Assembly: GCF_003054025.1 (NCBI RefSeq)
Contig: NZ_QBKG01000001.1
Span: forward strand, 186,001-250,000
DNA from: Capnocytophaga leadbetteri
GTDB taxonomy: Bacteria; Bacteroidota; Bacteroidia; Flavobacteriales; Flavobacteriaceae
DNA: 64,000 nt
Reading direction: 5' to 3'
Position 1 is the stretch's first letter. Each line of letters opens with the position of its first letter. Made by a program: the position numbers and the translations under genes. The notes under the pieces are model-generated. The model did no database searches. It saw nothing but the letters and a program-made list of their open reading frames with translations, and was not told the origin of the DNA. Below, piece after piece: positions 1 through 64,000 of the stretch.

Positions 1-299
1 TGTTAGGAGGTACTAAACGCCGTTACGCATCAGTAGGCGATAAGATTGTAGTTACCGTGAAAGATGCTACCCCTAACGGAAACGTGAAAAAAGGACAAGT
101 ATCGACTGCGGTGGTAGTAAGAACTAAAAAAGAAGTACGCCGTGCCGATGGTTCTTATATCCGATTTGACGAGAATGCTTGCGTTCTTCTGAACGCGGCT
201 GGTGAGATGAGAGGTACCCGTGTATTCGGGCCTGTAGCAAGAGAGCTTCGTGATAAACAATTTATGAAGATTGTCTCATTAGCACCAGAAGTGCTTTAA
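1..299 (+). CDS. rplN: 50S ribosomal protein L14 (5' end outside window)
   Basis: L14 of the large ribosomal subunit, which binds 23S rRNA at the subunit interface. The reading frame is open from base 3 and gives 98 residues ending VSLAPEVL. The usual family length is 122, so about 24 N-terminal residues lie before the window. Segments [13 protein letters not shown] and [14 protein letters not shown] are typical of L14. The gene is followed 18 bases later by rplX, the standard spc operon order. Confidence 0.97.
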
Positions 300-317
300 T
301 TTCTAAAAAGTAATTTG

Positions 318-629
318 ATGAAAGTAAAAATTAAAACAGGAGATACTGTAAAAGTAATAGCAGGTAACCACAAAGGCGATCAGGGGAAGGTGTTACGCAT
401 CGACCGTGAGAAAAACAGAGCTATAGTGGAGGGCGTAAATGAGGTGTCTAAACACACTAAACCAAGCGCTAAAAATCCTCAAGGCGGTATCGTAAAAAAA
501 GAAGATTATATCCACATTTCTAACCTTTCACTTATAGATCCTAAGACGAAAGAAACTACACGTGTAGGTTACGAAGTGAGAGATGGTAAAAAAGTGCGAG
601 TTTCTAAAAAATCTAATGTAGTAATATAA
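318..629 (+). CDS. rplX: 50S ribosomal protein L24
   Basis: L24 is an early assembly protein of the large subunit. The product has 103 residues with an N-terminal KOW motif ([18 protein letters not shown], about residues 7-24) that contacts 23S rRNA. A TTG lies one codon upstream of the ATG at 318; the ATG is preferred because it gives the usual MKVKIKTGD start. It sits between rplN and rplE and ends two bases before rplE. Confidence 0.97.
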
Positions 630-630
630 T

Positions 631-1182
631 ATGGCTTACGTACCTAGATTAAAACAAGAATACAGAGAGCGTGTAATAGCGGCTCTAAAAGAAGAATTTG
701 GCTATAAGAACGTGATGCAGGTTCCTAAACTTGAAAAAATAGTCGTGAGCCGTGGCGTAGGTTCAGCAGTAGCTGATAAAAAGCAAATAGATTATGCTAT
801 CGATGAGCTTACTAAAATCACAGGACAGAAAGCAATTGCCACTTACTCTAAAAAAGACGTAGCGTCATTTAAACTACGTAAGGGTATGGCGATAGGCGCT
901 AAAGTGACTTTGCGTGGCGAAAGAATGTATGAGTTCTTAGACCGTCTTATCACTACTGCCCTTCCACGAGTAAGAGATTTTCAAGGAATTAAAGCTACTG
1001 GTTTTGACGGTAGAGGTAACTATAATTTGGGAATTACTGAACAAATTATTTTCCCTGAAATTGATATTGACAAAATCAATAAAATAGCAGGGATGGATAT
1101 TACCTTTGTTACATCGGCACATACCGATAAAGAAGCTAAATCATTATTAAGCGAATTAGGATTACCTTTTAAAAAGAACTAA
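631..1182 (+). CDS. rplE: 50S ribosomal protein L5
   Basis: L5 binds 5S rRNA in the central protuberance. The 183-residue product matches the family length. Recognisable segments are [10 protein letters not shown] near residue 35 and the C-terminal [16 protein letters not shown]. It starts one base after the rplX stop, implying translational coupling, and is followed by rpsN after 4 bases. Nothing unusual is seen. Confidence 0.97.
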
Positions 1183-1186
1183 GAAT

Positions 1187-1456
1187 ATGGCTAAAGAATC
1201 AATGAAAGCCCGCGAGGTGAAAAGACAAAAGTTAGTAGCAAAATATGCTGCTAAACGTAAAGCACTAAAAGAAGCTGGTGACTATGACGCCCTTCAGCTT
1301 CTTCCTAAGAATGCATCGCCTGTACGTTTGCACAATCGTTGCAAACTAACAGGACGCCCTAAAGGATATATGCGCACTTTTGGAATTTCACGTGTCTTAT
1401 TCCGCGAAATGGCTAATAAAGGATTAATTCCTGGCGTTAAAAAAGCAAGTTGGTAA
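1187..1456 (+). CDS. rpsN: 30S ribosomal protein S14, zinc-independent form
   Basis: S14 is a small-subunit head protein. The product has 89 residues, the longer type, and carries a single cysteine ([12 protein letters not shown]). It lacks the paired CxxC motifs of the short zinc-binding type, so it should not need zinc. The C-terminal motif [12 protein letters not shown] is standard. It sits between rplE and rpsH as in other spc operons. Confidence 0.96.
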
Positions 1457-1475
1457 TAATTAAAAGGACAAAATT

Positions 1476-1874
1476 ATGTACACAGATCCTATCGCAGATT
1501 ATTTAACAAGAATTAGAAATGCTAATAATGCAAGGCATAGAATAGTAGAAATACCTGCTTCAAAACTTAAAAAAGAAATTACTAAAATTCTTTTTGATCA
1601 GGGTTTTATTTTGAGCTATAAATTTGAAGAAGGTACTGTACAAGGTACTATCAAAATAGCTTTGAAATATGACAAAGTTACTAAAGAGCCAATTATTAGG
1701 CATATAGAAAGAGCTAGCCGCCCAGGACTTAGAAAGTACGCAGGCGCTGATAACCTACCCCGTGTGTTGAACGGCTTAGGCATAGCTATCATCTCTACTT
1801 CGCAAGGAGTGATGACTGGCAAAAAAGCGAGAGAGCTAAACATAGGTGGTGAGGTGATTTGTTACGTTTACTAA
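1476..1874 (+). CDS. rpsH: 30S ribosomal protein S8
   Basis: S8 binds the central domain of 16S rRNA and in enterobacteria also represses the spc operon mRNA. The 132-residue product starts [16 protein letters not shown] and ends with the conserved [23 protein letters not shown] segment near residue 109 is the typical C-terminal signature. No S8 repressor hairpin was recognised in this operon, so regulation here is unknown. Confidence 0.97.
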
Positions 1875-1899
1875 TCAATTAAAAAAAAGACAATAAACA

Positions 1900-2442
1900 A
1901 TGTCAAGAATAGGTAAAGCACCCATCAATATTCCTGCAGGAGTTACCGTTACTATAAAAGATAGCGTAGTGACTGTAAAAGGGAAATTAGGCGAATTAAC
2001 CCAAGAGGTTAAAGACATTGCTGTAAAGCAAGAGGATGGACATTTAGTGTTTGAACCCACTGATAACACCAAAGAACAAAATGCTAAGCACGGTTTATAC
2101 CGTGCCTTAGTACACAATATGGTGGTAGGTGTATCAGAGGGTTTCACTAAAGAATTAGAGTTAGTCGGGGTAGGGTATCGTGCTACCAACCAAGGTCAGA
2201 AATTAGATTTGGCTTTAGGTTTTTCGCACAACATACTTCTTGAATTGCCTCAAGAAATTAAACTTGAGACAGTGAACGAGAAAGGTAAGAACCCTATCAT
2301 TAAATTAACTTCTCACGACAAGCAACTCTTAGGACAGGTAGCTGCTAAAATACGTAGCTTCCGTAAACCAGAGCCTTACAAAGGTAAAGGTGTGAAGTTC
2401 GTAGGAGAAGTATTGAGAAGAAAAGCAGGTAAATCAGCTTAA
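1900..2442 (+). CDS. rplF: 50S ribosomal protein L6
   Basis: L6 lies near the factor-binding site of the large subunit. The 180-residue product starts [15 protein letters not shown] and ends with the diagnostic [11 protein letters not shown] segment close to the C-terminus. Length and both halves of the duplicated L6 fold are as expected. It is 25 bases after rpsH and 11 bases before rplR. Confidence 0.97.
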
Positions 2443-2453
2443 TAGTTAGAACT

Positions 2454-2810
2454 ATGGCATTATCAAAAATACAAAGAAGACAACGTATCAAGAGCAGAAT
2501 CAGGAAAGTAGTCAGAGGAACTGCAGAGCAACCTCGATTGGCTGTTTTCAGGAGCAATAATGAGATCTATGTACAAATCATAGATGATACCAAAGGGACT
2601 ACCCTATTAGCGGCATCGTCACGCGATAAAGAATTAAGTGCTGTAAGCGGTACGAAAATTGAAAAAGCAGCTATGGTGGGTAAGGCTATTGCTGAGAAAG
2701 CCCTCAAGCAAGGTATTGAGAAAGTATCATTTGATAGAGGGGGCTACCTCTACCATGGACGTGTAAAATCATTAGCAGACGGTGCTAGAGAAGGCGGACT
2801 AAAATTCTAA
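2454..2810 (+). CDS. rplR: 50S ribosomal protein L18
   Basis: L18 binds 5S rRNA together with L5. The product has 118 residues, with [18 protein letters not shown] in the middle and the C-terminal [20 protein letters not shown] typical of the family. It begins at the only suitable ATG after rplF and is separated from rpsE by 6 bases. Confidence 0.97.
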
Positions 2811-2816
2811 TAAACT

Positions 2817-3341
2817 ATGTATCAGAAATATAAAAATGTAGAATATGTGAAACCAAGCGGTTTGGAACTAAAAGACCGCTTGGTAGGGGTACAACGCGTT
2901 ACCAAAGTAACGAAGGGTGGCCGCGCTTTTGGATTCTCTGCTATCGTAGTAGTAGGTGATGAAAACGGTGTAGTAGGACACGGATTAGGAAAATCAAAAG
3001 AAGTATCGGAAGCTATTGCAAAAGCTGTAGAAGATGCAAAGAAAAACCTTGTACGCATTCCGCTAAACGGCACTACTTTGCCTCACGAGCAAAAAGGTAA
3101 GTTTGGTGGTGCTCGAGTTTTCTTGCAACCTGCTACAGAAGGTACTGGAGTAATAGCTGGTGGTACAGTACGTGCAGTATTGGAATCAGTAGGTATCCAT
3201 AACGTACTATCAAAATCGCAAGGTTCTTCAAACCCTCACAACGTGGTAAAGGCTACTTTTGATGCTTTGTTGCAATTGCGTAGTGCAAAAACAGTTGCAG
3301 AACAACGAGGAATTTCTTTAGAAAAATTGTTTAAAGGTTAA
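2817..3341 (+). CDS. rpsE: 30S ribosomal protein S5
   Basis: S5 forms part of the decoding-accuracy region and the mRNA entry channel. The 174-residue product has the N-terminal double-stranded RNA-binding domain ([19 protein letters not shown]) and the C-terminal S5 domain ([19 protein letters not shown]). The length is normal. It lies between rplR and rpmD in canonical order. Confidence 0.97.
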
Positions 3342-3352
3342 TATTTGTAGCA

Positions 3353-3535
3353 ATGGCAAAAATCAGAGTAACACAAATTAAGAGTAGCATCAAACGTCCT
3401 AAAAACCAAAAACTTACTTTGGAAGCATTAGGGCTAAAACGCATCGGCTTTACGGCTGAGCATGAGGCTACCCCGTCCATTCTTGGAATGATAAATAAAG
3501 TAAAACACTTAATTTCTGTAGAAGAAGTTAAATAA
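3353..3535 (+). CDS. rpmD: 50S ribosomal protein L30
   Basis: L30 is a small protein of the large subunit. The 60-residue product contains the signature [20 protein letters not shown] and ends shortly after [12 protein letters not shown]. It has the usual bacterial length. The position between rpsE and rplO agrees with the call. Confidence 0.96.
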
Positions 3536-3552
3536 TATTTTTGTACAAAGTT

Positions 3553-4005
3553 ATGAACTTGAGTAATTTACAACCCGCTGAGGGTTCAGTACACAGAGAA
3601 GGGAAGCGCGTAGGTCGCGGACAAGGTTCAGGAAAAGGAGGAACCTCTACCCGTGGTCATAAAGGTGCTAAATCACGCTCAGGCTTTTCGCATAAGATTG
3701 GTTTTGAGGGTGGACAAATGCCTTTGCAAAGACGCGTACCAAAATTCGGTTTCAAGAACTTTAACCGCAAAGAATACGTAGGTATCAATCTTTCAAAACT
3801 ACAAGAATTAGTAGATGCTGGAAGAATTGCGGATAAAGTAGATGTAGAAACCTTAGTTCAACTACACATCGTAAAGAAAAACGACTTAGTAAAAATCTTG
3901 GGTGGTGGTGAGCTAAAAGCCAAACTAAAAATATCTGTTCATAAGTTTACAGCTGGCGCCAAAGCAGCCATTGAAGCCGTAGGCGGGGAAGCCGTAACCT
4001 TGTAA
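3553..4005 (+). CDS. rplO: 50S ribosomal protein L15
   Basis: L15 is a late assembly protein of the large subunit. From the ATG at 3553 the product has 150 residues beginning MNLSNLQPAEGS, the usual L15 start. A TTG at 3541 in the same frame would add four residues but overlaps the spacing after rpmD and is less likely. The glycine-rich GQGSGKGGTSTRGHKG segment and GFEGGQMPLQRRVPKFGF are diagnostic. Confidence 0.96.
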   Translation: MNLSNLQPAEGSVHREGKRVGRGQGSGKGGTSTRGHKGAKSRSGFSHKIGFEGGQMPLQRRVPKFGFKNFNRKEYVGINLSKLQELVDAGRIADKVDVETLVQLHIVKKNDLVKILGGGELKAKLKISVHKFTAGAKAAIEAVGGEAVTL

Positions 4006-4015
4006 AATCTAATTT

Positions 4016-5368
4016 ATGAAGAAGTTTATCGAGAATCTGACCAACATTTGGAAAATAGAGGAGTTAAAAAATAGAATTATTTTGACCCTCGGAATCCTGT
4101 TAGTTTATCGTTTTGGGGCTCATATAGTACTCCCAGGAATTGACTCGGCTCAGTTACACGAGCTAGCAAACAGAACCTCAGGGGGTGGGCTACTTGACAT
4201 CTTGAATGCCTTTACTGGTGGGGCGTTTTCTAACGCTTCGGTATTTGCACTTGGGATTATGCCTTACATCTCGGCTTCTATCGTAGTGCAATTGATGGGT
4301 ATTGCGATTCCTTACCTTCAAAAGCTACAGAAAGAGGGCGAGAGTGGGCGAAGAAAGATAAACCAAATCACTCGATGGCTTACGATTGCAATATGTATTG
4401 TGCAAGCACCTGTTTATTTATACGGTATCAACCGCTTAGGGGTGCCAGATTCGGCATTCTTGCTTGGCAAAGGTCTCAACTTTATCATACCAGCGGTAAC
4501 TATATTAGTAACAGGTACTATTTTTGCAATGTGGTTAGGTGAGAAAATCACTGACAAAGGAATTGGCAATGGTATATCACTACTCATTATGGTAGGTATC
4601 ATAGCACGTTTGCCACAAGCATTTGCTTCAGAAGTTGCTTCGCGATTGACAGCTTCAAACGGAGGACTAATGCTTATCCTAATAGAAGTAATTCTTTGGT
4701 TTGTAATTATATTGCTTTGTATATTTCTTATCAAAGCAGTACGACAAATACCAGTGCAATACGCACGAAGAACTGCTGATGGAGGTAGTGCTGCTGTAGA
4801 GAAGAATATCTTTGGAGCACGCCAATATATACCTTTGAAACTGAATGCGGCAGGGGTTATGCCTATTATCTTTGCGCAAGCGTTGATGTTTATCCCTGCA
4901 ACAGTAGCCGGACTATCGCAGTCGGAATTTGCAAAAAGTGTTCAAGCAGCCTTTTCTGATATATTCGGATTTTGGTATAACCTGCTATTTGCAGCTATGA
5001 TTATACTTTTTACGTATTTTTATACTGCGATAACAGTACCTACTAATAAGATGGCTGATGATCTGAAGAGAAGCGGAGGCTTTATACCAGGGATACGCCC
5101 AGGAAAAGAAACAGGAGATTATCTCGACAAAATAATGTCGCTTATCACCTTGCCTGGTTCAATTTGTATCGCTTTGGTGGCTATTTTCCCTTCACTGCTT
5201 AAGATTATTGGTATGCAAGATAAATGGGCGTTATTCTACGGAGGTACCTCATTGCTTATCTTGGTAGGGGTTGCGATTGATACAATGCAACAAGTAAACT
5301 CATATCTGCTAAATCGCCATTATGACGGTTTGATGAAAACAGGTAAAAACAGAAAAGTAGTATCTTAA
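4016..5368 (+). CDS. secY: Protein translocase channel subunit SecY
   Basis: SecY forms the protein-conducting channel of the inner membrane. The 450-residue product has about ten hydrophobic segments, the expected topology. Recognisable pieces include [21 protein letters not shown] before the third segment, [14 protein letters not shown], and [11 protein letters not shown] in the large cytoplasmic loop. It lies between rplO and infA as in most bacteria and probably shares their transcript. Length is normal for Bacteroidota. Confidence 0.97.
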
Positions 5369-5376
5369 TTAATTAT

Positions 5377-5592
5377 ATGGCTAAACAAGCAGCAATAGAA
5401 CAAGACGGAACCATTGTAGAAGCCCTTTCGAATGCGATGTTCAGAGTAGAACTAGATAATGGGCACGTAGTGATAGCACACATCTCAGGAAAAATGCGTA
5501 TGCACTACATCAAACTACTACCGGGAGATAAAGTGAAGCTGGAGATGAGTCCGTACGACTTAAGTAAAGCACGTATCACTTACCGTTACTAA
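5377..5592 (+). CDS. infA: Translation initiation factor IF-1
   Basis: IF-1 occupies the ribosomal A site during initiation. The 71-residue product is a single S1/OB-fold domain ([20 protein letters not shown] and [20 protein letters not shown]). It starts 8 bases after the secY stop and is the last gene of the first ribosomal operon; a strong hairpin lies 38 bases downstream and the next genes have their own promoter. Confidence 0.97.
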
Positions 5593-5630
5593 GGTATTAA
5601 TTAAGAGAATTCTTCAATGATTTTGATGAT

Positions 5631-5677
5631 TAATTTCTCACAGATTTTAAGTGAAAGCTAAAATCTGTGAGGAATTA
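5631..5677. terminator. Strong hairpin after infA, possible terminator
   Basis: Bases 5637-5649 and 5659-5671 are perfect inverted repeats (13 bp, 9-base loop). A further six pairs, including one G-T wobble, extend the stem to 19 bp. No run of T follows on the plus strand, so it is not a textbook intrinsic terminator. It may still separate the infA-proximal operon from rpmJ, or protect the 3' end of the first transcript. Confidence 0.5.
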
Positions 5678-5836
5678 TAATCATAAAATAGAATTTTTAT
5701 TTGCGACCTTTTTTAAGGGTGAATTATCTGATAATCAGAATATTAATTAGGATAAAACACCTTTAGGGAAGAATGTGCCTAACTAATTGATTGTATTTTT
5801 TATAGTGAAAAATATCGCTATTACAAAAAAAAATCG

Positions 5837-5844
5837 TAGTTTTG
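5837..5844 (+). promoter_or_regulatory. Promoter -7 element for the rpmJ-rplQ operon
   Basis: TAGTTTTG matches the Flavobacteria -7 consensus TAnnTTTG and is followed by CAC, 30 bases before the rpmJ ATG. I could not find a well-placed TTG -33 element. The position in the 281-base gap between infA and rpmJ suggests that the second half of the ribosomal cluster is transcribed separately. Confidence 0.55.
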
Positions 5845-5873
5845 CACACTCATATTGATATAAACAAAACGAA

Positions 5874-5990
5874 ATGAAAGTTAGAGCATCAATTAAAAAA
5901 AGAAGTTCTGAGTGCATTATAGTACGCAGAAAAGGACGATTGTACGTAATTAATAAAAAAAATCCTAAATTTAAACAACGACAAGGATAA
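5874..5990 (+). CDS. rpmJ: 50S ribosomal protein L36, zinc-independent form
   Basis: The smallest ribosomal protein, 38 residues, starting [10 protein letters not shown] and ending NPKFKQRQG, as in L36. The zinc-binding pattern of the usual form is broken: only one cysteine remains ([11 protein letters not shown]), and the other cysteines and the histidine are replaced. It is therefore the C-minus type that should not bind zinc. It is two bases upstream of rpsM, the usual order infA-rpmJ-rpsM. Confidence 0.95.
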
Positions 5991-5992
5991 TT

Positions 5993-6367
5993 ATGGCACG
6001 AATTGCAGGTATTGACTTACCAAAAAACAAGAGAGGGGTTATTGGTTTAACCTACATTTTTGGTATCGGAAAGAGTAGAGCTAAAGAAATTTTAGGCAGA
6101 GCTCAAGTAAACGAAGACACTAAAGTAAGCGAGTGGAATGATGACGAAATCAGTCGTATTCGCGAGGTAGTTGCGTCTTATAAAATTGAGGGAGAGTTGC
6201 GCTCGGAAGTACAACTAAACATCAAACGTTTGATGGATATTGGTTGCTACCGTGGTATTCGCCACCGTAATGGTTTGCCACTACGTGGACAGAAAACAAA
6301 GAATAACTCTCGCACAAGGAAAGGTAAAAGGAAAACTGTGGCTAATAAGAAAAAAGCAACTAAATAA
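5993..6367 (+). CDS. rpsM: 30S ribosomal protein S13
   Basis: S13 is located in the head of the small subunit and contacts the P-site tRNA. The 124-residue product starts [19 protein letters not shown] and contains the signature [18 protein letters not shown] near residue 85, followed by the basic C-terminal tail. It is 2 bases after rpmJ and 13 bases before rpsK. Confidence 0.97.
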
Positions 6368-6380
6368 TAAGTAGTTAAGT

Positions 6381-6785
6381 ATGGCAAAACAAAATGCAAA
6401 ACAAAATGCAAAGGTCTCTAAGAAGAGAAAAGTAATCGTAGAGACAGTAGGCGAGGCACACGTTTCAGCTACTTTTAACAATGTGATTGTTTCTCTTACA
6501 AATAAGAAAGGAGACGTTATCGCTTGGTCATCAGCTGGTAAGATGGGCTTTAGAGGCTCAAAGAAGAACACGCCTTATGCAGCCCAAGTAGCAGCAGAAG
6601 ATGCTGCAAAAGTAGCTTTCGATGCGGGTCTTAAGAAAGTAAAAGTATATGTGAAAGGACCTGGTAATGGTAGAGAATCTGCTATCAGAACTATTCATAA
6701 TGCAGGTATAGAAGTAACAGAAATTATAGATGTTACTCCACTTCCACACAACGGATGCCGCCCACCAAAGAAACGTAGAGTATAA
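6381..6785 (+). CDS. rpsK: 30S ribosomal protein S11
   Basis: S11 forms part of the platform of the small subunit. The product has 134 residues, with the C-terminal signature [18 protein letters not shown] and the central [12 protein letters not shown]. The N-terminus has a duplicated [10 protein letters not shown] stretch, a short direct repeat in the DNA that does not disturb the domain. Confidence 0.97.
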
Positions 6786-6814
6786 TTTCGTTTTTAACAC
6801 TAATAACAAACAAA

Positions 6815-6863
6815 GAAAGGTTATTAATTATCGAAGGAATGCCTTAATTCATAATCACCTTTC
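6815..6863 (+). promoter_or_regulatory. Candidate structured mRNA leader before rpsD
   Basis: In the 94-base gap before rpsD, GAAAGGT (6815-6821) pairs with ACCTTTC (6857-6863). After one mismatch four more pairs follow, and an inner AAGG-AATG-CCTT hairpin sits in the loop. S4, the rpsD product, is an autogenous translational regulator in several bacteria, so a leader for self-control is a reasonable inference. I do not recognise a specific published motif. Confidence 0.35.
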
Positions 6864-6879
6864 AGTTAAATAATAAAAA

Positions 6880-7485
6880 ATGGCAAGATATACAGGACCA
6901 AAGACAAAAATAGCTCGTAAATTTGGCGAAGCTATCTTTAAAGAAGATAAATCTTTTGAAAGGAAAAATTATCCTCCTGGACAGCACGGTGTAGCACGCC
7001 GCAGAGCAAAACGCTCAGAATATGCTATCCAGCTTCAAGAAAAGCAAAAAGCAAAATATACTTATGGAATTCTTGAAAAACAATTCCATAACTTATATGA
7101 AAAAGCGAAGAGGAGTAGACACGTAACAGGTGAAGTGCTTTTGCAACTATGTGAATCACGCCTTGATAACGTAGTATATCGTATGGGTATCGCTCCTACT
7201 CGTAGCGCGGCACGCCAGTTGGTATCGCACAGACACATAACCCTAAACGGAGAGATTGTAAATATTCCGTCATATTCACTTAAACCAGGGGATGTAGTAG
7301 GCGTACGCGAAAAATCAAAATCTTTAACAGTAATTGAGAATTCATTGGCTGCATCAAGTAAAGTATATGAATGGCTTACTTGGAACCCAGAGAAATTAGA
7401 AGGTACTTTTGTAGCCGTACCACAAAGAATTCAGATTCCTGAAAATATTAAAGAACAGTTAATCGTAGAGTTGTACTCTAAATAA
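6880..7485 (+). CDS. rpsD: 30S ribosomal protein S4
   Basis: S4 starts assembly of the 5' domain of the small subunit. The 201-residue product begins [17 protein letters not shown] and has the C-terminal S4 RNA-binding domain with [20 protein letters not shown] near residue 94. The gap to rpsK is larger (94 bases) than the other gaps in the operon and can form a hairpin, described separately. Confidence 0.97.
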
Positions 7486-7509
7486 TAAATAAAAGACAGC
7501 AGTCAAATT

Positions 7510-8502
7510 ATGGCATTATTTAACTTTCAAAAACCAGATAAAGTTATAATGATTGAATCATCGGATTTCGAGGGGCGATTTGAGTTTCGCCCTTTGGAAC
7601 CCGGATATGGTTTAACTATTGGTAACGCATTACGCAGGGTGATGCTTTCTTCATTAGAAGGTTTCGCTATTACTTCTGTGAAATTTGATAAAGTAGAACA
7701 CGAATTTTCTACTATATCAGGTGTCAGGGAAGATGTTACTGAAATCATTCTGAACTTGAAACAAGTGCGTTTCAAACGTCAAGTGGAAGATGTAGAAGAA
7801 GAAACCGCTACTATTAGCGTTTCTGGTAAAAAACAATTGACTGCCGGTGATTTTCAAAAGACCCTTTCAGGTTTTCAAATTCTGAATCCAGACCTTGTGA
7901 TTTGCAATATGGAAACGACTGCTTCTTTCTCAATGACAATTACCATAGAAAAAGGTCGTGGTTATGTGTCAGCAGAGGAGAATGCGAAACCTAACGCAGC
8001 TATAGGAGTTATCGCTACAGATTCGATATTTACTCCTGTAAAGAACGTTAAATATTCTATTGAAAATTATCGTGTTGAACAAAAAACAGACTACGAGAAA
8101 TTAGTCTTTGAAATAAAAACAGATGGTTCAATCCATCCAAAATTTGCTCTTACTGAAGCAGCTAAGACTCTGATACATCACTTTATGTTGTTCTCTGATG
8201 AGAGAATAACCTTAGAAGCCGATGAGGTAGCTCAAACAGATGCATACGATGAAGAGTCGCTACATATGAGACAGCTATTGAAAACGAAGCTAATAGATAT
8301 GGATTTATCTGTTAGGGCACTTAACTGCTTGAAGGCAGCTGAAGTAGAAACTCTTGGAGACTTAGTTTCGTTTAACAAAGCAGACCTTATGAAGTTTAGA
8401 AACTTCGGTAAAAAATCTTTGATAGAATTAGATGAATTAGTAGCTAACAAAGGTTTAGTATTTGGTATGGATATATCAAAATATAAATTAGATAAAGATT
8501 AA
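7510..8502 (+). CDS. rpoA: DNA-directed RNA polymerase subunit alpha
   Basis: The alpha subunit forms the dimer on which RNA polymerase assembles. The 330-residue product has the N-terminal assembly domain ([19 protein letters not shown]), a linker, and the C-terminal helix-hairpin-helix domain ([19 protein letters not shown], about residues 260-320) that contacts DNA and regulators. The length is typical of Bacteroidota. It lies between rpsD and rplQ in the alpha-operon order. Confidence 0.98.
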
Positions 8503-8533
8503 CTCGCTCTTGAATTATTTTAATTAAGGAAAA

Positions 8534-9007
8534 ATGAGACACGGAAATAAAATTAATCATTTAGGAAGAAAAACTGCTCATAGAACATCAATGCTTGCTA
8601 ATATGGCTTGCTCATTGATTGAGCATAAACGCATCAACACTACGTTGGCTAAGGCAAAAGCTCTTAAGATATTTGTAGAGCCTCTTGTGACAAAATCAAA
8701 AAATGATACCACTCACAACCGCCGTGTAGCTTTTAGTAAGCTACATAACAAATACGCTGTAACAGAGCTTTTTAAAGAAGTAGCTACTAAAGTAGGCAAT
8801 CGTCCAGGAGGGTATACCCGTATTATCAAATTGGGTAACCGTTTGGGGGATAATGCTGAAATGGCATTGATTGAGTTTGTAGATTATAACACTACTTATA
8901 ATACAGCAAAAGTAGCTAAGAAGAAAACTACTCGTCGTGGTAGAAAGAAAGCTGCCACTGAAGAAGTTGCTCAGCCTGCACAGGCTACAGAAGCTGCTGC
9001 TGAATAA
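8534..9007 (+). CDS. rplQ: 50S ribosomal protein L17 with C-terminal extension
   Basis: L17 lies near the tunnel exit of the large subunit. The product has 157 residues, longer than the roughly 127 of many bacteria. The core [20 protein letters not shown] is followed after about residue 125 by a lysine-rich then alanine/glutamate-rich low-complexity tail ([17 protein letters not shown]). Such tails are common in Bacteroidota L17. It is the last gene of the alpha operon and has an intrinsic terminator 20 bases downstream. Confidence 0.96.
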
Positions 9008-9027
9008 TATAAAGTTGCTAATAAAAG

Positions 9028-9059
9028 AAAAGGCTGCCTTGATAAAAGGTAGCTTTTTT
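9028..9059 (+). terminator. Intrinsic terminator of the rpmJ-rplQ operon
   Basis: The stem AAAAGGCTGCCT / AGGTAGCTTTT (9028-9039 with 9047-9058), containing two G-T wobbles and a 7-base loop, runs into TTTTTT. This is a standard intrinsic terminator directly after rplQ. Confidence 0.85.
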
Positions 9060-9120
9060 ATTACTAATTGTTTTGTTTTTTCAGATTATGGACAAAGTTG
9101 TAGCAGTATGAAACAACTAT

Positions 9121-9151
9121 TTGTGGGATATTAATTTTCGCAATATCTTTG
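9121..9151 (+). promoter_or_regulatory. Rightward promoter with no obvious gene
   Basis: TTG at 9121-9123 and TATCTTTG at 9144-9151, 23 bases apart, form a good Flavobacteria-type promoter. It points right, into the 3' end of the leftward nucleoside transporter gene. The first ATG downstream (9164) opens only a 49-codon frame (to 9313), almost all of it antisense to that gene. No known protein was recognised in it. Confidence 0.5.
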
Positions 9152-9180
9152 CATCACAAATTTATGAAGGATCTCTTAGA

Positions 9181-10572
9181 TTATCCGATAATAGTACCTG
9201 CAATAGTTGCTGATAGCAATGATGCTAAGGTGCCGCCTAAAACTGCTTTTAGGCCGAATTCTGAAAGGGTTTTGCGTTGGTTAGGGGCGAGGGCTCCAAT
9301 GCCTCCTATTTGAATGCCTATAGAGGCAAAGTTAGCAAATCCGCAGAGCATATAGGTAGCAATCATCACTGATTTATTGTATAACAAATGAGGTTCACTA
9401 GTTAGGTCTTTTAGAACCCCTAATTGTGTATAAGCTACAAACTCAGAAGAAGCGAGTTTAATACCAAGTAGTTGCCCCATTAGCATTACGTCTTCTTTAC
9501 CAATACCTATCAGCCACATTACGGGAGAGAAGATAGTGCCGAGTATCATTTCGAGAGATAATCCACTTTGATAAGGAGTATTGGCTGCAATTATATCATT
9601 AAGAGTGGTTAAATTGCCAATCCAGTTGAAAATGCAGTTTATCATCGCGATAAGTGCTACGAATACAAGTAACATAGCCCCTACGTTGGCAGCTAATTTT
9701 AGTCCGTCAGTGGTGCCATTAGCTATAGCATCGAGTATGTTAGAACCTACATTCTCCATTGATACGTGAGAGTCATTAGAGAACTGCTCTGTTTGTGGGC
9801 ATAATATTTTAGAAATAACAATAGCACCAGGCGCGGCCATTACTGAAGCTGCTAATAGATGTCGAGCAAAAAGCAATCGCATCTGTGGGTCATCACCTCC
9901 TAGATATTGTATGTATGAAGCCATTACACCTCCTGCTACAGTAGCCATTCCACCAATCATCACAAGGAGGATTTCAGAGCGGGTCATTTTGGGTAGGTAG
10001 GCTTTAATCATCAGAGGGGCTTCGGTTTGTCCTAAAAATATATTGCCAGTTACAGATAGACTTTCTGCTCCGGAGATGTTTAGTAGCTTAGAAAGTGCCC
10101 ATGCCATTGCTTTTACAACTATTTGTATTACCCCTAAGTAGAAAAGTAGAGAGGTAAGGGCGGAGAAAAAGATGATAGTAGGCAATACTTGAAAGACAAA
10201 TATGTAGCCGAAAGATTGAGTGTCGAGTAGATTGCCTAATAAGAATTGGCTACCAGCACGGGTGAAATCGAGGATTAGTACGAATATACTCCCCACAGCA
10301 TCAAAACCTTTCTGTATAAAATTGACTTTTAAGATACCTACAGCGATACATAACTGTAATAATAAGCCAATACCTACAGTGCGCCAATTCACAGCACGGC
10401 GGTTATTGCTAAAGAGATAAGCTATGAGGAGAATGGCTACCATTCCTAATGCACCACGCCATAAGCCTTCTATTGTGAATCCTTGGCTTTCAATAAAATT
10501 GGCGGGTTGAGCGTTACTTATCGCTGGAGAGAGGAAGAAGAGACTTCCTAAAGTAATTGTTAGTTCTTTCAT
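9181..10572 (-). CDS. NupC/CNT family nucleoside transporter
   Basis: A concentrative nucleoside transporter that imports nucleosides across the inner membrane with H+ or Na+. The 463-residue product has an N-terminal hydrophobic segment, about nine to ten membrane helices, the nucleoside-site motif GQTEAPL (residues 181-187), and the second conserved motif FANFASIGIQIGGIGA near the C-terminus. The first 22 residues end in SNAQ and resemble a signal peptide, a feature seen in some Bacteroidota members. It lies 15 bases after the bifunctional-nuclease-family gene and is probably co-transcribed with it. Cation and substrate preference cannot be read from the sequence. Confidence 0.9.
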   Translation of the reverse strand: MKELTITLGSLFFLSPAISNAQPANFIESQGFTIEGLWRGALGMVAILLIAYLFSNNRRAVNWRTVGIGLLLQLCIAVGILKVNFIQKGFDAVGSIFVLILDFTRAGSQFLLGNLLDTQSFGYIFVFQVLPTIIFFSALTSLLFYLGVIQIVVKAMAWALSKLLNISGAESLSVTGNIFLGQTEAPLMIKAYLPKMTRSEILLVMIGGMATVAGGVMASYIQYLGGDDPQMRLLFARHLLAASVMAAPGAIVISKILCPQTEQFSNDSHVSMENVGSNILDAIANGTTDGLKLAANVGAMLLVFVALIAMINCIFNWIGNLTTLNDIIAANTPYQSGLSLEMILGTIFSPVMWLIGIGKEDVMLMGQLLGIKLASSEFVAYTQLGVLKDLTSEPHLLYNKSVMIATYMLCGFANFASIGIQIGGIGALAPNQRKTLSEFGLKAVLGGTLASLLSATIAGTIIG

Positions 10573-10587
10573 CTATAATATAATTGT

Positions 10588-11199
10588 TTAAAAAGTACTG
10601 TTTCGTTTAGAAATTTCGTCACGGATGTGAGCGGCAATCTCATAATCTTCGTTCTCAATACAATCATTAAGCATCTTTTTAAGCTCTGTTAGTGAGTATT
10701 TAGAATAACGATTTCTGGTGCCATCGTTTTCCTCTTCTATATCATCTAAAGAGGGGCTCACAGGGTTTTGATTTTCCTCATTGAGGAGGGGAATGTAGAT
10801 GCCGGCTTTTTGCACAATATCTTTATAGGTATAGATAGGGGCATTAAATCGGAGTGCGAGAGCAATAGCATCGCTGGTGCGGGCATCAATAGTACGCTCT
10901 TCACCATTCTGAATACATAGCATATTAGAATAGAAAATTCCTTCCTCTAACTTGTAAATTACGACTCTTTTCACTTTGATATGAAAAGCATCGGCGAATA
11001 TTTTGAAGAGGTCGTGAGTAAGAGGTCGAGGAGGAATAATATTCTTTTCAAGCTCTAACGCAATTGACTGGGCTTCAAAGGCACCTATTACAATAGGAAG
11101 TTTTAAATCAGACTCTAATTCGTGCATTATCAGTACAAAGGCATCGTTTTGAGATTGATTGTATGAAATTCTTTTAATAAAAAGCCGTACTAAATCCAT
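10588..11199 (-). CDS. Bifunctional nuclease family protein (BFN/DUF151) with UVR motif
   Basis: The 203-residue product has a BFN/DUF151 domain in residues 1-135 (EAQSIALELE; RTSDAIALALRFNAPIY, where the RTSDAIALA block is diagnostic). It is followed by an acidic linker and a C-terminal UVR-type helical hairpin (TELKKMLNDCIENEDYEIAA), the motif used in UvrB-UvrC contact. The family was named for a nuclease activity shown for plant and mycobacterial members; the function in Bacteroidota is not established. It is the first gene of a two-gene operon with the nucleoside transporter. Confidence 0.88.
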   Translation of the reverse strand: MDLVRLFIKRISYNQSQNDAFVLIMHELESDLKLPIVIGAFEAQSIALELEKNIIPPRPLTHDLFKIFADAFHIKVKRVVIYKLEEGIFYSNMLCIQNGEERTIDARTSDAIALALRFNAPIYTYKDIVQKAGIYIPLLNEENQNPVSPSLDDIEEENDGTRNRYSKYSLTELKKMLNDCIENEDYEIAAHIRDEISKRNSTF

Positions 11200-11234
11200 T
11201 GGTATATTGCCAGTCTAAAGTTGGAATTGGGCTG

Positions 11235-11266
11235 TAAAGATACTACAAAAAAAGATAACTACCAAA
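11235..11266 (-). promoter_or_regulatory. Probable promoter for the BFN-nucleoside transporter pair
   Basis: On the minus strand TATCTTTA (11242 to 11235) is one base off the TAnnTTTG box and has TTTGG about 23 bases upstream (11266 to 11262). It lies about 36 bases before the start codon of the BFN gene. The rest of the 223-base gap 11200-11422 holds no gene that I can see. Confidence 0.4.
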
Positions 11267-11422
11267 GATTTTGAATGTTATTTTCATAAGAAAGTACGAA
11301 GAGGTTGTTAAAAAAGTTAATTCTAAAAGTTTGGAGATAGTATATTCTTAGGCAAAAAGTGAGATTTTTATAATATGTATGTATTAGAAAATGAGGTAGT
11401 TATGATAATGAAAGTAGAATAT

Positions 11423-11456
11423 AAAAAAGCTGCTCCCTCAAAGAAGGAGCAGCCTT
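11423..11456 (-). terminator. Intrinsic terminator of the recF-NlpE operon
   Basis: Read leftward, GGAGCAGC-type arms (11429-11436 with 11446-11453, 8 bp, 9-base loop) are followed by a run of T (complement of A at 11423-11428). It lies 14 bases after the stop of the last gene of the long leftward operon. Confidence 0.85.
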
Positions 11457-11470
11457 GTGCTAACGAAGCT

Positions 11471-11917
11471 CTATTGCTGTTGTATTTGCTTAGTAAGGGT
11501 GTATTGAGCAGCCATTTCAGGCTCTTTGCCGTCTTCGCCCACTAATATAATGCTACTGTCAGACTTCAGAAGGAAATAAGATTTTTCACCGCTTTCAGAA
11601 GTAAGGGTAAGGATATTTTCATTCTTAGTTACTTTACCTTCTTCTTTAGCACGAAAGTCCTTAGAGGCACACTCTTCTTGTTTCACATAAGTGTCATCAG
11701 CGTAGAGATGAATAACAGTAGCCATTCCACCACAATCAGCAGCTGGAAGTGTTCCTACATAAGTAGTTATTACTTCAGGGATTTGTTTCTCATCAGCAGG
11801 GGTGGTCATCATAGCGCTTTCAGTGGTGTTGGTCATCGTATTGTTTTGAGACCCATTGTTTTGGCAAGCAGCAAATAATAAAGCGATTGCTCCTAATGTT
11901 AAAATGTTTTTCTTCAT
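11471..11917 (-). CDS. NlpE-like lipoprotein
   Basis: The 148-residue product has a lipoprotein signal peptide with lipobox LFAAC (Cys19), a Ser/Thr/Asn-rich linker, and an NlpE N-terminal-type domain (YVGTLPAADCGGMATVIHLY near residue 52, then TYVKQEE). In enterobacterial NlpE the first part of this motif is CxxC; here only the second cysteine is kept. NlpE is an outer-membrane lipoprotein that signals envelope stress to the kinase CpxA. This gene lies 13 bases downstream of a sensor kinase gene, which makes a similar partnership possible but unproven. It is the last gene before the terminator. Confidence 0.75.
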   Translation of the reverse strand: MKKNILTLGAIALLFAACQNNGSQNNTMTNTTESAMMTTPADEKQIPEVITTYVGTLPAADCGGMATVIHLYADDTYVKQEECASKDFRAKEEGKVTKNENILTLTSESGEKSYFLLKSDSSIILVGEDGKEPEMAAQYTLTKQIQQQ

Positions 11918-11930
11918 AAATATAATGTTT

Positions 11931-13394
11931 TTATGTTTGATTCGTTCTCAAAAAATGTGCCAATACAGCTGTAAATTCGCTTCCTTTTCCCACTTCAGAA
12001 GTAAAAGAGATAGTACCTCCATACGAAAGAATGATATTTTTTACCATTGCTAAGCCTAAACCACTGCCGCTAGTTTTGGTGGTAAAACGAGGTTCAAAAA
12101 TTTTATCTCGGTCAGTTTCGCTTATACCTATGCCATTGTCTTTTACTTTTAAGGTAATGCAGTCATTGTCTTTGTACAGCGACACTTCTATACGCGGCAT
12201 TGGGGTATTTTCAGTAGCTTGCATAGCATTTTTCACTAAGTTGGTAACCACACGCCCTAGTTGGTCACGGTCAAAAACAGCTGTGATATCGCTGTCAGAA
12301 TACGTAAAATGGATATAATCAGTATTAAAAATATCTAAAGTGCGCTTGATAACGGGTACAAAGTTGAAGTTTTCGTCATTTTTAGCAGGCATATTAGTAA
12401 GGGCTGAAAAAGCGGTTGAAATATTGCTAAGAATGTCGATTTGCTGAATAAGTGATTCACAAAATTCGTTAGTGAGCTCACTTGATTGGGTTTCTCTGTT
12501 GGCTTTTCGCTGGAAACTTTGCACCGATAGACGCATAGGTGTTAGCGGATTTTTGATTTCGTGGGCTACTTGTTTTGCCATCTCTCGCCACGCCTGTTCA
12601 CGCTCCGACTGCGCTAAGAGAGCCTTGCTATTCTCAATCTCATCAATCATAGCATTATAGGCACTTACTAATTCAGAAATTTCGGCAGGAGCAGACTTAA
12701 GGGTTATTTTCTCATTACGTGATAGTAGGCGAGTTTTATCTAACCGTTGTTCAATGGTTTTTAATGACTTAGTGATATATTTAGAGATGAAATAAGCCAC
12801 TATAAGGGCTACAATAAGCAGTGAAAAATAGACAATAGCAAGGTTGTATAACGAACCTTCTAAAGCGCGCTCATTGAAAGTATCATTCTCAAAATAAGGA
12901 ATGCTAAGGATAGCAATGGGCTTAAATTGTAGATCAGTAATATAGCTATAAGAAGTTTGGTAGCCTCTGCCTGCCACCTCGTGATGCTCTGCAATACGTT
13001 TATTTAGGGTAGAAGAGAGCTGCTGAAGCACTGAGGGAGGAATGAAAAAAGCATCTTGGTCAGGTGAAAGGGATGCTTTAGAACTTTTTAGCAAGATACC
13101 GTCGAGGTCGTAGAGAGCAAAGTTTAGGTTTTGGATATTGGCAATAGTGTATATGTCCTCTCTGAAAATGAGAGGAATATAAGGGGTCTCGACAGGGAAA
13201 GTTGTTTGAGAGAATACGTATTGTATCTGCATCTTTATTTGGTTCTCCTTGTCAATCAGACGCTCATCGTGGTACTCAAGTGCTTGCTGACGGTATTGCC
13301 CTACTAACACGAATGCTAAAAGAGCAAATGACACCAACACTAAGAGTGTCATACTCAAGAAAATCTGGAAGCGCAGTGAATTCTTCTTAAACAT
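11931..13394 (-). CDS. Membrane sensor histidine kinase (NtrY-like)
   Basis: The 487-residue product has a membrane segment at about 12-32, a periplasmic sensing region to about 183, a second segment at about 184-205, a HAMP region to about 265, and a kinase core. The H box is VAHEIKNPLTPMRLS (His278), the N box LVKNAMQATEN, and the G boxes VKDNGIGI and GSGLGLAMVKNI. All catalytic motifs are present, so it should autophosphorylate. The HAMP plus HEIKNPLTPMRLS pattern resembles NtrY kinases. No response regulator gene is nearby. Its neighbours in the operon are a SPOR protein upstream and an NlpE-like lipoprotein downstream, suggesting an envelope-sensing role by inference. Confidence 0.9.
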   Translation of the reverse strand: MFKKNSLRFQIFLSMTLLVLVSFALLAFVLVGQYRQQALEYHDERLIDKENQIKMQIQYVFSQTTFPVETPYIPLIFREDIYTIANIQNLNFALYDLDGILLKSSKASLSPDQDAFFIPPSVLQQLSSTLNKRIAEHHEVAGRGYQTSYSYITDLQFKPIAILSIPYFENDTFNERALEGSLYNLAIVYFSLLIVALIVAYFISKYITKSLKTIEQRLDKTRLLSRNEKITLKSAPAEISELVSAYNAMIDEIENSKALLAQSEREQAWREMAKQVAHEIKNPLTPMRLSVQSFQRKANRETQSSELTNEFCESLIQQIDILSNISTAFSALTNMPAKNDENFNFVPVIKRTLDIFNTDYIHFTYSDSDITAVFDRDQLGRVVTNLVKNAMQATENTPMPRIEVSLYKDNDCITLKVKDNGIGISETDRDKIFEPRFTTKTSGSGLGLAMVKNIILSYGGTISFTSEVGKGSEFTAVLAHFLRTNQT

Positions 13395-13418
13395 AATATT
13401 CCCCTCTTATAAAGAAGC

Positions 13419-13775
13419 TTATTTTAACCCTACTACAAAAGCTGCTGGGTAAGTCTTTTTGATTTCAAAAAGGTTTTTTTCTGCTTCCAAACGGGTGCGG
13501 AAGCTCCCTACACGTACTTTGTAATTAGGTGATTCAAATGATAGAAGCACAGGGTACTGCTTAAAGGTATTTTTAGCTTCTAAAAGGGTTTTGTTGGCTT
13601 CAGTGATATTGCCGTTGTAAATCTGCACTTGAAAAGCACTTTCATTTCGGGCTACTTCTTTTTTTAGTTCCATTGCTTCAGCAATGTTTGCTTCTTGATT
13701 GATAGTTACTTGTGCATAGCCGCCAGCAACGCATAGTGTAAATAAGGTAGTAGCAATCAAAAGATTTAGTTTCAT
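13419..13775 (-). CDS. Secreted SPOR-domain protein
   Basis: The 118-residue product has a signal peptide (residues 1-21, ending GGYAQ) and a C-terminal SPOR-like domain (YKVRVGSFRTRLEAEKNL, about residues 84-101). SPOR domains bind denuded septal peptidoglycan, so a periplasmic role near the division site is plausible. It lies 22 bases after the membrane protein gene and 24 bases before the sensor kinase in the same operon. Confidence 0.8.
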   Translation of the reverse strand: MKLNLLIATTLFTLCVAGGYAQVTINQEANIAEAMELKKEVARNESAFQVQIYNGNITEANKTLLEAKNTFKQYPVLLSFESPNYKVRVGSFRTRLEAEKNLFEIKKTYPAAFVVGLK

Positions 13776-13797
13776 AGATAATTGAATTTTTTAAAGG

Positions 13798-14475
13798 TTA
13801 TTTCGTTTTTTTTATTTTCCAATATAGTTTGTTAAACACAAAGCCTGCCATAAATAACAGAAAGAAAAAGAGAAAAGTATTTCCTAATATCTTAAAGTTG
13901 ATAGGCTCTGATTGTGGCACATAGATAATTTGCCCGTTAGCAGTACTCACTAATCCTAAAAGGGTAATGAGTAGGCTGACTAAGAAATGGAGCTCCAAAC
14001 GCAGGTCTTTTTCAGGTAATAGCTTACGGATACCAAAGGCTCCTAAGATGATAAACACAAGTGAAATCACGCCTACTCCTATAGCTATTTGTTCAAAGGA
14101 TACTCCTGTATAGTAAAAAATGCATTGGGTGAGTATGTAGAACAAAGCAGGGAAAATAAGCAAGTTAGGGTACCATTGCAGTATTTTATTCCATCGACTT
14201 TCTTTTCCTTTAAAAATACTGCGCAATGAGGTAAAGCAAAACGCCATACATACTGCAGTCTCTATGGTGAGTAGTACCGTTATATTGCTCAATACACGAG
14301 GGTTGTTGAGCATAGCCTCTAAGGTTACTTGCGATTGTTCAGAAGCAAAATCTGTAGAGAGCCATACAAATAGGAAGATAATACTACCAAACAAGGCTGT
14401 TTGCCACACTTTCCAGAAGCTGAGCTTTAGCACCAGATTGATAACTATAAAGGCGGTGAGTATTGCTATTACCAT
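13798..14475 (-). CDS. Conserved membrane protein of unknown function
   Basis: I do not recognise a family for this 225-residue protein. It has about seven hydrophobic segments (near residues 3-22, 26-45, 62-82, 100-118, 128-148, 165-180 and 195-213) and a short basic C-terminus (KLYWKIKKTK). No catalytic motif is visible. It is 9 bases downstream of pyrR and 22 bases upstream of the SPOR gene, so it is certainly translated from the same message. A structural or transport role in the inner membrane is all that can be said. Confidence 0.75.
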   Translation of the reverse strand: MVIAILTAFIVINLVLKLSFWKVWQTALFGSIIFLFVWLSTDFASEQSQVTLEAMLNNPRVLSNITVLLTIETAVCMAFCFTSLRSIFKGKESRWNKILQWYPNLLIFPALFYILTQCIFYYTGVSFEQIAIGVGVISLVFIILGAFGIRKLLPEKDLRLELHFLVSLLITLLGLVSTANGQIIYVPQSEPINFKILGNTFLFFFLLFMAGFVFNKLYWKIKKTK

Positions 14476-14484
14476 AATAATCTG

Positions 14485-15030
14485 CTATTTATCAATTACA
14501 TATACAGCGTCTTCTCCTTCTTTTTCTTTCCAATGTACCACTACCCGTTCTTGGTTGATAGCATCTACTTGCTTACCGCTGTAGTCAGGCTGTATGGGCA
14601 GGTGCCTACTGAAGCGTCTGTCAATAAGCACTAATAGTTCTATTTCGGCAGGTCTACCAAACGATTGAATAGCTGATAGGGCAGCCCTAATACTTCTTCC
14701 GGTGTATAACACATCGTCTATAAACACTACTTTCTTATCTTCTACAATAAAATCAATAGCGGTAGAGTTTGCTTCTAAGGGGCGTGCATTACGCCTAAAA
14801 TCATCGCGGAAAAAGGTAATGTCGAGTATCCCAAAAGGAATATTCGTTATTCCGTATTCTGTGGTGAGTAGTTGCAGCAAACGCTTAGCTAATGAGGTAC
14901 CACGTGGCTGGATACCGATAAAAACAGTATTAGCAAAATCGCTATGGTTTTCTATCAGTTCACACGCTAAGCGGTGCAGCATTATCTTTATCTCATTCTC
15001 TGTGAGTATTTGTTTCTTATAGGTGTTCAT
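14485..15030 (-). CDS. pyrR: PyrR-type phosphoribosyltransferase
   Basis: The 181-residue product is a type I phosphoribosyltransferase with the PRPP loop VVFIDDVLYTGRSI (about residues 99-112), the PyrR-like GIQPRGTSLAKRL and the C-terminal VDAINQERVVVHW. In Gram-positive bacteria PyrR is an RNA-binding attenuator of pyr operons and a weak uracil phosphoribosyltransferase. No pyrimidine gene or attenuator was seen in this window, so here it may mainly act as a uracil phosphoribosyltransferase. The gene is embedded in the recF operon, 3 bases after the O-antigen-ligase-like gene. Confidence 0.9.
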   Translation of the reverse strand: MNTYKKQILTENEIKIMLHRLACELIENHSDFANTVFIGIQPRGTSLAKRLLQLLTTEYGITNIPFGILDITFFRDDFRRNARPLEANSTAIDFIVEDKKVVFIDDVLYTGRSIRAALSAIQSFGRPAEIELLVLIDRRFSRHLPIQPDYSGKQVDAINQERVVVHWKEKEGEDAVYVIDK

Positions 15031-15033
15031 TTT

Positions 15034-17529
15034 CTAAAAAGTAAGCGAATTTAGGTTCTTTTGGGCGTCAGCATTCCCTTCGCTAGCAGCTTTCTGAAAG
15101 AAAACTTTAGCGTTGTTTTTATCGCCTATCATATAGTAGCACGAAGCGCGATAGTTATTGAGAACAGGGTCTATAGGGTTACCTAAGCTCTCCATCTGGT
15201 TGATGTCAGCAATTACTTTTTGGTACTGCTGTAGGTTGTAATAGCTATAAGCACGTAGGCGATACGCATCAGCATGGGCAGGTACTTTTTCTAAAAACTT
15301 AGTAAAGGCTTCTACCGCTTCAGGATAACGCTTGTTGTTGTATAAATTTACAGCTTCTACGTATAGAGGAGTAAACTGCTCTACTTGCAAGCGCGAAGTT
15401 AGTTTGATGCGATTATTTACAATATCTTGGTTGTTAGGTAGATATACGTAAGCGCTATCTAAGGTAGCCTTAGCATCAGCTATTAGGTTGTTCTTCTCTT
15501 GTAGGTAAGCCAAAGCATTCCACGCCTGTGCCTCCGTGCGCTTGTTAGCTAACGCCTCACGATCTACATCTATATGAAATTTCTTCAGTGTATTTTTCCA
15601 TTTAGGAGTTACAACAGTAGTATCTTTCTCTAATCCTAAAAACTGCTTCAATAGTTTTATTGATTCTTGCTCTTTGCCCATATTGTTGAGGGCAAAAGTT
15701 TCCAAGTTAAGACTTCCAAAGAAGTTCGGCTTAATCATACGGGCTTTATGAGCGTATTTGTAGATACTATCATTGTTCTTCTCAGGCTCCATAAAGTAAG
15801 ACACCGCCATAAAATACTCAGGACGTGCATCGTATGGGTGGTAGTGTATCGAGCGCAATATCTTGCGAGCCTCTTCAAACTTCTGCTCGTCTATCAAGTA
15901 GCGTGCTTTTTCTACATCTACAGGTTCAGCTACTGCTGTCAGGTTAGGAATGCGCGGATACTCGCGTATCAGATATTCAGCAGGTGATTTGGTCGGACGT
16001 ACGTTTTGCTGTTCTTCTTTTACCATACGTTGCATCTTCGATGAGTCAAAGTACATACGCTCTACTACTACGTTCATTACGGCTACTACTGCCGCTACCA
16101 TACCTATAAAGCCAATGGCTGTCAAAGGCAATTTCTTCTCTTCTTTGTTATTTTTCTTGTAATACAATACAGCTAAGCCCACAGCAGTTCCCACGTAAAT
16201 ACTAAAGAGCGCTTGTATTTCAGGGCGGTCTTGAGGGAAGTTAAAAAAAGCATCAAACGAGTAGGCAAAAAGCCCAAACAGAGGCAAGAAGAACCATTGT
16301 TCTTTCTTACTGTCTTTCTCTTTATAAGTACCCCACAAGAAGTAGTAAGCGGCTAAAAAGAATATAGTGATGAAAGCTAAGCCCGCAAAAATACCTGCTT
16401 CAGCAGTAAGCTCCAAAAAGTCATTGTGGTTTTTGTACATATAGATATAGTGCGGACTATATGAATTCTCATATTGCAAGAAGCGTACCTTCCAGTTGCC
16501 TATCCCTACCCCTAATATTGGGTTATTAGGTATCATATCAGTAGCGGTGATAACCCAAGCAGTTTTACGCAGGTTGTTACTTGAGTTTTCTTGGTTAGCC
16601 ACCTCTGCCAAACGAGCCCCAAAGCTAGTACTTTGGCGTATCTGTTGTGGATACATAAAGTTTTGTACAAAAGTAAATATTCCAAAAGCTAGCACCACTA
16701 AACCTACGTGTATGAGTACTTTACCTCCTGTTTCTCGTTTTTTTCTAATGAAGTAATCAATAATGCCATAAATAGCAAATATCACCACGGTGAGTATCGT
16801 AGCCAAGTAGAAAGCACGTGTACTCATAAAGAAGATGGCCAACGTACCTACAAGTATTCCTATTCCCCCTAATAATCTGTAGAGTGTCTTTTTGTTGAAG
16901 TAAAACAACCAAATAGCAAAAGGTATTTTGATAAACATAGCCGATGCCAAGATGTTTTTGTTAGAGTAACCACCTTTGATGTTGTAGTCGCTACTGATAC
17001 CTCTAATAATGTCTTTTACCCCTCCCATCGTGACTAAGAAATCGTAAAAAAGCAGCAAAGTCATCGCTACAGCCAAGGGGGCTAAGCTCTTTTTGTTGTA
17101 AATCACTAAGGCTGATACCATCCAAGCAGCGGTAAAGGTAACGAATATCTTAGAGTAATGCAGTATCGCCTCTTCTATATCGATAGCTTTAGTGAAAGAT
17201 AACAGCGCAAATACCATTATAATACTATAGGCTATTCCTATTTTATTGTTGAAAAAGCCAAATAACACTTGGGTACGCTCTCTAAAGTCTTTTATCAGAA
17301 AAACCATTGCCACTACTACTAAGTTTAGAATAGCAAAGGTGTAGAATTTAGAAGCGTTAGAGTCAAAAGCCATCCAGTTAGGCGTGATAACAGTCACATA
17401 GCCGTAAGCTATTAGCAGCAAACTAGTCAATAGGTTCAGTGCCGAATTATCACTATTAGTAGCTACGGTAGTTTTAGCTGTGGTGGTGTGTGGTGCTTGT
17501 TTCTGAGTTGTTGCTTTTTTGTTGCTCAT
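15034..17529 (-). CDS. O-antigen-ligase-like membrane protein with TPR repeats
   Basis: The 831-residue product has an N-terminal membrane part of about 12 helices (residues 25-465) with a Wzy_C/O-antigen ligase region. A large periplasmic loop precedes YKNHNDFLELTAEAGIFAG, a motif typical of WaaL-type ligases. From about residue 530 to the end it has tetratricopeptide repeats (for example RYPEAVEAFTKFLEKVPAHA). WaaL-type proteins join polysaccharide to lipid A core or to proteins; the TPR part may position a partner. Related Bacteroidota proteins also serve general protein O-glycosylation, so the acceptor is uncertain. It sits between recF and pyrR. Confidence 0.82.
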   Translation of the reverse strand: MSNKKATTQKQAPHTTTAKTTVATNSDNSALNLLTSLLLIAYGYVTVITPNWMAFDSNASKFYTFAILNLVVVAMVFLIKDFRERTQVLFGFFNNKIGIAYSIIMVFALLSFTKAIDIEEAILHYSKIFVTFTAAWMVSALVIYNKKSLAPLAVAMTLLLFYDFLVTMGGVKDIIRGISSDYNIKGGYSNKNILASAMFIKIPFAIWLFYFNKKTLYRLLGGIGILVGTLAIFFMSTRAFYLATILTVVIFAIYGIIDYFIRKKRETGGKVLIHVGLVVLAFGIFTFVQNFMYPQQIRQSTSFGARLAEVANQENSSNNLRKTAWVITATDMIPNNPILGVGIGNWKVRFLQYENSYSPHYIYMYKNHNDFLELTAEAGIFAGLAFITIFFLAAYYFLWGTYKEKDSKKEQWFFLPLFGLFAYSFDAFFNFPQDRPEIQALFSIYVGTAVGLAVLYYKKNNKEEKKLPLTAIGFIGMVAAVVAVMNVVVERMYFDSSKMQRMVKEEQQNVRPTKSPAEYLIREYPRIPNLTAVAEPVDVEKARYLIDEQKFEEARKILRSIHYHPYDARPEYFMAVSYFMEPEKNNDSIYKYAHKARMIKPNFFGSLNLETFALNNMGKEQESIKLLKQFLGLEKDTTVVTPKWKNTLKKFHIDVDREALANKRTEAQAWNALAYLQEKNNLIADAKATLDSAYVYLPNNQDIVNNRIKLTSRLQVEQFTPLYVEAVNLYNNKRYPEAVEAFTKFLEKVPAHADAYRLRAYSYYNLQQYQKVIADINQMESLGNPIDPVLNNYRASCYYMIGDKNNAKVFFQKAASEGNADAQKNLNSLTF

Positions 17530-17562
17530 TTCTTATTATGATTTGTTAGTAGGGTTCAAAGG

Positions 17563-18642
17563 TTAAAATAGTATCATTTGGTAAGGCAGCCCCGTCATTT
17601 TTACAACCTCTTCTGTCCGTTGCGAATGCGTATCAGTAATGAATAACTGCCCAAAATGGTTCTGCGTCACTAATTGTACTAATTGTGCTACTCGTGTGTC
17701 GTCCAATTTGTCAAAAATATCGTCCAATAGTACTATAGGAGTAATGCCTAAAGTGCGCTTCAGTAGTTCAAACTGCGATAGCTTCAGCGCTATGAGCAGC
17801 GACTTTTGCTGTCCTTGGCTGCCGTATTTCTTTATTGGGTAGCCCTGTATCTCTAACCGTAGGTCATCTTTGTGAATGCCCGCAGTGGTATATTGCGCCT
17901 GTAGGTCTCGTTGTTGGTGCTGAGCGAGTAGCGCCTCTTGGGTCTGCTCGTGTAGCATACTTTCGTACACTACTTTCACCTCCTCCTGCCCTCCAGCAAT
18001 GTAAGCGTACTGATAGCTAAAAATAGGAGCGAATCCCTCCATAAACTGCCGCCGTTTTTCGTAGATGAACTGCCCTAAAGGTGCTAATTGAGCGTCATAT
18101 ACCTGTAGAGTGTCAAAAGCACTAATGCCGCTTTCAGCCATCTGTTTTAGCAGCGTATTGCGTTGTAGCAGCACACGATTATAGCGTATCAGCAACTCCA
18201 AATATTCACGATCAGTCTGCGCGATAACACTATCCAAAAACTTACGACGCGTCTCACTACCTTCTACTATCAGGTCGCGGTCAGCAGGCGAGATGATGAC
18301 CATCGGATATTTCCCTATATGGTCTGACAAACGCTCATAAGCCTTGCCATTGTGCTTCATCATCTTCTTTTGTCCTTTCTTCAGACTGCAAACTATCTGT
18401 TCTTCTCGGCTGCCCGACTCAAAAAAGCCATCTATCAAGTAAAATTCCTCATCGTGACGTATGTTTTGCACTGCTGACGGACTAAAATAGCTCTTTCCCA
18501 TCCCCAAATGATAGATAGCATCTAACAAATTGGTCTTTCCAGCCCCGTTATTACCTACAAAACAGTTGATAGTAGCGCTAAACTCAAGTGTTTTAGAGCT
18601 GATATTTTTATAATTAACTACGGTTACTTTCTTTAAAAACAT
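17563..18642 (-). CDS. recF: DNA replication and repair protein RecF
   Basis: RecF is an ABC-type ATPase that loads RecA at gaps with RecO and RecR. From the ATG at 18642 the product has 359 residues starting MFLKKVTVVNYKNIS. An upstream in-frame codon would add 15 unlikely residues. Walker A is GNNGAGKTNLLDAIY (about residue 30), the signature motif GSQGQQKSLLIALK, and Walker B PIVLLDDIFDKLD. All ATPase motifs are intact. It is the first gene of the long leftward operon and has a promoter only 12 bases before the start codon, so its leader is very short. Confidence 0.95.
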   Translation of the reverse strand: MFLKKVTVVNYKNISSKTLEFSATINCFVGNNGAGKTNLLDAIYHLGMGKSYFSPSAVQNIRHDEEFYLIDGFFESGSREEQIVCSLKKGQKKMMKHNGKAYERLSDHIGKYPMVIISPADRDLIVEGSETRRKFLDSVIAQTDREYLELLIRYNRVLLQRNTLLKQMAESGISAFDTLQVYDAQLAPLGQFIYEKRRQFMEGFAPIFSYQYAYIAGGQEEVKVVYESMLHEQTQEALLAQHQQRDLQAQYTTAGIHKDDLRLEIQGYPIKKYGSQGQQKSLLIALKLSQFELLKRTLGITPIVLLDDIFDKLDDTRVAQLVQLVTQNHFGQLFITDTHSQRTEEVVKMTGLPYQMILF

Positions 18643-18653
18643 AATTAGCGATG

Positions 18654-18680
18654 CAAAAATACGAAAAAAAGAAATACCAA
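18654..18680 (-). promoter_or_regulatory. Promoter of the recF operon
   Basis: On the minus strand TATTTTTG (18661 to 18654) has TTG exactly 19 bases upstream (18680 to 18678), a good match to the Flavobacteria promoter pattern. The recF ATG begins 12 bases after the -7 box, so transcription likely starts within a few bases of the start codon. Confidence 0.65.
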
Positions 18681-18744
18681 CAAGCAAAAAAGAAGAATTT
18701 TTTTATTTAGTATGTTTTTGAACAAGGCTATAAAAAACATATCA

Positions 18745-18780
18745 TTATTTAGCTTGTTTATAAATAATTTGCTATATTTG
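18745..18780 (+). promoter_or_regulatory. Promoter with 23-bp inverted repeat, iron-uptake operon
   Basis: TTATTTA (18745-18751) and TAAATAA (18761-18767) are inverted repeats with 9 bases between. The -33 TTG (18754-18756) lies inside the repeat, and TATATTTG (18773-18780) is the -7 box, 19 bases after it. The block is repeated almost exactly at 25320-25355 before another surface-protein gene. A repressor bound to the repeat would cover the -33 element. Because both loci concern iron or haem uptake, an iron-sensing regulator is a reasonable inference. Confidence 0.65.
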
Positions 18781-18801
18781 CCCCCGAATTTAGTAATAAA
18801 G

Positions 18802-20925
18802 ATGAAAAAACTCCTATATATCAGCCTTTTAGCTCCTTTGGCAGCTATAGCACAACAGCCTAAAGACTCTATAACTCAATTAGAAGAAGTAGTAGTTAAA
18901 GCCGAAGCACCTATCAAAAGAATACAAAAAGCAGCCTATAACGTAGTGGCTATCGAAGCTAAACAACTGCGTACGCTCAATAGCAATGCTGCCGATATAC
19001 TCGCACGTGTATCGGGCGTAAAAATGCGCGAAACAGGAGGGGTAGGGGCAGAGGCTCATATCAATCTCAATGGCTTTACAGGCCGACACGTGTGTGTCTT
19101 TATTGATGGCGTACCGATGAACGAAGCTAATGCTTCTTTCCGCATTAATAATATCCCTGCCGAAATGATTGAGCGCATCGAAATTTACAAAGGCGTGGTG
19201 CCTATCACCTTTGGTGCCGATGCCCTCGGGGGTGCTATTAATGTGATAACGCGAAAAAGCAGATACAACTACGGCAATCTGTCGTATGCTTTTGGCTCAT
19301 TTAATACTCATAAGAGTACCTTAAACATCGGGCAATACCTTACCGATAATATCAATATAGAGCTAAATGCTTACCAAAATTACTCTGATAATAGTTATAA
19401 AGTATTTACCGAATACCTCGACCTACAAACGGCTACTTACTCTAAAGAAAAACGCTGGTTTAAGCGTTTCCACGACCGTTATCACAACGAGGCTATTATA
19501 GGGCACGTAAATATATTCAATGAACAATGGGCTGATAAACTCTCTTTCGGTCTTAATTACAGTCAAGAAGATAAACAACTCCAGAACGCCAACCTGATGC
19601 AAAAAGTGTTCGGAGGCAAGTATCGCAAATCTCATAACTATACTTCTTCAGTAGAATATGAGAAAAGAAACATTCTCAAAAACCTTTCTTTTTTTCTCGC
19701 TGCACGTTATGATTTTACCACTACACATAATGTAGATGAAGAAGCGCGCCGCTATAGCTGGACGGGTGAGTACGAACCAATGGTAGCTCGTGGTGAATCG
19801 CAACTTCAAAACACTATTTTTGAAGGTAAAACGGGCTACATCACTTCTCACTTAAACTATCAGCTTTCTGACAAACATCTATTGCAACTCACGCATACTT
19901 TTAGCAATTATAACAGGCGCAATAAAAATATGCTCATTACCAACTACACCCTCGATTCTGACTTTATGAGGCGTGTTAATGAAAAAAACATCACAGGTTT
20001 ATCCTATAAGTTCACGCCTTCAGAGTACTGGAATATATTAGTTTTTGGTAAGTATTACAACACTGCTGTAACAGGACCTGTAACAATAAGTGGATTTGGA
20101 AGTCGTGCTGTATATAAAGAAGAAACTCACTACACCGATGTTTGGGGCTATGGTGCTGCCACAACCTATCAGTTACTAAAAACTCTACAAGCTAAACTTT
20201 CTTGTGAAAAGAGCTTCCGCCTACCTACCGATACCGAACTCTTTGGCGATGGTGATTTAGAGATTGGTAATTATAACCTCAAACCTGAAAATAGCGACAA
20301 CCTAAATGTAAACTTATCTTATCAACCTACATTCAAAGCGCATTCTCTTTTAGTAGAAACAGGGTTTGCCTATCGTTATATCAAAGATTATATTATCAGG
20401 AGTATTATCAGTGCAGGAACTAATGAAGGCTCGGCAGGAAGTAAAAATCACGGCAAAGTACTCAATATGGGAGTTGATGCGACCTTGCGCTATTTTTATA
20501 AAGATATATTTTCAGTAGGTGGCAACTTGTCCTATATGAATTTGCGCAATAAAGAAGAATTCACTGAAACGGGGCGACCTTCTGCTATTTATAACGACCG
20601 TGTACCTAATATGCCTTATTTGTTTGGTAATGCTGATGCTAATTGTAATATTAGTAATCTTATTGCTAAACGCGATAGACTATCATTGGGCTATAATCTC
20701 TTTTTCACCGAAGAGTTCTTTACCTCGTGGCAAAGCGAAGGAACTAAAATAAAAGTTCCTCGCCAACTCTCACACGATGTAAGCCTTACGTACTACACTC
20801 CTAATAAGCGCCTGAGTTTTTCCGTAGAAGCCAAAAACTTTACTAACGAACTGCTGTACGATAACTACAGCCTCCAAAAAGCCGGTCGCGCTTTCTATGC
20901 AAAACTCTCCTACCGATTCTACTAA
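18802..20925 (+). CDS. TonB-dependent outer-membrane receptor (iron uptake, inferred)
   Basis: From the ATG at 18802 the product has 707 residues with a signal peptide (MKKLLYISLLAPLAAIAQQ), a TonB box region (ITQLEEVVVKAE), a plug domain (residues about 40-150, with INLNGFTGRHVCVFIDGVP and ADALGGAINVITRKS) and a 22-strand-type barrel ending in an aromatic residue (LSYRFY). An earlier in-frame ATG at 18712 would place the promoter inside the gene and is rejected. The next gene encodes a DUF4374 lipoprotein, the same pairing as XusA-XusB, which take up foreign siderophores in Bacteroides. The ligand is inferred, not shown. Confidence 0.88.
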   Translation: MKKLLYISLLAPLAAIAQQPKDSITQLEEVVVKAEAPIKRIQKAAYNVVAIEAKQLRTLNSNAADILARVSGVKMRETGGVGAEAHINLNGFTGRHVCVFIDGVPMNEANASFRINNIPAEMIERIEIYKGVVPITFGADALGGAINVITRKSRYNYGNLSYAFGSFNTHKSTLNIGQYLTDNINIELNAYQNYSDNSYKVFTEYLDLQTATYSKEKRWFKRFHDRYHNEAIIGHVNIFNEQWADKLSFGLNYSQEDKQLQNANLMQKVFGGKYRKSHNYTSSVEYEKRNILKNLSFFLAARYDFTTTHNVDEEARRYSWTGEYEPMVARGESQLQNTIFEGKTGYITSHLNYQLSDKHLLQLTHTFSNYNRRNKNMLITNYTLDSDFMRRVNEKNITGLSYKFTPSEYWNILVFGKYYNTAVTGPVTISGFGSRAVYKEETHYTDVWGYGAATTYQLLKTLQAKLSCEKSFRLPTDTELFGDGDLEIGNYNLKPENSDNLNVNLSYQPTFKAHSLLVETGFAYRYIKDYIIRSIISAGTNEGSAGSKNHGKVLNMGVDATLRYFYKDIFSVGGNLSYMNLRNKEEFTETGRPSAIYNDRVPNMPYLFGNADANCNISNLIAKRDRLSLGYNLFFTEEFFTSWQSEGTKIKVPRQLSHDVSLTYYTPNKRLSFSVEAKNFTNELLYDNYSLQKAGRAFYAKLSYRFY

Positions 20926-20957
20926 CCCCTAATTTCTAACAATTAATTTCTAAATAT

Positions 20958-22298
20958 ATGTATATCAATTTTCAAACATTCAAAAAAACGCTACTTGTAG
21001 GCTCATTAGTTAGCTTCGTAGCCCTTACGTCTTGCAAAAAAGACGATGATACTCCAGCTCCTTCTCCCTCTGCAGGAGAAGAAAATTTCTTCATCGATGC
21101 TGGAGGAGATCAAAATAAAACTCGTTATCTATTGGTCGCTAAAAACGTAGAAAATGGTGAACTCCCTCTTTCTGCTAACCAAGGACAATTCAAAGAAGCT
21201 AATGGCTATTTCTGGCAGTTCAACAAGAACACAGCAGTAGGTCTATCCTATGGCTTTAAAGGAGCTGGTATCGGTATTTCTTACGAAAAAACAGCTCAAG
21301 GAGTAAAACATCTTACGGATTTTGACGTAGCCGAACGTGCAACCACTTTCGGTTTCTTCGGCGATTATTGGGTAACTGTAGTGGGCGGACAAGAATATGA
21401 AGGTAAAAAAGACGGCGCTACCTTCAATTTCCGCAACGCTAGCAATTATACAAAAGCTTTTACAAAAACTATTCACACAGCAAATCTCCTTCCCGAGATG
21501 AACACTTCCTCTTCTACAGAAGAAATTGTGTCGTTTGCTGGTATCTTAGACAATGGTAATGGTGAGTTCTTCAGCGGTATGATAGTTTCTGATTACAAAG
21601 ATGTACAAGTAGCTCAAGGTTCAAGTACCGGTAAAATCCACAATCCCGATGTAGTATATGTAGGGGTACTCGATAAAGACTTGAACCTCAAACGTAGCTA
21701 TAAAAGCGATAAGATCAGCTATAGCGCAGGTCGTTTCAAATCTCAATATTTGTTAGAAATGGGTAAAGCCGACAATGGCGATGTATATGTGTTCTCAGGA
21801 GCAATTGCTAAGAATCCTCCTAAAGTAAAAGCTCCTCAAACCCCCGATGTTGCTTCAACAAAACCTGCAGGTGCTTTGCGTATCAAACAAGGTGCTACCG
21901 ACTTTGATAGCTCTTACTTCTTTGATATTTCAGCAGTATCCGGTAACGGAATCTTCCGTCGTGTATGGCATATCACCGGTAATAAGTTCTTGCTTGAGTT
22001 CTTTAATGATGCTTCAAAAGCCGCTCTTAATGTAGTAGAGGTAAACCGCTTTGCTATTGTAGATATGGAAGCTAAATCTTTCAACTGGGTAACCGGACTG
22101 CCAGCTCTCTCTGATTTTGCCAATATGACGTCAAACCCCGTAGAGCTTGCTGTCTACAATGGTAAAGTCTATCTACCAGTAAATGTGAAAAATGCTGATC
22201 CTGCCATCTACGTAATCGACCCTGCTACTAATAAAGCTACTAAAGGTCTCACCGTAAAAAATGCTTCTTTTATCAACGCTATTGGTCGCTTCAAATAA
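20958..22298 (+). CDS. DUF4374 surface lipoprotein (XusB-like)
   Basis: The 446-residue product has a lipoprotein signal with lipobox ending ALTSC (Cys26), followed by KKDDD, which matches the surface-export signal known from Capnocytophaga lipoproteins. The body fits the DUF4374 beta-propeller family (for example FAIVDMEAKSFNWVTGLP). In Bacteroides, DUF4374 protein XusB captures enterobactin-type siderophores and hands them to receptor XusA. Here it is 32 bases downstream of a TonB receptor gene and ends at a strong terminator. Siderophore binding is inferred from this pairing. Confidence 0.85.
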   Translation: MYINFQTFKKTLLVGSLVSFVALTSCKKDDDTPAPSPSAGEENFFIDAGGDQNKTRYLLVAKNVENGELPLSANQGQFKEANGYFWQFNKNTAVGLSYGFKGAGIGISYEKTAQGVKHLTDFDVAERATTFGFFGDYWVTVVGGQEYEGKKDGATFNFRNASNYTKAFTKTIHTANLLPEMNTSSSTEEIVSFAGILDNGNGEFFSGMIVSDYKDVQVAQGSSTGKIHNPDVVYVGVLDKDLNLKRSYKSDKISYSAGRFKSQYLLEMGKADNGDVYVFSGAIAKNPPKVKAPQTPDVASTKPAGALRIKQGATDFDSSYFFDISAVSGNGIFRRVWHITGNKFLLEFFNDASKAALNVVEVNRFAIVDMEAKSFNWVTGLPALSDFANMTSNPVELAVYNGKVYLPVNVKNADPAIYVIDPATNKATKGLTVKNASFINAIGRFK

Positions 22299-22327
22299 TA
22301 AAATCGGTTACTTTAAATAAAAAAAAC

Positions 22328-22360
22328 GCTTGAAGAACTTTATTTCTTCAAGCATTTTTT
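22328..22360. terminator. Terminator between the converging iron operon and esterase gene
   Basis: A perfect 10-bp stem GCTTGAAGAA / TTCTTCAAGC (22328-22337 with 22344-22353) is followed by T-run ATTTTTT on the plus strand. A run of A before the stem means it can also stop transcription coming from the right. Confidence 0.85.
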
Positions 22361-22379
22361 ATTTGCTAACTATTAATTG

Positions 22380-23333
22380 TTATTTGTTAATTGATAATAC
22401 TGCTTTTGCTTCAGCTTCTTTCCCATTTTTCTGTAACCACTTAGCAGTATTCTTCAGATATTTTTCTGTCGGTTTGAACTCATAGCCTAATTTTTCCGAC
22501 AGAGCTTTGTATCGCTCCTTAATCACCATTGGGTTAGCTTCAATCTCGTTGCGGTCTATAAACATTTCAACAAAAAGCATCCTAAAAAAGTCGATGTTAG
22601 CCATTATCTGCACCGTACCGTGGTTTTCATTAGGATATTCTTTAAAGTAAGTTTGTAAGTCTTTGCATCCGCCTTCCTTTAGTAGTGATTGCAACCCTTC
22701 AATAGCCTCGTGGTGTCTGCTTCTGCCATTATGGCGCACCTTTTCTCCCGAATACGATAGGTATAGGTGCCGCCCTTTAAAGTTTTTTTGTTTATTGTCT
22801 TCAAACAGTTTTAGTCCGCTATTATCTTCCCACCATAAGCTGGGGTCGTGAGCCATATATACGTTGAAGTAGTTAGTATAGTTATTTAGGGCATAAGCTA
22901 CCGCCAATCCTCCCAATGAGTGTCCCACTACTATACTAAAATTGTTACACCGGTACTCGTTTTTAATCGAGGGGATAACAGATGTAGTAATCAGTTTCCA
23001 AAAAGCATCGTTGTTTGTGGTAAAATCAGTTTCTCGCTTAGAGGTCTGAATACCTACTATAATCATTTCAGGCACATTGGGTATACCCTGCGATAGTTTT
23101 TCCATTAAGGTCGCAAAATAGTTAAAATTAGCTTCAGCATCTAACAGATACACTACGGGGTATTTCGTAGGTTTTAATGAAGAATCGTGGTACGAAGGGG
23201 GTAAGTATACTAATACCGAACGAGTTATATCATCATCTGAAGCAATTTCAATACGCTTACCTATACAGATAGAGTTTTGTCCTTGTCCTACAAAACTACA
23301 TAAAAGCAAAAAGAAAAGTATTTTTTTCATCAT
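22380..23333 (-). CDS. Periplasmic alpha/beta-hydrolase of the esterase D/Fes type
   Basis: The 317-residue product has a signal peptide (about 18 residues, ending VGQGQ) and a putative-esterase (esterase D type) fold. The nucleophile elbow is GHSLGG (Ser about residue 144), an aspartate lies in AHDPSLWW, and the histidine in NENHGTV. This family includes Fes and IroE, which cut the ester bonds of enterobactin-type siderophores. The neighbouring operon looks like a siderophore uptake system, so cleavage of an imported siderophore is a plausible role, but other ester substrates are possible. An IS element abuts its promoter. The start may be the ATG one codon later. Confidence 0.82.
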   Translation of the reverse strand: MMKKILFFLLLCSFVGQGQNSICIGKRIEIASDDDITRSVLVYLPPSYHDSSLKPTKYPVVYLLDAEANFNYFATLMEKLSQGIPNVPEMIIVGIQTSKRETDFTTNNDAFWKLITTSVIPSIKNEYRCNNFSIVVGHSLGGLAVAYALNNYTNYFNVYMAHDPSLWWEDNSGLKLFEDNKQKNFKGRHLYLSYSGEKVRHNGRSRHHEAIEGLQSLLKEGGCKDLQTYFKEYPNENHGTVQIMANIDFFRMLFVEMFIDRNEIEANPMVIKERYKALSEKLGYEFKPTEKYLKNTAKWLQKNGKEAEAKAVLSINK

Positions 23334-23350
23334 TATTTTTTTAGCAATTG

Positions 23351-23358
23351 CAAAGATA
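23351..23358 (-). promoter_or_regulatory. Promoter -7 box of the esterase gene, abutted by an IS element
   Basis: On the minus strand TATCTTTG (23358 to 23351) followed by C lies 17 bases before the esterase start. The TA of this box is also the TA target duplication of the IS element that begins at 23359. The original sequence upstream of the -7 box has therefore been replaced by the IS end, which does not place a TTG at the usual 19-23 bases. Confidence 0.55.
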
Positions 23359-24447
23359 TAGTCAAAAAGAAATGGTTTGCGAATTTATCAAACGGAAATT
23401 GAGAGTTAGAAGTGACTCTAACTCCTTTTTATAAGTATGTATATTATCAAAGAAATTCCTTATAGCATCTCGGAATTCTGTCTTGTTCCGATAGAAACCC
23501 GTATTGATTACTTTTTTTCGTAAGAATTTCCACAAGTGCTCTATTAAATTGAGGTTCGGAGAGTATGGAGGCAAGAAAATTTGCTTGATTCTATTATCTT
23601 CTACCCAGTTTTGAAGCTCTTTATTGTGATAATAGCGAGCATTATCGGATATAATATAAATATTTTTAGCGTTTGGATGCTTTTTAAGAGCTAATTCGTA
23701 AAGTTCTTTTGTTGATTCTGCATTAACGCATTCACAATCAAGAGCTATTACATCTGTAACATCATAAGCATTAAGCAAACCATTGATATTCACTCTATCA
23801 CGTCCACTAACTGTTGGTTGTTGAAACTCTTTACCTTTCTCTATCCAAGCATAAGTGGAACGGCTGTTGTGCGTAGGATGAACACCATCGGCAAAATACA
23901 CCACATCCCCTTCTTCCTTTTCTTGAAGAATTTTAGAGAGCGCTTCAGCAAATAGTTTTTGTTTTAAAGGATCCGCCTCACAAGGCACTTCGGTTGTTTT
24001 CTTGTAGGAAAAACCAATTCTGTTAAGTAAATCAGCCATTCCTTGTGGAGTATAGGTAACTTCAAAAGTGTCTTTAACCCATTGAGATACTTGTTTTGCA
24101 TCTGTATAAAGATGTGTGCGTAACTCTTGTTTTAAGGATTCTATTTGAAAAATATTAAGCAGACCTTGATAACCTTTATAACGATTCTCAAGAAGTTTAT
24201 CTAGTCCTCCTTCAAGATATAAGGAACGATAACGATAAGTAGTAGAAATATCTATACCCAAGCAATCAGCAACAAAAATAGGAGTATTGCCCATAGAAAG
24301 CATCAAAATGCAGGTAACTCGGGCATAATCCAGCGACCTTGCAAGTTGCGTTGGAGCTTTCTAAGTTCCTCTATTTCTGTTGGTGATAATGTTAGTTCCA
24401 TAGATGGTGCAAAAACAACAAATTTTTTATTTATTCGCAATCTAAAT
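23359..24447 (-). mobile_element. IS630-family insertion sequence, damaged copy
   Basis: The left end begins TAGTCAAA directly after TA (23357-23358), as expected for IS630-type elements that target TA. Comparison with the short copy at 25002-25187 defines the element. Here the right end stops at 24447, lacking the last 11 or so bases of the terminal repeat found in the other copy. The transposase also carries a one-base deletion near 24331. The copy is therefore unlikely to move by itself. Confidence 0.85.
23362..24401 (-). pseudogene. IS630-type transposase, frameshifted near its start
   Basis: The element's transposase starts at the ATG at 24401 (MELTLSPTEIEELRKLQRN). One G is missing between 24331 and 24332, compared with the short copy at 25056-25062. 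Without the deletion the protein would be about 346 residues. The remaining open frame from about 24306 gives 314 residues: a Tc/IS630 helix-turn-helix (NTPIFVADCLGIDISTTYRY) and a DDE domain with Asp140 (VYFADG), Asp221 (IISDNARYY) and Glu256 (NLIEHLWKFL), the DD34E spacing of the family. The catalytic triad is intact but the N-terminal DNA-binding part is damaged. The stop codon lies inside the left terminal repeat. Confidence 0.85.
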
Positions 24448-24512
24448 ATATTCCAATGTAGGGATTAGTGATCGTTTTTGCTTTTGCCGAAAAGCAGAAA
24501 CATACAGTAGCT

Positions 24513-24791
24513 TTAAAGTGAAGTAATAAAAGTTAAGAATCCTAAAACTACCCCTACCAAATTGGGGATAATGAGAATATAATCTGGCTTAGGCTCTTTT
24601 GTCCAGCCATACACCACCCAGATAAGACAAGACCCAGCTGCAAACAAAGGTTGCCAAGGTTGTGCTTTGTGCCCCTCTAAGTTGGCCATAATTTGAGGAA
24701 TATAGGCTACAAATACCGCCACTCCTATAAAGGCTCCTATGGAACCTATAAGCAAATTAATTTTTTGCTTGATATTTCTTTTTTCGTTCAT
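24513..24791 (-). CDS. SemiSWEET family sugar transporter
   Basis: The 92-residue product has three hydrophobic helices (about residues 12-33, 44-60 and 70-90), the single triple-helix bundle of bacterial SemiSWEET proteins, which work as dimers. The PQ-loop motif AYIPQIMANL is in the first helix and the conserved WVVYGW in the second. These proteins carry sugars by facilitated diffusion across the inner membrane; the substrate here is unknown. The gene stands alone between two related IS remnants and has its own promoter at 24809-24838. Confidence 0.88.
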   Translation of the reverse strand: MNEKRNIKQKINLLIGSIGAFIGVAVFVAYIPQIMANLEGHKAQPWQPLFAAGSCLIWVVYGWTKEPKPDYILIIPNLVGVVLGFLTFITSL

Positions 24792-24808
24792 AATAATATG
24801 GTTTTCTG

Positions 24809-24838
24809 CAAAGATAGTAATAATTTGCGATTTTACAA
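24809..24838 (-). promoter_or_regulatory. Promoter of the SemiSWEET gene
   Basis: On the minus strand TATCTTTG (24816 to 24809) followed by C, with TTG 22 bases upstream (24838 to 24836). It is 18 bases before the start codon. Confidence 0.6.
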
Positions 24839-24872
24839 AGAAACTTCAAAAATAATTAGAAACATTTTTATT

Positions 24873-24962
24873 TTACACTCTGCGTAACGAAGCCTGTAAT
24901 CTCCGAATATAAGGGTCTTCCACTACATCAATAATAGCTAAAATATCAGCTGGAATACGCAT
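24873..24962 (-). other. Short open frame or gene remnant before the deleted IS copy
   Basis: A 29-codon frame from ATG 24962 (MRIPADILAIIDVVEDPYI, then RRLQASLRRV) stops at 24873. A TTG at 24995 in the same frame would add 11 codons. Its composition looks protein-like, but I recognise no family, and a stop codon lies just beyond the deleted IS copy inserted at 25001. It could be a tiny gene or the tail of a lost one. Nothing else is visible between 24839 and 25001. Confidence 0.25.
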
Positions 24963-25001
24963 TGATGAGTGAGTAATATTAAGCTTTTTTGTCAATTTCT
25001 A

Positions 25002-25187
25002 TAGTCAAAAAGAAATGGTTTGCGAATTTATCAAAATGCAGGTAACTCGGGCATAATCCGAGCGACCTTGCAAGTTGCGTTGGAGCTTTCTAAGTTCCTC
25101 TATTTCTGTTGGTGATAATGTTAGTTCCATAGATGGTGCAAAAATAACAAATTTTTTATTTATTCGCAATCTAAATTTGTTTGACTA
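25002..25187. mobile_element. Internally deleted IS630 derivative (MITE-like, 186 bp)
   Basis: This copy has both ends of the neighbouring IS630 element, TAGTCAAA at the left and its complement TTTGACTA at the right. They sit within imperfect terminal repeats (about 21 of 29 positions match) and are flanked by TA on both sides (25000-25001 and 25188-25189). The middle, equal to about 915 bases of the full copy, is gone. The join lies at a 6-base ATCAAA found at both break points of the full element. It carries no gene but could be moved by a transposase acting from elsewhere. Confidence 0.88.
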
Positions 25188-25232
25188 TAAAAAACAATCA
25201 TCAAACAACAATGAATTAACACTATAAGATAT

Positions 25233-25276
25233 GATATAGGAAGGATATAGGAAGGATATAGGAACACTATAGGAAC
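25233..25276 (+). repeat. Four tandem 11-bp units, dispersed repeat family
   Basis: Units GATATAGGAAG, GATATAGGAAG, GATATAGGAAC and ACTATAGGAAC follow one another without gaps. Related 11-bp units occur at 33644-33698 and, on the other strand, at 42137-42186. The array lies 44 bases upstream of the inverted-repeat promoter of the next gene. Confidence 0.8.
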
Positions 25277-25319
25277 GATACACCAACTATATGCAATTCT
25301 TACTAAAAAATTAACACTA

Positions 25320-25355
25320 TTATTTAGGTTGTTTATAAATAAAGTACTATCTTTG
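25320..25355 (+). promoter_or_regulatory. Promoter with 23-bp inverted repeat before the LRR lipoprotein gene
   Basis: TTATTTA (25320-25326) and TAAATAA (25336-25342) form the same inverted repeat as at 18745-18767. TTG is at 25329-25331 and TATCTTTG at 25348-25355, again 19 bases apart, followed by CCCCC in both cases. The shared operator-like sequence suggests common control with the DUF4374 iron-uptake operon. Confidence 0.65.
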
Positions 25356-25383
25356 CCCCCAAAATTCTAAATTAAATCATTTT

Positions 25384-26727
25384 ATGAAACGTTTTAACCC
25401 TTTTTGTGTGATGGTGGCACTCTTCGCCCTCATCATTGCGGCTTGCAGCAAAGACGACAACAAAGTTGATAACAAGCCAGAAAACCCTAAAGAACTCATT
25501 TTAGAGAAAACCTCTCTAACCCTCAAGGTTGCCGAAACAGCCACTCTTACCGTCACTTCGGGCAATGGCTCTTATACTGTTAAGGTAGCCGACCAAGCGG
25601 TAGCCTCAGCTACTGTAACCCAAAACACCCTCAAAATCACCGCTATAGCACAAGGCGAAACAGTAGTAACGGTAGCCGATGCCAAAGGCAAAACCGCTTC
25701 TCTAAGTGTAACCGTTACGGGTATTTTTGCCGTGGTCGATAAGAGCGTCACGGTAGAAAACGGTGCTAAAACCGATGTAAAACTACAGAACGGACACGCT
25801 AATTACAATTGTGTGTGCGTACCCGAAGGGATAGTGTTAGTAAGTGCCAAAACCGATAATGTACTCAGTGTCGAAGGACTAAAGGTGGGCAGTGCTACTG
25901 TTACCGTTACCGATGTACAGAGTGGCAAGCAGGATATTTTTGAGGTGACGGTTACAGGTATGCCTTTCACTATAAGCAAAAACAGCTTTGTGTTAGAGGT
26001 AGGTAATACCGAGCAAGTTGCTATCACAAGTGGCAATCCTGACTATAAGGTACAATATTCTATTGAAAATGTAGTGAAAGCCCAAATAAACGGCAATGTT
26101 ATACACCTAACAGCCGTAGGGGCAGGAAAGGCCAACGTTATCATCACCGATGCCGCTCAGCAAAAAGCGACTATAGCGGTAACAGTAAACGGAGCTGTAG
26201 CAGGCGATATTTTTGATGTAGATGAAGGAGAAGACGAAAACGAAGGCGAGAAAGTAGTGTCGCTCAAAATGAATGCAGTGGCTACAGGGGCTATCACAAT
26301 CCCCGACGAAGGTACAGTACTCGATGCCTCAATATTCGATGGTAATAAAGACATCACTTCAGCTGATTTGAAGAACATCACAAAGATAGGCGACGGAGCT
26401 TTCAAAGCTACTACTAACCTTAAAAAAGTAGTGATGACAAAAGTTAAGAGCATAGGCGTACAAGCCTTTATTAGCTCGGGGCTTACCGAACTTACCCTCC
26501 CTGCTTCTATAGAAACCATCAAGTCAATGGCTTTTATGAATAACTATAGCCTTACAAAGGTAACGGTGCTCAATCCTACCCCGATAACCATAAGCCTCAA
26601 CACCTTTGCTACTTCAGCACAGAATCGCGAAAAACGAATTTTATATGTGCCTAAAGGAAGTAAAACAGCTTATGAAAACAATGAAAATTGGGCTAAAAAC
26701 TTCAAAGAAATAAGAGAACTTAATTAA
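25384..26727 (+). CDS. Surface lipoprotein with Ig-like repeats and a BspA-type LRR domain
   Basis: The 447-residue product has lipobox LIIAAC (Cys21) followed by SKDDN, close to the surface-export signal. Then come three Ig-like repeats of about 75 residues (40-115, 117-190, 193-265), an acidic linker (DVDEGEDENEGE), and a BspA-type leucine-rich-repeat domain (GDGAFKATTNLKKVVM, then LTELTLPASIETIKSMAF) capped by LYVPKGSKTAYE. BspA proteins bind host matrix or other bacteria; the ligand here is unknown. It has its own regulated promoter and terminator. LRR modules of the same kind occur in three genes downstream. Confidence 0.83.
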   Translation: MKRFNPFCVMVALFALIIAACSKDDNKVDNKPENPKELILEKTSLTLKVAETATLTVTSGNGSYTVKVADQAVASATVTQNTLKITAIAQGETVVTVADAKGKTASLSVTVTGIFAVVDKSVTVENGAKTDVKLQNGHANYNCVCVPEGIVLVSAKTDNVLSVEGLKVGSATVTVTDVQSGKQDIFEVTVTGMPFTISKNSFVLEVGNTEQVAITSGNPDYKVQYSIENVVKAQINGNVIHLTAVGAGKANVIITDAAQQKATIAVTVNGAVAGDIFDVDEGEDENEGEKVVSLKMNAVATGAITIPDEGTVLDASIFDGNKDITSADLKNITKIGDGAFKATTNLKKVVMTKVKSIGVQAFISSGLTELTLPASIETIKSMAFMNNYSLTKVTVLNPTPITISLNTFATSAQNREKRILYVPKGSKTAYENNENWAKNFKEIRELN

Positions 26728-26737
26728 TTTACTTGTA

Positions 26738-26778
26738 GGGGCAAATGGCAGAAAAAATGCTATTTGCCCCTTACTTTT
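26738..26778 (+). terminator. Terminator after the Ig/LRR lipoprotein gene
   Basis: A 12-bp stem GGGGCAAATGGC / GCTATTTGCCCC (26738-26749 with 26759-26770, one G-T wobble) is followed by TTACTTTTT. It separates this gene from the haem operon. Confidence 0.8.
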
Positions 26779-26946
26779 TATTAACAATATATCGCTTACA
26801 TTAACAATTGTGTGTTGATAATTAACAATTACATATTGTTTATATGTAATTTAGAATGTATAATTTATATTTGATAATCAGTGTTTTATGTTGTGTTAAA
26901 TAGTTAATCTTTCTTTTTTCTAAATAAAATCTGCAATATATTTGGA

Positions 26947-26973
26947 TTGAATATAAAATAGTTGTTACCTTTG
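26947..26973 (+). promoter_or_regulatory. Promoter of the haem/LRR/protease operon
   Basis: TTG at 26947-26949 and TACCTTTG at 26966-26973, 19 bases apart, followed by CACC, precede the first gene by 37 bases. The 23-bp inverted repeat of the two other promoters is not present here. The rest of the AT-rich 26779-26946 stretch shows no gene. Confidence 0.65.
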
Positions 26974-27010
26974 CACCAAAATAATTTTAAATTAAATAAT
27001 CTTCTTCGTA

Positions 27011-28171
27011 ATGAAAAAACTATTGATAGGGGCGATGGTTTGCCTGTCGCTCGCAGCGTTACAAAGCTGCAAAAAACAAGTAATTGAAGAGCGCGAAGAC
27101 ATAGTCGCAGGCTCTGAAATTATTAGCCAAGGTCGTACGCCCGACGAGTCTGACGGCAAGAAAGGCGACTACTTCATCAATACACTTACCAGCGAACTTT
27201 ATGGACCTAAAACCGATGCTGGGTGGGGAGCGCCCATACGTTTCGGTAGTAGTAACACCGCAGAGGCCAAAATACTTTCTGGGGCAGGGGCACCTTCACC
27301 TCGTACCGGTAGCGAAGGCGATTGGTATATCGACCTTAGTACGCGTACCCTCTACGGCCCTAAAGCCAATAACCAATGGGGTAGCGGCATAGTGCTGGGC
27401 GGCAATCCTAACAATGGTTCTAACCAAGACCCCGATGAGTCCCTACCCGATTTCCATATCAGCAAAATTGGGCAACCTACCCTCTTAGTATGGTCAAACC
27501 CTAAAACTGTCGAGGTGAATATGAACGCCAATAACCAACTCAAATTGGTTGAGGTAATCGGTAGAGAGGCTTTTGCTCAAAAACGTTCCTTAGAAAAAAT
27601 TACCATTGGCGATAAAGTACAACTAATCGAAAACCAAGCTTTTGAAAACAACTTCGCTCTCAAAGACATTATCTTCACTGCCGATAGCGAACTCGAACAT
27701 ATAGGCGTAGAAGCCTTTACAAAGTGCAATGCACTCAAAACTATAGGTCTACCTTCACGCCTTACCCTTATTGATAAATACGCTTTTCTTAGCTGTAAGT
27801 CGCTCGAAACGGTAGTCGTACCTGGCTCTTGCGAGCGTATTCTTTCTGAAGCTTTCAAAGAGTGCGAAAACCTCAAAAACGTTACCCTTAATGAGGGCGT
27901 TAAATTGGTGGATAACTTAGTGTTCGAAAAATGTTTCTCACTTACTAAGATTACTTTCCCTGCTTCTTTAACCGGTTTAGGCGAATTGCTTTTCAATGAG
28001 ACTACCCAAAAGATAAGCGTTACTTTCCTTGGGGCGGTTCCTCAAACTAATGACGATGCCAATCCTTTCGCAGGGGCTACTATCGAGCATATCTATGTGC
28101 CTTCACAGCACCTACAAGCCTACCGCGATAAGTTCACCGACTACGCCGATATTATACAAGCTATCCAATAA
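27011..28171 (+). CDS. Surface lipoprotein with two YGPK modules and an LRR domain
   Basis: The 386-residue product has lipobox ALQSC (Cys20). Residues about 50-135 contain two copies of a short module, GDYFINTLTSELYGPK...GWG and GDWYIDLSTRTLYGPK...WG, of a kind also seen in collagen-like and phage fibre proteins. From about residue 175 a BspA-type leucine-rich-repeat domain follows (IGREAFAQKRSLEKITIGDK) with the usual C-terminal strand HIYVPSQHLQAYRDK. It has the same architecture as the next gene, 21 bases downstream, so the two are a tandem duplication. It opens the haem operon; a role as surface adhesin or haemoprotein receptor is inference. Confidence 0.78.
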   Translation: MKKLLIGAMVCLSLAALQSCKKQVIEEREDIVAGSEIISQGRTPDESDGKKGDYFINTLTSELYGPKTDAGWGAPIRFGSSNTAEAKILSGAGAPSPRTGSEGDWYIDLSTRTLYGPKANNQWGSGIVLGGNPNNGSNQDPDESLPDFHISKIGQPTLLVWSNPKTVEVNMNANNQLKLVEVIGREAFAQKRSLEKITIGDKVQLIENQAFENNFALKDIIFTADSELEHIGVEAFTKCNALKTIGLPSRLTLIDKYAFLSCKSLETVVVPGSCERILSEAFKECENLKNVTLNEGVKLVDNLVFEKCFSLTKITFPASLTGLGELLFNETTQKISVTFLGAVPQTNDDANPFAGATIEHIYVPSQHLQAYRDKFTDYADIIQAIQ

Positions 28172-28192
28172 AAAGTAAAAAAATAATTCTAA

Positions 28193-29395
28193 ATGAAAAA
28201 TATAATTATCAGCTTGTGCGCGCTTTTGGCGTTCAGCACGGTGGGCTGTGTCAAACAGACCATTGAGCGCGTCAAAGTAAAAAGAGCCAGTGTCATACAC
28301 CTCAAAGATTATCCTCCTTCTATTGATGAGGGCAACATAGGCGACTATTATATAGATAGAAAAACAGGCTTGCTCTATGGCCCTAAAACCGATGAGCGCG
28401 GCTGGGGCAATACGCCTATTCGTTTAGTATCCGAAAAAGGCATCAACCCCAATACCATTCGCTCTGGCAAGGGTGCTCCCGATTTAACTATTGGCAATGA
28501 AGGCGACCTGTATTTAGATACCCAAAACCAAAAACTCTACGGGCCTAAGAAGAACAACAGCTGGGGCGTGGCCTACACTTTGGGCGATAACAACCCTTGG
28601 CATAACAATCAGCTTTCTAACTACAAGCTCTCCGACGACCGCAAAACGCTATTAGCGTGGCTCAATCCTCAAACGGTGCATATTGATATGCGCGCCGATG
28701 TAGGGCTCAGCCGTATTACCGCCATTCAAGAGAAAGCCTTTAGTTATCAATTTGGTGCAGGCGGGCACGAGGGCGTTTTTACTTCCGACCCTTATGCCGT
28801 TAAGACTATCATTCTACCTGCTACCGTTACCGAGATAGGCAAAAGTGCTTTCGAGGGGCTTTATCACCTCGAGATGCTCACCCTACCACGCGGACTTACC
28901 AAAATCCCTCGCAGTATGTGCAATGGCTGCGAACGCCTTAGTATTGTCAATTTTGAAGAGGGTATTACCGAGATAGAAGACTTTGCTTTTGCGCGTACTA
29001 AGATAGAAAAACTCACCATTCCGCGCTCTGTCAAAGAGATTAAGGGCTATGCATTTGCTTTTTGCGATAATCTCGATGAGCTCAAACTCCAAGAGGGATT
29101 AAAGAAGATAGCGGCACAAGCCTTTTTAGGTTGCGAAAAGCTAAAGGTTATTGATATACCTGAGAGTGTTACCAGCATAGGTAGTATAGGCGATTTCTCT
29201 TTCAGCTATTGTCCGGTAGAAACGGTAGTGCTACACTCGCGTACTATCCCTAAGTTCAGCAGTGTTGAGATATCCTTTAGGCGTACCCTCAAGAATGTGT
29301 ACGTGCCCGATGAAAGTTTAGAGTTGTACAAAAAATCTGACTGGGCAGACGATGCTTTCAAAGCCAAAATCAAACCAATGTCTCAAAGACACTAA
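28193..29395 (+). CDS. Surface lipoprotein, paralogue of the preceding gene
   Basis: The 400-residue product repeats the plan of its neighbour: lipobox FSTVGC (Cys19), two YGPK modules (GDYYIDRKTGLLYGPK and GDLYLDTQNQKLYGPK) and a BspA-type LRR domain (EIGKSAFEGLYHLEMLTLPR, CDNLDELKLQEGLKKIA) ending VYVPDESLELYKK. Its sequence has diverged clearly from the first copy, suggesting an old duplication. It is in the same transcript, with only 13 bases before the next start codon. Confidence 0.78.
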   Translation: MKNIIISLCALLAFSTVGCVKQTIERVKVKRASVIHLKDYPPSIDEGNIGDYYIDRKTGLLYGPKTDERGWGNTPIRLVSEKGINPNTIRSGKGAPDLTIGNEGDLYLDTQNQKLYGPKKNNSWGVAYTLGDNNPWHNNQLSNYKLSDDRKTLLAWLNPQTVHIDMRADVGLSRITAIQEKAFSYQFGAGGHEGVFTSDPYAVKTIILPATVTEIGKSAFEGLYHLEMLTLPRGLTKIPRSMCNGCERLSIVNFEEGITEIEDFAFARTKIEKLTIPRSVKEIKGYAFAFCDNLDELKLQEGLKKIAAQAFLGCEKLKVIDIPESVTSIGSIGDFSFSYCPVETVVLHSRTIPKFSSVEISFRRTLKNVYVPDESLELYKKSDWADDAFKAKIKPMSQRH

Positions 29396-29408
29396 TCAAT
29401 CTAACAAA

Positions 29409-30260
29409 ATGAACAAAATATATTATTTTCTTATAATGTTTTCGCTTGCCTTAGTAGCTTGCGATAAGCAAAAAGAAGACCCTAATCCCGAATTGCCTGC
29501 CCCTCCTAAGCCAGAAGCATCTGTTTCTCCCTTAGTAGGCGAATGGCGTTTGGTGAAGTTAGAAGAAGATGGTTACGAAACTAAGATGGAAAACTGCAAT
29601 CGCAAGAGTAGCTTAGTCTTTGGGGCAGACCAAACCGCTACCCGCACTACCTATCAGTATACCCCCAATACCGACCCTAATGATGCTAAAGACGCTTGCA
29701 ACTATGTAGTAGAAGCTAAAACCTACACTACTACCTTGCAGCAGTTAGTACTACAGTCGGTAGCCTCGTCTACTGCTACCGAGGCGTATACCTATAGCCT
29801 AACCACCGATACCTTGGTGATGGTGTACACCAATAGGGCAGGAGGGGTGCAGACAGCTACCTACCATAAGAACTACCAGTATGACCCTGTCAAAGAAATC
29901 ATCGGCACTTGGTATATTCACAGCCTTTGGCGCAATGACATTTATAATTATGACAAAGATTTAACCGATTTTTCGGGTTGTCGTTCGCAACAAAAGGTAG
30001 TGATTACCAAAGACTCTATTACTATGTATCAGTATCGCTATACTAAGAACAAATGCCGCGAAACAGTCTACAAAGGAGCTTACGAAATATCTGCTGGCTT
30101 GGGTATCATAAAGGTACGCAACAAGATAAGAGGCAAGGTAAATGTAGGCTTGCGCGAGTTTAGGCTCGGCAATGGCACGCTCGAGTTTTGGGGCTTTGTA
30201 AATGGCTTAGCAGGCGACTACGAAAATGAGTTTTACCGCAAAGAAAAAACATTCAAATGA
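29409..30260 (+). CDS. Lipoprotein with two lipocalin-like repeats
   Basis: From the ATG at 29409 the product has 283 residues with lipobox ALVAC (Cys18). Two internal repeats of about 110 residues begin with the lipocalin-like signature: LVGEWRLVKLEEDGYETK (about residue 44) and IIGTWYIHSLWRNDIYNYD (about residue 178). Each also has a conserved cysteine (ENCNRKSSLVF, FSGCRSQQKVV). Lipocalin-like barrels bind small hydrophobic molecules, which makes haem or a siderophore a possible ligand here. Its stop codon overlaps the start of the TonB receptor gene (ATGA). Confidence 0.7.
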   Translation: MNKIYYFLIMFSLALVACDKQKEDPNPELPAPPKPEASVSPLVGEWRLVKLEEDGYETKMENCNRKSSLVFGADQTATRTTYQYTPNTDPNDAKDACNYVVEAKTYTTTLQQLVLQSVASSTATEAYTYSLTTDTLVMVYTNRAGGVQTATYHKNYQYDPVKEIIGTWYIHSLWRNDIYNYDKDLTDFSGCRSQQKVVITKDSITMYQYRYTKNKCRETVYKGAYEISAGLGIIKVRNKIRGKVNVGLREFRLGNGTLEFWGFVNGLAGDYENEFYRKEKTFK

Positions 30261-32380
30261 GGCGCTCCATCCTACATAATATCGCTATCGTCTCGGTGCT
30301 GCTCTTCTCGGTAGTAACCGCTGCACAGCCTACTAAAACCGACAAGGTTATCGACCTTGAGGAGGTGGTAGTCTCGGGGCAAATAGAACCCCAGTCGGTC
30401 AAAAAGTCGGTCAAGAACGTGCAAGTCATTACCAAAGAGCAGATAAAAGGCGTTGGGGCTACCCATTTAGGCGAGGTGCTAAATCAGTATGTAAACCTCA
30501 ATATCCTTCCCGATGAGGGCAGTGGCAAGCAGAAGATTTCGCTCTATGGCTTAGGGGCTAACTACTTCAAGGTATTTGTAGACAATGTGCCGCTGGTAAG
30601 CGAAGACGGCTTAGGGGTCAATACCGACCTTTCGCAGATAAATGTAGATGATATTGAGCGCATAGAGATAGTCGAAGGGGCGATGGGCGTAACCCACGGT
30701 GCCAATGCGGTAACCGGTATTATGAACATCATCACCAAGAAAAAAGCAACCAATAAGTGGGATATTACCTACTCGCTTCAGGAGGAAACCCTCTCGCGCG
30801 AGTACAATTTTCTAAATAAAGGCAAACATTATCTCAACTTCCGAGCTGCTACCAATCTCTCTAAGCGTTGGTTTGCTTCTGTGGGTATGAATCGCAATAA
30901 CTTCAATGGCTTTTGGGGTAAGTACAAAGGCAAAAACTACTTGGGTACAGATGGGCTTAGGGGCTTTGAGCGCCAACCTTATTTTCTCTATCAAACCAAT
31001 GTAATGACTACCTATCAGGGCGATAGCTATAAGCTCATTTATCGCTTTGAGTATATGCGCGACCAGTACAACACTTACGACCGCACTGCCGAGCGCACCT
31101 ATAGTCCTCGTTATGGCGATTACACTTTTGGTAATGACCAGCGCGATTACTATTCGCGCCAGAACCACCAGCTTAACCTCAGTGGGTCACTTAGTCAGCT
31201 AAAGTACAACCTTACCGCTTCTTATCAGTATCAAGAGCGTGCTACCGAAACCTTCCGCTACCTTATTGATTATCATCACGAAATCAATAATGAAAAAAGG
31301 CGCAACCAGTCTATGGATGTGTTTTACTCATCGGGCTACCTCAGTGGGGCTTTGGCTAAGAAGAGATACCAATGGCAAGTAGGCTATGAGGCTGTGCGCA
31401 ATCAGGGCTATGCTATCATCCGCGACGAAGGTTCTACCGAAAAGTTCGTAGATAAAGCCATTGATAATTACGACCTTTATGCTTCTGTAGAAGCCAATAT
31501 CACCAAAAAAATTTCTATCCGTCCAGGAGCTCGCTACTCGCTACAGCGTTTGTTCAATAACCAATACGCCTATTCGTTGGGTGCGCGCTATCTCTTGCCT
31601 GCCAATGTCGAGCTACGCGCTTCAGTAGGACAAGCCTATCGCACACCTAACTTTCAAGAGTTGTATGTGCGCAATGTCTTTATAGGGCATATCTTTTTGG
31701 GCAATGAAAACTTAGTGCCTGAGCGCAGCTTCTCTACGGAGCTCAATGCCAAAAAGGTCTTTACTTTTGGCACTGATGCCGCTACTCAGCTTACTAGCAA
31801 CTTAGCCTTTAGCCACAATCGTATATACGATAAGATAGATAACATATTGTTAGAATTGCAAGGCGGTATGCCACACACTCAGTACCTCAATGTCAGCCGT
31901 TTTCTCAATAACAATATTATCACCACACATAGGTTTGTGTGGAACAATCTGGGGCTTACCTTAGGCGGGGCTTTTGTCTGGGTATCGCAGACAGATGATG
32001 TGTCAAAGATAAAGAAAGACGACCGTTTTCTCTTGAATATCAATGCCAATGCAGGGCTTGCCTATCAGTTGTCCAAAACGAACACCGTGCTTACGGCCAA
32101 TTATAAGTTCGTGGGCAAGTCGCAAATGTGGATGGCTACTACCGATGGGGCAGCGCTGGGTACCTTGTCGCCTTATGGTTGGGTCGATGCTTCCCTGCAA
32201 CAATCGTTTTGGCAGAAGCGCATCGACTTTGTTTTAGGTTGCCGCAATGTGCTAAACGTAATCAATACTACCCTTACCCAAACATCGCTATTGGGTATAA
32301 CCACCGAGCGCAATTACCCTATTGCCAACGGACGTATGTTTTATTTGAAACTCTCTTATAATCTGAATATTAAATATTAA
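30257..32380 (+). CDS. TonB-dependent receptor, HmuR-like haem type
   Basis: The 707-residue product has a signal peptide ending VVTAAQ, a TonB box (LEEVVVSG), a plug (LYGLGANYFKVFVDNVPLV; GANAVTGIMNIITKK) and a barrel ending with an aromatic-rich strand. In the barrel, YRTPNFQELY and NENLVPERS correspond to the FRAP and NPNL boxes typical of haem receptors. The next gene encodes an HmuY-like haem-binding lipoprotein, the HmuY-HmuR pairing known from Porphyromonas in swapped order. Haem import into the periplasm is therefore well supported but still inferred. It is coupled to the gene before it by a 4-base overlap. Confidence 0.87.
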   Translation: MRRSILHNIAIVSVLLFSVVTAAQPTKTDKVIDLEEVVVSGQIEPQSVKKSVKNVQVITKEQIKGVGATHLGEVLNQYVNLNILPDEGSGKQKISLYGLGANYFKVFVDNVPLVSEDGLGVNTDLSQINVDDIERIEIVEGAMGVTHGANAVTGIMNIITKKKATNKWDITYSLQEETLSREYNFLNKGKHYLNFRAATNLSKRWFASVGMNRNNFNGFWGKYKGKNYLGTDGLRGFERQPYFLYQTNVMTTYQGDSYKLIYRFEYMRDQYNTYDRTAERTYSPRYGDYTFGNDQRDYYSRQNHQLNLSGSLSQLKYNLTASYQYQERATETFRYLIDYHHEINNEKRRNQSMDVFYSSGYLSGALAKKRYQWQVGYEAVRNQGYAIIRDEGSTEKFVDKAIDNYDLYASVEANITKKISIRPGARYSLQRLFNNQYAYSLGARYLLPANVELRASVGQAYRTPNFQELYVRNVFIGHIFLGNENLVPERSFSTELNAKKVFTFGTDAATQLTSNLAFSHNRIYDKIDNILLELQGGMPHTQYLNVSRFLNNNIITTHRFVWNNLGLTLGGAFVWVSQTDDVSKIKKDDRFLLNINANAGLAYQLSKTNTVLTANYKFVGKSQMWMATTDGAALGTLSPYGWVDASLQQSFWQKRIDFVLGCRNVLNVINTTLTQTSLLGITTERNYPIANGRMFYLKLSYNLNIKY

Positions 32381-32396
32381 AAATCTTACTATTTAT

Positions 32397-33623
32397 ATGA
32401 AAAAAATAATTCTATCACTCAGTATTGCAGCCTTTATGTTTGGGGCTTGCCAAAAAGAATCAGAACCTGAAAAGAAACTGCCAGAGGGCAATGGCACTCA
32501 AACCAGCACTACCGAGCAAGGTACAGCCTCAGGTACTCTTAGCGTAAAACCGCTAACCCCTATCACAGTACAACCTGAGGTAGGAGGCGCTAATGAGCCT
32601 AACCAAGTATACATCGACCTTTCTACCGGAAAGACTACTCTAATTAAGCGCGACACTTGGCACTTAGCTTTCTATTGTGGTGATGACGATTTTAGAGTGC
32701 TCATCAACCCTGCTATTGCAATGTCAGCATTAGAGCAAGAAACTACCGATATAAATAAAAGGGTAGAAGAGGATAAAACCATACTGCTCAATACCGACCC
32801 TACCAACCCATCGCCTAACCACCTTGTTAGCCGTAGATTGATAGACGACCCTCGCGGTTATTTAGCTCCGCGCAATAACGAACCTGGTTCTGGTACAGCT
32901 ATCGCTGGTGTTTCAGCTAAAGACGAAGAAAACAAAGTATACCTACTTAGTATGGGCTTTGCTATCAGCGATAAAACTCCTGTAAAAGGAAGCGTAAATA
33001 TATTAGGAGCGCACAAAGGTTGGGGCAAAATACGGGTACTACGCGAAAACGGAAAGTATAAAGTGATGTTTGTGCCACGTACCGCTGCTACTGCTCCTGC
33101 TGCTGTTAAGACCTTTACAGTAGCCAAAAACGCAGCTTATAACTTTGTGTACTTAAACCTTGTCTCTGAGCAAATGGTGCAAGTAGAGCCTAAGAAAAAC
33201 GATTGGGATTTGTGCTATACCGCTGGGGTAGCTTGGCTTACTAACAAAGATTACGATGCGCGAAGCAATGTAACCCTTTACCCCGACCTGATAATCAATA
33301 ACATACACGCAGGTACTAAAGTAGCGCATACCAAACAGTTTGAAACTACTGAAAAAGCCTACGAAGCCTATAAAAATATCCCTTCCCAAATATTTTGGGA
33401 AACCACTGTCAAAGGAGCTAATTTCGATGGTGATAAATACAATCGTTTAGGCTTAGGCAAATCGTGGAGAGACCTGCCCAACGGAGGTACTATCCGTCCC
33501 TATTGGTATGTGGTTAGAGACGGCGAAGGCAATCACTTCAAACTCATAGTCAGAACAATGAAAAACGATGCGGGCGAGAGAGGCTATCCTACCATCGAGT
33601 ATCAATATGTACCCAAACAGTAA
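32397..33623 (+). CDS. HmuY-like haem-binding lipoprotein
   Basis: The 408-residue product has lipobox FMFGAC (Cys18) followed by QKESE, matching the surface-export signal. After a Thr-rich linker comes the HmuY fold, recognised by VYIDLSTGKTTLIKRDTWHL and the following FYCGDDDFRVLINPAIAMSA. HmuY proteins take haem from host carriers and pass it to a TonB receptor. The axial haem ligands differ between family members (His or Met pairs), and I cannot assign them here without a structure. It is 16 bases after the receptor gene. Confidence 0.88.
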   Translation: MKKIILSLSIAAFMFGACQKESEPEKKLPEGNGTQTSTTEQGTASGTLSVKPLTPITVQPEVGGANEPNQVYIDLSTGKTTLIKRDTWHLAFYCGDDDFRVLINPAIAMSALEQETTDINKRVEEDKTILLNTDPTNPSPNHLVSRRLIDDPRGYLAPRNNEPGSGTAIAGVSAKDEENKVYLLSMGFAISDKTPVKGSVNILGAHKGWGKIRVLRENGKYKVMFVPRTAATAPAAVKTFTVAKNAAYNFVYLNLVSEQMVQVEPKKNDWDLCYTAGVAWLTNKDYDARSNVTLYPDLIINNIHAGTKVAHTKQFETTEKAYEAYKNIPSQIFWETTVKGANFDGDKYNRLGLGKSWRDLPNGGTIRPYWYVVRDGEGNHFKLIVRTMKNDAGERGYPTIEYQYVPKQ

Positions 33624-33643
33624 TTGACAAAAGAGCCGATTTG

Positions 33644-33698
33644 GATATAGCTTGAGCGAACGATGAGCGAAGGATAAGCGAACAATAACCGAATGAAT
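33644..33698 (+). repeat. Five tandem 11-bp units, dispersed repeat family
   Basis: Units GATATAGCTTG, AGCGAACGATG, AGCGAAGGATA, AGCGAACAATA and ACCGAATGAAT follow each other exactly 11 bases apart. They share the pattern AGcGAAnGATA with the arrays at 25233-25276 and 42137-42186. They lie in the 147-base gap between hmuY and the protease gene. Confidence 0.75.
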
Positions 33699-33704
33699 CG
33701 CCCT

Positions 33705-33761
33705 CTAACGACTAGCGACTAGCGACTAACAACTAACGACTAACGACTAACAAACTAACGA
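33705..33761 (+). repeat. Eight tandem units of CTAACGA
   Basis: Seven-base units CTAACGA, CTAGCGA, CTAGCGA, CTAACAA, CTAACGA, CTAACGA, CTAACAAA and CTAACGA run up to 10 bases before the GTG start of the protease gene. Gain or loss of units could change the distance between upstream signals and the start. Confidence 0.8.
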
Positions 33762-33770
33762 CTAAAAAAA

Positions 33771-36700
33771 GTGTTTAAAAAGAATATTTTACTAATTTTG
33801 TGCTTTGCTTGGGCTATAGGGCTACAGGCACAAGAGTATTGGAAGCAAGCGGGCTTAAGCAGTCGCAGTGCCGAAGCCGCTACAGCGCACCACCAAGAGT
33901 ACACCCTCAATAAGAAAGCCTTTGCCAATGCGCTACATAGTGCTACGGCACGAGGCAATACCGCTGAGGTAGTAATCAAACTCCCTAATGCTAAGGGCGA
34001 ACTCGAGTCTTTCCGCGTGCGAAAAACCAGTGTCCTATCTGACGAGTTGGCAGAGCGCTACCCACAGATAGAGACTTATGCGGGCTACTCGCTTTCCCAA
34101 CCCGATAAAGAGGTAGCCTTTACGTGGTCGCCTGAGGTAGGGCTTTCAGCTATGTTCGATGACAATAACGAATACGCTTTCGTACAGCCTACTAACCGCA
34201 GTGGGGTGAAGCATATGGCCTACCAGCGCAGTGCTTCCGTAGAGCAAATGACTTTTGATTGTGGTACAATGGCAAAAGTCAAAGCAGCCGCAGTTACTCC
34301 TGCTTCACTTACCCAGCGTACTACCGGCAACCTTTTTGCTACAGAGCCTACCCTGCGCACCATACGTATAGCTATTGCTGCTACCAGCGATTACACCTTG
34401 CGTTTTGGTAGCCCAGAGCGCGCCCTTGCCGCTATTGTTTCTACCATACAGCGCACCAATCAGGTGTATCGTACCCAGATGTCTATCCAATTCCAATTGG
34501 TAACAGGGGTAGAAACTATTATCAATAACAGAAAAGACGACCCTTTCCGCAATAATATGCGTGCCGAAACGTGGAATGGCGACCCTCTACAGAAGTTTTT
34601 AGACGAGAAAGTAGGCGATGCTAATTATGATGTGGGACACGTATTTCACCATACTAAGCAGCCTAATGGTAATGCTGGTTGTATAGGTTGTATATGCGAA
34701 AAAGGCGAAAAAGGACGTGCTTTCTCAGCAGGCGACCTCTCTAACAGTGTAGAAAAAGATGTGTTCGACATCGATTTCTTCTGCCACGAGCTGGGTCACC
34801 AAATGGGGGCTAACCACGTGCATAACCTCAATAACGAAAACACAGGCGCACAAGTAGAACCCGGTAGTGGCTCTACCATTATGGGCTATGCGGGTATATC
34901 GGGGGCTAATAACGTGCAAAGGCGTTCAGACCCTTATTTCAATCACGTAAGCGTAGAGCAGATGATGAAGCACATCACTGCGGCTACTTGTCCGGTCAAA
35001 GCGCCTATTGCCAATTCAGTGCCCGTAATAGGCGAGCTCAACGATTATACTATTCCGCGCAGTACTGCCTATCATTTAGTAGGTACTGCTACCGACCCCG
35101 ATGGCGATACGCTCTATTATATGTGGGAGCAGCATAATAGTCCCCAACCTGGCCGCATCACAGTTACTTCCGATAACTTTGCTGATAATCTAACGGAAGG
35201 ACCTATGGCTCGTTCACTAAGACCCAGTCGTTCTAATGAGCGCTACATTCCCCGTCTTTCTCAGATATTAGAAGGGAAGTTAAGCGAGCGCAACCCTGGC
35301 CCTACTTCCACTTGGGAAACGGTTAGCAGCGTGAAGCGCACCCTCAAATGGGCATTTGTAGTAATGGATAAGAGCCTCGGTAGGCGAGACGATCGCGAGA
35401 CTGATGTAAGCACCGGTAATACCGTGTATGCAGGGGTGAAGATAAATGTAACGAATAATGCAGGTCCTTTCGAGGTTACTTCACAAGCCAGAAAGACATA
35501 TTGGTTTGTAGGCAAAACCTGTACTATCACTTGGAATGTAGCCGATACCGATAAACAGGAAGTGAATACCCAGCGAGTAAACATTCTTTTTGCTCTCGAC
35601 GGACAGACTTTCACGCATACTCTTGCGGCTAATATTCCTAATAATGGTAGCTATACCTTTACCGCTACTGCCGACCTTACTACTACCAATGGCCGCTTTA
35701 TGATTCGCCCTGTCGATAATATCTACTTGGCGGTCAATCTCGGCAAGATAATAGTAAAGACTGATGGCGATATTGATGGCGATGGCATAGTCGATAGTCT
35801 TGATAACTGTATAGAAACCCCTAACCCAGACCAAGCTGACCTTGACGGAGATGGTATAGGCGATGTGTGCGATGAGGATATAGACGGCGACGGCGTAAAT
35901 AATGCTACCGATAATTGCGCACGCATACCAAATACGAATCAGAAAGATACCGATAAAGATGGTATGGGCGATGCCTGCGATGACGATGCTGATGGCGATG
36001 GTATACCAAATGCCTCAGACAACTGTCCGTACCACGCTAACCCCGACCAAAAAGACTCTGATGGCGATGGCATAGGCGACATCTGTAGTGGCGACCGCGA
36101 CCTCGATAAGATACCCGATGAAAAGGATAACTGCCCCGATATGGCTAACCCCGACCAGAAAGACCTCGACAAGGACGGTATAGGCGATATATGCGATGAA
36201 GACCGCGATGGCGACGGTATCCCTAACGACCGCGATAACTGTCCCGATTACTCTAATCCCGACCAAGCAGATACTGACCACGATGGTATAGGCGATGCTT
36301 GCGACCCCGATATAGACAATGACGGTATTCCTAATGAGAAAGATAATTGTCCGTTTGTGAAGAATCCATCGCAGAAAGACCTCGATAAGGATGGTATAGG
36401 CGATGCCTGCGATGACGATGTAGATGGTGACGGGGTGCCTAATGATAAAGATAATTGCCCTGAAACCTACAACCCCGACCAAGCCGATACCGACCGCGAT
36501 GGCATAGGCGATGTCTGCGATAACGATGCTGATGGCGATGGGGTGCCTAACGATAAAGATGACGAACATCAAACGGTCTTAATCCCTAATGCATTCACTC
36601 CTAATGGCGATGGTGTAAACGATACTTTTGTGATACATCGTATATCGTTCTACCCTAATAATGTGTTGCAGGTATTCACCCGCGAAGGACAATTAGTATA

Positions 36701-36836
36701 CGAAGCGCGTGGCTATCATAATCAATGGAAAGGCTTAGGCTTAGACGGTCAGAAGTTGCCTCAAGGCTACTACTTCTATAAGTTTACGATTAAGAACAAA
36801 CGCACCCAAGAGGGGTGGTTATTCATTAACTATTAA
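33771..36836 (+). CDS. Secreted reprolysin-like metalloprotease with TSP3 repeats and type IX sorting domain
   Basis: The 1021-residue product starts with GTG. It has a signal peptide (to about residue 20, ILCFAWAIGLQAQ), a propeptide-like region, and an M12-type zinc protease domain (about 185-395) with HELGHQMGANH at 338-348 and the Met-turn STIMGYAG near 370. A middle region with Ig-like parts follows. Then come seven thrombospondin type 3 repeats (about 664-930) of the DxDGDGIxDxxDNC calcium-binding kind. The C-terminal CHU_C-like domain (PNAFTPNGDGVNDTFVI; final residue Tyr) marks export by the type IX system, type B. The PorP/SprF gene lies directly downstream. It probably degrades host proteins at the cell surface. 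Confidence 0.88.
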   Translation: MFKKNILLILCFAWAIGLQAQEYWKQAGLSSRSAEAATAHHQEYTLNKKAFANALHSATARGNTAEVVIKLPNAKGELESFRVRKTSVLSDELAERYPQIETYAGYSLSQPDKEVAFTWSPEVGLSAMFDDNNEYAFVQPTNRSGVKHMAYQRSASVEQMTFDCGTMAKVKAAAVTPASLTQRTTGNLFATEPTLRTIRIAIAATSDYTLRFGSPERALAAIVSTIQRTNQVYRTQMSIQFQLVTGVETIINNRKDDPFRNNMRAETWNGDPLQKFLDEKVGDANYDVGHVFHHTKQPNGNAGCIGCICEKGEKGRAFSAGDLSNSVEKDVFDIDFFCHELGHQMGANHVHNLNNENTGAQVEPGSGSTIMGYAGISGANNVQRRSDPYFNHVSVEQMMKHITAATCPVKAPIANSVPVIGELNDYTIPRSTAYHLVGTATDPDGDTLYYMWEQHNSPQPGRITVTSDNFADNLTEGPMARSLRPSRSNERYIPRLSQILEGKLSERNPGPTSTWETVSSVKRTLKWAFVVMDKSLGRRDDRETDVSTGNTVYAGVKINVTNNAGPFEVTSQARKTYWFVGKTCTITWNVADTDKQEVNTQRVNILFALDGQTFTHTLAANIPNNGSYTFTATADLTTTNGRFMIRPVDNIYLAVNLGKIIVKTDGDIDGDGIVDSLDNCIETPNPDQADLDGDGIGDVCDEDIDGDGVNNATDNCARIPNTNQKDTDKDGMGDACDDDADGDGIPNASDNCPYHANPDQKDSDGDGIGDICSGDRDLDKIPDEKDNCPDMANPDQKDLDKDGIGDICDEDRDGDGIPNDRDNCPDYSNPDQADTDHDGIGDACDPDIDNDGIPNEKDNCPFVKNPSQKDLDKDGIGDACDDDVDGDGVPNDKDNCPETYNPDQADTDRDGIGDVCDNDADGDGVPNDKDDEHQTVLIPNAFTPNGDGVNDTFVIHRISFYPNNVLQVFTREGQLVYEARGYHNQWKGLGLDGQKLPQGYYFYKFTIKNKRTQEGWLFINY

Positions 36837-36848
36837 TATACTTTTTTG

Positions 36849-37733
36849 ATGAAAAAACTAATACTATCAGCTTTGCTCTTGAGTGCTGCTATCGGCAGTG
36901 CTCAAGAGGCAAACTATATATTCTATAATCAGTTTCAGAATGTAGTGAACCCTGCGGCTATAGGGGCTGAAGGCAACCATACTATAGGCGCACACCTGCG
37001 CTACCAGTGGGCGAAAAGCGCTTCTTCCGATAGTCCTCAGCAGCAAACGCTCAACACTACCCACCGCCTGAGCAATCACGTAGCCATAGGGGCATCGGTA
37101 GTGAGGGAAAAGGTGTTTGTGCAGCACCAGACCGCTTTATTTGCCGACTTCGCTTATGCGCTCCCTCTTACTGAAACTGACAACCTCTATTTGGGTATCA
37201 AAGCAGGAGGTAATCTCTTCAATATAGATAGTAGTCGCTTTAAAACCTATAACGACCAGTACGACCCTTATTTGCAAGGCGTATCGGGTAGATTTCAACC
37301 TAATGTAGGGGTAGGGGCTTATTATCAGCAACCGCGCTTCTACGTGGGGCTATCGGCTCCTAACCTATTGGCGTCAGATAAGACTAAAGTAGAGAATGAA
37401 GTAGTAACTTCAGTAGCCGAGCGTATCAGCTTTTATGCGCAGGCAGGCTATTTCTATCCCCTCACTGCCGACTTTACGCTAAGTCCACGAGCGCAAGCGT
37501 ATATCAATCAAAAGGGTGACTATCAGCTTAACGCTTCAGCAGCTGTTCTCTACAGCGATTATGTAGAGGCTGCTTTAGGCTACCGCTCCGATAGTGCGGT
37601 GAATATCTGTGCGCTTTTCAAAGTGCCTAAGTACCACCTATCTGTAGGCTATGGCTTCGAAACCAATGTCGATAATAATGTAGGGGCAAGTGTGCGCAAC
37701 TTTCACGAGTTTATGCTAAAAGTATATTGGTAA
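36849..37733 (+). CDS. PorP/SprF family type IX secretion membrane protein
   Basis: From the ATG at 36849 the product has 294 residues with a signal peptide ending AIGSAQ, followed by the family pattern FYNQFQNVVNPAAIGAEG at the N-terminus and an outer-membrane beta-barrel. PorP/SprF proteins sit in the outer membrane and help secrete or anchor type IX cargo that has the type B C-terminal domain. Here it follows such a cargo gene by 12 bases, the usual cargo-partner arrangement. A TTG one codon earlier is an alternative start. Confidence 0.87.
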   Translation: MKKLILSALLLSAAIGSAQEANYIFYNQFQNVVNPAAIGAEGNHTIGAHLRYQWAKSASSDSPQQQTLNTTHRLSNHVAIGASVVREKVFVQHQTALFADFAYALPLTETDNLYLGIKAGGNLFNIDSSRFKTYNDQYDPYLQGVSGRFQPNVGVGAYYQQPRFYVGLSAPNLLASDKTKVENEVVTSVAERISFYAQAGYFYPLTADFTLSPRAQAYINQKGDYQLNASAAVLYSDYVEAALGYRSDSAVNICALFKVPKYHLSVGYGFETNVDNNVGASVRNFHEFMLKVYW

Positions 37734-37752
37734 TTCCTTAAAAGAAGAAGTG

Positions 37753-38811
37753 ATGAAACGTTTATTATTCGTAGCAGTGTTAGCGTTCTTGGGGTGGCAT
37801 TGCACCAAGCAGAGCGACCCAGAAGAGCCTAAGAAAAAGGAAGAGAAACCTACTGTAGCAACTGCCTATAAGCTCAGCGATGATAAAGAAACCCTACTAA
37901 AGTGGCTCGATACAACTACCACCACCCTTGACCTCGGTACGCACCCTGCCCTCAAACGAATTACGATTGTAGGTAAAGAGGCATTTAAAGGTACGCCTAT
38001 AGTGAGTATCACCCTACCCAATACAGTAGAGAAGATAGAAGAAAAAGCTTTTGAGGGGTGTACATCGCTTACTACAGTAGCCTTGCCTAAGAATGCTAAT
38101 TTTAGAACGATTGCTCTAAGCACTTTTGAGGGTTGTAAGCGCCTTACCCGTATAGATATCCCCGATTCGGTCAAAGAGATAGAGAAGTTTGCTTTTGCCG
38201 ATGCAGGACTTACTGAAGTAAAGTTGCCTAAGGAACTTTTTGAAATCAAAGAGCAGGCTTTTGCAGGCAATGCCCAACTGAAGAGTATCACCCTGCCTAA
38301 AACCATTTCGCATATTAGCACAGGGGCTTTTATGCAGACAGGGCTTCAGACGGTTACTCTTAATGGTACCGAGCCGCCCCGCCTTTCTTTCCCTAAAGGA
38401 GAGGCTGCACTGCAACGCAAGGGCGCACCTTTCCCTTTTGAAACTCTTATTGATATTATAGTGCCTCGCGAGGCCACCAATACCTATCGGGTAGAGAAAG
38501 CTGATTGGGCTCCTTATAGGCGTTATATTAATAGGAAAATAGCTTTTACCCCTCTTCGATTAGAGAAGACAGAGGTAACCGTAAAGGTAGATGAAATACA
38601 AGTCTTTTCGATATACGGTAGCAAGCGCTACCAAATACGGCAGACTAAAGATAGCGAGGCGATAGCCATAGTAGGTACGCCCGACCAAGATGCTAATAAC
38701 GTTACCCGCATAGCCGTAAAAGGACTCAAAGAAGGCACTTTCACTTGCACTATCACTGATGTTATAAGCGACCAAGATGCGCAGCTAAAAGTAACAGTTA
38801 TTAAAAAGTAA
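37753..38811 (+). CDS. LRR (BspA-type) lipoprotein with C-terminal Ig-like domain
   Basis: From the ATG at 37753 the product has 352 residues. The signal peptide has a weak lipobox (LGWHC, Cys17). Residues about 65-230 form a BspA-type leucine-rich domain (IVGKEAFKGTPIVSITLPN, CTSLTTVALPKNANFRTIA), and the last 90 residues an Ig-like domain related to those in the protein at 25384. Start of the LRR part (YKLSDDKETLLKWLDTTT) resembles the same region of the 28193 gene. It ends the operon with no terminator and overlaps the end of the opposing PAP2 gene by 11 bases. Confidence 0.75.
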   Translation: MKRLLFVAVLAFLGWHCTKQSDPEEPKKKEEKPTVATAYKLSDDKETLLKWLDTTTTTLDLGTHPALKRITIVGKEAFKGTPIVSITLPNTVEKIEEKAFEGCTSLTTVALPKNANFRTIALSTFEGCKRLTRIDIPDSVKEIEKFAFADAGLTEVKLPKELFEIKEQAFAGNAQLKSITLPKTISHISTGAFMQTGLQTVTLNGTEPPRLSFPKGEAALQRKGAPFPFETLIDIIVPREATNTYRVEKADWAPYRRYINRKIAFTPLRLEKTEVTVKVDEIQVFSIYGSKRYQIRQTKDSEAIAIVGTPDQDANNVTRIAVKGLKEGTFTCTITDVISDQDAQLKVTVIKK

Positions 38812-39832
38812 GTTTTGCACCTACTAACTGATAGCCTTCTAAGGTATACGAACTGCTAAATTGCCATTGGTATTTTGGTTTTACTAAGGCATTGCCTTCA
38901 GTATAACGCTTAGTGATACGTCTGTTAGCTATCGTCTTACCGGTAATGTAGCCTACAAATAGCGCTACAGGGTAATCCGAAGCCCAATGCACTTTGCTTT
39001 GCATCATCTCAAAACACATAAGCCCTAAGGCACTATAGCCTACGGGCTTTATCCATTTATAGTCAGCATAGTTTTCGGCAATAACGGTAATAGCCGACAT
39101 AGCAGTAGTAAGATGTCCGGAGAACATCGCATCGTAGTGAGGGGTGTCTTCCTGATAGGCTTTGAAACTTGGAGCAAACGTCCAATAGCTATGCCAACGC
39201 CCATCATTTACTGTTATAAACGGACTCTCACGCCCTGTAAGTCGTTTGAAAGGTTGTACAAACGTTCCTGATACTACAATACTCTCCAATACTTGCATAG
39301 CGGTACTTTTGGCGCGGTAATCGCCTGTGATGAGTCCGTAGGTAGCCATTCCCCCACTGATAATGATAAAAGTAGTACCATTGCCAATGAAATACAATGC
39401 CGAATTGACATCAGCAGGTACAATCTTTAAGAAACCCAACTTTTTATAAGTATGGGCTTCATTTAGTCCTAAACTTTCGCCAAAACTTCTACTTTCTCTT
39501 ATAAGCCAAGGGTCAGCAGGAATGATAGCTGCTGTAGCCCCAATAGCTGCCAATCCGTAAGGATAATTAGGCTTAGAAACCATCTCCACTGCCGATTTAC
39601 CTATATTGCGTGGTATCTTGTTGAAAAGGTCAGCAAAACGCGGTTTTTTATACTCATAGGTCAGGTTATCGTTGATTTTGTATTGCCTGCTCAATAAATC
39701 TACTTCAGAAGGGTGCGAGCCTTGCAGCGCATTTGCAAGGCTATCTGATAGCGATTGTGGAATAGAGTCTTTTTCTTGTGCTGTAACAGCAGAGAGGGTA
39801 CAGAGGAACAGCGAGAGTAAAAGGTATTTCAT
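38801..39832 (-). CDS. PAP2-superfamily phosphatase
   Basis: The 343-residue product has a signal peptide ending SAVTAQ and a PAP2 domain in its C-terminal half with the three phosphatase motifs: KRLTGRESP, then SGHLTTAMS, then KVHWASDYPVALFVG. Family members remove phosphate from lipids such as undecaprenyl pyrophosphate, phosphatidate or lipid A. The long N-terminal region and signal peptide suggest a periplasmic or outer-membrane-facing enzyme rather than a classical inner-membrane one. It is 6 bases downstream of the PAS gene, third in the glyS operon. Confidence 0.85.
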   Translation of the reverse strand: MKYLLLSLFLCTLSAVTAQEKDSIPQSLSDSLANALQGSHPSEVDLLSRQYKINDNLTYEYKKPRFADLFNKIPRNIGKSAVEMVSKPNYPYGLAAIGATAAIIPADPWLIRESRSFGESLGLNEAHTYKKLGFLKIVPADVNSALYFIGNGTTFIIISGGMATYGLITGDYRAKSTAMQVLESIVVSGTFVQPFKRLTGRESPFITVNDGRWHSYWTFAPSFKAYQEDTPHYDAMFSGHLTTAMSAITVIAENYADYKWIKPVGYSALGLMCFEMMQSKVHWASDYPVALFVGYITGKTIANRRITKRYTEGNALVKPKYQWQFSSSYTLEGYQLVGAKLTF

Positions 39833-39838
39833 TTATCT

Positions 39839-40441
39839 TTATCGAATTAAATCATTCAGAAAACTATCGGTGTCTTTGTTGTTGTAAAATGAACGTATTT
39901 CTTCGGCATTTTCTTTCATTAGCGTTCTGATGAAGGCATCGTAAGTGGTCTTTCGGTCTTCTAAAAAACCATTGAAGTACCGTTCGCTTACCTCCATACC
40001 ATTAGCTTTCTCAATCTTTAGCAGTCGCTCGTATAGGGGGGCGATATGTACGTTAATCAAATGCTTGGGCAATGCCTTGCGATACGATACATAGTGCGTG
40101 ATTTCGTCTTTCTCATTTCTGATAATCTCAAAATTGGTAATCACCCAATAATACCTACCGCTCTTCGATAGATTCTTGATAATAGCGTGAAAGTTGTTCT
40201 TCCCCTTTAGGTTCTCCCACAGTATTTTAAACACCACCTTAGGCATATCGGGGTGGCGTATAAGGCTATGAGGCTGATTGTATAGCTCAGCCTCATTGTA
40301 GCCCGATACTTCCTGAAAGGCAGCGTTGCTCGCTATGATGTGTCCGTGCTTGTTAGTACGGCTCATTAGGGTAGCACGCTTGTCCCATATCACCTCTTCA
40401 TCTATAGGCTCAGGGCGCTTTATCGTTGGATTTTCTGTCAT
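39839..40441 (-). CDS. Stand-alone PAS-domain protein
   Basis: The 200-residue product is one PAS domain (about residues 20-125) with the aerotaxis-type sequence NQPHSLIRHPDMPKVVF and GRYYWVITNFEIIRN, followed by a helical tail. No kinase, cyclase or methyl-accepting domain is attached, so it may bind haem, flavin or another ligand and act on a separate partner. Its start overlaps the glyS stop by one base and the PAP2 gene follows after 6 bases. Function is unknown. Confidence 0.8.
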   Translation of the reverse strand: MTENPTIKRPEPIDEEVIWDKRATLMSRTNKHGHIIASNAAFQEVSGYNEAELYNQPHSLIRHPDMPKVVFKILWENLKGKNNFHAIIKNLSKSGRYYWVITNFEIIRNEKDEITHYVSYRKALPKHLINVHIAPLYERLLKIEKANGMEVSERYFNGFLEDRKTTYDAFIRTLMKENAEEIRSFYNNKDTDSFLNDLIR

Positions 40442-41988
40442 TATTTACTTAATTTGTGCAACCAGTTGCGCATATCAACTTCTTTAGCAATAGCAGCGCG
40501 GAGTTCAGGTATCGCTATGCGCACTTGCTCCATAGTGTCGCGGTGGCGCAAGGTAACGGTATTGTCTTCTAAGGTCTGATGATCGACCGTTACACAGAAA
40601 GGCGTACCTACTGCATCTTGACGACGATAACGTCTTCCTACCGCATCTTTTTCGTCGTAAGCTACATTGAAATCGTATTTTAGCTCGTTTACTATCTGTT
40701 CGGCTACCTCTGGTAGTCCGTCTTTTTTCAGCAGTGGCAATACGGCTACTTTAGTAGGCGCTAATACAAAAGGCAAACGCAATACGGTGCGGGTGTCGCC
40801 TCCTTCTAAGGTCTCTTCTTGTAGTGAATTAGAGAGTACCGCCAAGAACATACGGTCTAAGCCGATAGAGGTTTCGAGTACGTAAGGGGTAAAACTTTGA
40901 TTGTCTTCAGGGTCGAAGTATTGCATTTTCTTGCCTGAGTATTTCTCGTGGTTGCCAAGGTCGAAGTTAGTACGAGAGTGGATACCCTCTAACTCTTTGA
41001 ACCCGAATGGGAAACGGAACTCTATATCGCAAGCAGCATCGGCGTAGTGCGCTAACTTTTCGTGTGGGTGATAGCGGTAGTTTTCCTCGCCCATACCAAG
41101 TGATAAGTGCCATTTCAGGCGAGTTTCTTTCCAATACTCATACCACTGTTGTTGTGTACCTGGTTTGATGAAGAACTGCATTTCCATTTGCTCAAACTCG
41201 CGCATACGGAAAATGAACTGACGAGCCACTATCTCGTTGCGGAAAGCCTTTCCGGTTTGGGCGATACCAAAAGGAATCTTCATACGTCCGGACTTTTGTA
41301 CGTTCAGGAAGTTTACAAAAATACCCTGAGCGGTTTCGGGGCGTAGGTATAAGTCCATTGAAGCATCGGCAGAGGCGCCTATTTTAGTGCCGAACATTAG
41401 GTTGAACTGCTTTACATCTGTCCAGTTGCGCGAACCTGTTTCGGGGTCGGCTATTTCGAGTTCTTCGATAAGGGCTTTTACATCGGCAAGGTCTTCTTTT
41501 TCTAGTGATTTGCCTAAGCGGTGTAGAATTTCTTCGCCGCGCTGTTTGTATTCAAGCACTTTGGGGTTAGTAGTGACGAACTGCTCGCGGTCGAAAGCAT
41601 CGCCGAAGCGTTTTTGCGCTTTGGCAATTTCTTTTTCAATCTTATCGTCTAATTTAGCTACGTAATCTTCTACAAGCACATCGGCACGGTAGCGTTTTTT
41701 AGAGTCTTTATTGTCGATAAGTGGGTCGTTGAAAGCATCTACGTGACCAGAAGCCTTCCAAGTGGTAGGGTGCATAAAGATAGCGGCATCTATACCCACT
41801 ATATTTTCATTCATTTGTACCATTGCTTTCCACCAGTATTCGCGGATATTTTTCTTCAGTTCAACTCCGTTTTGTCCGTAGTCGTACACGGCACTCAGAC
41901 CGTCATAGATTTCGCTTGAAGGGAATATAAAGCCATATTCTTTGGCGTGTGCAATTACTTTTTTAAATAAATCTTCTGTTTTTGCCAT
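40441..41988 (-). CDS. glyS: Glycine--tRNA ligase (single-chain type)
   Basis: Charges tRNA-Gly with glycine. The 515-residue product is the dimeric, eukaryote-like type and not the two-subunit type. It starts at MAKTEDLFKKVIAHAKEYGF with class II motifs KAFRNEIVARQFIFRMREFE (motif 2) and LETSIGLDRMFLAVL (motif 3), then an anticodon-binding domain (APTKVAVLPLLKKDGLPEV). All key regions are present. It is first in an operon with a PAS gene and a PAP2 gene. Confidence 0.96.
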   Translation of the reverse strand: MAKTEDLFKKVIAHAKEYGFIFPSSEIYDGLSAVYDYGQNGVELKKNIREYWWKAMVQMNENIVGIDAAIFMHPTTWKASGHVDAFNDPLIDNKDSKKRYRADVLVEDYVAKLDDKIEKEIAKAQKRFGDAFDREQFVTTNPKVLEYKQRGEEILHRLGKSLEKEDLADVKALIEELEIADPETGSRNWTDVKQFNLMFGTKIGASADASMDLYLRPETAQGIFVNFLNVQKSGRMKIPFGIAQTGKAFRNEIVARQFIFRMREFEQMEMQFFIKPGTQQQWYEYWKETRLKWHLSLGMGEENYRYHPHEKLAHYADAACDIEFRFPFGFKELEGIHSRTNFDLGNHEKYSGKKMQYFDPEDNQSFTPYVLETSIGLDRMFLAVLSNSLQEETLEGGDTRTVLRLPFVLAPTKVAVLPLLKKDGLPEVAEQIVNELKYDFNVAYDEKDAVGRRYRRQDAVGTPFCVTVDHQTLEDNTVTLRHRDTMEQVRIAIPELRAAIAKEVDMRNWLHKLSK

Positions 41989-42029
41989 ATATTTTTGTGA
42001 ATTTTTCAGGGTGAAATGAGTTCAGAGTA

Positions 42030-42059
42030 CAAAGGTATAAATAATTTGGGAATTAGCAA
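42030..42059 (-). promoter_or_regulatory. Promoter of the glyS operon
   Basis: On the minus strand TACCTTTG (42037 to 42030) has TTG 22 bases upstream (42059 to 42057), 41 bases before the glyS start. The -33 region lies in AATTTTGCTAATT, similar to elements near other promoters of this window. Confidence 0.6.
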
Positions 42060-42136
42060 AATTAGGTGTTAGATTTTAGGTGTTAGCGCGGGTAGGATGT
42101 TTTTCTGGTTTTTGAACCATAATTAGTTGTTTATAC

Positions 42137-42186
42137 TTCGGTAATCTTTCGCCTATCCTTCGCTGTAAGTATATCCTTCCTATATC
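42137..42186 (-). repeat. 11-bp repeat units, reverse orientation
   Basis: Read on the minus strand this holds AGGAAGGATAT, AGCGAAGGATA, GGCGAAAGATT and ACCGAAGTATA. The 27 bases 42137-42163 match 33667-33693 at 23 positions. It is the third member of the dispersed 11-bp repeat family. It lies in the 429-base gap 41989-42417, which otherwise holds the two promoters described and no gene. Confidence 0.7.
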
Positions 42187-42244
42187 TGAGGTAAAGGGGA
42201 GATGGCTGTAGTAGATTTTTCTGGGGAATTAGCGTAAATTAGAG

Positions 42245-42285
42245 AATTAGCAAATTTGCTAATTGGTAAATTATTCTTATTTTTG
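42245..42285 (+). promoter_or_regulatory. Palindrome and promoter upstream of the 42418 gene
   Basis: AATTAGCAAATTTGCTAATT (42245-42264) is a perfect palindrome. TATTTTTG (42278-42285) is a -7 box, and the stretch from 42265 to about 42316 resembles the promoter cassette at 44036-44087, including CCACTTATGTTAAGAT. It may be an operator-promoter unit. The leader to the next ATG is 132 bases. Confidence 0.5.
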
Positions 42286-42417
42286 CCACTTATGTTAAGA
42301 TACTTGATTTTGTAAAAGAGGCTTTTAGATTGTTAGTTTCTCTCTAAAGCTGCCGATAAAAACTTAGAAGTATTTGGTGTCAATGCTCATCAGTATCATC
42401 TGAAAAACTAAACGACT

Positions 42418-43323
42418 ATGGAAATCCAAGATTTATTAGGGCGACCTATCCATTCTCCGGAAATAAAAGATTTTTTTGCGCAATATCATTTGCCACAAAA
42501 CCCTGAACCTGAATATGATGCTTATGGCAACTTATTTTGGGTACGAGTTAATAATGAAGAAAATACCATTCGCTGCCTATTTACGGGTTATGTGAGGTAT
42601 GCTCCCGCTTATGGAGAGCCTATTGGCAATTATAACAAGGAAAAAGACCAACTTATTTTGCATCAAATCACCATTGATTCCGAGAATGCACCCGATGGAA
42701 AAATTTCTGATATAAACCTGCCTTTTGGATTGAACATTGGCGATGATAAAACAACCATTGAACAGAAAATAGGCAAGAAGCTTACGCGTAAAGAAGTGAG
42801 TGATTATGGTTCTACTTATGATGTTTTATTTGAGGAATTTAGCTTGTTAGTGGCTCTGAATCCTAAGGAACAACTGGACAGGCTAATGTTATTCAAATTA
42901 GAACTCTATGAAAAGGAACGTATTCGCCTAAAAGCCCTCCTCAAATCGCAAAACAAGAACATAGACCCCAATCGCATTCCTGAAATACAAGCTTTTCTCT
43001 CCGAAACACCTATTCCAGAGTGGCGCCAGCGTATGGCTCAGGGTGATGATATGTTTTCAGAAGAAAGTATTACCGCTGTAGAAACAGCCCTTACGGAATA
43101 TGTGCAAACACTTTGTGAGGCGGTGCAAAAGAAAAATGCGACTACCGTTTATAACTCTATGGGCAAATTGGTAAAAAAACTCAATAAAATTAATGACAAA
43201 TACGGACTTATAGAAACAATGGAGCGTGAGGAACTTTGCGAGTGGCTCAATACACTCATACGCAAAACGGGATTGGAATTAGTAGATAATGTAGATATCA
43301 CCGATGAATACCGCAAGTGGTAA
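42418..43323 (+). CDS. Hypothetical protein, 301 residues
   Basis: I do not recognise a family. The protein has no signal peptide or membrane segment, so it is cytoplasmic. Residues 1-150 are predicted beta-rich (GNLFWVRVNNEENTIRCLF) and the rest mainly helical with many charged residues (ELYEKERIRLKALLKSQNKN), ending NVDITDEYRKW. Size, composition and isolation among other small unknown genes resemble immunity proteins of polymorphic toxin systems, but no toxin gene is present, so this is only a guess. Confidence 0.65.
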   Translation: MEIQDLLGRPIHSPEIKDFFAQYHLPQNPEPEYDAYGNLFWVRVNNEENTIRCLFTGYVRYAPAYGEPIGNYNKEKDQLILHQITIDSENAPDGKISDINLPFGLNIGDDKTTIEQKIGKKLTRKEVSDYGSTYDVLFEEFSLLVALNPKEQLDRLMLFKLELYEKERIRLKALLKSQNKNIDPNRIPEIQAFLSETPIPEWRQRMAQGDDMFSEESITAVETALTEYVQTLCEAVQKKNATTVYNSMGKLVKKLNKINDKYGLIETMEREELCEWLNTLIRKTGLELVDNVDITDEYRKW

Positions 43324-43387
43324 AAGTATAGAAAAACAAGGTATTGCCTTACTCAATCGAGCTTAATTTTTTTAAAATAATTGTATT

Positions 43388-43960
43388 ATGAAATGGAACT
43401 ATTTATGGATATTTTTGTATTGTTTTGTTTGTGAGGTTCAAGGACAAAATAATTGGTATAGTAACTATAATTATATAGAATCATTTAATGAAGGGGTAGC
43501 TATCGTTAGGAAAAACAATAAGTGTGCAGTGGTAGATTTTAAAGGTAAAGAAATTATCCCTCTCGAATATGATGAAATCAAACGTATTGATAGAAAATTT
43601 TTTAAGGTGAGAAAGAATAGTCGATATGGTTTGTTTGACAAAGAAGGGAAACTGCTTATTGATGTAAATTATGAAGATGTGGGGAATTTTGTAGATGGAC
43701 TCGCAACAGTTAAGCGCAATGGCAAATATGGTATGATTAATGAGAGTAAGAACAATGTAGTTCCTTTTCAGTATGATTATATTGATAAACTAAGTGAAGG
43801 ACTTATTCTCTTCAAAAAGAATTATAAATATGGCTACCTGAATAAAAAAGGTAAGGAGATAATCCCTCCTATATATGATCGTGCTACACCTTTTAAATTA
43901 CGCTGTGCGATTGTTACTATTAATAATTGTGAGTTTAAGATTGAGAAAAAAGGCTGGTAA
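43388..43960 (+). CDS. Secreted WG-repeat protein
   Basis: The 190-residue product has a signal peptide (ending CEVQGQ near residue 20) and about four WG-type repeats of 23-25 residues (AVVDFKGKEIIPLEYDEI, YGLFDKEGKLLIDVNYEDV, YGMINESKNNVVPFQYDYI, YGYLNKKGKEIIPPIYD). The tryptophan of the name motif is often tyrosine here. WG repeats form a beta-structure of unknown role, often found in surface or toxin-associated proteins. It follows the 42418 gene after 64 bases and may share its transcript. Confidence 0.75.
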   Translation: MKWNYLWIFLYCFVCEVQGQNNWYSNYNYIESFNEGVAIVRKNNKCAVVDFKGKEIIPLEYDEIKRIDRKFFKVRKNSRYGLFDKEGKLLIDVNYEDVGNFVDGLATVKRNGKYGMINESKNNVVPFQYDYIDKLSEGLILFKKNYKYGYLNKKGKEIIPPIYDRATPFKLRCAIVTINNCEFKIEKKGW

Positions 43961-44008
43961 TTTTGTTAGAATAAAATAGTATGAAAAATAGTCTTTTAGT
44001 TTTTATGG

Positions 44009-44060
44009 AATTTTCTAATTGGCAAATTGGCTAATTAGTTAATTATTCTTACCTTTGCCA
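44009..44060 (+). promoter_or_regulatory. Repeated promoter cassette, copy 1
   Basis: These 52 bases are identical to 44947-44998. They contain CTAATTGGCAAATTGGCTAA with further AATTAG/AATTA elements and end in the -7 box TACCTTTG (44050-44057) plus CCA. It would transcribe the small frame at 44174 and the 44384 gene. Confidence 0.6.
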
Positions 44061-44173
44061 CTTATGTTAAGATGCTTATTTTTGTAAAATTAGAAGTTAT
44101 ATGGGAGCCGTAAAGTAGAGGGGTTGATAGACACTATTAAAGAGCAATTATAAAACCTTAAAAAGAAGTTATT

Positions 44174-44326
44174 ATGAACTTATATCCTTCTATATCTTCA
44201 GAATTGGAACTGGCAGGGAAACTCATAATTCCTTTGTTAGTTTTTCAGTTAATTGCTTTCGTGGCAAAAAAAGTAGAGAATAAATCTATTTCTTCTCTAC
44301 TTGCCACTACTAAATTTTATAATTAA
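44174..44326 (+). CDS. Possible 50-residue membrane peptide
   Basis: An ATG frame of 50 codons (MNLYPSISSELELAGKLIIP, then LLVFQLIAFVAKKVENKSIS) with one hydrophobic helix at about residues 16-31. It lies between a promoter cassette and the next gene and has AAAAAGAAG before the start. No family is recognised. It could be a real small protein or chance. Confidence 0.35.
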   Translation: MNLYPSISSELELAGKLIIPLLVFQLIAFVAKKVENKSISSLLATTKFYN

Positions 44327-44383
44327 TATAGCAGTAAGTTTGAGTTTTATACTATTTATTGGATATAAAAGAAAATCGAAATT

Positions 44384-44872
44384 ATGAAAAATACCCTTTG
44401 GCTTTATAAAAATCCTTATCAAATAGAGATAAGAGAAAAGGAAGTACACCCACCACAAGTAGCGGTTTATCTCTATGAGGCAGAAGAGGAGATAAAAAAC
44501 GTAGTCCTTACAGGAGGAGGGAGCGTGAGCAGTCTGTGGGAGAAAAGTGCGCTGTTAGACGGTGATAGGTTGCTCATAGCTTGTGGTAATGAGGTATTTT
44601 GTATTCTATTGCCTACATTAGAACTCATTTGGCATACACAAGTAGATATGGCTACTTGCTTTGAGATAGCCCCCTATCAAGATGATTATATTACACACGG
44701 CGAGGTGGAGATATCACGCCTTAACAAGCAGGGCAAAATTCTCTGGCAGTTCAGTGGGAAGGATATTTTCGTGTCGCCTATAGAGCGTACCCCCGCTTTT
44801 AAGATGACTCCACAAGGTATCGACTTAGTGGATTTCAATTATGAAGAATATCATATTGATTATGAGGGTTAG
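44384..44872 (+). CDS. Hypothetical protein, 162 residues
   Basis: I do not recognise a family. It is a soluble protein without a signal peptide, rich in beta-strand-like segments (SALLDGDRLLIACGNEVFC, ISRLNKQGKILWQFSGKD), reminiscent of one or two blades of a propeller. It ends with the acidic LVDFNYEEYHIDYEG. It stands between two copies of an identical promoter cassette. Like the 42418 protein it could be an orphan immunity protein, but nothing proves this. Confidence 0.65.
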   Translation: MKNTLWLYKNPYQIEIREKEVHPPQVAVYLYEAEEEIKNVVLTGGGSVSSLWEKSALLDGDRLLIACGNEVFCILLPTLELIWHTQVDMATCFEIAPYQDDYITHGEVEISRLNKQGKILWQFSGKDIFVSPIERTPAFKMTPQGIDLVDFNYEEYHIDYEG

Positions 44873-44946
44873 AAGAATAAAAAAGATGTATTTTTGCATC
44901 GGAATATAGTGACCCGCTATAAAATATACCCTTTTAGCTTCTGTGA

Positions 44947-44998
44947 AATTTTCTAATTGGCAAATTGGCTAATTAGTTAATTATTCTTACCTTTGCCA
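44947..44998 (+). promoter_or_regulatory. Repeated promoter cassette, copy 2, before actB
   Basis: Identical over 52 bases to 44009-44060, with the -7 box TACCTTTG at 44988-44995, 21 bases before the actB start codon. It is the apparent promoter of the alternative complex III operon. Confidence 0.65.
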
Positions 44999-45016
44999 AA
45001 ACTTTAATAATATACA

Positions 45017-47827
45017 ATGACTTCAAGGCGTGACTTTCTTAAATATATAGGTTTTAGTACGGCAGCAGCGGCGTTGGCAGCTTGCGAAGGTCCCGTGCAT
45101 AAGTCTATACCTTATCTTGTGCAGCCTGAGGAGATTGTGCCCAGCCAAGCTAATTATTACGCTACTTGTATAGCCGATGGTTTCGACTTTGCTAGCGTAT
45201 TGGTCAAAACCCTCGAGGGGCGACCTATCCTTATAGAGCCTAACCCCGATGCCCGCTGCGGTAAGGCAGTAAATGCCCGCATATTGGCATCGCTGCTCAG
45301 TTTATATGACAGTAATAGGGAGATACCCCAAGAAAAGGCTGGTAAATGGGAACTATTAGACCGCGACACCCGTGCGGCTTTAGCTAAAGCCAAAGCAGAA
45401 GGCAAACAGATTGTGTTTCTTTCGCAGACTTTGGCAAGTCCGTCAGCCTATGCACTTATCGATGAACTTAAAGCTGAATATCCTACTTTTCAGCTTATAG
45501 AATACGATACCATATCGGAAGATGCGACTCTTTTTGCCTTTGAGCATCAGTACGGGCGGCGTGCGATGCCCGATTACGATTTCAGCAAGGCTAAGCTCAT
45601 CGTTTCGTTTGCGGCTGATTTTTTGGGCGACTGGAACGGAGGGGGCTATGCCGACAGCTATGCCCAAGGGCGTATTCCTACAAAAACAGGGGGGATGTCG
45701 CGCCATATACAATTAGAGAGTAACCTCAGCCTAACAGGAGCTAATGCCGATGAGCGCATCGCTTTGCCGCCAGCCCTATTGCAGCGGGCTTTTGCACAGT
45801 TTTACAACTTCTGCAAGGGTTATCCTCTAAAAGATAAGACGTTGCCGCCTGCCCTTACCGAGCGTATCATCGCTCTTGCTAAAGAAGTGCGACAAGCAGG
45901 CAGTGAGGCTCTTATCGTTACCGGTATTGACCTGATGCACGTACCGCTCTTGGCTTTTGAACTCAATGAGCAGTTGCAGAGTGCCGCCTTTGTGTTGCGT
46001 ACGCCTCGCCTTACTCGTCAAGGGTATAGTGCTATGCTATACAACCTTATAGCGGATATGCAAGAGGGCAAAGTAGGGGTACTCTTCATTAATAATCTGA
46101 ATCCGCTGTACAGTTTGGCTAAAGCTGATGGTTTTGCCGAGGGACTGGCTAAAGTGCCTTTTTCGGTATCGTTTGCGCTTAGGGCAGACGAAACAGCCCT
46201 AAAAACTACCTATATAGCCCCCCAACCGCATTACTTAGAGGCGTGGGGCGATGTACAGTTTAAATACGGACATTACGGACTGATGCAGCCTTGTATCCGT
46301 CCGCTCTTCAATACGCATCAGTGGCAAGATTGCTTTTTGCAATGGCTGGGGCGCCCTCATACTTATTACGATTATATCAGAGCCTATTGGCAAGAGCATA
46401 TTTTGGGCAATACTCCTTGGGAAGTAGCACTACAAAACGGTACTTTTGTAAGAGAAGACGAGGTATTCACTCCTGTTCCGCCAATGATATTGACTAAGAT
46501 GAGTTGTCAAGAGCTCGCTTATGGTGCGCTTGCTTCGGCTAAGGCTACTACAGACTTTCAGCTAACGCTCTACCCTTCGACTGCTTTAGGCGATGGACAG
46601 CAAGCCAATAACCCTTGGCTGCAAGAATTGCCCGACCCTATCAGTCGCGCTACGTGGGATAACTACCTGACGATGCACCCTGCTGATGCTAAGCGCCTCG
46701 GTATTGAGAATTGGCATACTGCCAACGGAGCCCTATGCGGTCATACTGCCAAAGTAACTGCCGACGGGGTGAGTGTGGTAGCACCTGTATACCTAATGGA
46801 AGGGCAGGCGCAGGGCAGTGTAGGGCTGGCTTTAGGCTATGGACGCCAAGCAGGGCTGCCCCCCGAAATGCAGGTGGGCGTGAATGCTTTCGTGCTATAC
46901 AGACTATACAAAAAAGGTAACCAAACGCAAGATGTTACTATCGAAAAGGTAGGAGGAGAGCACACCTTTGCCTGTATGCAGTTGCACAACAGCTTAGAGG
47001 GTCGCGACAATGTGCTGAAAGAGCTCACCTTGGCGCAATATCAGGCATTGCCGCCAGTGGTGCCTTTGCCCTCATCGCCTGCTAAAAAAGAAGGACATCG
47101 TTTTAAACTCTCTATCGACCTTAATGCCTGCATAGGTTGTGGGGCTTGTGTAATAGCCTGCCACGCCGAGAACAATGTGCCGGTAGTAGGCAAAGAAGAG
47201 GTAAGCCGTTCGCGCGATATGCATTGGCTGCGCATAGACCGTTATTACTCTGAAGAAGACAAAGTAGGTTTTCAGCCAGTGATGTGTCAGCATTGCGAAA
47301 AAGCCCCTTGCGAGACGGTTTGCCCCGTAGGAGCTACTGTACACGGAGCGCAAGGGCAGAACCAAATGGCGTATAACCGCTGTGTAGGTACGCGCTATTG
47401 TGCGAATAACTGTCCGTACAAAGTGCGCCGCTTCAACTGGTTCGACTACAGTCAGAATCCTGCTTTTAATTATAATATGAATAGCGAAGTAGGGCGAATG
47501 CTGCTCAACCCTGATGTAACGGTGCGCACACGTGGGGTGATGGAGAAGTGCTCGCTCTGCATTCAGCGCACCCAAGAGGTAATACTCCGTGCCAAACGCG
47601 AGGGACACCCTGTGGCAGCAGATGCGTTTAGCAGGGCAACGGCTTGTGCGGCGGCGTGTACTACAGGGGCTATCCGTTTTGGCGATGCTAATAACCCCGA
47701 AGACCCTATTGTGCCACTTACTGCCAGTGACCGTATGTATCACTTATTAGAGCAGCTCGGTACGCAACCCAATGTAATATATCAAACCAAAATAAGAAAT
47801 ACTGATAAAACTAATGACGAAGCATAA
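45017..47827 (+). CDS. actB: Alternative complex III subunit ActB (molybdopterin-like plus Fe-S part)
   Basis: ActB is the periplasmic redox subunit of alternative complex III, which takes electrons from menaquinol towards cytochrome c or an oxidase. The 936-residue product starts with a Tat signal (SRRDFLKYIGFSTAAAALAAC). Then comes a molybdopterin-oxidoreductase-like part without the usual N-terminal cluster (to about residue 690), and a ferredoxin part with four Cys groups (CIGCGACVIAC, CQHCEKAPCETVC, CANNC, CSLC). These can hold one 3Fe-4S and three 4Fe-4S clusters. It overlaps the next gene by 14 bases. Confidence 0.92.
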   Translation: MTSRRDFLKYIGFSTAAAALAACEGPVHKSIPYLVQPEEIVPSQANYYATCIADGFDFASVLVKTLEGRPILIEPNPDARCGKAVNARILASLLSLYDSNREIPQEKAGKWELLDRDTRAALAKAKAEGKQIVFLSQTLASPSAYALIDELKAEYPTFQLIEYDTISEDATLFAFEHQYGRRAMPDYDFSKAKLIVSFAADFLGDWNGGGYADSYAQGRIPTKTGGMSRHIQLESNLSLTGANADERIALPPALLQRAFAQFYNFCKGYPLKDKTLPPALTERIIALAKEVRQAGSEALIVTGIDLMHVPLLAFELNEQLQSAAFVLRTPRLTRQGYSAMLYNLIADMQEGKVGVLFINNLNPLYSLAKADGFAEGLAKVPFSVSFALRADETALKTTYIAPQPHYLEAWGDVQFKYGHYGLMQPCIRPLFNTHQWQDCFLQWLGRPHTYYDYIRAYWQEHILGNTPWEVALQNGTFVREDEVFTPVPPMILTKMSCQELAYGALASAKATTDFQLTLYPSTALGDGQQANNPWLQELPDPISRATWDNYLTMHPADAKRLGIENWHTANGALCGHTAKVTADGVSVVAPVYLMEGQAQGSVGLALGYGRQAGLPPEMQVGVNAFVLYRLYKKGNQTQDVTIEKVGGEHTFACMQLHNSLEGRDNVLKELTLAQYQALPPVVPLPSSPAKKEGHRFKLSIDLNACIGCGACVIACHAENNVPVVGKEEVSRSRDMHWLRIDRYYSEEDKVGFQPVMCQHCEKAPCETVCPVGATVHGAQGQNQMAYNRCVGTRYCANNCPYKVRRFNWFDYSQNPAFNYNMNSEVGRMLLNPDVTVRTRGVMEKCSLCIQRTQEVILRAKREGHPVAADAFSRATACAAACTTGAIRFGDANNPEDPIVPLTASDRMYHLLEQLGTQPNVIYQTKIRNTDKTNDEA

Positions 47828-49592
47828 CCCTTATCATACTATCAGCAGTGAGGTAGCACGCCCTATAGAGGGGCGCGCTAATGGGCAATGGTGGCTCGCT
47901 TTTGCTCTTGCCTCAGTCGCCGCCCTTTGGGGGTTTTGGTGTATGTGGCTAACCGTAAGAGATGGTATAGGCGTATGGGGGCTCAACAAGACGGTAGGCT
48001 GGGCGTGGGATATTACTAACTTTGTGTGGTGGATAGGCATCGGGCACGCGGGTACGTTCATCTCGGCTATACTGCTGCTCTTTCGTCAGCAATGGCGCGT
48101 AGCTATCAATCGCTCTGCTGAAGCGATGACCATTTTTGCTGTTATACAAGCAGGTATCTTCCCGATACTGCATATGGGCAGACCTTGGCTATTACATTTT
48201 ACGCTGCCTATTCCTAACCAATACGGTTCGCTGTGGGATAATTTCAATTCGCCTCTGCTATGGGATGTGTTTGCGATAGCGACCTACTTTTCGGTGTCGT
48301 TAGTTTTCTGGTGGGTAGGCTTGCTCCCCGACTTTGCGATGCTACGCGACCGCGCTTTTAAACCTTTTCAGAAGAAAATATACAGCTTGCTCAGCTTTGG
48401 CTGGAGCGGACGCGCTAAAGACTGGCAGCGTTTTGAGCAAACCACCCTGCTTTTAGCGGGTATTGCTACGCCTTTGGTGCTATCGGTGCATACTATCGTT
48501 TCATTTGACTTTGCTACCTCGGTAGTACCCGGTTGGCACGCCACTATCTTTCCGCCTTACTTTGTAGCAGGGGCTATCTTTTCGGGCTTTGCGATGGTGA
48601 GTTTGCTGCTGATTATCTTGCGCAAGGTGTGCCATTTGCAGGCGTATATCACCCGCCAGCACATAGCCCTAATGAACACCGTGATGCTCATAGCCGGTAG
48701 CCTTGTGGCGGTGGCTTATCTGACGGAAATATACACCGCTTGGCGCTCGGACAATGCGACTGAACAGTTTGTATTTCTGAATCGCGCAACAGGGGCTTAT
48801 GCGTGGGCGTTTGGGCTGATGCTCCTTTGCAATGTGCTACTACCGCAACTATTATGGGTGAAACGACTTAGGCATAGTATTGCCTTTACCGTTTTTGTGA
48901 GTATAGTGATATGCGTAGGGATGTGGTTTGAGCGTTTTGTGATTATCGTTACCTCTTTGCACCGCGACTACTTACCCTCATCTTGGACGATGTTTTCGCC
49001 TACCTATGTAGATGTAGGGGTGTTTGTAGGGACAATAGGTTTTTTCTTAGTACTCTTTTTGCTCTATGCCCGCACTTTCCCGATGATTGCCCAAGCAGAG
49101 ATTAAGCAAAACGTAATATTAGACAGCAAACAGCTAGAGAGGACTCGCTCAGCTGAAGAGCTTGTGGCTGAGGTGAAGGCACTACGCCAGCGAGGAGTCG
49201 CTATAAAAGAAGTGTATACCCCCTTTGCGGTACACGGGCTTAGCGAGGCACTGGGGCATAAACCCTCGCGCTTGGGCAAAGCCACTTTTGTATACGGACT
49301 GCTGGGTTTCCTTTTTGGGGCTTGGCTGGTCTATTACACTATGATAGCCGATTGGCCGCAAAACTTTGGCGGTAAGCCTAACGCTACTTTATGGCAAGGG
49401 CTGCCCGCCTTTGTGCCTGTTATTTTTGAGCTGACGGTCTATTTTGCGGCTCACCTATTGGTATTGAGTTTTCTATTCCGCAGTCGTCTGTACCCGACTA
49501 AAAAGGCAGAGAACCCTAAGCCAGAGAGTACTGATGATACGTTTGTGATAGCGTATGAGTCAGCCCCACAAGAAGATAAAAACGAAAAATGA
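47814..49592 (+). CDS. Alternative complex III ActC fused to ActD
   Basis: The 592-residue product has two parts. Residues 1 to about 430 are an NrfD/PsrC-type quinol-binding membrane subunit with about ten helices (ActC; KTVGWAWDITNFVWWIGIG near the start, SSWTMFSPTYVDVGVF near the end). Residues about 443-592 are a DUF3341/ActD domain: AEELVAEVKALRQRGVAIKE, YTPFAVHGLSEALG, two membrane helices, and TDDTFVIAYES. In other alternative complexes III these are two separate genes, so this is a fusion in one open frame. It overlaps actB by 14 bases and actE by 4 bases. Confidence 0.88.
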   Translation: MTKHNPYHTISSEVARPIEGRANGQWWLAFALASVAALWGFWCMWLTVRDGIGVWGLNKTVGWAWDITNFVWWIGIGHAGTFISAILLLFRQQWRVAINRSAEAMTIFAVIQAGIFPILHMGRPWLLHFTLPIPNQYGSLWDNFNSPLLWDVFAIATYFSVSLVFWWVGLLPDFAMLRDRAFKPFQKKIYSLLSFGWSGRAKDWQRFEQTTLLLAGIATPLVLSVHTIVSFDFATSVVPGWHATIFPPYFVAGAIFSGFAMVSLLLIILRKVCHLQAYITRQHIALMNTVMLIAGSLVAVAYLTEIYTAWRSDNATEQFVFLNRATGAYAWAFGLMLLCNVLLPQLLWVKRLRHSIAFTVFVSIVICVGMWFERFVIIVTSLHRDYLPSSWTMFSPTYVDVGVFVGTIGFFLVLFLLYARTFPMIAQAEIKQNVILDSKQLERTRSAEELVAEVKALRQRGVAIKEVYTPFAVHGLSEALGHKPSRLGKATFVYGLLGFLFGAWLVYYTMIADWPQNFGGKPNATLWQGLPAFVPVIFELTVYFAAHLLVLSFLFRSRLYPTKKAENPKPESTDDTFVIAYESAPQEDKNEK

Positions 49593-50122
49593 AGTGTATA
49601 ACCAAATATATAGGGCTTGTATTTTTAGGGCTGTTGCTTTTGGCGTGTAGGGATAAGCAAAAGCCTAATCGTGAGTTTGCCCCTGATATGTACGAAAGTG
49701 CTGCCTATAAAACCTATGCTACGCCCCCACTGACTCCGCCAGAACACACTGTGAAGCGCGGTAGCCTCCCTTATCCGTATCCTAATACCCTCGAGGGCTA
49801 TGAGCAGGCTAAGGCAAACTTACGCGCTGATACCTCGCTAACAGTAGATGCCGCGCGAGGGCGAGCGCTCTATAATGTGTATTGCGCGCTTTGCCACGGT
49901 GAGCAAGGCGATGGCAAAGGTGTATTAGTGCAGCGCGGTAAGGTGTTTGGCGTGCCTCAGTTTGCAGGTCGTGACTTTACCGAAGGGAGTATTTACCACG
50001 TGCTTTACTACGGGCGCAATGCTATGCCTGCCTTTGCTACACAGCTGACAGAAGAAGAACGATGGCAGATAGTGAAACAAGTGTTGCTTAAAGGTGAAAT
50101 ACAAAAGACGAAAGACGAGTAA
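49589..50122 (+). CDS. actE: Alternative complex III monohaem cytochrome ActE
   Basis: The 177-residue product is a lipoprotein (LLLLAC, Cys20) with one c-type haem site, CALCH, near residue 97, and a downstream candidate axial methionine in RNAMPAF. The haem domain follows a proline-rich linker (TPPLTPPEHTV). ActE is a membrane-anchored periplasmic cytochrome of complex III. It starts in the ATGA overlap with the ActC-ActD gene. Confidence 0.88.
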   Translation: MKCITKYIGLVFLGLLLLACRDKQKPNREFAPDMYESAAYKTYATPPLTPPEHTVKRGSLPYPYPNTLEGYEQAKANLRADTSLTVDAARGRALYNVYCALCHGEQGDGKGVLVQRGKVFGVPQFAGRDFTEGSIYHVLYYGRNAMPAFATQLTEEERWQIVKQVLLKGEIQKTKDE

Positions 50123-50717
50123 ATTGAAAAAGAGTTTGATAATAATAACAGTGGTATTGGCTTTTTTAGGGGGCTGTTATGCCTTGTTCGCCTATCTGAT
50201 GCAAATAGGGGTGAATGAGGGGTATGAGCCTGTGCAGCCAATACACTTTTCGCATAAGATACACGCGGGCGACAATCAGATAGATTGCCAATACTGCCAT
50301 TCGGGGGCTCGCTCATCGGCTATGGCTGCCGTCCCCTCGCTGAATGTGTGTATGGGTTGCCATAAAACGATAAGCGAGTATGAGGGCGAAGAAGACCTTG
50401 CACAAGGTTATACCAAAGCCTTCTACACTGCCGAAATAAAGAAACTATACGCTGCTGCAGGCTGGGACGAACAACAGTTTAAGTACATCGGCAAGCCGCA
50501 GGGAGTACAATGGGTGCGCATACATAAGCTACCCGATTTTACGTACTTCAATCACTCACAACACGTAAAAGTGGCAGGGTTGGACTGCCAACAATGTCAC
50601 GGTGAGGTGCCTAAGATGGAAGTTATGCGACAACACGCCCCTCTTACTATGGGTTGGTGTATAGAGTGTCACCGCACGCAGAAAGTCAGCACCGAGTGTG
50701 CCAAATGCCATTATTAA
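50094..50717 (+). CDS. actA: Alternative complex III pentahaem cytochrome ActA
   Basis: The product has one N-terminal membrane anchor and five CxxCH haem sites: CQYCH, CMGCH, CQQCH, CIECH and CAKCH, the number known for ActA. There is no ATG start. GTG at 50094 gives 207 residues and overlaps actE by 29 bases. TTG at 50124, directly after the actE stop, would give 197 residues starting at the hydrophobic segment, and is an equally good choice. In most known operons actA comes first; here it is last. Confidence 0.88.
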   Translation: MKYKRRKTSKLKKSLIIITVVLAFLGGCYALFAYLMQIGVNEGYEPVQPIHFSHKIHAGDNQIDCQYCHSGARSSAMAAVPSLNVCMGCHKTISEYEGEEDLAQGYTKAFYTAEIKKLYAAAGWDEQQFKYIGKPQGVQWVRIHKLPDFTYFNHSQHVKVAGLDCQQCHGEVPKMEVMRQHAPLTMGWCIECHRTQKVSTECAKCHY

Positions 50718-50735
50718 CCTAAACCCCTCTTTGCT

Positions 50736-51425
50736 TTGCTTTTTGATGATATACGTTCGGTATTGCAGCCTCGCTACTGTTTGCATTGTGGGGTGCCGCT
50801 ATTGGCGCATCAGTCGTACCTATGTCTTAATTGTACAGCGCATTTAGAAGAGACCTCTTTTCATTTGTCGCCCGACAACCCCTTATGGCAAACGTTGAGG
50901 CATCGTTGCCCTATAGAGGGAGCTACCTCATTATTTTTCTTTGGGAAACGCAATGTGGCACAAGATTTGATACACCATTTGAAGTACAAAGGTAAGCAAG
51001 AAATAGGTGAATGGCTTGGCAAGTGGCTCGGCAGCTATATAGCAACTGCCGCCCCTTTTTCTTCAGCAGAAGTAGTGCTACCAGTGCCGCTACACCCACG
51101 CAAATTGCGTCGGCGGGGTTATAACCAAGTGGCGCGTTTTGGGCAGAATTTAGCCCGCACTATGCAGATAGCCTATACAGATGATTTGCTGATAAAAACC
51201 GATGCGGTTGGCACCCAAACGCGGAAGTTTGTATGGAAGCGGTTCAACGAAAACGACCATATTTTCGCCCTCCGCAATCCTGAACGATGGATAGGCAAGC
51301 ACCTGCTGTTAGTAGATGATGTAATTACTACAGGCTCTACCCTTGAGCGCTGTTACACCGCCCTGAGCAGCATACCAGAGGTGAAAATAAGTGTAGCCTC
51401 AATAGCTTGTGCGGTAATCAAATAA
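50736..51425 (+). CDS. ComF family phosphoribosyltransferase-like protein
   Basis: The 229-residue product has an N-terminal double zinc motif (CLHC and CLNC, residues 15-33) and a phosphoribosyltransferase domain with LLLVDDVITTGSTLERC (PRPP loop) and VLPVPLHPRKLRRRGYNQV. ComF-type proteins act in DNA uptake for transformation in several bacteria, probably on DNA in the cytoplasm. The best start is TTG at 50736; no ATG or GTG is suitably placed. It follows actA by 18 bases. Confidence 0.85.
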   Translation: MLFDDIRSVLQPRYCLHCGVPLLAHQSYLCLNCTAHLEETSFHLSPDNPLWQTLRHRCPIEGATSLFFFGKRNVAQDLIHHLKYKGKQEIGEWLGKWLGSYIATAAPFSSAEVVLPVPLHPRKLRRRGYNQVARFGQNLARTMQIAYTDDLLIKTDAVGTQTRKFVWKRFNENDHIFALRNPERWIGKHLLLVDDVITTGSTLERCYTALSSIPEVKISVASIACAVIK

Positions 51426-51473
51426 GGAAAAGTAACTAATTGTAAATTAATAAATAACTTAAATAAATATCGT

Positions 51474-51809
51474 ATGAAGAACACATTGAAACTAATGGCT
51501 GTAGCATTCGCTATGTTTGCTTTCAGCACCAACGCTACTGCTGCTACTGCTACAGCAGCTGATATGAACCAAAGCGTAGTACTTGACCAAGATGGTAATG
51601 CTAATGCTAAGGTAGAAAAAGCTGACCAAGATGGCGGCAAAAAAGAATGTAAAAAAGACGGTAAAAAGTCTTGCTGCAAAAAAGACGCTAAAGAAGATAA
51701 AAAATGTTGCGACAAGAATGCCGACAAAAAATCTTGCTGCAAAAAAGACGGTAAGAAATCTTGCTGCAAAAAAGGTGGAGAAAACCCAGCTGACAAAGAC
51801 GCTAAATAA
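51474..51809 (+). CDS. Secreted Cys/Lys-rich peptide, metal-binding-like
   Basis: The 111-residue product has a signal peptide (about 23 residues, ending NATAA) and a tail from residue 52 onward made of Lys, Asp and Cys. It carries CC pairs in four related motifs: KKSCCKKDAK, KKCCDKNADK, KKSCCKKDGK and KKSCCKKGGE, plus one single Cys. I know no named family. The density of CC pairs resembles metallothioneins, so periplasmic or extracellular binding of copper, zinc or similar metals is an inference. It stands alone, followed by a terminator. Confidence 0.75.
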   Translation: MKNTLKLMAVAFAMFAFSTNATAATATAADMNQSVVLDQDGNANAKVEKADQDGGKKECKKDGKKSCCKKDAKEDKKCCDKNADKKSCCKKDGKKSCCKKGGENPADKDAK

Positions 51810-51853
51810 TCTTTTTTGTAGTCTCTAAAAATATTATTCTGAAATTACACCGA

Positions 51854-51890
51854 GAAAACCTTAGCCCTTATACTGCTGAGGTTTTCTTTT
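51854..51890 (+). terminator. Intrinsic terminator after the Cys-rich gene
   Basis: A 12-bp stem GAAAACCTTAGC / GCTGAGGTTTTC (51854-51865 with 51875-51886, one G-T wobble) is followed by TTTT. Confidence 0.8.
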
Positions 51891-51917
51891 CATATATTAG
51901 CTATACACCTTTTGCTG

Positions 51918-52484
51918 ATGAAAATATCTTTATATACACTCTTGTTTGTTATAGGCTCGCTGCTTAGCAGTTGTGGGGGCGATACCCTGCCCAAACCTAA
52001 AGGAGGGTTGCGGTTGGACTACACGCCTGCCGTTTATGCACCTGTTACCCAACTGCCTAACTGTCCGTTTAGCTTTGAGGCTAACAGCCTGTCGGAAGTG
52101 AAATATCAGGCACACGATTGCGATATAAACATAGAGTACCCCGCGATGCACGCTACTATCTATCTGACCTATAAGCCCGTAGAAGGCAACTTGAAAAAAC
52201 TGCTGAAAGACGCCCAAAAGTTTACCTACGAGCACACTATTAAAGCCGATAATATAGCTTCTACCGTTTTTGCTAATGATAGTACCCACGTGTACGGTAT
52301 GTTTTACCAAGTGTATGGCAATGCCGCTTCGCAATCGCAGTTTTATGCAACTGACAGTCTGCGACACTTTATTTCGGGTTCTATCTACTTTAAGGCAGTG
52401 CCCAACTACGATTCTATACAGCCGGCTAGTGCTTATATAGAAAAGGATATTCGCAAAATAATGGAATCGCTACAGTGGAAATAA
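51918..52484 (+). CDS. gldD: Gliding motility lipoprotein GldD
   Basis: From the ATG at 51918 the product has 188 residues with lipobox LLSSC (Cys19) and the GldD pattern PKPKGGLRLDYTPAVYAPV, then LPNCPFSFEANS. GldD is needed for gliding and works with the type IX secretion machinery in Flavobacteria; its exact role is not known. Two upstream codons (TTG, CTG) in frame are less likely starts. Other gld genes are not in this window. Confidence 0.88.
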   Translation: MKISLYTLLFVIGSLLSSCGGDTLPKPKGGLRLDYTPAVYAPVTQLPNCPFSFEANSLSEVKYQAHDCDINIEYPAMHATIYLTYKPVEGNLKKLLKDAQKFTYEHTIKADNIASTVFANDSTHVYGMFYQVYGNAASQSQFYATDSLRHFISGSIYFKAVPNYDSIQPASAYIEKDIRKIMESLQWK

Positions 52485-52502
52485 AAAAATGTGGGCAAAA
52501 TA

Positions 52503-52533
52503 TTGTGCAGTTAAAAATATTGGCGTAACTTTG
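52503..52533 (+). promoter_or_regulatory. Promoter of yqeY and tRNA-Arg
   Basis: TTG (52503-52505) and TAACTTTG (52526-52533) lie 23 bases apart, followed by CCC, 22 bases before the yqeY start. Confidence 0.6.
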
Positions 52534-52555
52534 CCCTTATAATATTAAATGAATT

Positions 52556-53005
52556 ATGAGTTTACAAACTAAGGTAATGGACGCTCTGAAAGAAGCAATG
52601 AAAGCTAAAGATACCATTGCATTAGAATCATTAAGAGCTATTAAATCGGCTATACTGCTGGCTAAAACCGAAGCAGGAGCCGCTGCTGAACTAGCAGAAG
52701 AAGAGGAACTAAAACTCCTTCAGAAATTAGTAAAACAACGCAAAGATAGTGCTGCCTTATACGCACAGCAAGGAAGAAACGATTTGGCTGAACCCGAATT
52801 GGCACAAGTGGCAGTAATAGAAAAATTCTTACCTAAACAACTGTCGGAAGCAGAAGTAACAGAAGCCGTGAAAGCTATTATAGCTGAAGTAGGGGCGACC
52901 TCTGCCAAAGATATGGGCAAAGTAATGGGAGTAGCTACTAAGCAATTAGCGGGCAAAACCGATGGGAAAGTAATTTCGGCTATAGTAAAATCGCTATTAG
53001 CTTAA
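52556..53005 (+). CDS. GatB/YqeY domain protein
   Basis: The 149-residue product is a stand-alone YqeY domain (LQTKVMDALKEAMKAKD at the start; FLPKQLSEAEVTEAVKAII and GKVMGVATKQLAGKTDGKV near the end). The domain also forms the tail of GatB, which amidates mischarged Glu-tRNA-Gln. Free YqeY proteins are thought to bind tRNA or help tRNA metabolism, but the role is unproven. A tRNA gene lies 15 bases downstream and probably shares the transcript. Confidence 0.88.
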   Translation: MSLQTKVMDALKEAMKAKDTIALESLRAIKSAILLAKTEAGAAAELAEEEELKLLQKLVKQRKDSAALYAQQGRNDLAEPELAQVAVIEKFLPKQLSEAEVTEAVKAIIAEVGATSAKDMGKVMGVATKQLAGKTDGKVISAIVKSLLA

Positions 53006-53020
53006 GCATAACAGAAAATT

Positions 53021-53093
53021 GGCTGCATAGTTCAACTGGATAGAATATCAGATTCCGGTTCTGACGATAGAGGTTCGAATCCCCTTGCGGTCA
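53021..53093 (+). tRNA. tRNA-Arg (anticodon CCG)
   Basis: A complete cloverleaf of 73 bases: acceptor GGCTGCA/TGCGGTC, D stem GTTC/GAAT, anticodon stem TCAGA/TCTGA with loop TTCCGGT (anticodon CCG, arginine), a four-base variable loop, and T arm AGAGG-TTCGAAT-CCCCT. The T stem has one A-C mismatch in the middle, and the acceptor has two G-T wobbles. The 3' CCA is not encoded. It reads CGG codons, which are rare in this window. Confidence 0.88.
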
Positions 53094-53100
53094 CAACAAA

Positions 53101-53147
53101 AAAGCAGATGATACTTTATTAGAAAAAAGTATCAGCTGCTTTCTTTG
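53101..53147 (+). terminator. Terminator after tRNA-Arg
   Basis: AAAGCAGATGATACT (53101-53115) pairs with AGTATCAGCTGCTTT (53128-53142) over 15 positions with one mismatch, followed by CTTT. It lies 7 bases after the tRNA. Confidence 0.75.
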
Positions 53148-53171
53148 CCTAATCATCAACATCTATACATC

Positions 53172-55526
53172 TTGAGGTACTTCCTGTTATACATATCGCT
53201 CTTCTTATCGCTAATAGCTTGTGATTCAGCTGAAAAGAAAGCTGTTATCACCCCTTTCACCTTTCCTGAAGATACGGCTGTTATCTATCGCATCAATGAC
53301 AAAGACAATTTCTTAAGTGTTATCGCTAACAATTCGTTTTGGAAGCAGCATAACCCTCATTCTTTCCGTTTGCACGAGGTGAAGATACTCAATACCCTTC
53401 CTACTGATGAGAATCTGTGGGTGGCTTTTTCGGCTGATGATCATTTCTTTGCTGTAACGCCTCATATAACCAATGATAGCCTTAGTATCTGGAAAAAAGC
53501 GAATGATAAAGTGCAAAAGCAAGCCCAATTTGGCAAGGAATGGTTTTATACCCTACAGGGCGATTACCTCATTATAGGCGATACAGACAAAGTGGGTAGC
53601 TATGCCCAGCCCAAAGATAAACCCCTTACCACTCGTCAGCAGGATTTAGAAGCCTTGCAAAAACTCAGCAATAACGAGTGTGCCGCCAGTATTTTCCTTT
53701 CGCAGGAAGGGGCTAACACCTATTTTCGCTCTTTCTTTGGCACAGATGTACTGCCCAACAATAACAATTGGGTGACTTTTGACCTTTTTTTAGAAGAAAA
53801 CAATGTGCGCTTTAGCGGTATTAGTCTTATCGACAAAGAAAACAATACTTCTGACTGTATGCTGCGCACGCAACCCTATCAGAACACTCTTATAGACCAT
53901 TTGCCTGCACGAGTGCTTAAGCTCACCGCCTATTCGTTTGACGATGCCGACCTTATCAGTCTGCCTGACAGCTTGGCGCAGCAATCGCCTTTTCTTACGA
54001 GTGTTAATGGTATCGCTTTTGCCCAAACACTCGATGGTTATTTTGCAGTTGCTTCAACCTATAATGTAGATGATGCGCTACAGCAGTTGCCTGTACTATC
54101 TGAGGATTTTCAGTACAACTTCGCTATGTACGACCTAAATCCAGAGCTGCCGCTTTCTTTCTTTAAGGCTTTTGCCCCTGATTTTGCGCCTCGTTATGTA
54201 GGGGTATATCAGAGAAACCTTATATTTACCCCGACCCGCGAACTTCTTATCTCGGTAGTGAACGATATGCAGCGCGGCAATACCCTATCGTATAACAAAG
54301 CTTATCAACAATTAGCTCAGCACAGTGCCTCGAACGTTACTCTTAGCCGTATTGCTAACCTTTATGACCAATCTTCCTTTAGTTTGCAGTACCCTTATAT
54401 AGCTGAGCATTACCGCTGGGCACTGTTTCAGCAAACCCCTCAGAACGATTACTACGTGCTGAACTTTGTATGCGAGCATCAGCCAGAAGGCAATCTTACT
54501 GACGAGATGCGAGAGCGCTTTCGCTTTGCCCTTGATGACCAGATGGTTATACCGCCTACTTTGCTACTAAACCACCGCACTAAGCAGTTGGAAGTAGCGG
54601 TACAAGATGCTAATAACGACCTTTACCTAATAGGCAATAACGGTTCGCTACTCTGGAAAAAGCACTTGGACGGCAAAATACAAAGTCCTATTTATCAAGT
54701 AGACCTTTTTAAGAATGGTTTTCTGCAAATGGCTTTTTCTACTGAAAAAACTGTATGGGTGTTAGACCGCAATGGCAAAGAGGTAGAGCCTTTCCCACGC
54801 AAGTACAAGGGACAGCTTACCCCTTTAGAGGTCTTTGACTATAATGCCGATCGGGAATATCGTTTTCTGTTTGCCGAAAATCAGACACTGCACCTGTTAG
54901 ACCGCAAAGGACAAGTGGTAAAGGGCTTTTTTCAGCGTACTAATGGCAAGCCCCTCTACACCCCTAAGCACTTCAGGATTGCTGATCGGGATTATCTAAT
55001 CTATGCCGCTGATAACGGTATTTTTAATATACTGCACCGCAATGGCGAAAACCGCATCACGGTGCGCGACCGCTATACTTTTTCTGACAATCCGCCTGCT
55101 GTGTGGAATGGACTTTTTATGTTTACCACCAATGAGGGCTATGCCGTATTTATAGATGAAAAGGGCGGTATCAGAAAAGAGAAAAAGAACCTTGAAGCTC
55201 CTTTCTACTGGGGTGGGAATAAGTACTTGCTCTATGCCCTTTCGGGTAATATACTTACTGTTGGGACTAAGAAAATAGAGCTGCTCAATGGTAAATACGA
55301 GCGTCCGCGTCTGTTTAGAATAGGAGGGACAAACTACGTAAGCGTAAATGACCTTTCTACCCAAAAAGCCTATTTGTACAACGATAAGGGCAACCTGATA
55401 AAGGATTTTCCTGTAGAATCGGTGTCGCCTATAGCTATTGATGTTGATTTGGACAGAACAGTGTGGATAGTCACTGAGAAAAGTCCTACTGAAATAGTCG
55501 TCTTTTCAGTTAGAAAATTAGAATAA
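53172..55526 (+). CDS. Large lipoprotein with propeller-like repeats, unknown function
   Basis: I recognise no named family. From TTG at 53172 the product has 784 residues with a lipoprotein signal (MRYFLLYISLFLSLIAC). A start at TTG 53145 is possible, but it lies within the terminator. The first 450 residues are of unknown fold; the rest has repeats with the PQQ-propeller look (LYLIGNNGSLLWKKHLDG, VWVLDRNGKEVEPFPRKY, LHLLDRKGQVVKGFF, YLYNDKGNLIKDFP). It is first in a set of co-directional genes leading to coaE and actF, with 22 bases to the next gene. Confidence 0.72.
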   Translation: MRYFLLYISLFLSLIACDSAEKKAVITPFTFPEDTAVIYRINDKDNFLSVIANNSFWKQHNPHSFRLHEVKILNTLPTDENLWVAFSADDHFFAVTPHITNDSLSIWKKANDKVQKQAQFGKEWFYTLQGDYLIIGDTDKVGSYAQPKDKPLTTRQQDLEALQKLSNNECAASIFLSQEGANTYFRSFFGTDVLPNNNNWVTFDLFLEENNVRFSGISLIDKENNTSDCMLRTQPYQNTLIDHLPARVLKLTAYSFDDADLISLPDSLAQQSPFLTSVNGIAFAQTLDGYFAVASTYNVDDALQQLPVLSEDFQYNFAMYDLNPELPLSFFKAFAPDFAPRYVGVYQRNLIFTPTRELLISVVNDMQRGNTLSYNKAYQQLAQHSASNVTLSRIANLYDQSSFSLQYPYIAEHYRWALFQQTPQNDYYVLNFVCEHQPEGNLTDEMRERFRFALDDQMVIPPTLLLNHRTKQLEVAVQDANNDLYLIGNNGSLLWKKHLDGKIQSPIYQVDLFKNGFLQMAFSTEKTVWVLDRNGKEVEPFPRKYKGQLTPLEVFDYNADREYRFLFAENQTLHLLDRKGQVVKGFFQRTNGKPLYTPKHFRIADRDYLIYAADNGIFNILHRNGENRITVRDRYTFSDNPPAVWNGLFMFTTNEGYAVFIDEKGGIRKEKKNLEAPFYWGGNKYLLYALSGNILTVGTKKIELLNGKYERPRLFRIGGTNYVSVNDLSTQKAYLYNDKGNLIKDFPVESVSPIAIDVDLDRTVWIVTEKSPTEIVVFSVRKLE

Positions 55527-55548
55527 TACGGAAACTTAAAATAATATT

Positions 55549-57561
55549 ATGAACAGATTACTTTTTTTATTAGCAGCAATATTTGTGTTTTGGGCTTGTA
55601 CTAAAGATGAGCCGCAAGAAGAGACAGGAGGTAGTACCCAAACAACTACTACCCAAACAGGCACGGTTACAGCCACTACGCAGACCGCTACTACTCAAAC
55701 CAGCACTACCCAGACGGCAACCACTCAAACCGACACTACCCAAACAGATAGTGAGGCTTCGCGTAAAGAAATACTCAGTTTTGCCGTAGTAGCTGCTGAT
55801 AACACTGCCTATACGGCTACTGTATACAGCGAAACCATTGTGGCAATACTGCCTGACGATGCCCCTCTACAGCTTACCCCGCTCATAGATTTTGTGGGAG
55901 CCTCTATTAGTCCCGCATTGCAAACATCAATAAACTTTCAAAACCACGTTACCTATACGGTTACAGCAAAAGATGGCAGCAAGAGGCAGTACAAGGTAGT
56001 TGTTAGTCACTATAAAGATACGAAGGCAGAGATAGGCCCTATGGCTTTGAAGAGTGAAGACGGAGCTTTTCATACAAACTATGTTCCTGCTTATAGTTCG
56101 GATAGTGATATAATAACGGCTGTTATAACAGTGCCTACGGGTACGAATATAAAGAACTTAGAACCTTATTGTGCAGAATTTCCAGCAGGAGCGACTATCA
56201 ATCCAGCGTTAGAAGTGCCTACCGACTTTACAAACCCTGTAACCTATACAGTTACGGCCAAAAATGGTTATCACAAAAGAGTGTATGTTCTATCAGTAGC
56301 GTTTAAAAAGCCTACCTCTATATCGATTAAAGAGTTTAAGGTAACTGATAATGCAGGAGTAGATGTAGTACACATCAAAACAGGATACCTACCTTCTGAT
56401 AAGAGCCTTGTAAGAGCAGTGTTAATCAATAAAGAAACACAAGCTGAAATAAACCTTACTATCAAGCAGCTTGACCAAAAACAAAAGGTAATTATAGCAG
56501 AAGTGCCCTCTACTTACCAAAATGGTATTTACAACCTAAGACTTACCTTAGATGATATTACTGAACGAAGTGAATGGAACGTTGTGCTAATAAATGGTAC
56601 CCCTCATTTTGGAGGTATTATGGATTACTTTACTTCTAGCCCAGGCAAGGTGCGCAATGTGTTAGTATGGCCTAAGGATATGCTTGAGGCACAAGTGTTT
56701 ATAAAGAAAAACGAGATAGACCAATATACTTATTATTTGCGCAAAGCAGGAAAGGATTATCCTTTTATCAAGAAGTTTATAAGAAATGGTTCGTATTCTA
56801 TAGACTTAGAAATGCCTAATGAGGTGCCTGCTCCTCCTGCTGAAGGTAATGATTTTTCTTTTGTGATGAAGAAAGGCAGTAAAGAATACGCTTTTCCGTT
56901 AGTGAATAGCAAAAAACAAGCTATACAAGTGCAAATAGCGGGTACCCCTGTGATACGTTCTATCTCTAAAACAGTACTTAACAAAGATGATGAGTTCACT
57001 ATTTATGGCGAAAATATGGATTTTGATTTTATCTATAAACCATTCCCTACGAAGCTAATGTTAGAACCTTACAATTATACTTATGGTCGCCACTATATAT
57101 ATTTGACCCCTATACGTATTACTCGTACAAGTGCTACTTTTAAAATAACAGATGATGTGCGTGCAGGGCGATTTCATATAAGGTTGATAGTGACTAGTAT
57201 CAATAAAGAATCAGAAGTGTATAGTCAGGATATTACTATCAATCGTCGTCCTTCTAACCACCCGCGTTTGACAGTAGAGAAAGCACTTTTATACAGTAAG
57301 ACAGATGCTTATTATCCACAGCAAATACAACTTACTTTTAATGAAGAGTTAAAAAATGTATTGATAAAAGAGATAGTATTTTCTAAAGATATTGTAATAA
57401 AAAATACTATACGTTATCCTAAGGTGGTGATGTCGGGCAAGCTACCTATTGAGCAGTATGAAGCCCTTACCAGTGGTCGTGATGGGTATGCGCTAATAGA
57501 AGATAATGGGCGCGAATATAAGGTGTACTTTACCCTTTTGCCAGAAGCGAACAATATGTAA
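55549..57561 (+). CDS. Surface lipoprotein with Thr-rich linker and repeated Ig-like domains
   Basis: The 670-residue product has lipobox FVFWAC (Cys17) followed by TKDEPQEE, matching the surface-export signal. Residues 30-67 are a linker of TTQTA-type units encoded by 15-bp tandem repeats (55636-55749). Two related beta-domains follow (about 72-155 and 160-235, each with PVTYTVTAKDG-like ends), of the DUF5018-like kind common in Bacteroidota surface lipoproteins, then several more beta-domains. Its ligand is unknown. It is in line with the YbbR-coaE genes but functionally unrelated as far as can be seen. Confidence 0.72.
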   Translation: MNRLLFLLAAIFVFWACTKDEPQEETGGSTQTTTTQTGTVTATTQTATTQTSTTQTATTQTDTTQTDSEASRKEILSFAVVAADNTAYTATVYSETIVAILPDDAPLQLTPLIDFVGASISPALQTSINFQNHVTYTVTAKDGSKRQYKVVVSHYKDTKAEIGPMALKSEDGAFHTNYVPAYSSDSDIITAVITVPTGTNIKNLEPYCAEFPAGATINPALEVPTDFTNPVTYTVTAKNGYHKRVYVLSVAFKKPTSISIKEFKVTDNAGVDVVHIKTGYLPSDKSLVRAVLINKETQAEINLTIKQLDQKQKVIIAEVPSTYQNGIYNLRLTLDDITERSEWNVVLINGTPHFGGIMDYFTSSPGKVRNVLVWPKDMLEAQVFIKKNEIDQYTYYLRKAGKDYPFIKKFIRNGSYSIDLEMPNEVPAPPAEGNDFSFVMKKGSKEYAFPLVNSKKQAIQVQIAGTPVIRSISKTVLNKDDEFTIYGENMDFDFIYKPFPTKLMLEPYNYTYGRHYIYLTPIRITRTSATFKITDDVRAGRFHIRLIVTSINKESEVYSQDITINRRPSNHPRLTVEKALLYSKTDAYYPQQIQLTFNEELKNVLIKEIVFSKDIVIKNTIRYPKVVMSGKLPIEQYEALTSGRDGYALIEDNGREYKVYFTLLPEANNM

Positions 57562-57574
57562 CAACCTACAAAAT

Positions 57575-58507
57575 ATGAAACGGATTCGGATATTTCTAAA
57601 AGATAGCAGGACGCTCACTTTCGTAGTGTGCGTGCTGCTATCTGCTTTCTTATGGTCGCTGATAAGGCTCTCTAAAAACCTGTTGCGCGAAGTATCAGTG
57701 CCGGTGGTGGTTACTAACCTGCCTGCGCACCAAGTGTTGATGCCCTCAGCTCCTAATGCTATCAAGCTATTAGTAGAAGGCAATGGGTTTACCCTGCTGA
57801 AGACCTATTCGCAAAACGAAGCCCTAAGCGTAGACTATACAGACCTGAAACACATAGAAGGGGCTCAGTATTGTTTGTCTAAAAGCACCAGAGAGAAACT
57901 CACGAATACTTATCTGTCGAACTTTAAAATACGCTCGGTAGTCTCTGATACCCTTACACTGCTCTTAGAGAAGAAAGTCAGTAAGAAAATACCCGTGCTA
58001 ATGCAGTTGAATGTAGAGTATGCCAAAGAATACCAGCTGACAGAACTGCGCATCACCCCTGATTCGGTAACAGCTTATGGCAGTCAAAAAGCGATAGATA
58101 CCCTTACCCAAGTGACTTTTCAGTATACTAAAAAGAAGCATATCAAAGATAATTTTAGCAAAAACTATTCGCTTAAGAACACTAAATACATTACTTACGA
58201 CCTTCATACTATCAAGATGGAAGCCTTTGTAGATAAGGTGAGTGAGCAACTGCTGAAAGTGCCTGTGCAGGTGATAAATGTGCCTAAAGACAGCCAAGTG
58301 AAGGTATTCCCCAATGAGATAACGGTACTTTGCACCGGCGACTTGAGCATACTGAAAGCACTTACCCCTAATGATATACAAGCTACGGCGGATTTTGCTA
58401 AAGCTGAAGGCAGTAGCATCAGTTTGCAGCTTAGCACTCAGAAAAAACGAATGAAGATAAGTTTCTTCGGTGAAGATAAAGTAGATTTTTTAATCAGAAA
58501 AGAATGA
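57575..58507 (+). CDS. YbbR-like domain protein
   Basis: From the ATG at 57575 the product has 310 residues: one N-terminal membrane anchor (FVVCVLLSAFLWSLIRLS) and YbbR-type repeats outside (SVPVVVTNLPAHQVLMPSAP, ITPDSVTAYGSQKAIDTL). YbbR proteins in Firmicutes regulate the diadenylate cyclase CdaA, but no cyclase gene is seen here. The gene order YbbR-like then coaE is common in Bacteroidota. Its stop overlaps the coaE start (ATGA). Confidence 0.85.
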   Translation: MKRIRIFLKDSRTLTFVVCVLLSAFLWSLIRLSKNLLREVSVPVVVTNLPAHQVLMPSAPNAIKLLVEGNGFTLLKTYSQNEALSVDYTDLKHIEGAQYCLSKSTREKLTNTYLSNFKIRSVVSDTLTLLLEKKVSKKIPVLMQLNVEYAKEYQLTELRITPDSVTAYGSQKAIDTLTQVTFQYTKKKHIKDNFSKNYSLKNTKYITYDLHTIKMEAFVDKVSEQLLKVPVQVINVPKDSQVKVFPNEITVLCTGDLSILKALTPNDIQATADFAKAEGSSISLQLSTQKKRMKISFFGEDKVDFLIRKE

Positions 58508-59091
58508 AAGTAGTAGGACTGACTGGAGGGATAGGGAGCGGCAAGAGCACTATAGCACGACTGTTTTCCGCTTTGGGCATAGCGGTATATGATTCGGATA
58601 TCGAAGCCAAAAAACTCATTAATACTTCTGCTGAAATAAAGAAGCGCATCGTAGAGGTATTTGGGGCAGAGGCTTATGCTGAAGGGGTGTATAACCGCGC
58701 TTATATGGCCGACATCGTATTTCGCAATCCGGATAAGTTGGCGGTGCTTAATAGTATAGTGCACCCTGTGCTTGCCGACCACTTTAATCAGTGGGTTGCC
58801 CTACAGACCTCACCCTACGTTATAAAAGAAGCGGCAATACTCTTTGAGAGCGGTAGTTATAAAAACTGCGATTTCATCATCACAGTTACGGCACCTGAAA
58901 CACTGCGCATCAGTAGGTGTATGAGCCGAGATGGGAGTACTGAAGCCCAAGTGCGCGCCCGTATGGCACAGCAATGGACAGACGCTCAGCGCATTGCCCT
59001 CTCAGACGCTGTGATTGAAAACATCAACTTAGAGGAAACAGAAAAGAGAGTGAGAGAATTGAACAACCTATTTATCAAAAACCAAAAATAA
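58504..59091 (+). CDS. coaE: Dephospho-CoA kinase
   Basis: The last enzyme of coenzyme A synthesis, which adds the 3' phosphate to dephospho-CoA using ATP. The 195-residue product has the P-loop GLTGGIGSGKSTIARLFSALG at its start, shown here by its GGIGSGKST core, the ADIVF and HPVLADHF motifs in the middle, and SRDGSTEAQVRARM in the lid region. It overlaps YbbR by 4 bases and actF by 1 base. Confidence 0.95.
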   Translation: MKVVGLTGGIGSGKSTIARLFSALGIAVYDSDIEAKKLINTSAEIKKRIVEVFGAEAYAEGVYNRAYMADIVFRNPDKLAVLNSIVHPVLADHFNQWVALQTSPYVIKEAAILFESGSYKNCDFIITVTAPETLRISRCMSRDGSTEAQVRARMAQQWTDAQRIALSDAVIENINLEETEKRVRELNNLFIKNQK

Positions 59092-59876
59092 TGGACTTCT
59101 GGAGTGTATTATATACCGTTGTGCTGTACAGTGCGCTTACGTTAGTAGGGGTACAGGTGTTTTACGCTATCAATAGGGTAGCACAGGCTACTTGGGCTAC
59201 TGACTTATACCCTATTATGCAGCGCATTAGCACCCCTCTATGGGTGATAACTATAGCCTTATTAGCCTTATTGGCGTGGTGTAATGCCGAGCCTTACTAT
59301 CTGTTGCGAGCAGGAGGCTATACCGCTGTGTGGTTAGTTTACCGCTATGGGGTGTTGCCAAGAGCAACTATAGCTGAGAAAACTTATCCCCACGTACTCT
59401 TCTTAGTTGTGTTTTTTCTTATAGAGTTACCCCTATCCGCCGATTGGCTTTTAAGCCTTACTCCGCACTGGCATAGTAGTCTTTACAGTTGGTATGTGCT
59501 TAGCAGTCTTCTTCTTTCGGCTATGGCCTTGGCTACCCTATTTAGTCGTTCGGCGCATTATGCCGATATGGGGAAATACGTATTTGCTTTTTCTTGTTTT
59601 TGGGCGTATCTTTGGTATTCGCAGTTTATGCTGATATGGTATGCCAATATACCTGAAGAAACGGCGTATTACGAAGTGCTGAAAGCTAATGGTTATACCC
59701 CTCTTCTTGTACTGATGATGCTTTTCAGCTTTGTATTGCCCTTCTTGCTACTGATGTCGGCAGCTGCCAAACGCCGCCGCCTTATACTCTTTGCGGCAGC
59801 AACTCTCGTGCTTATCGGGCAATTCCTAAATTTTTATTTACTGATAGTGCCTTTTGCTAATTTGCGAAATTGCTAA
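59091..59876 (+). CDS. actF: Alternative complex III subunit ActF, short form
   Basis: The 261-residue product has about eight membrane helices. The segment DMGKYVFAFSCFWAYLWYSQ followed by FMLIWYANIPEETAYY is typical of ActF, the second NrfD-like membrane subunit of alternative complex III. Known ActF proteins are longer, so the N-terminal part is missing or reduced here. The gene is 8.4 kb from the other act genes and coupled to coaE by a one-base overlap. It shows no frameshift or stop within the frame. Confidence 0.82.
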   Translation: MDFWSVLYTVVLYSALTLVGVQVFYAINRVAQATWATDLYPIMQRISTPLWVITIALLALLAWCNAEPYYLLRAGGYTAVWLVYRYGVLPRATIAEKTYPHVLFLVVFFLIELPLSADWLLSLTPHWHSSLYSWYVLSSLLLSAMALATLFSRSAHYADMGKYVFAFSCFWAYLWYSQFMLIWYANIPEETAYYEVLKANGYTPLLVLMMLFSFVLPFLLLMSAAAKRRRLILFAAATLVLIGQFLNFYLLIVPFANLRNC

Positions 59877-59892
59877 TTGTTTTTTACCTTTG
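59862..59892 (+). promoter_or_regulatory. Promoter of the putative porin gene
   Basis: TTG (59862-59864) and TACCTTTG (59885-59892) lie 23 bases apart, 18 bases before the ATG at 59911. The -33 region is in the 3' end of actF and contains GCTAATTTGCGAAATTGCTA, similar to the palindromic elements at 42245 and 44015. Confidence 0.6.
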
Positions 59893-59910
59893 CGCTCTAA
59901 TTGCAAGCAA

Positions 59911-61893
59911 ATGACTTTTAAACCATTTTTATATTTCTTCTTTTTAGTTCTTTGTCCGATGTTGCTTTTGGCGCAAGAAGACAGAGAGTATGAGGGACGT
60001 AAGACTTCAGAAAAAGAAAGTTCTGTGACTTTTAAATCGTTACGCCCTAAAAAGAAAAAAGATAGTATCACCTTTACGGCAGATGCCTACAAGATAATCA
60101 CTTATACACGCGATACTACCGCTATTGACACCTCTATATCGATAGCTAAATACTATCAACATAATGCTTGGGGCAAAGATATGTTTGGCAAGATGCCTTT
60201 TGGCAATATGGGTCAGCCCTATAATACGTTGGCTTATGACTTTCGTAAGCGCGCTTACTTGCCACAAATGGGAGCAGAGGCTAAAGCACAGCTATACCTC
60301 ACCCCTGAAGAGGTGACTTATTATTACTTGCCTACCCCTATCACTCAGTTTACTTACAAATCAGGAATGGAGCAAGGGCAAACCCTTGATGTACTCTTTT
60401 CTGCTAACCTAAAGCCCACTACTAATATTTTCATCGCTTATAGAGGACTTCGCTCCTTGGGTAAATATCAGCGGGCACTGGTTAGTAATGGTAACTTTAG
60501 AGCAGGGGTTTCATACGTATCGCCTAATAAAAAGTATACTCTTTTTGCTCATTTTGCCAATCACGATATAGATAGTCAGGAGAATGGAGGTATGACGACC
60601 CCTCGGCAGTTTGAGAGTGGTGATAAGCAATTTAAAAACCGTGCTGTGATAGATATGAATCTGTTAGATGCTGAAAACCAGCGCGAGAGTAAGCGCTATT
60701 TTCTACAGCACGACTTCGCTTTCTTGCGACAACGCGATTCACTTTCCTCTTATAAACAAATACGCTTTCGTCACCTCTTTATGTACGAAACAGAGTACTA
60801 CGCCTTTGGTGAGAGAGCTGCCAATGCTTATTTGGGCACGGCTTTAGTAAGTAGTAACCTTAGCGATAAGATGCGCTTGCAGAAGATGCACAATAGAGTA
60901 GGAGCAGAGTTAGAGTTGCCCTACTTGGGTAGGACATTCGTCTTTGGTAATGCTTATCACTACAATTACTATTTTCGCAATGCTTACTACGTAGGAGGAG
61001 TGCTACAGCGCCACCAGATAAAGGACACCGACCTAAGTATAGGGCTGCAGTGGCATAAGAAAGTTGGGGGCTTTAGCATTACAGCTGAAGGCGAACAAAC
61101 CTTTGTAGGCAAGATGACAGGCACACAGCTGAAGGGTACGCTATCGTATGCATTAGATGCTCAGAACAAGCTAAGTGCAGGGACTATGCTGCATTCTGCT
61201 ATGCCTAACTTCAACTATCTGCTTTACCAAAGTGATTATAAGAATTACAATTGGGATAATTACACTTCCTTTGGAAAGGAGAATAACCAAACGCTTTATG
61301 CCGACCTGCAAACACAATGGGGTAGTGTGCATTTAGACCTTACCAACCTAAATAATTATACTTATTTTAAACCACAATCTACAGGGCAAGTAGCCCCAGC
61401 GCAATACGGAGGAAATATTCAGTATTTGCAACTCAAGCTACACAAAGAATTTGTTTTTGGCAAGTTTGGACTCGACAACACGCTTCTCTATCAGCAGGTA
61501 GTGCAAGACGAGTCAGTGCTTAATGTGCCGGCATTCGTCACTCGGAATAGTTTTTATTTCAAGAGTCCGCTTTTTAACAAAGCAATGATACTGCAGACAG
61601 GTATAGGGCTTAACTATTTTAGTAAGTATTACGCTAATGAGTACAATCCGCTATTAGCAGAATTTCAGGTGCAAGATGCACAGAAGATAGGCAACTACCC
61701 TATGCTTGACTTCTTTTTGAATGCCAAGGTACGTACCATGCGTATTTTCTTTAGCTTAGAGCAGTTTCACGTACCGCTGAGCAACTTGTTACCCTCTGTT
61801 TTAGGCAATCCATACCGCTATTATGCTACCCCTCGACAGCCTTACCGCGATTTTATCATACGTTTGGGGGTGAAGTGGAACCTGTTCAATTAA
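59911..61893 (+). CDS. Putative outer-membrane porin (Bacteroidota family)
   Basis: From the ATG at 59911 the product has 660 residues with a signal peptide ending LLLAQ. It has many alternating aromatic beta-strands (YELEL-type and HYNYYFRNAYYVGGV stretches) and a C-terminal FIIRLGVKWNLFN strand ending in an aromatic-polar pair. It fits the family of Bacteroidota putative porins that have a cysteine-poor barrel with about 600 residues. What it lets through is unknown. It has its own promoter within the end of actF. Confidence 0.78.
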   Translation: MTFKPFLYFFFLVLCPMLLLAQEDREYEGRKTSEKESSVTFKSLRPKKKKDSITFTADAYKIITYTRDTTAIDTSISIAKYYQHNAWGKDMFGKMPFGNMGQPYNTLAYDFRKRAYLPQMGAEAKAQLYLTPEEVTYYYLPTPITQFTYKSGMEQGQTLDVLFSANLKPTTNIFIAYRGLRSLGKYQRALVSNGNFRAGVSYVSPNKKYTLFAHFANHDIDSQENGGMTTPRQFESGDKQFKNRAVIDMNLLDAENQRESKRYFLQHDFAFLRQRDSLSSYKQIRFRHLFMYETEYYAFGERAANAYLGTALVSSNLSDKMRLQKMHNRVGAELELPYLGRTFVFGNAYHYNYYFRNAYYVGGVLQRHQIKDTDLSIGLQWHKKVGGFSITAEGEQTFVGKMTGTQLKGTLSYALDAQNKLSAGTMLHSAMPNFNYLLYQSDYKNYNWDNYTSFGKENNQTLYADLQTQWGSVHLDLTNLNNYTYFKPQSTGQVAPAQYGGNIQYLQLKLHKEFVFGKFGLDNTLLYQQVVQDESVLNVPAFVTRNSFYFKSPLFNKAMILQTGIGLNYFSKYYANEYNPLLAEFQVQDAQKIGNYPMLDFFLNAKVRTMRIFFSLEQFHVPLSNLLPSVLGNPYRYYATPRQPYRDFIIRLGVKWNLFN

Positions 61894-61932
61894 CGAAAGG
61901 CTATTTACCTCTATATTTTAAAATAACAACAA

Positions 61933-63984
61933 ATGACAAGAAAGACCATTTTTGATACGCAAGTATTAGGGCACCCAGCAGGACTGTTTGTGCTCTTCTT
62001 TACCGAAATGTGGGAGCGCTTCTCTTTTTACGGGATGCGCGTGCTACTGATTAACTTTTTAACAATGACCCTCATAGGCTATAACCCAGGTTGGGAATGG
62101 AGTACTGAAAACGCAGGAGCTCTCTTTGGCACCTATGTGATGTTGCTCTACCTCACCCCTATATTAGGAGGTATAGTAGCAGATAAGTTTACCGGTTATC
62201 GCTGGGCAGTTATTATCGGGGCAGTTATCATCACGTTAGGGCACGTGTCAATGGCGTTTGAGACGGAGTGGTCGCTCTATTTAGGGTTAGCATTTCTGGT
62301 GATAGGTACTGGTTTTTTCAAACCTAATATGGTGTCGTTTGTTTCGGAAATGTATAAAGACCTACCTCAGAAGAAAGATGCCGCTTACACCATTTTCTAT
62401 ATGGGGGTAAATTCAGGGGCTTTCTTTGGTATGATGCTTTGTGGCTATTTGGCAGAGCGCATAGGCTGGAGCTGGGGCTTTGGTTTAGCAGGAATTTTTA
62501 TGTTGCTCGGCACTATACAGTTTTGGTTTGCCAAACCACTCTTTGGCAGTATAGGCGATAAACCTACTACACCAGAGAAAAAAGAGGCGGTAGCAACCCC
62601 GCAAGATGAGGAAGAAAAACCTAATCCGTTTACGGTGCTCGATAAGGTGTTAATAGCCTTGGCAGCAGTGATAGGAGTAGGCTATGCGCTAAACGACCCG
62701 CTTTCTAAAATATGGAATACAGACCTTTTTGCGTGGGCATCATTGCCTACCCTAAAAGGGCAATACGTAGCGGTAATAGTAGGTTTGGTGGCTTTCTTCT
62801 TCTTGATAGCCAGTAGGATAATGCGCTATACCCGCATCGTACGCGATAGAATGCTAACGGTGGTTATCTTTGGCTTCTTTGTAGTTTTCTTTTGGCTTTC
62901 GTTTGAGCAAGGCGCTTCGTCTCTTATCATTTTTGCCCGTGATAATGTGGAACGTGAGCTACACGGCAATTGGGCAGTGCTATACAATATTTTTAATGCA
63001 CTGCTGACAGTTATTCCGCTGCTACTCATTAGTTATGTGTTGTTTATACTTGTAAAGAAAACCTATAAAAAGATATTCCCCGCAGTAGTAGTGCTCCTGA
63101 CCTGTTTTTCATTGGTATGGGGTATAGCAGCGTGGATGCTCAATCGCGATTTTAAGACTACCGCCTATAGCGTGACTTACGAAGCCTACGAAACGACAGA
63201 TACACAAGGAAGAACCGTGTACTTGCCTATCACTGAAGAAAATAGGGCTGAAGATGTTGCGAAGAAGAGAGTAACACGCAGTACTATCATAGGGGTAGTA
63301 GATGAGCCGCTGCAAGTGGGTAGTACTATAAAATTATTGTCTAAGAACAACAAAAACACCTCATTCGGCTACGTAAATACAGCTAAAGAGCAATGGGCGC
63401 GCGAGCGAGGTGCCACCTTAGGCAAAGACAATGGGCTGATACCAGCTACCGTTACTGAAGTACGCGACAACTGGGTAGAGGCTACTGTATCGTGGTTTTC
63501 GATACTCAATTCATTCTTTATCATTGCTTTAGCGAGTTTGTTCTCGCGCTGGTGGGATAGCCGATACAATCCGCCCGCAGCAGTAAAATACGGTATAGGC
63601 TTGCTGATGTTGTCTGTAGGGTTTGGACTTTTGGCTATAGGCTCCAGCGGCGTTACTCACGGGGTGAAAGTAAGTATGCTGTGGCTGTTCTTTGCCTATA
63701 TGTTCAATACTATGGGTGAGTTATGCTTATCGCCTGTTGGACTTTCGTACGTATCGAAACTCGTTCCTGGGCGGATGATCGCCTTTATGTTTGGCGTGTG
63801 GTACTTAGCAGTAGCTATAGGGCATAAGTTGGCAGCAGTAGTAGGGGGGCAGATAGAAAATATTACTCGACAATATAGTTTGAGTACTTTCTTTTTGATA
63901 TTCACTATTGTGCCCGCTACGGCAGGGGTGCTGATAATACTGCTCACCCCTTTTATAAAGAAGCTGATGCACGGGGTGAAGTAA
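61933..63984 (+). CDS. Proton-dependent oligopeptide transporter (POT family)
   Basis: The 683-residue product is an inner-membrane symporter that imports di- and tripeptides with protons. The N-terminal helix has FTEMWERFSFYGMRVLL, the E-x-x-E-R-F-x-Y-Y type proton motif with FYG; the PTR2 signature FYMGVNSGAFFGMML is near residue 155. It is longer than the 450-510 residues of simple POTs because of a loop of about 150 residues (about 390-520), which is common in Bacteroidota members. It lies 39 bases after the porin gene. The window ends 16 bases beyond its stop. Confidence 0.9.
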   Translation: MTRKTIFDTQVLGHPAGLFVLFFTEMWERFSFYGMRVLLINFLTMTLIGYNPGWEWSTENAGALFGTYVMLLYLTPILGGIVADKFTGYRWAVIIGAVIITLGHVSMAFETEWSLYLGLAFLVIGTGFFKPNMVSFVSEMYKDLPQKKDAAYTIFYMGVNSGAFFGMMLCGYLAERIGWSWGFGLAGIFMLLGTIQFWFAKPLFGSIGDKPTTPEKKEAVATPQDEEEKPNPFTVLDKVLIALAAVIGVGYALNDPLSKIWNTDLFAWASLPTLKGQYVAVIVGLVAFFFLIASRIMRYTRIVRDRMLTVVIFGFFVVFFWLSFEQGASSLIIFARDNVERELHGNWAVLYNIFNALLTVIPLLLISYVLFILVKKTYKKIFPAVVVLLTCFSLVWGIAAWMLNRDFKTTAYSVTYEAYETTDTQGRTVYLPITEENRAEDVAKKRVTRSTIIGVVDEPLQVGSTIKLLSKNNKNTSFGYVNTAKEQWARERGATLGKDNGLIPATVTEVRDNWVEATVSWFSILNSFFIIALASLFSRWWDSRYNPPAAVKYGIGLLMLSVGFGLLAIGSSGVTHGVKVSMLWLFFAYMFNTMGELCLSPVGLSYVSKLVPGRMIAFMFGVWYLAVAIGHKLAAVVGGQIENITRQYSLSTFFLIFTIVPATAGVLIILLTPFIKKLMHGVK

Positions 63985-64000
63985 TCTATTGATTAGCTAA

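Follow-up and report, generated by a model that had tools for sequence, protein, structure and literature searches.

A recurrent eight-gene cassette of Capnocytophaga that joins an HmuY-like lipoprotein, a TonB receptor, and a metalloprotease, with a probable role in haem acquisition

The 64,000-nt stretch of Capnocytophaga leadbetteri DNA that was analyzed here (the window) carries a cassette of eight genes, A to H (27011..38811, + strand), in which a TonB-dependent receptor and an HmuY-like lipoprotein are combined with a metalloprotease, its outer-membrane partner, and four further lipoproteins. Because most of this gene set recurs in several related species, we read it as a working unit that probably takes haem from host proteins. 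The genes, their order, the catalytic motif of the protease, a conserved histidine in the receptor, and the conservation of the genes as a set are read directly from the sequence. Judged from the same source, haem import by receptor D and lipoprotein E is likely, and it is plausible that protease F and the LRR proteins feed this import. For the complete scheme, with import by D–E, haem release by F, and accessory lipoproteins acting as one surface haem-acquisition unit, we consider the scales to be evenly balanced.

The cassette opens with lipoprotein A (27011..28171), which has two YGPK-type repeats and a BspA-type LRR (Pfam LRR_5), followed by B (28193..29395), a second YGPK/LRR lipoprotein (LRR_5) forming its own clade beside A in the tree. 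Lipoprotein C (29409..30260) has two Lipocalin_4-like domains (two stretches of Pfam Lipocalin_4); its start is probably at 29409 rather than at the longest open reading frame start (29352), because the lipoprotein signal is found there. Next come the TonB-dependent receptor D (30257..32380; Pfam Plug and TonB barrel), with a haem-receptor-type loop (YRTP...His478...GNENL), and E (32397..33623; Pfam HmuY, PF14064), a two-half HmuY-like lipoprotein. Beyond the E–F gap (33624..33770) lie F (33771..36836), an M12B-type metalloprotease with TSP3 repeats and a T9SS type B tail (Pfam Reprolysin_4, TSP_3, and CHU_C; TIGR04131), its PorP/SprF-type outer-membrane partner G (36846..37733; Pfam PorP_SprF, TIGR03519), and H (37750..38811), a third LRR lipoprotein (LRR_5). 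All are on the + strand, and the open reading frames together with Pfam and NCBIfam bear out the original prediction of eight genes in one direction, with their coordinates and domains. The gaps, predicted to be mostly under 25 bases, measure 21, 13, -4, 16, 147, 9, and 16 bases from A to H; six of the seven are that short, the sole exception being the 147 bases between E and F.

The statement that no terminator is visible also stands: the one + strand terminator-like site within the cassette span lies inside the coding region of F, and such sites are not enriched in positions 25000-40000 (15 found, 15.5 expected from shuffles). Two features lie upstream of A: a terminator-like site (26737-26771; stem of 14 pairs) and, 37 bases before the gene, a promoter-like site of the flavobacterial TTG-N-TAccTTTG type (26940..26973, + strand). 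Sites of this type occur at most 260 bases upstream in 10 of 11 genes (seven cassette A genes and four solo D genes), where mononucleotide shuffles would give 0.27 of 11; for the single miss (first cassette of genome G001), the distance was taken from an open reading frame start that probably lies upstream of the true one. The A promoter is similar to those of the solo D genes, but an iron box shared by them was considered and rejected. Allowing up to three mismatches, the A-promoter pattern is found in nine places genome-wide (the A promoter itself and eight others; control 0), among them sites at what we take to be a tRNA gene, a UspA-like gene, and a FeoAB-like pair. The promoter is read as a general type, and the promoter-pattern search of the genome found no iron box before the cassette. 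Phase variation through the CTAACGA heptamer array in the E–F gap (33705-33765) was likewise rejected, since the repeat is dispersed in the genome (26 matches at no more than one mismatch, overlapping ones counted; control 0) and the gap folds no better than shuffles (z -0.03). In genome G013, the E–F gap has a strong hairpin (z -4.2) that lacks a T run.

As to the surroundings, the idea that the IS630-type element (23362-24306) caused a recent insertion is unsupported, because the cassettes of G013 and G001 also lie near this PyrR/kinase block, and no match to that transposase occurs in the stretches examined around them. Beyond PAP2-GlyRS, both the cassette and the PyrR block are absent from the stretches of G009, G018, G010, and G013, and no empty site was seen in them. 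Plasmid searches with E and with the stretch 22380-24310 returned no match. A Xus-like set upstream in the window is a separate system.

A genome search for the same gene set, named beforehand as a refuting test, found seven cassettes in five of 20 genomes of the genus, so the cassette is not an accident of one strain; one of them has the identical eight-gene order (44-71% identity). Expression as one eight-gene transcript would suit the short gaps seen here but is not a conserved property: the F gene is divergent in three of the seven cassettes, and D–E is absent from one (G015, contig C64), where A, B, C, F, and G are present. The D–E pair also occurs without the rest at four further loci of the genus and at all 14 chosen loci of other genera, and thus does not depend on the other genes. 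Because only D–E is held by these loci, sequence comparison marks the pair as the old core and the rest as a genus-level addition. E is absent from the genomes nearest by GlyRS (G018, G009, and G010). The cassette versions of D, E, F, and G each split from their solo or paralogous relatives (SH-aLRT 99-100), and G000 and G013 are paired in all seven gene trees (support 90-100); the main groupings agree, and the second cassettes of G001 and G015 fall in different places from tree to tree.

In the proposed import route, surface lipoprotein E would pick up haem and pass it to D, which would import it using TonB energy. Independent signs in the receptor loop, the neighboring genes, and the profile matches of E support the predicted D–E haem uptake. 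The loop histidine is present in all 20 receptors aligned out of 25 of the D type, and in none of the three receptors from canonical HmuY loci of the genus. The FRAP/NxxL motif with its loop L7 histidine is matched as YRTP...H...GNENL, only partially, since YRTP replaces FRAP in the window protein. Domain libraries point less clearly to haem: D scores 61 and 62 bits against TIGR01785 and TIGR01786 and is not filed under either, as the cut-offs are 316.85 and 323.75, and all its other NCBIfam matches are under cut-off too, the top one being a B12 receptor model. Of the 17 solved receptors in the PDB that come nearest to D at E<=1e-5, all are of the colicin I, enterobactin, B12, or Xus type, and none bears the name of a haem receptor. 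The predicted label "haem-type" therefore stands on the loop histidine and not on the domain libraries. Haem as the ligand is further supported by Mongoliibacter (L002), a distant relative, where D–E follows a FecCD permease, an ABC ATPase, and HemS, that is, genes of the haemin-transport type plus HemS. At another locus (L072, genome G014), D–E lies about 7 kb from a ferrochelatase gene.

E scores 66.4 bits against the HmuY family model PF14064 (cut-off 27); the genome also has two canonical HmuY genes, on contigs C2 and C13. Against the canonical HmuY profile its C half matches at 97.8% probability and its N half at 62%, and the E profile finds 8b6a (9e-6), 6eu8, a "putative heme binding protein" (6e-5), and HmuY itself (3h8t, 0.012) in the PDB, where E as a single sequence found no HmuY. 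Among 25 E sequences, several tyrosines are conserved, no histidine column reaches 80%, and besides the start only one methionine column does (Met109, in 23 of 25), so E shows no conserved His-His or Met-Met pair, and Met109 and the tyrosines are candidate ligands; the axial haem ligands are reported to be His-His in Pg HmuY and Met-Met in the Tfo protein (PMC9331221). This missing pair, together with the B12 model and the siderophore, colicin, and B12 receptors nearest D, would suit a different ligand for D–E: a tetrapyrrole resembling cobalamin, for instance, or a metal complex, or a peptide-bound cofactor that F excises. The same could be said of a weak E relative (L003, 28%) near an ABC ATPase, which we take from its sequence to be of the metal type. 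Given the loop histidine in every receptor aligned, the adjoining HemS and haemin-type ABC genes, and HmuY among the profile matches, we consider another ligand improbable.

Protease F carries both HELGHQMGANH and IMGY, and HExxHxxGxxH with the Met-turn is kept in all seven cassette F proteins. It has eight TSP_3 stretches (Pfam) and a tail scoring 58.8 bits against TIGR04131 (cut-off 35); its protease domain has no PDB match at E<=1. G, at 180.1 bits against TIGR03519 (cut-off 90.55), adjoins F in six of the seven cassettes. Type B cargo is reported to be retained by PorP-like proteins (PMC9143113), and F would be exported by the type IX system, kept at the surface by G, and cut host haem proteins, making haem available to E. 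That F serves haem release is a tentative reading, a little short of an even call. Alternatively, F could cut E loose from its lipid anchor, a step that Kgp reportedly performs on HmuY in Porphyromonas (PMC10100897). In the strict form of this idea, F would mainly process its own lipoproteins, shedding E or A/B as a free haemophore, and would not cut host proteins; the joint inheritance of F and E (six of seven cassettes) fits this, as does a T9SS-tailed HmuY directly after D–E in another genus (L116), but the G015 C64 cassette keeps F and G without D–E, and we hold such shedding to be very improbable.

The lipoproteins A, B, H, and C would be accessories at the outer membrane, serving as docks for host proteins or as ligand shuttles. 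The motif reported for surface-exposed lipoproteins (LES) is K-(D/E)2 or a near form directly after the lipid cysteine (PMC5080379). A loose version, our own relaxation of K-(D/E)2, is present in all 10 E proteins (strict form, four of 10), in three of five H-type and two of seven C proteins, and in none of the 11 A/B proteins scored (three A proteins were left unscored). In three other cassettes, an H relative occupies the position between B and C; C itself has no convincing PDB match. Binding of host haem proteins or haem by the LRR or lipocalin-like proteins is doubtful. Slightly less likely again is self-contained haem mining, in which the lipoproteins would dock a host haem protein beside the PorP-held protease, the protease would open it, and a two-domain haemophore would deliver the haem to its own receptor, with all these steps encoded and inherited in one exchangeable cassette.

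A tentative alternative, less than probable yet to be taken seriously, is that D–E import haem while the LRR proteins are adhesins and F–G degrade proteins generally, with no shared haem pathway; the genes would be kept together since all are useful on host tissue. It gains from the wide occurrence of F-type proteases (in at least 212 of 299 family genomes), from F–G pairs and YGPK/LRR proteins of the A/B type found elsewhere apart from D–E, from the cassette lacking D–E, and from the divergence of F in three cassettes. Against it, F and G form cassette-specific clades, the trees of A, B, C, D, E, and F are largely congruent, and strong genus relatives of A and C are confined to cassettes (the seven strongest matches of A at E 1e-92 or better, the seven of C at E 1e-37 or better).

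Under the preferred reading of a haem-acquisition unit, the cassette is a variant of the Porphyromonas protease-plus-HmuY strategy with both parts in one place. The gingipains, which have type A tails, are cysteine proteases encoded away from hmu, whereas here an M12B metalloprotease with a type B tail is clustered with its own PorP. E differs from Porphyromonas gingivalis HmuY in its two HmuY-like halves and in having no conserved ligand pair. Common to both are an HmuY-family lipoprotein, a TonB receptor, and a secreted protease, and gingipains and HmuY are reported to act jointly in haem supply in P. gingivalis (PMC10100897). Closer in lineage, HfpR-HfpY of Flavobacterium psychrophilum also pairs a TonB receptor with a diverged HmuY and is required for good haemoglobin growth under iron limitation; loop L7 of HfpR is 78 residues long and carries a partial motif, a DoxX-family gene lies between the hfp pair, and the portion of the paper available names no LRR, protease, or PorP gene on the transcript, a comparison made by description (PMC9331221). 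The streptococcal HupY/LrrG is a surface protein with LRR that is reported to bind haem and to be required for haemoglobin-supported growth (PMC6593403), but it is a Gram-positive LPXTG protein; A, B, and H match its model at 39-58 bits against a cut-off of 1250, so the likeness is that of shared LRR only. XusAB likewise hands ligand from a surface lipoprotein to a TonB receptor, but XusB, unlike E, is a DUF4374 propeller binding ferric siderophores (PMC13142918). For Capnocytophaga cynodegmi, the accessible text mentions an HmuY homologue in three genomes, with neither gene context nor function and without declaring whether it is of the E type (PMC4447898). Our literature search, judged by titles and abstract openings, found no published account of this gene set.

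To our knowledge, the ligands of BspA-type LRR and Lipocalin_4 lipoproteins are mostly unknown, and the cassette would offer a handle on both. E represents an HmuY subtype whose haem binding, if any, must use residues other than a His-His or Met-Met pair. If the proposed unit is real, a cassette that holds both a protease and a haemophore would reveal the additional components of such a pathway.

The window (G000:C1:186001-250000, within the 2.64 Mb source genome) carries eight long open reading frames on the forward strand at 27011-38811, and ORF calls, Pfam, and NCBIfam confirm the domains originally predicted for them: two YGPK/LRR lipoproteins (A and B), a lipoprotein with two Lipocalin_4-like domains (C), a TonB-dependent receptor (D), a two-half HmuY-like lipoprotein (E), an M12B metalloprotease (F), its PorP/SprF partner (G), and a further LRR lipoprotein (H). 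The short gaps, a terminator-like site before the set, a flavobacterial-type promoter predicted 37 bases upstream of A, and a convergent gene 3' of H (sharing 11 bases with its end) are compatible with a single transcription unit. Directly upstream of this cassette lies an LRR lipoprotein with Ig-like domains (25384-26727); its surface-export motif is of the strict form (CSKDDN), and it has a terminator-like site of its own. On the other strand, a TonB-receptor plug protein, a DUF4374 (XusB-type) protein, and an esterase (18712-23333) look like a xenosiderophore (Xus-like) set, resembling a P. distasonis operon mentioned in PMC13142918; an IS630-type transposase (DDE_3, HTH_33; 23362-24306) sits between this set and the cassette. 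The window also holds an S4-Flavobacteria ribosomal protein leader (Rfam RF03141, 6826-6856) and a CTAACGA heptamer array (33705-33765; 26 repeat matches in the genome, control 0).

The original prediction had named confinement to one strain among the outcomes that would refute it; the annotated surroundings bore the prediction out on this point, with seven cassettes containing A and B spread over five genus genomes. E-type HmuY itself occurs in 10 copies in 7 of the 20 genomes. The order A-B-C-D-E-F-G-H is present in G000 and G013 (gene-by-gene identity 44-71%), and A-B-C-D-E-F-G in the second copy of G001. A second type, A-B-L-C-D-E (L being an H-type LRR relative) with a divergent F or F-G alongside, is found in G007, the first copy of G001, and the first cassette of G015. 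In the first G001 copy, F lacks G and is placed between that genome's two cassettes; in G015, the contig ends after C and D-E start at the end of another contig, so contiguity there is presumed. In this second type, long LRR lipoproteins with Ig-like domains (972 and 1219 aa; L064:9045-11963 and L067:11833-15492) sit between B and C. Contig C64 of G015 carries A-B-C-F-G without D-E, and solo D-E pairs occur in G012 (one), G014 (one), and G015 (two).

Quick maximum likelihood trees of A to G (SH-aLRT support only) pair G000 with G013 in all seven cases (90-100), and G007 clusters with the first cassettes of G015 and G001 in each of the A to F trees (60 to 97), a grouping on which the G tree gave no resolution. 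Cassette D, E, F, and G split at 99-100 from the solo D-E or paralogous F-G locus, the latter adjoining an aroB-like gene (identity by our own reading) in 6/7 genomes where it was fetched. The second cassettes of G001 and G015 are incongruent and shift from tree to tree, that of G015, for example, joining G000 and G013 in the A tree (72) and the second one of G001 in the B tree (90). The G000, G013, and G001 cassettes all lie near the same kinase/PyrR block (11931-15030 in the window, 12 kb upstream of A), thus pointing to inheritance that is in part vertical. The nearest relatives of G000 by glycyl-tRNA synthetase (G018, G010, and G009; 96-97%) have no E, and between G000 and G013 the identity is 50% for E and 95% for the synthetase. 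Loss, transfer, and fast divergence are all possible explanations. In G008, a genome without an E match, a stretch at G008:C1:1945153-1945779 matches D residues 444-653 (49% identity) and is perhaps a remnant.

PF14064 is present in 114 of 299 family genomes. Out of these we picked 14 loci with long HmuY proteins, spread over 14 other genera, and added six canonical HmuY loci for comparison. A D-type receptor stands beside the E-type protein in all 14, and at E≤1e-4 none of the 17-20 kb stretches fetched matches A, B, C, F, or G, which makes D-E the ancestral part. The genes preceding D-E in Mongoliibacter (L002) encode a FecCD permease, an ABC ATPase, and HemS/ChuX, and in G014 a ferrochelatase lies ~7 kb upstream of the pair, with intervening genes that include an ankyrin protein and DUF2271. 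Counting against haem, the ABC genes adjoining a weak relative (L003, 28%) look metal-type by our own reading. Directly after D-E, L116:8216-9451 encodes a HmuY domain fused to a T9SS type A tail, possibly a T9SS-secreted haemophore; genes of similar appearance follow D-E in L118, L125, and L126.

In D, YRTP is followed by His478 and then GNENL, a partial match (YRTP in place of FRAP) to the FRAP/His/NxxL pattern reported for haem/haemoglobin receptors (PMC9331221). The histidine is kept in 20/20 aligned D-type receptors (six cassette, four solo, 10 from other genera; 25 in the set) and in 0/3 receptors from canonical HmuY loci of the genus. Since D did not reach the cut-offs of library haem-receptor models and its 17 nearest solved receptors are of colicin I, enterobactin, B12, and Xus type, this residue is the chief sequence argument for haem.

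Unlike plain HmuY, E comprises two HmuY-like halves, matching a profile of eight canonical HmuY proteins strongly in the C half (97.8%, 8e-13) and weakly in the N half (62%, 8e-5). The whole E profile matches three PDB chains at E <0.1, titled "conserved hypothetical lipoprotein" (8b6a), "putative heme binding protein" (6eu8), and HmuY (3h8t), the first two of which we take to be HmuY family members; a search with E as a single sequence missed all three. Among 25 E sequences, no histidine column reaches 80% conservation, and Met109 is conserved in 23. Judged against PMC5080379, the surface-export motif at the N-terminus is present in loose form in 10/10 and in strict form in 4/10. E probably represents a specialised addition, as G000 encodes two single-domain HmuY proteins elsewhere (L127, L128). 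In G009, a canonical HmuY in tandem form (399 aa; L129:10101-11297) adjoins a single HmuY and a HmuR-type receptor, and a Capnocytophaga cynodegmi HmuY homologue has been mentioned, without gene context (PMC4447898).

F has a type B tail, with G as its PorP partner, and its zinc motif and Met-turn are present in 7/7 cassette copies. As the family occurs in at least 212 of the 299 genomes (E≤1e-60), mere presence of F says little; its distinctive point is the cassette-specific clade. A weak F relative (L128:2523-4781; 22%, E 3e-8) lies ~4 kb from one of the canonical HmuY genes of G000, separated from it by ribosomal-type genes. Among candidates scored (≤8 per genome), C was found at E≤1e-10 in 2/299 family genomes. 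The two belong to this genus, which has three members in the sample, and one of them gave a partial match containing stops. The best seven genus matches to A, and likewise to C, are the cassette copies; A/B-type proteins are also present singly in the genus outside cassettes. The surface-export motif was absent from all 11 A and B proteins scored; three further A proteins dropped out at the lipobox rule or the start call.

We are fairly confident that D-E would import haem. With G retaining it at the surface, F would plausibly make haem available, either by cutting host haem proteins or by releasing E, a cooperation modelled on gingipains and HmuY (PMC10100897), and the LRR and lipocalin-like lipoproteins would be accessory. 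Streptococci do have a haem-binding LRR protein (PMC6593403), but its likeness to the cassette lipoproteins goes no further than the repeat. As the chief alternative, the genes would form a host-contact island, united by a common niche and not by a pathway. The individual parts are of known kinds, and what looks new is their combination as a cassette, which none of the listed titles and abstract openings of openly licensed papers describes.
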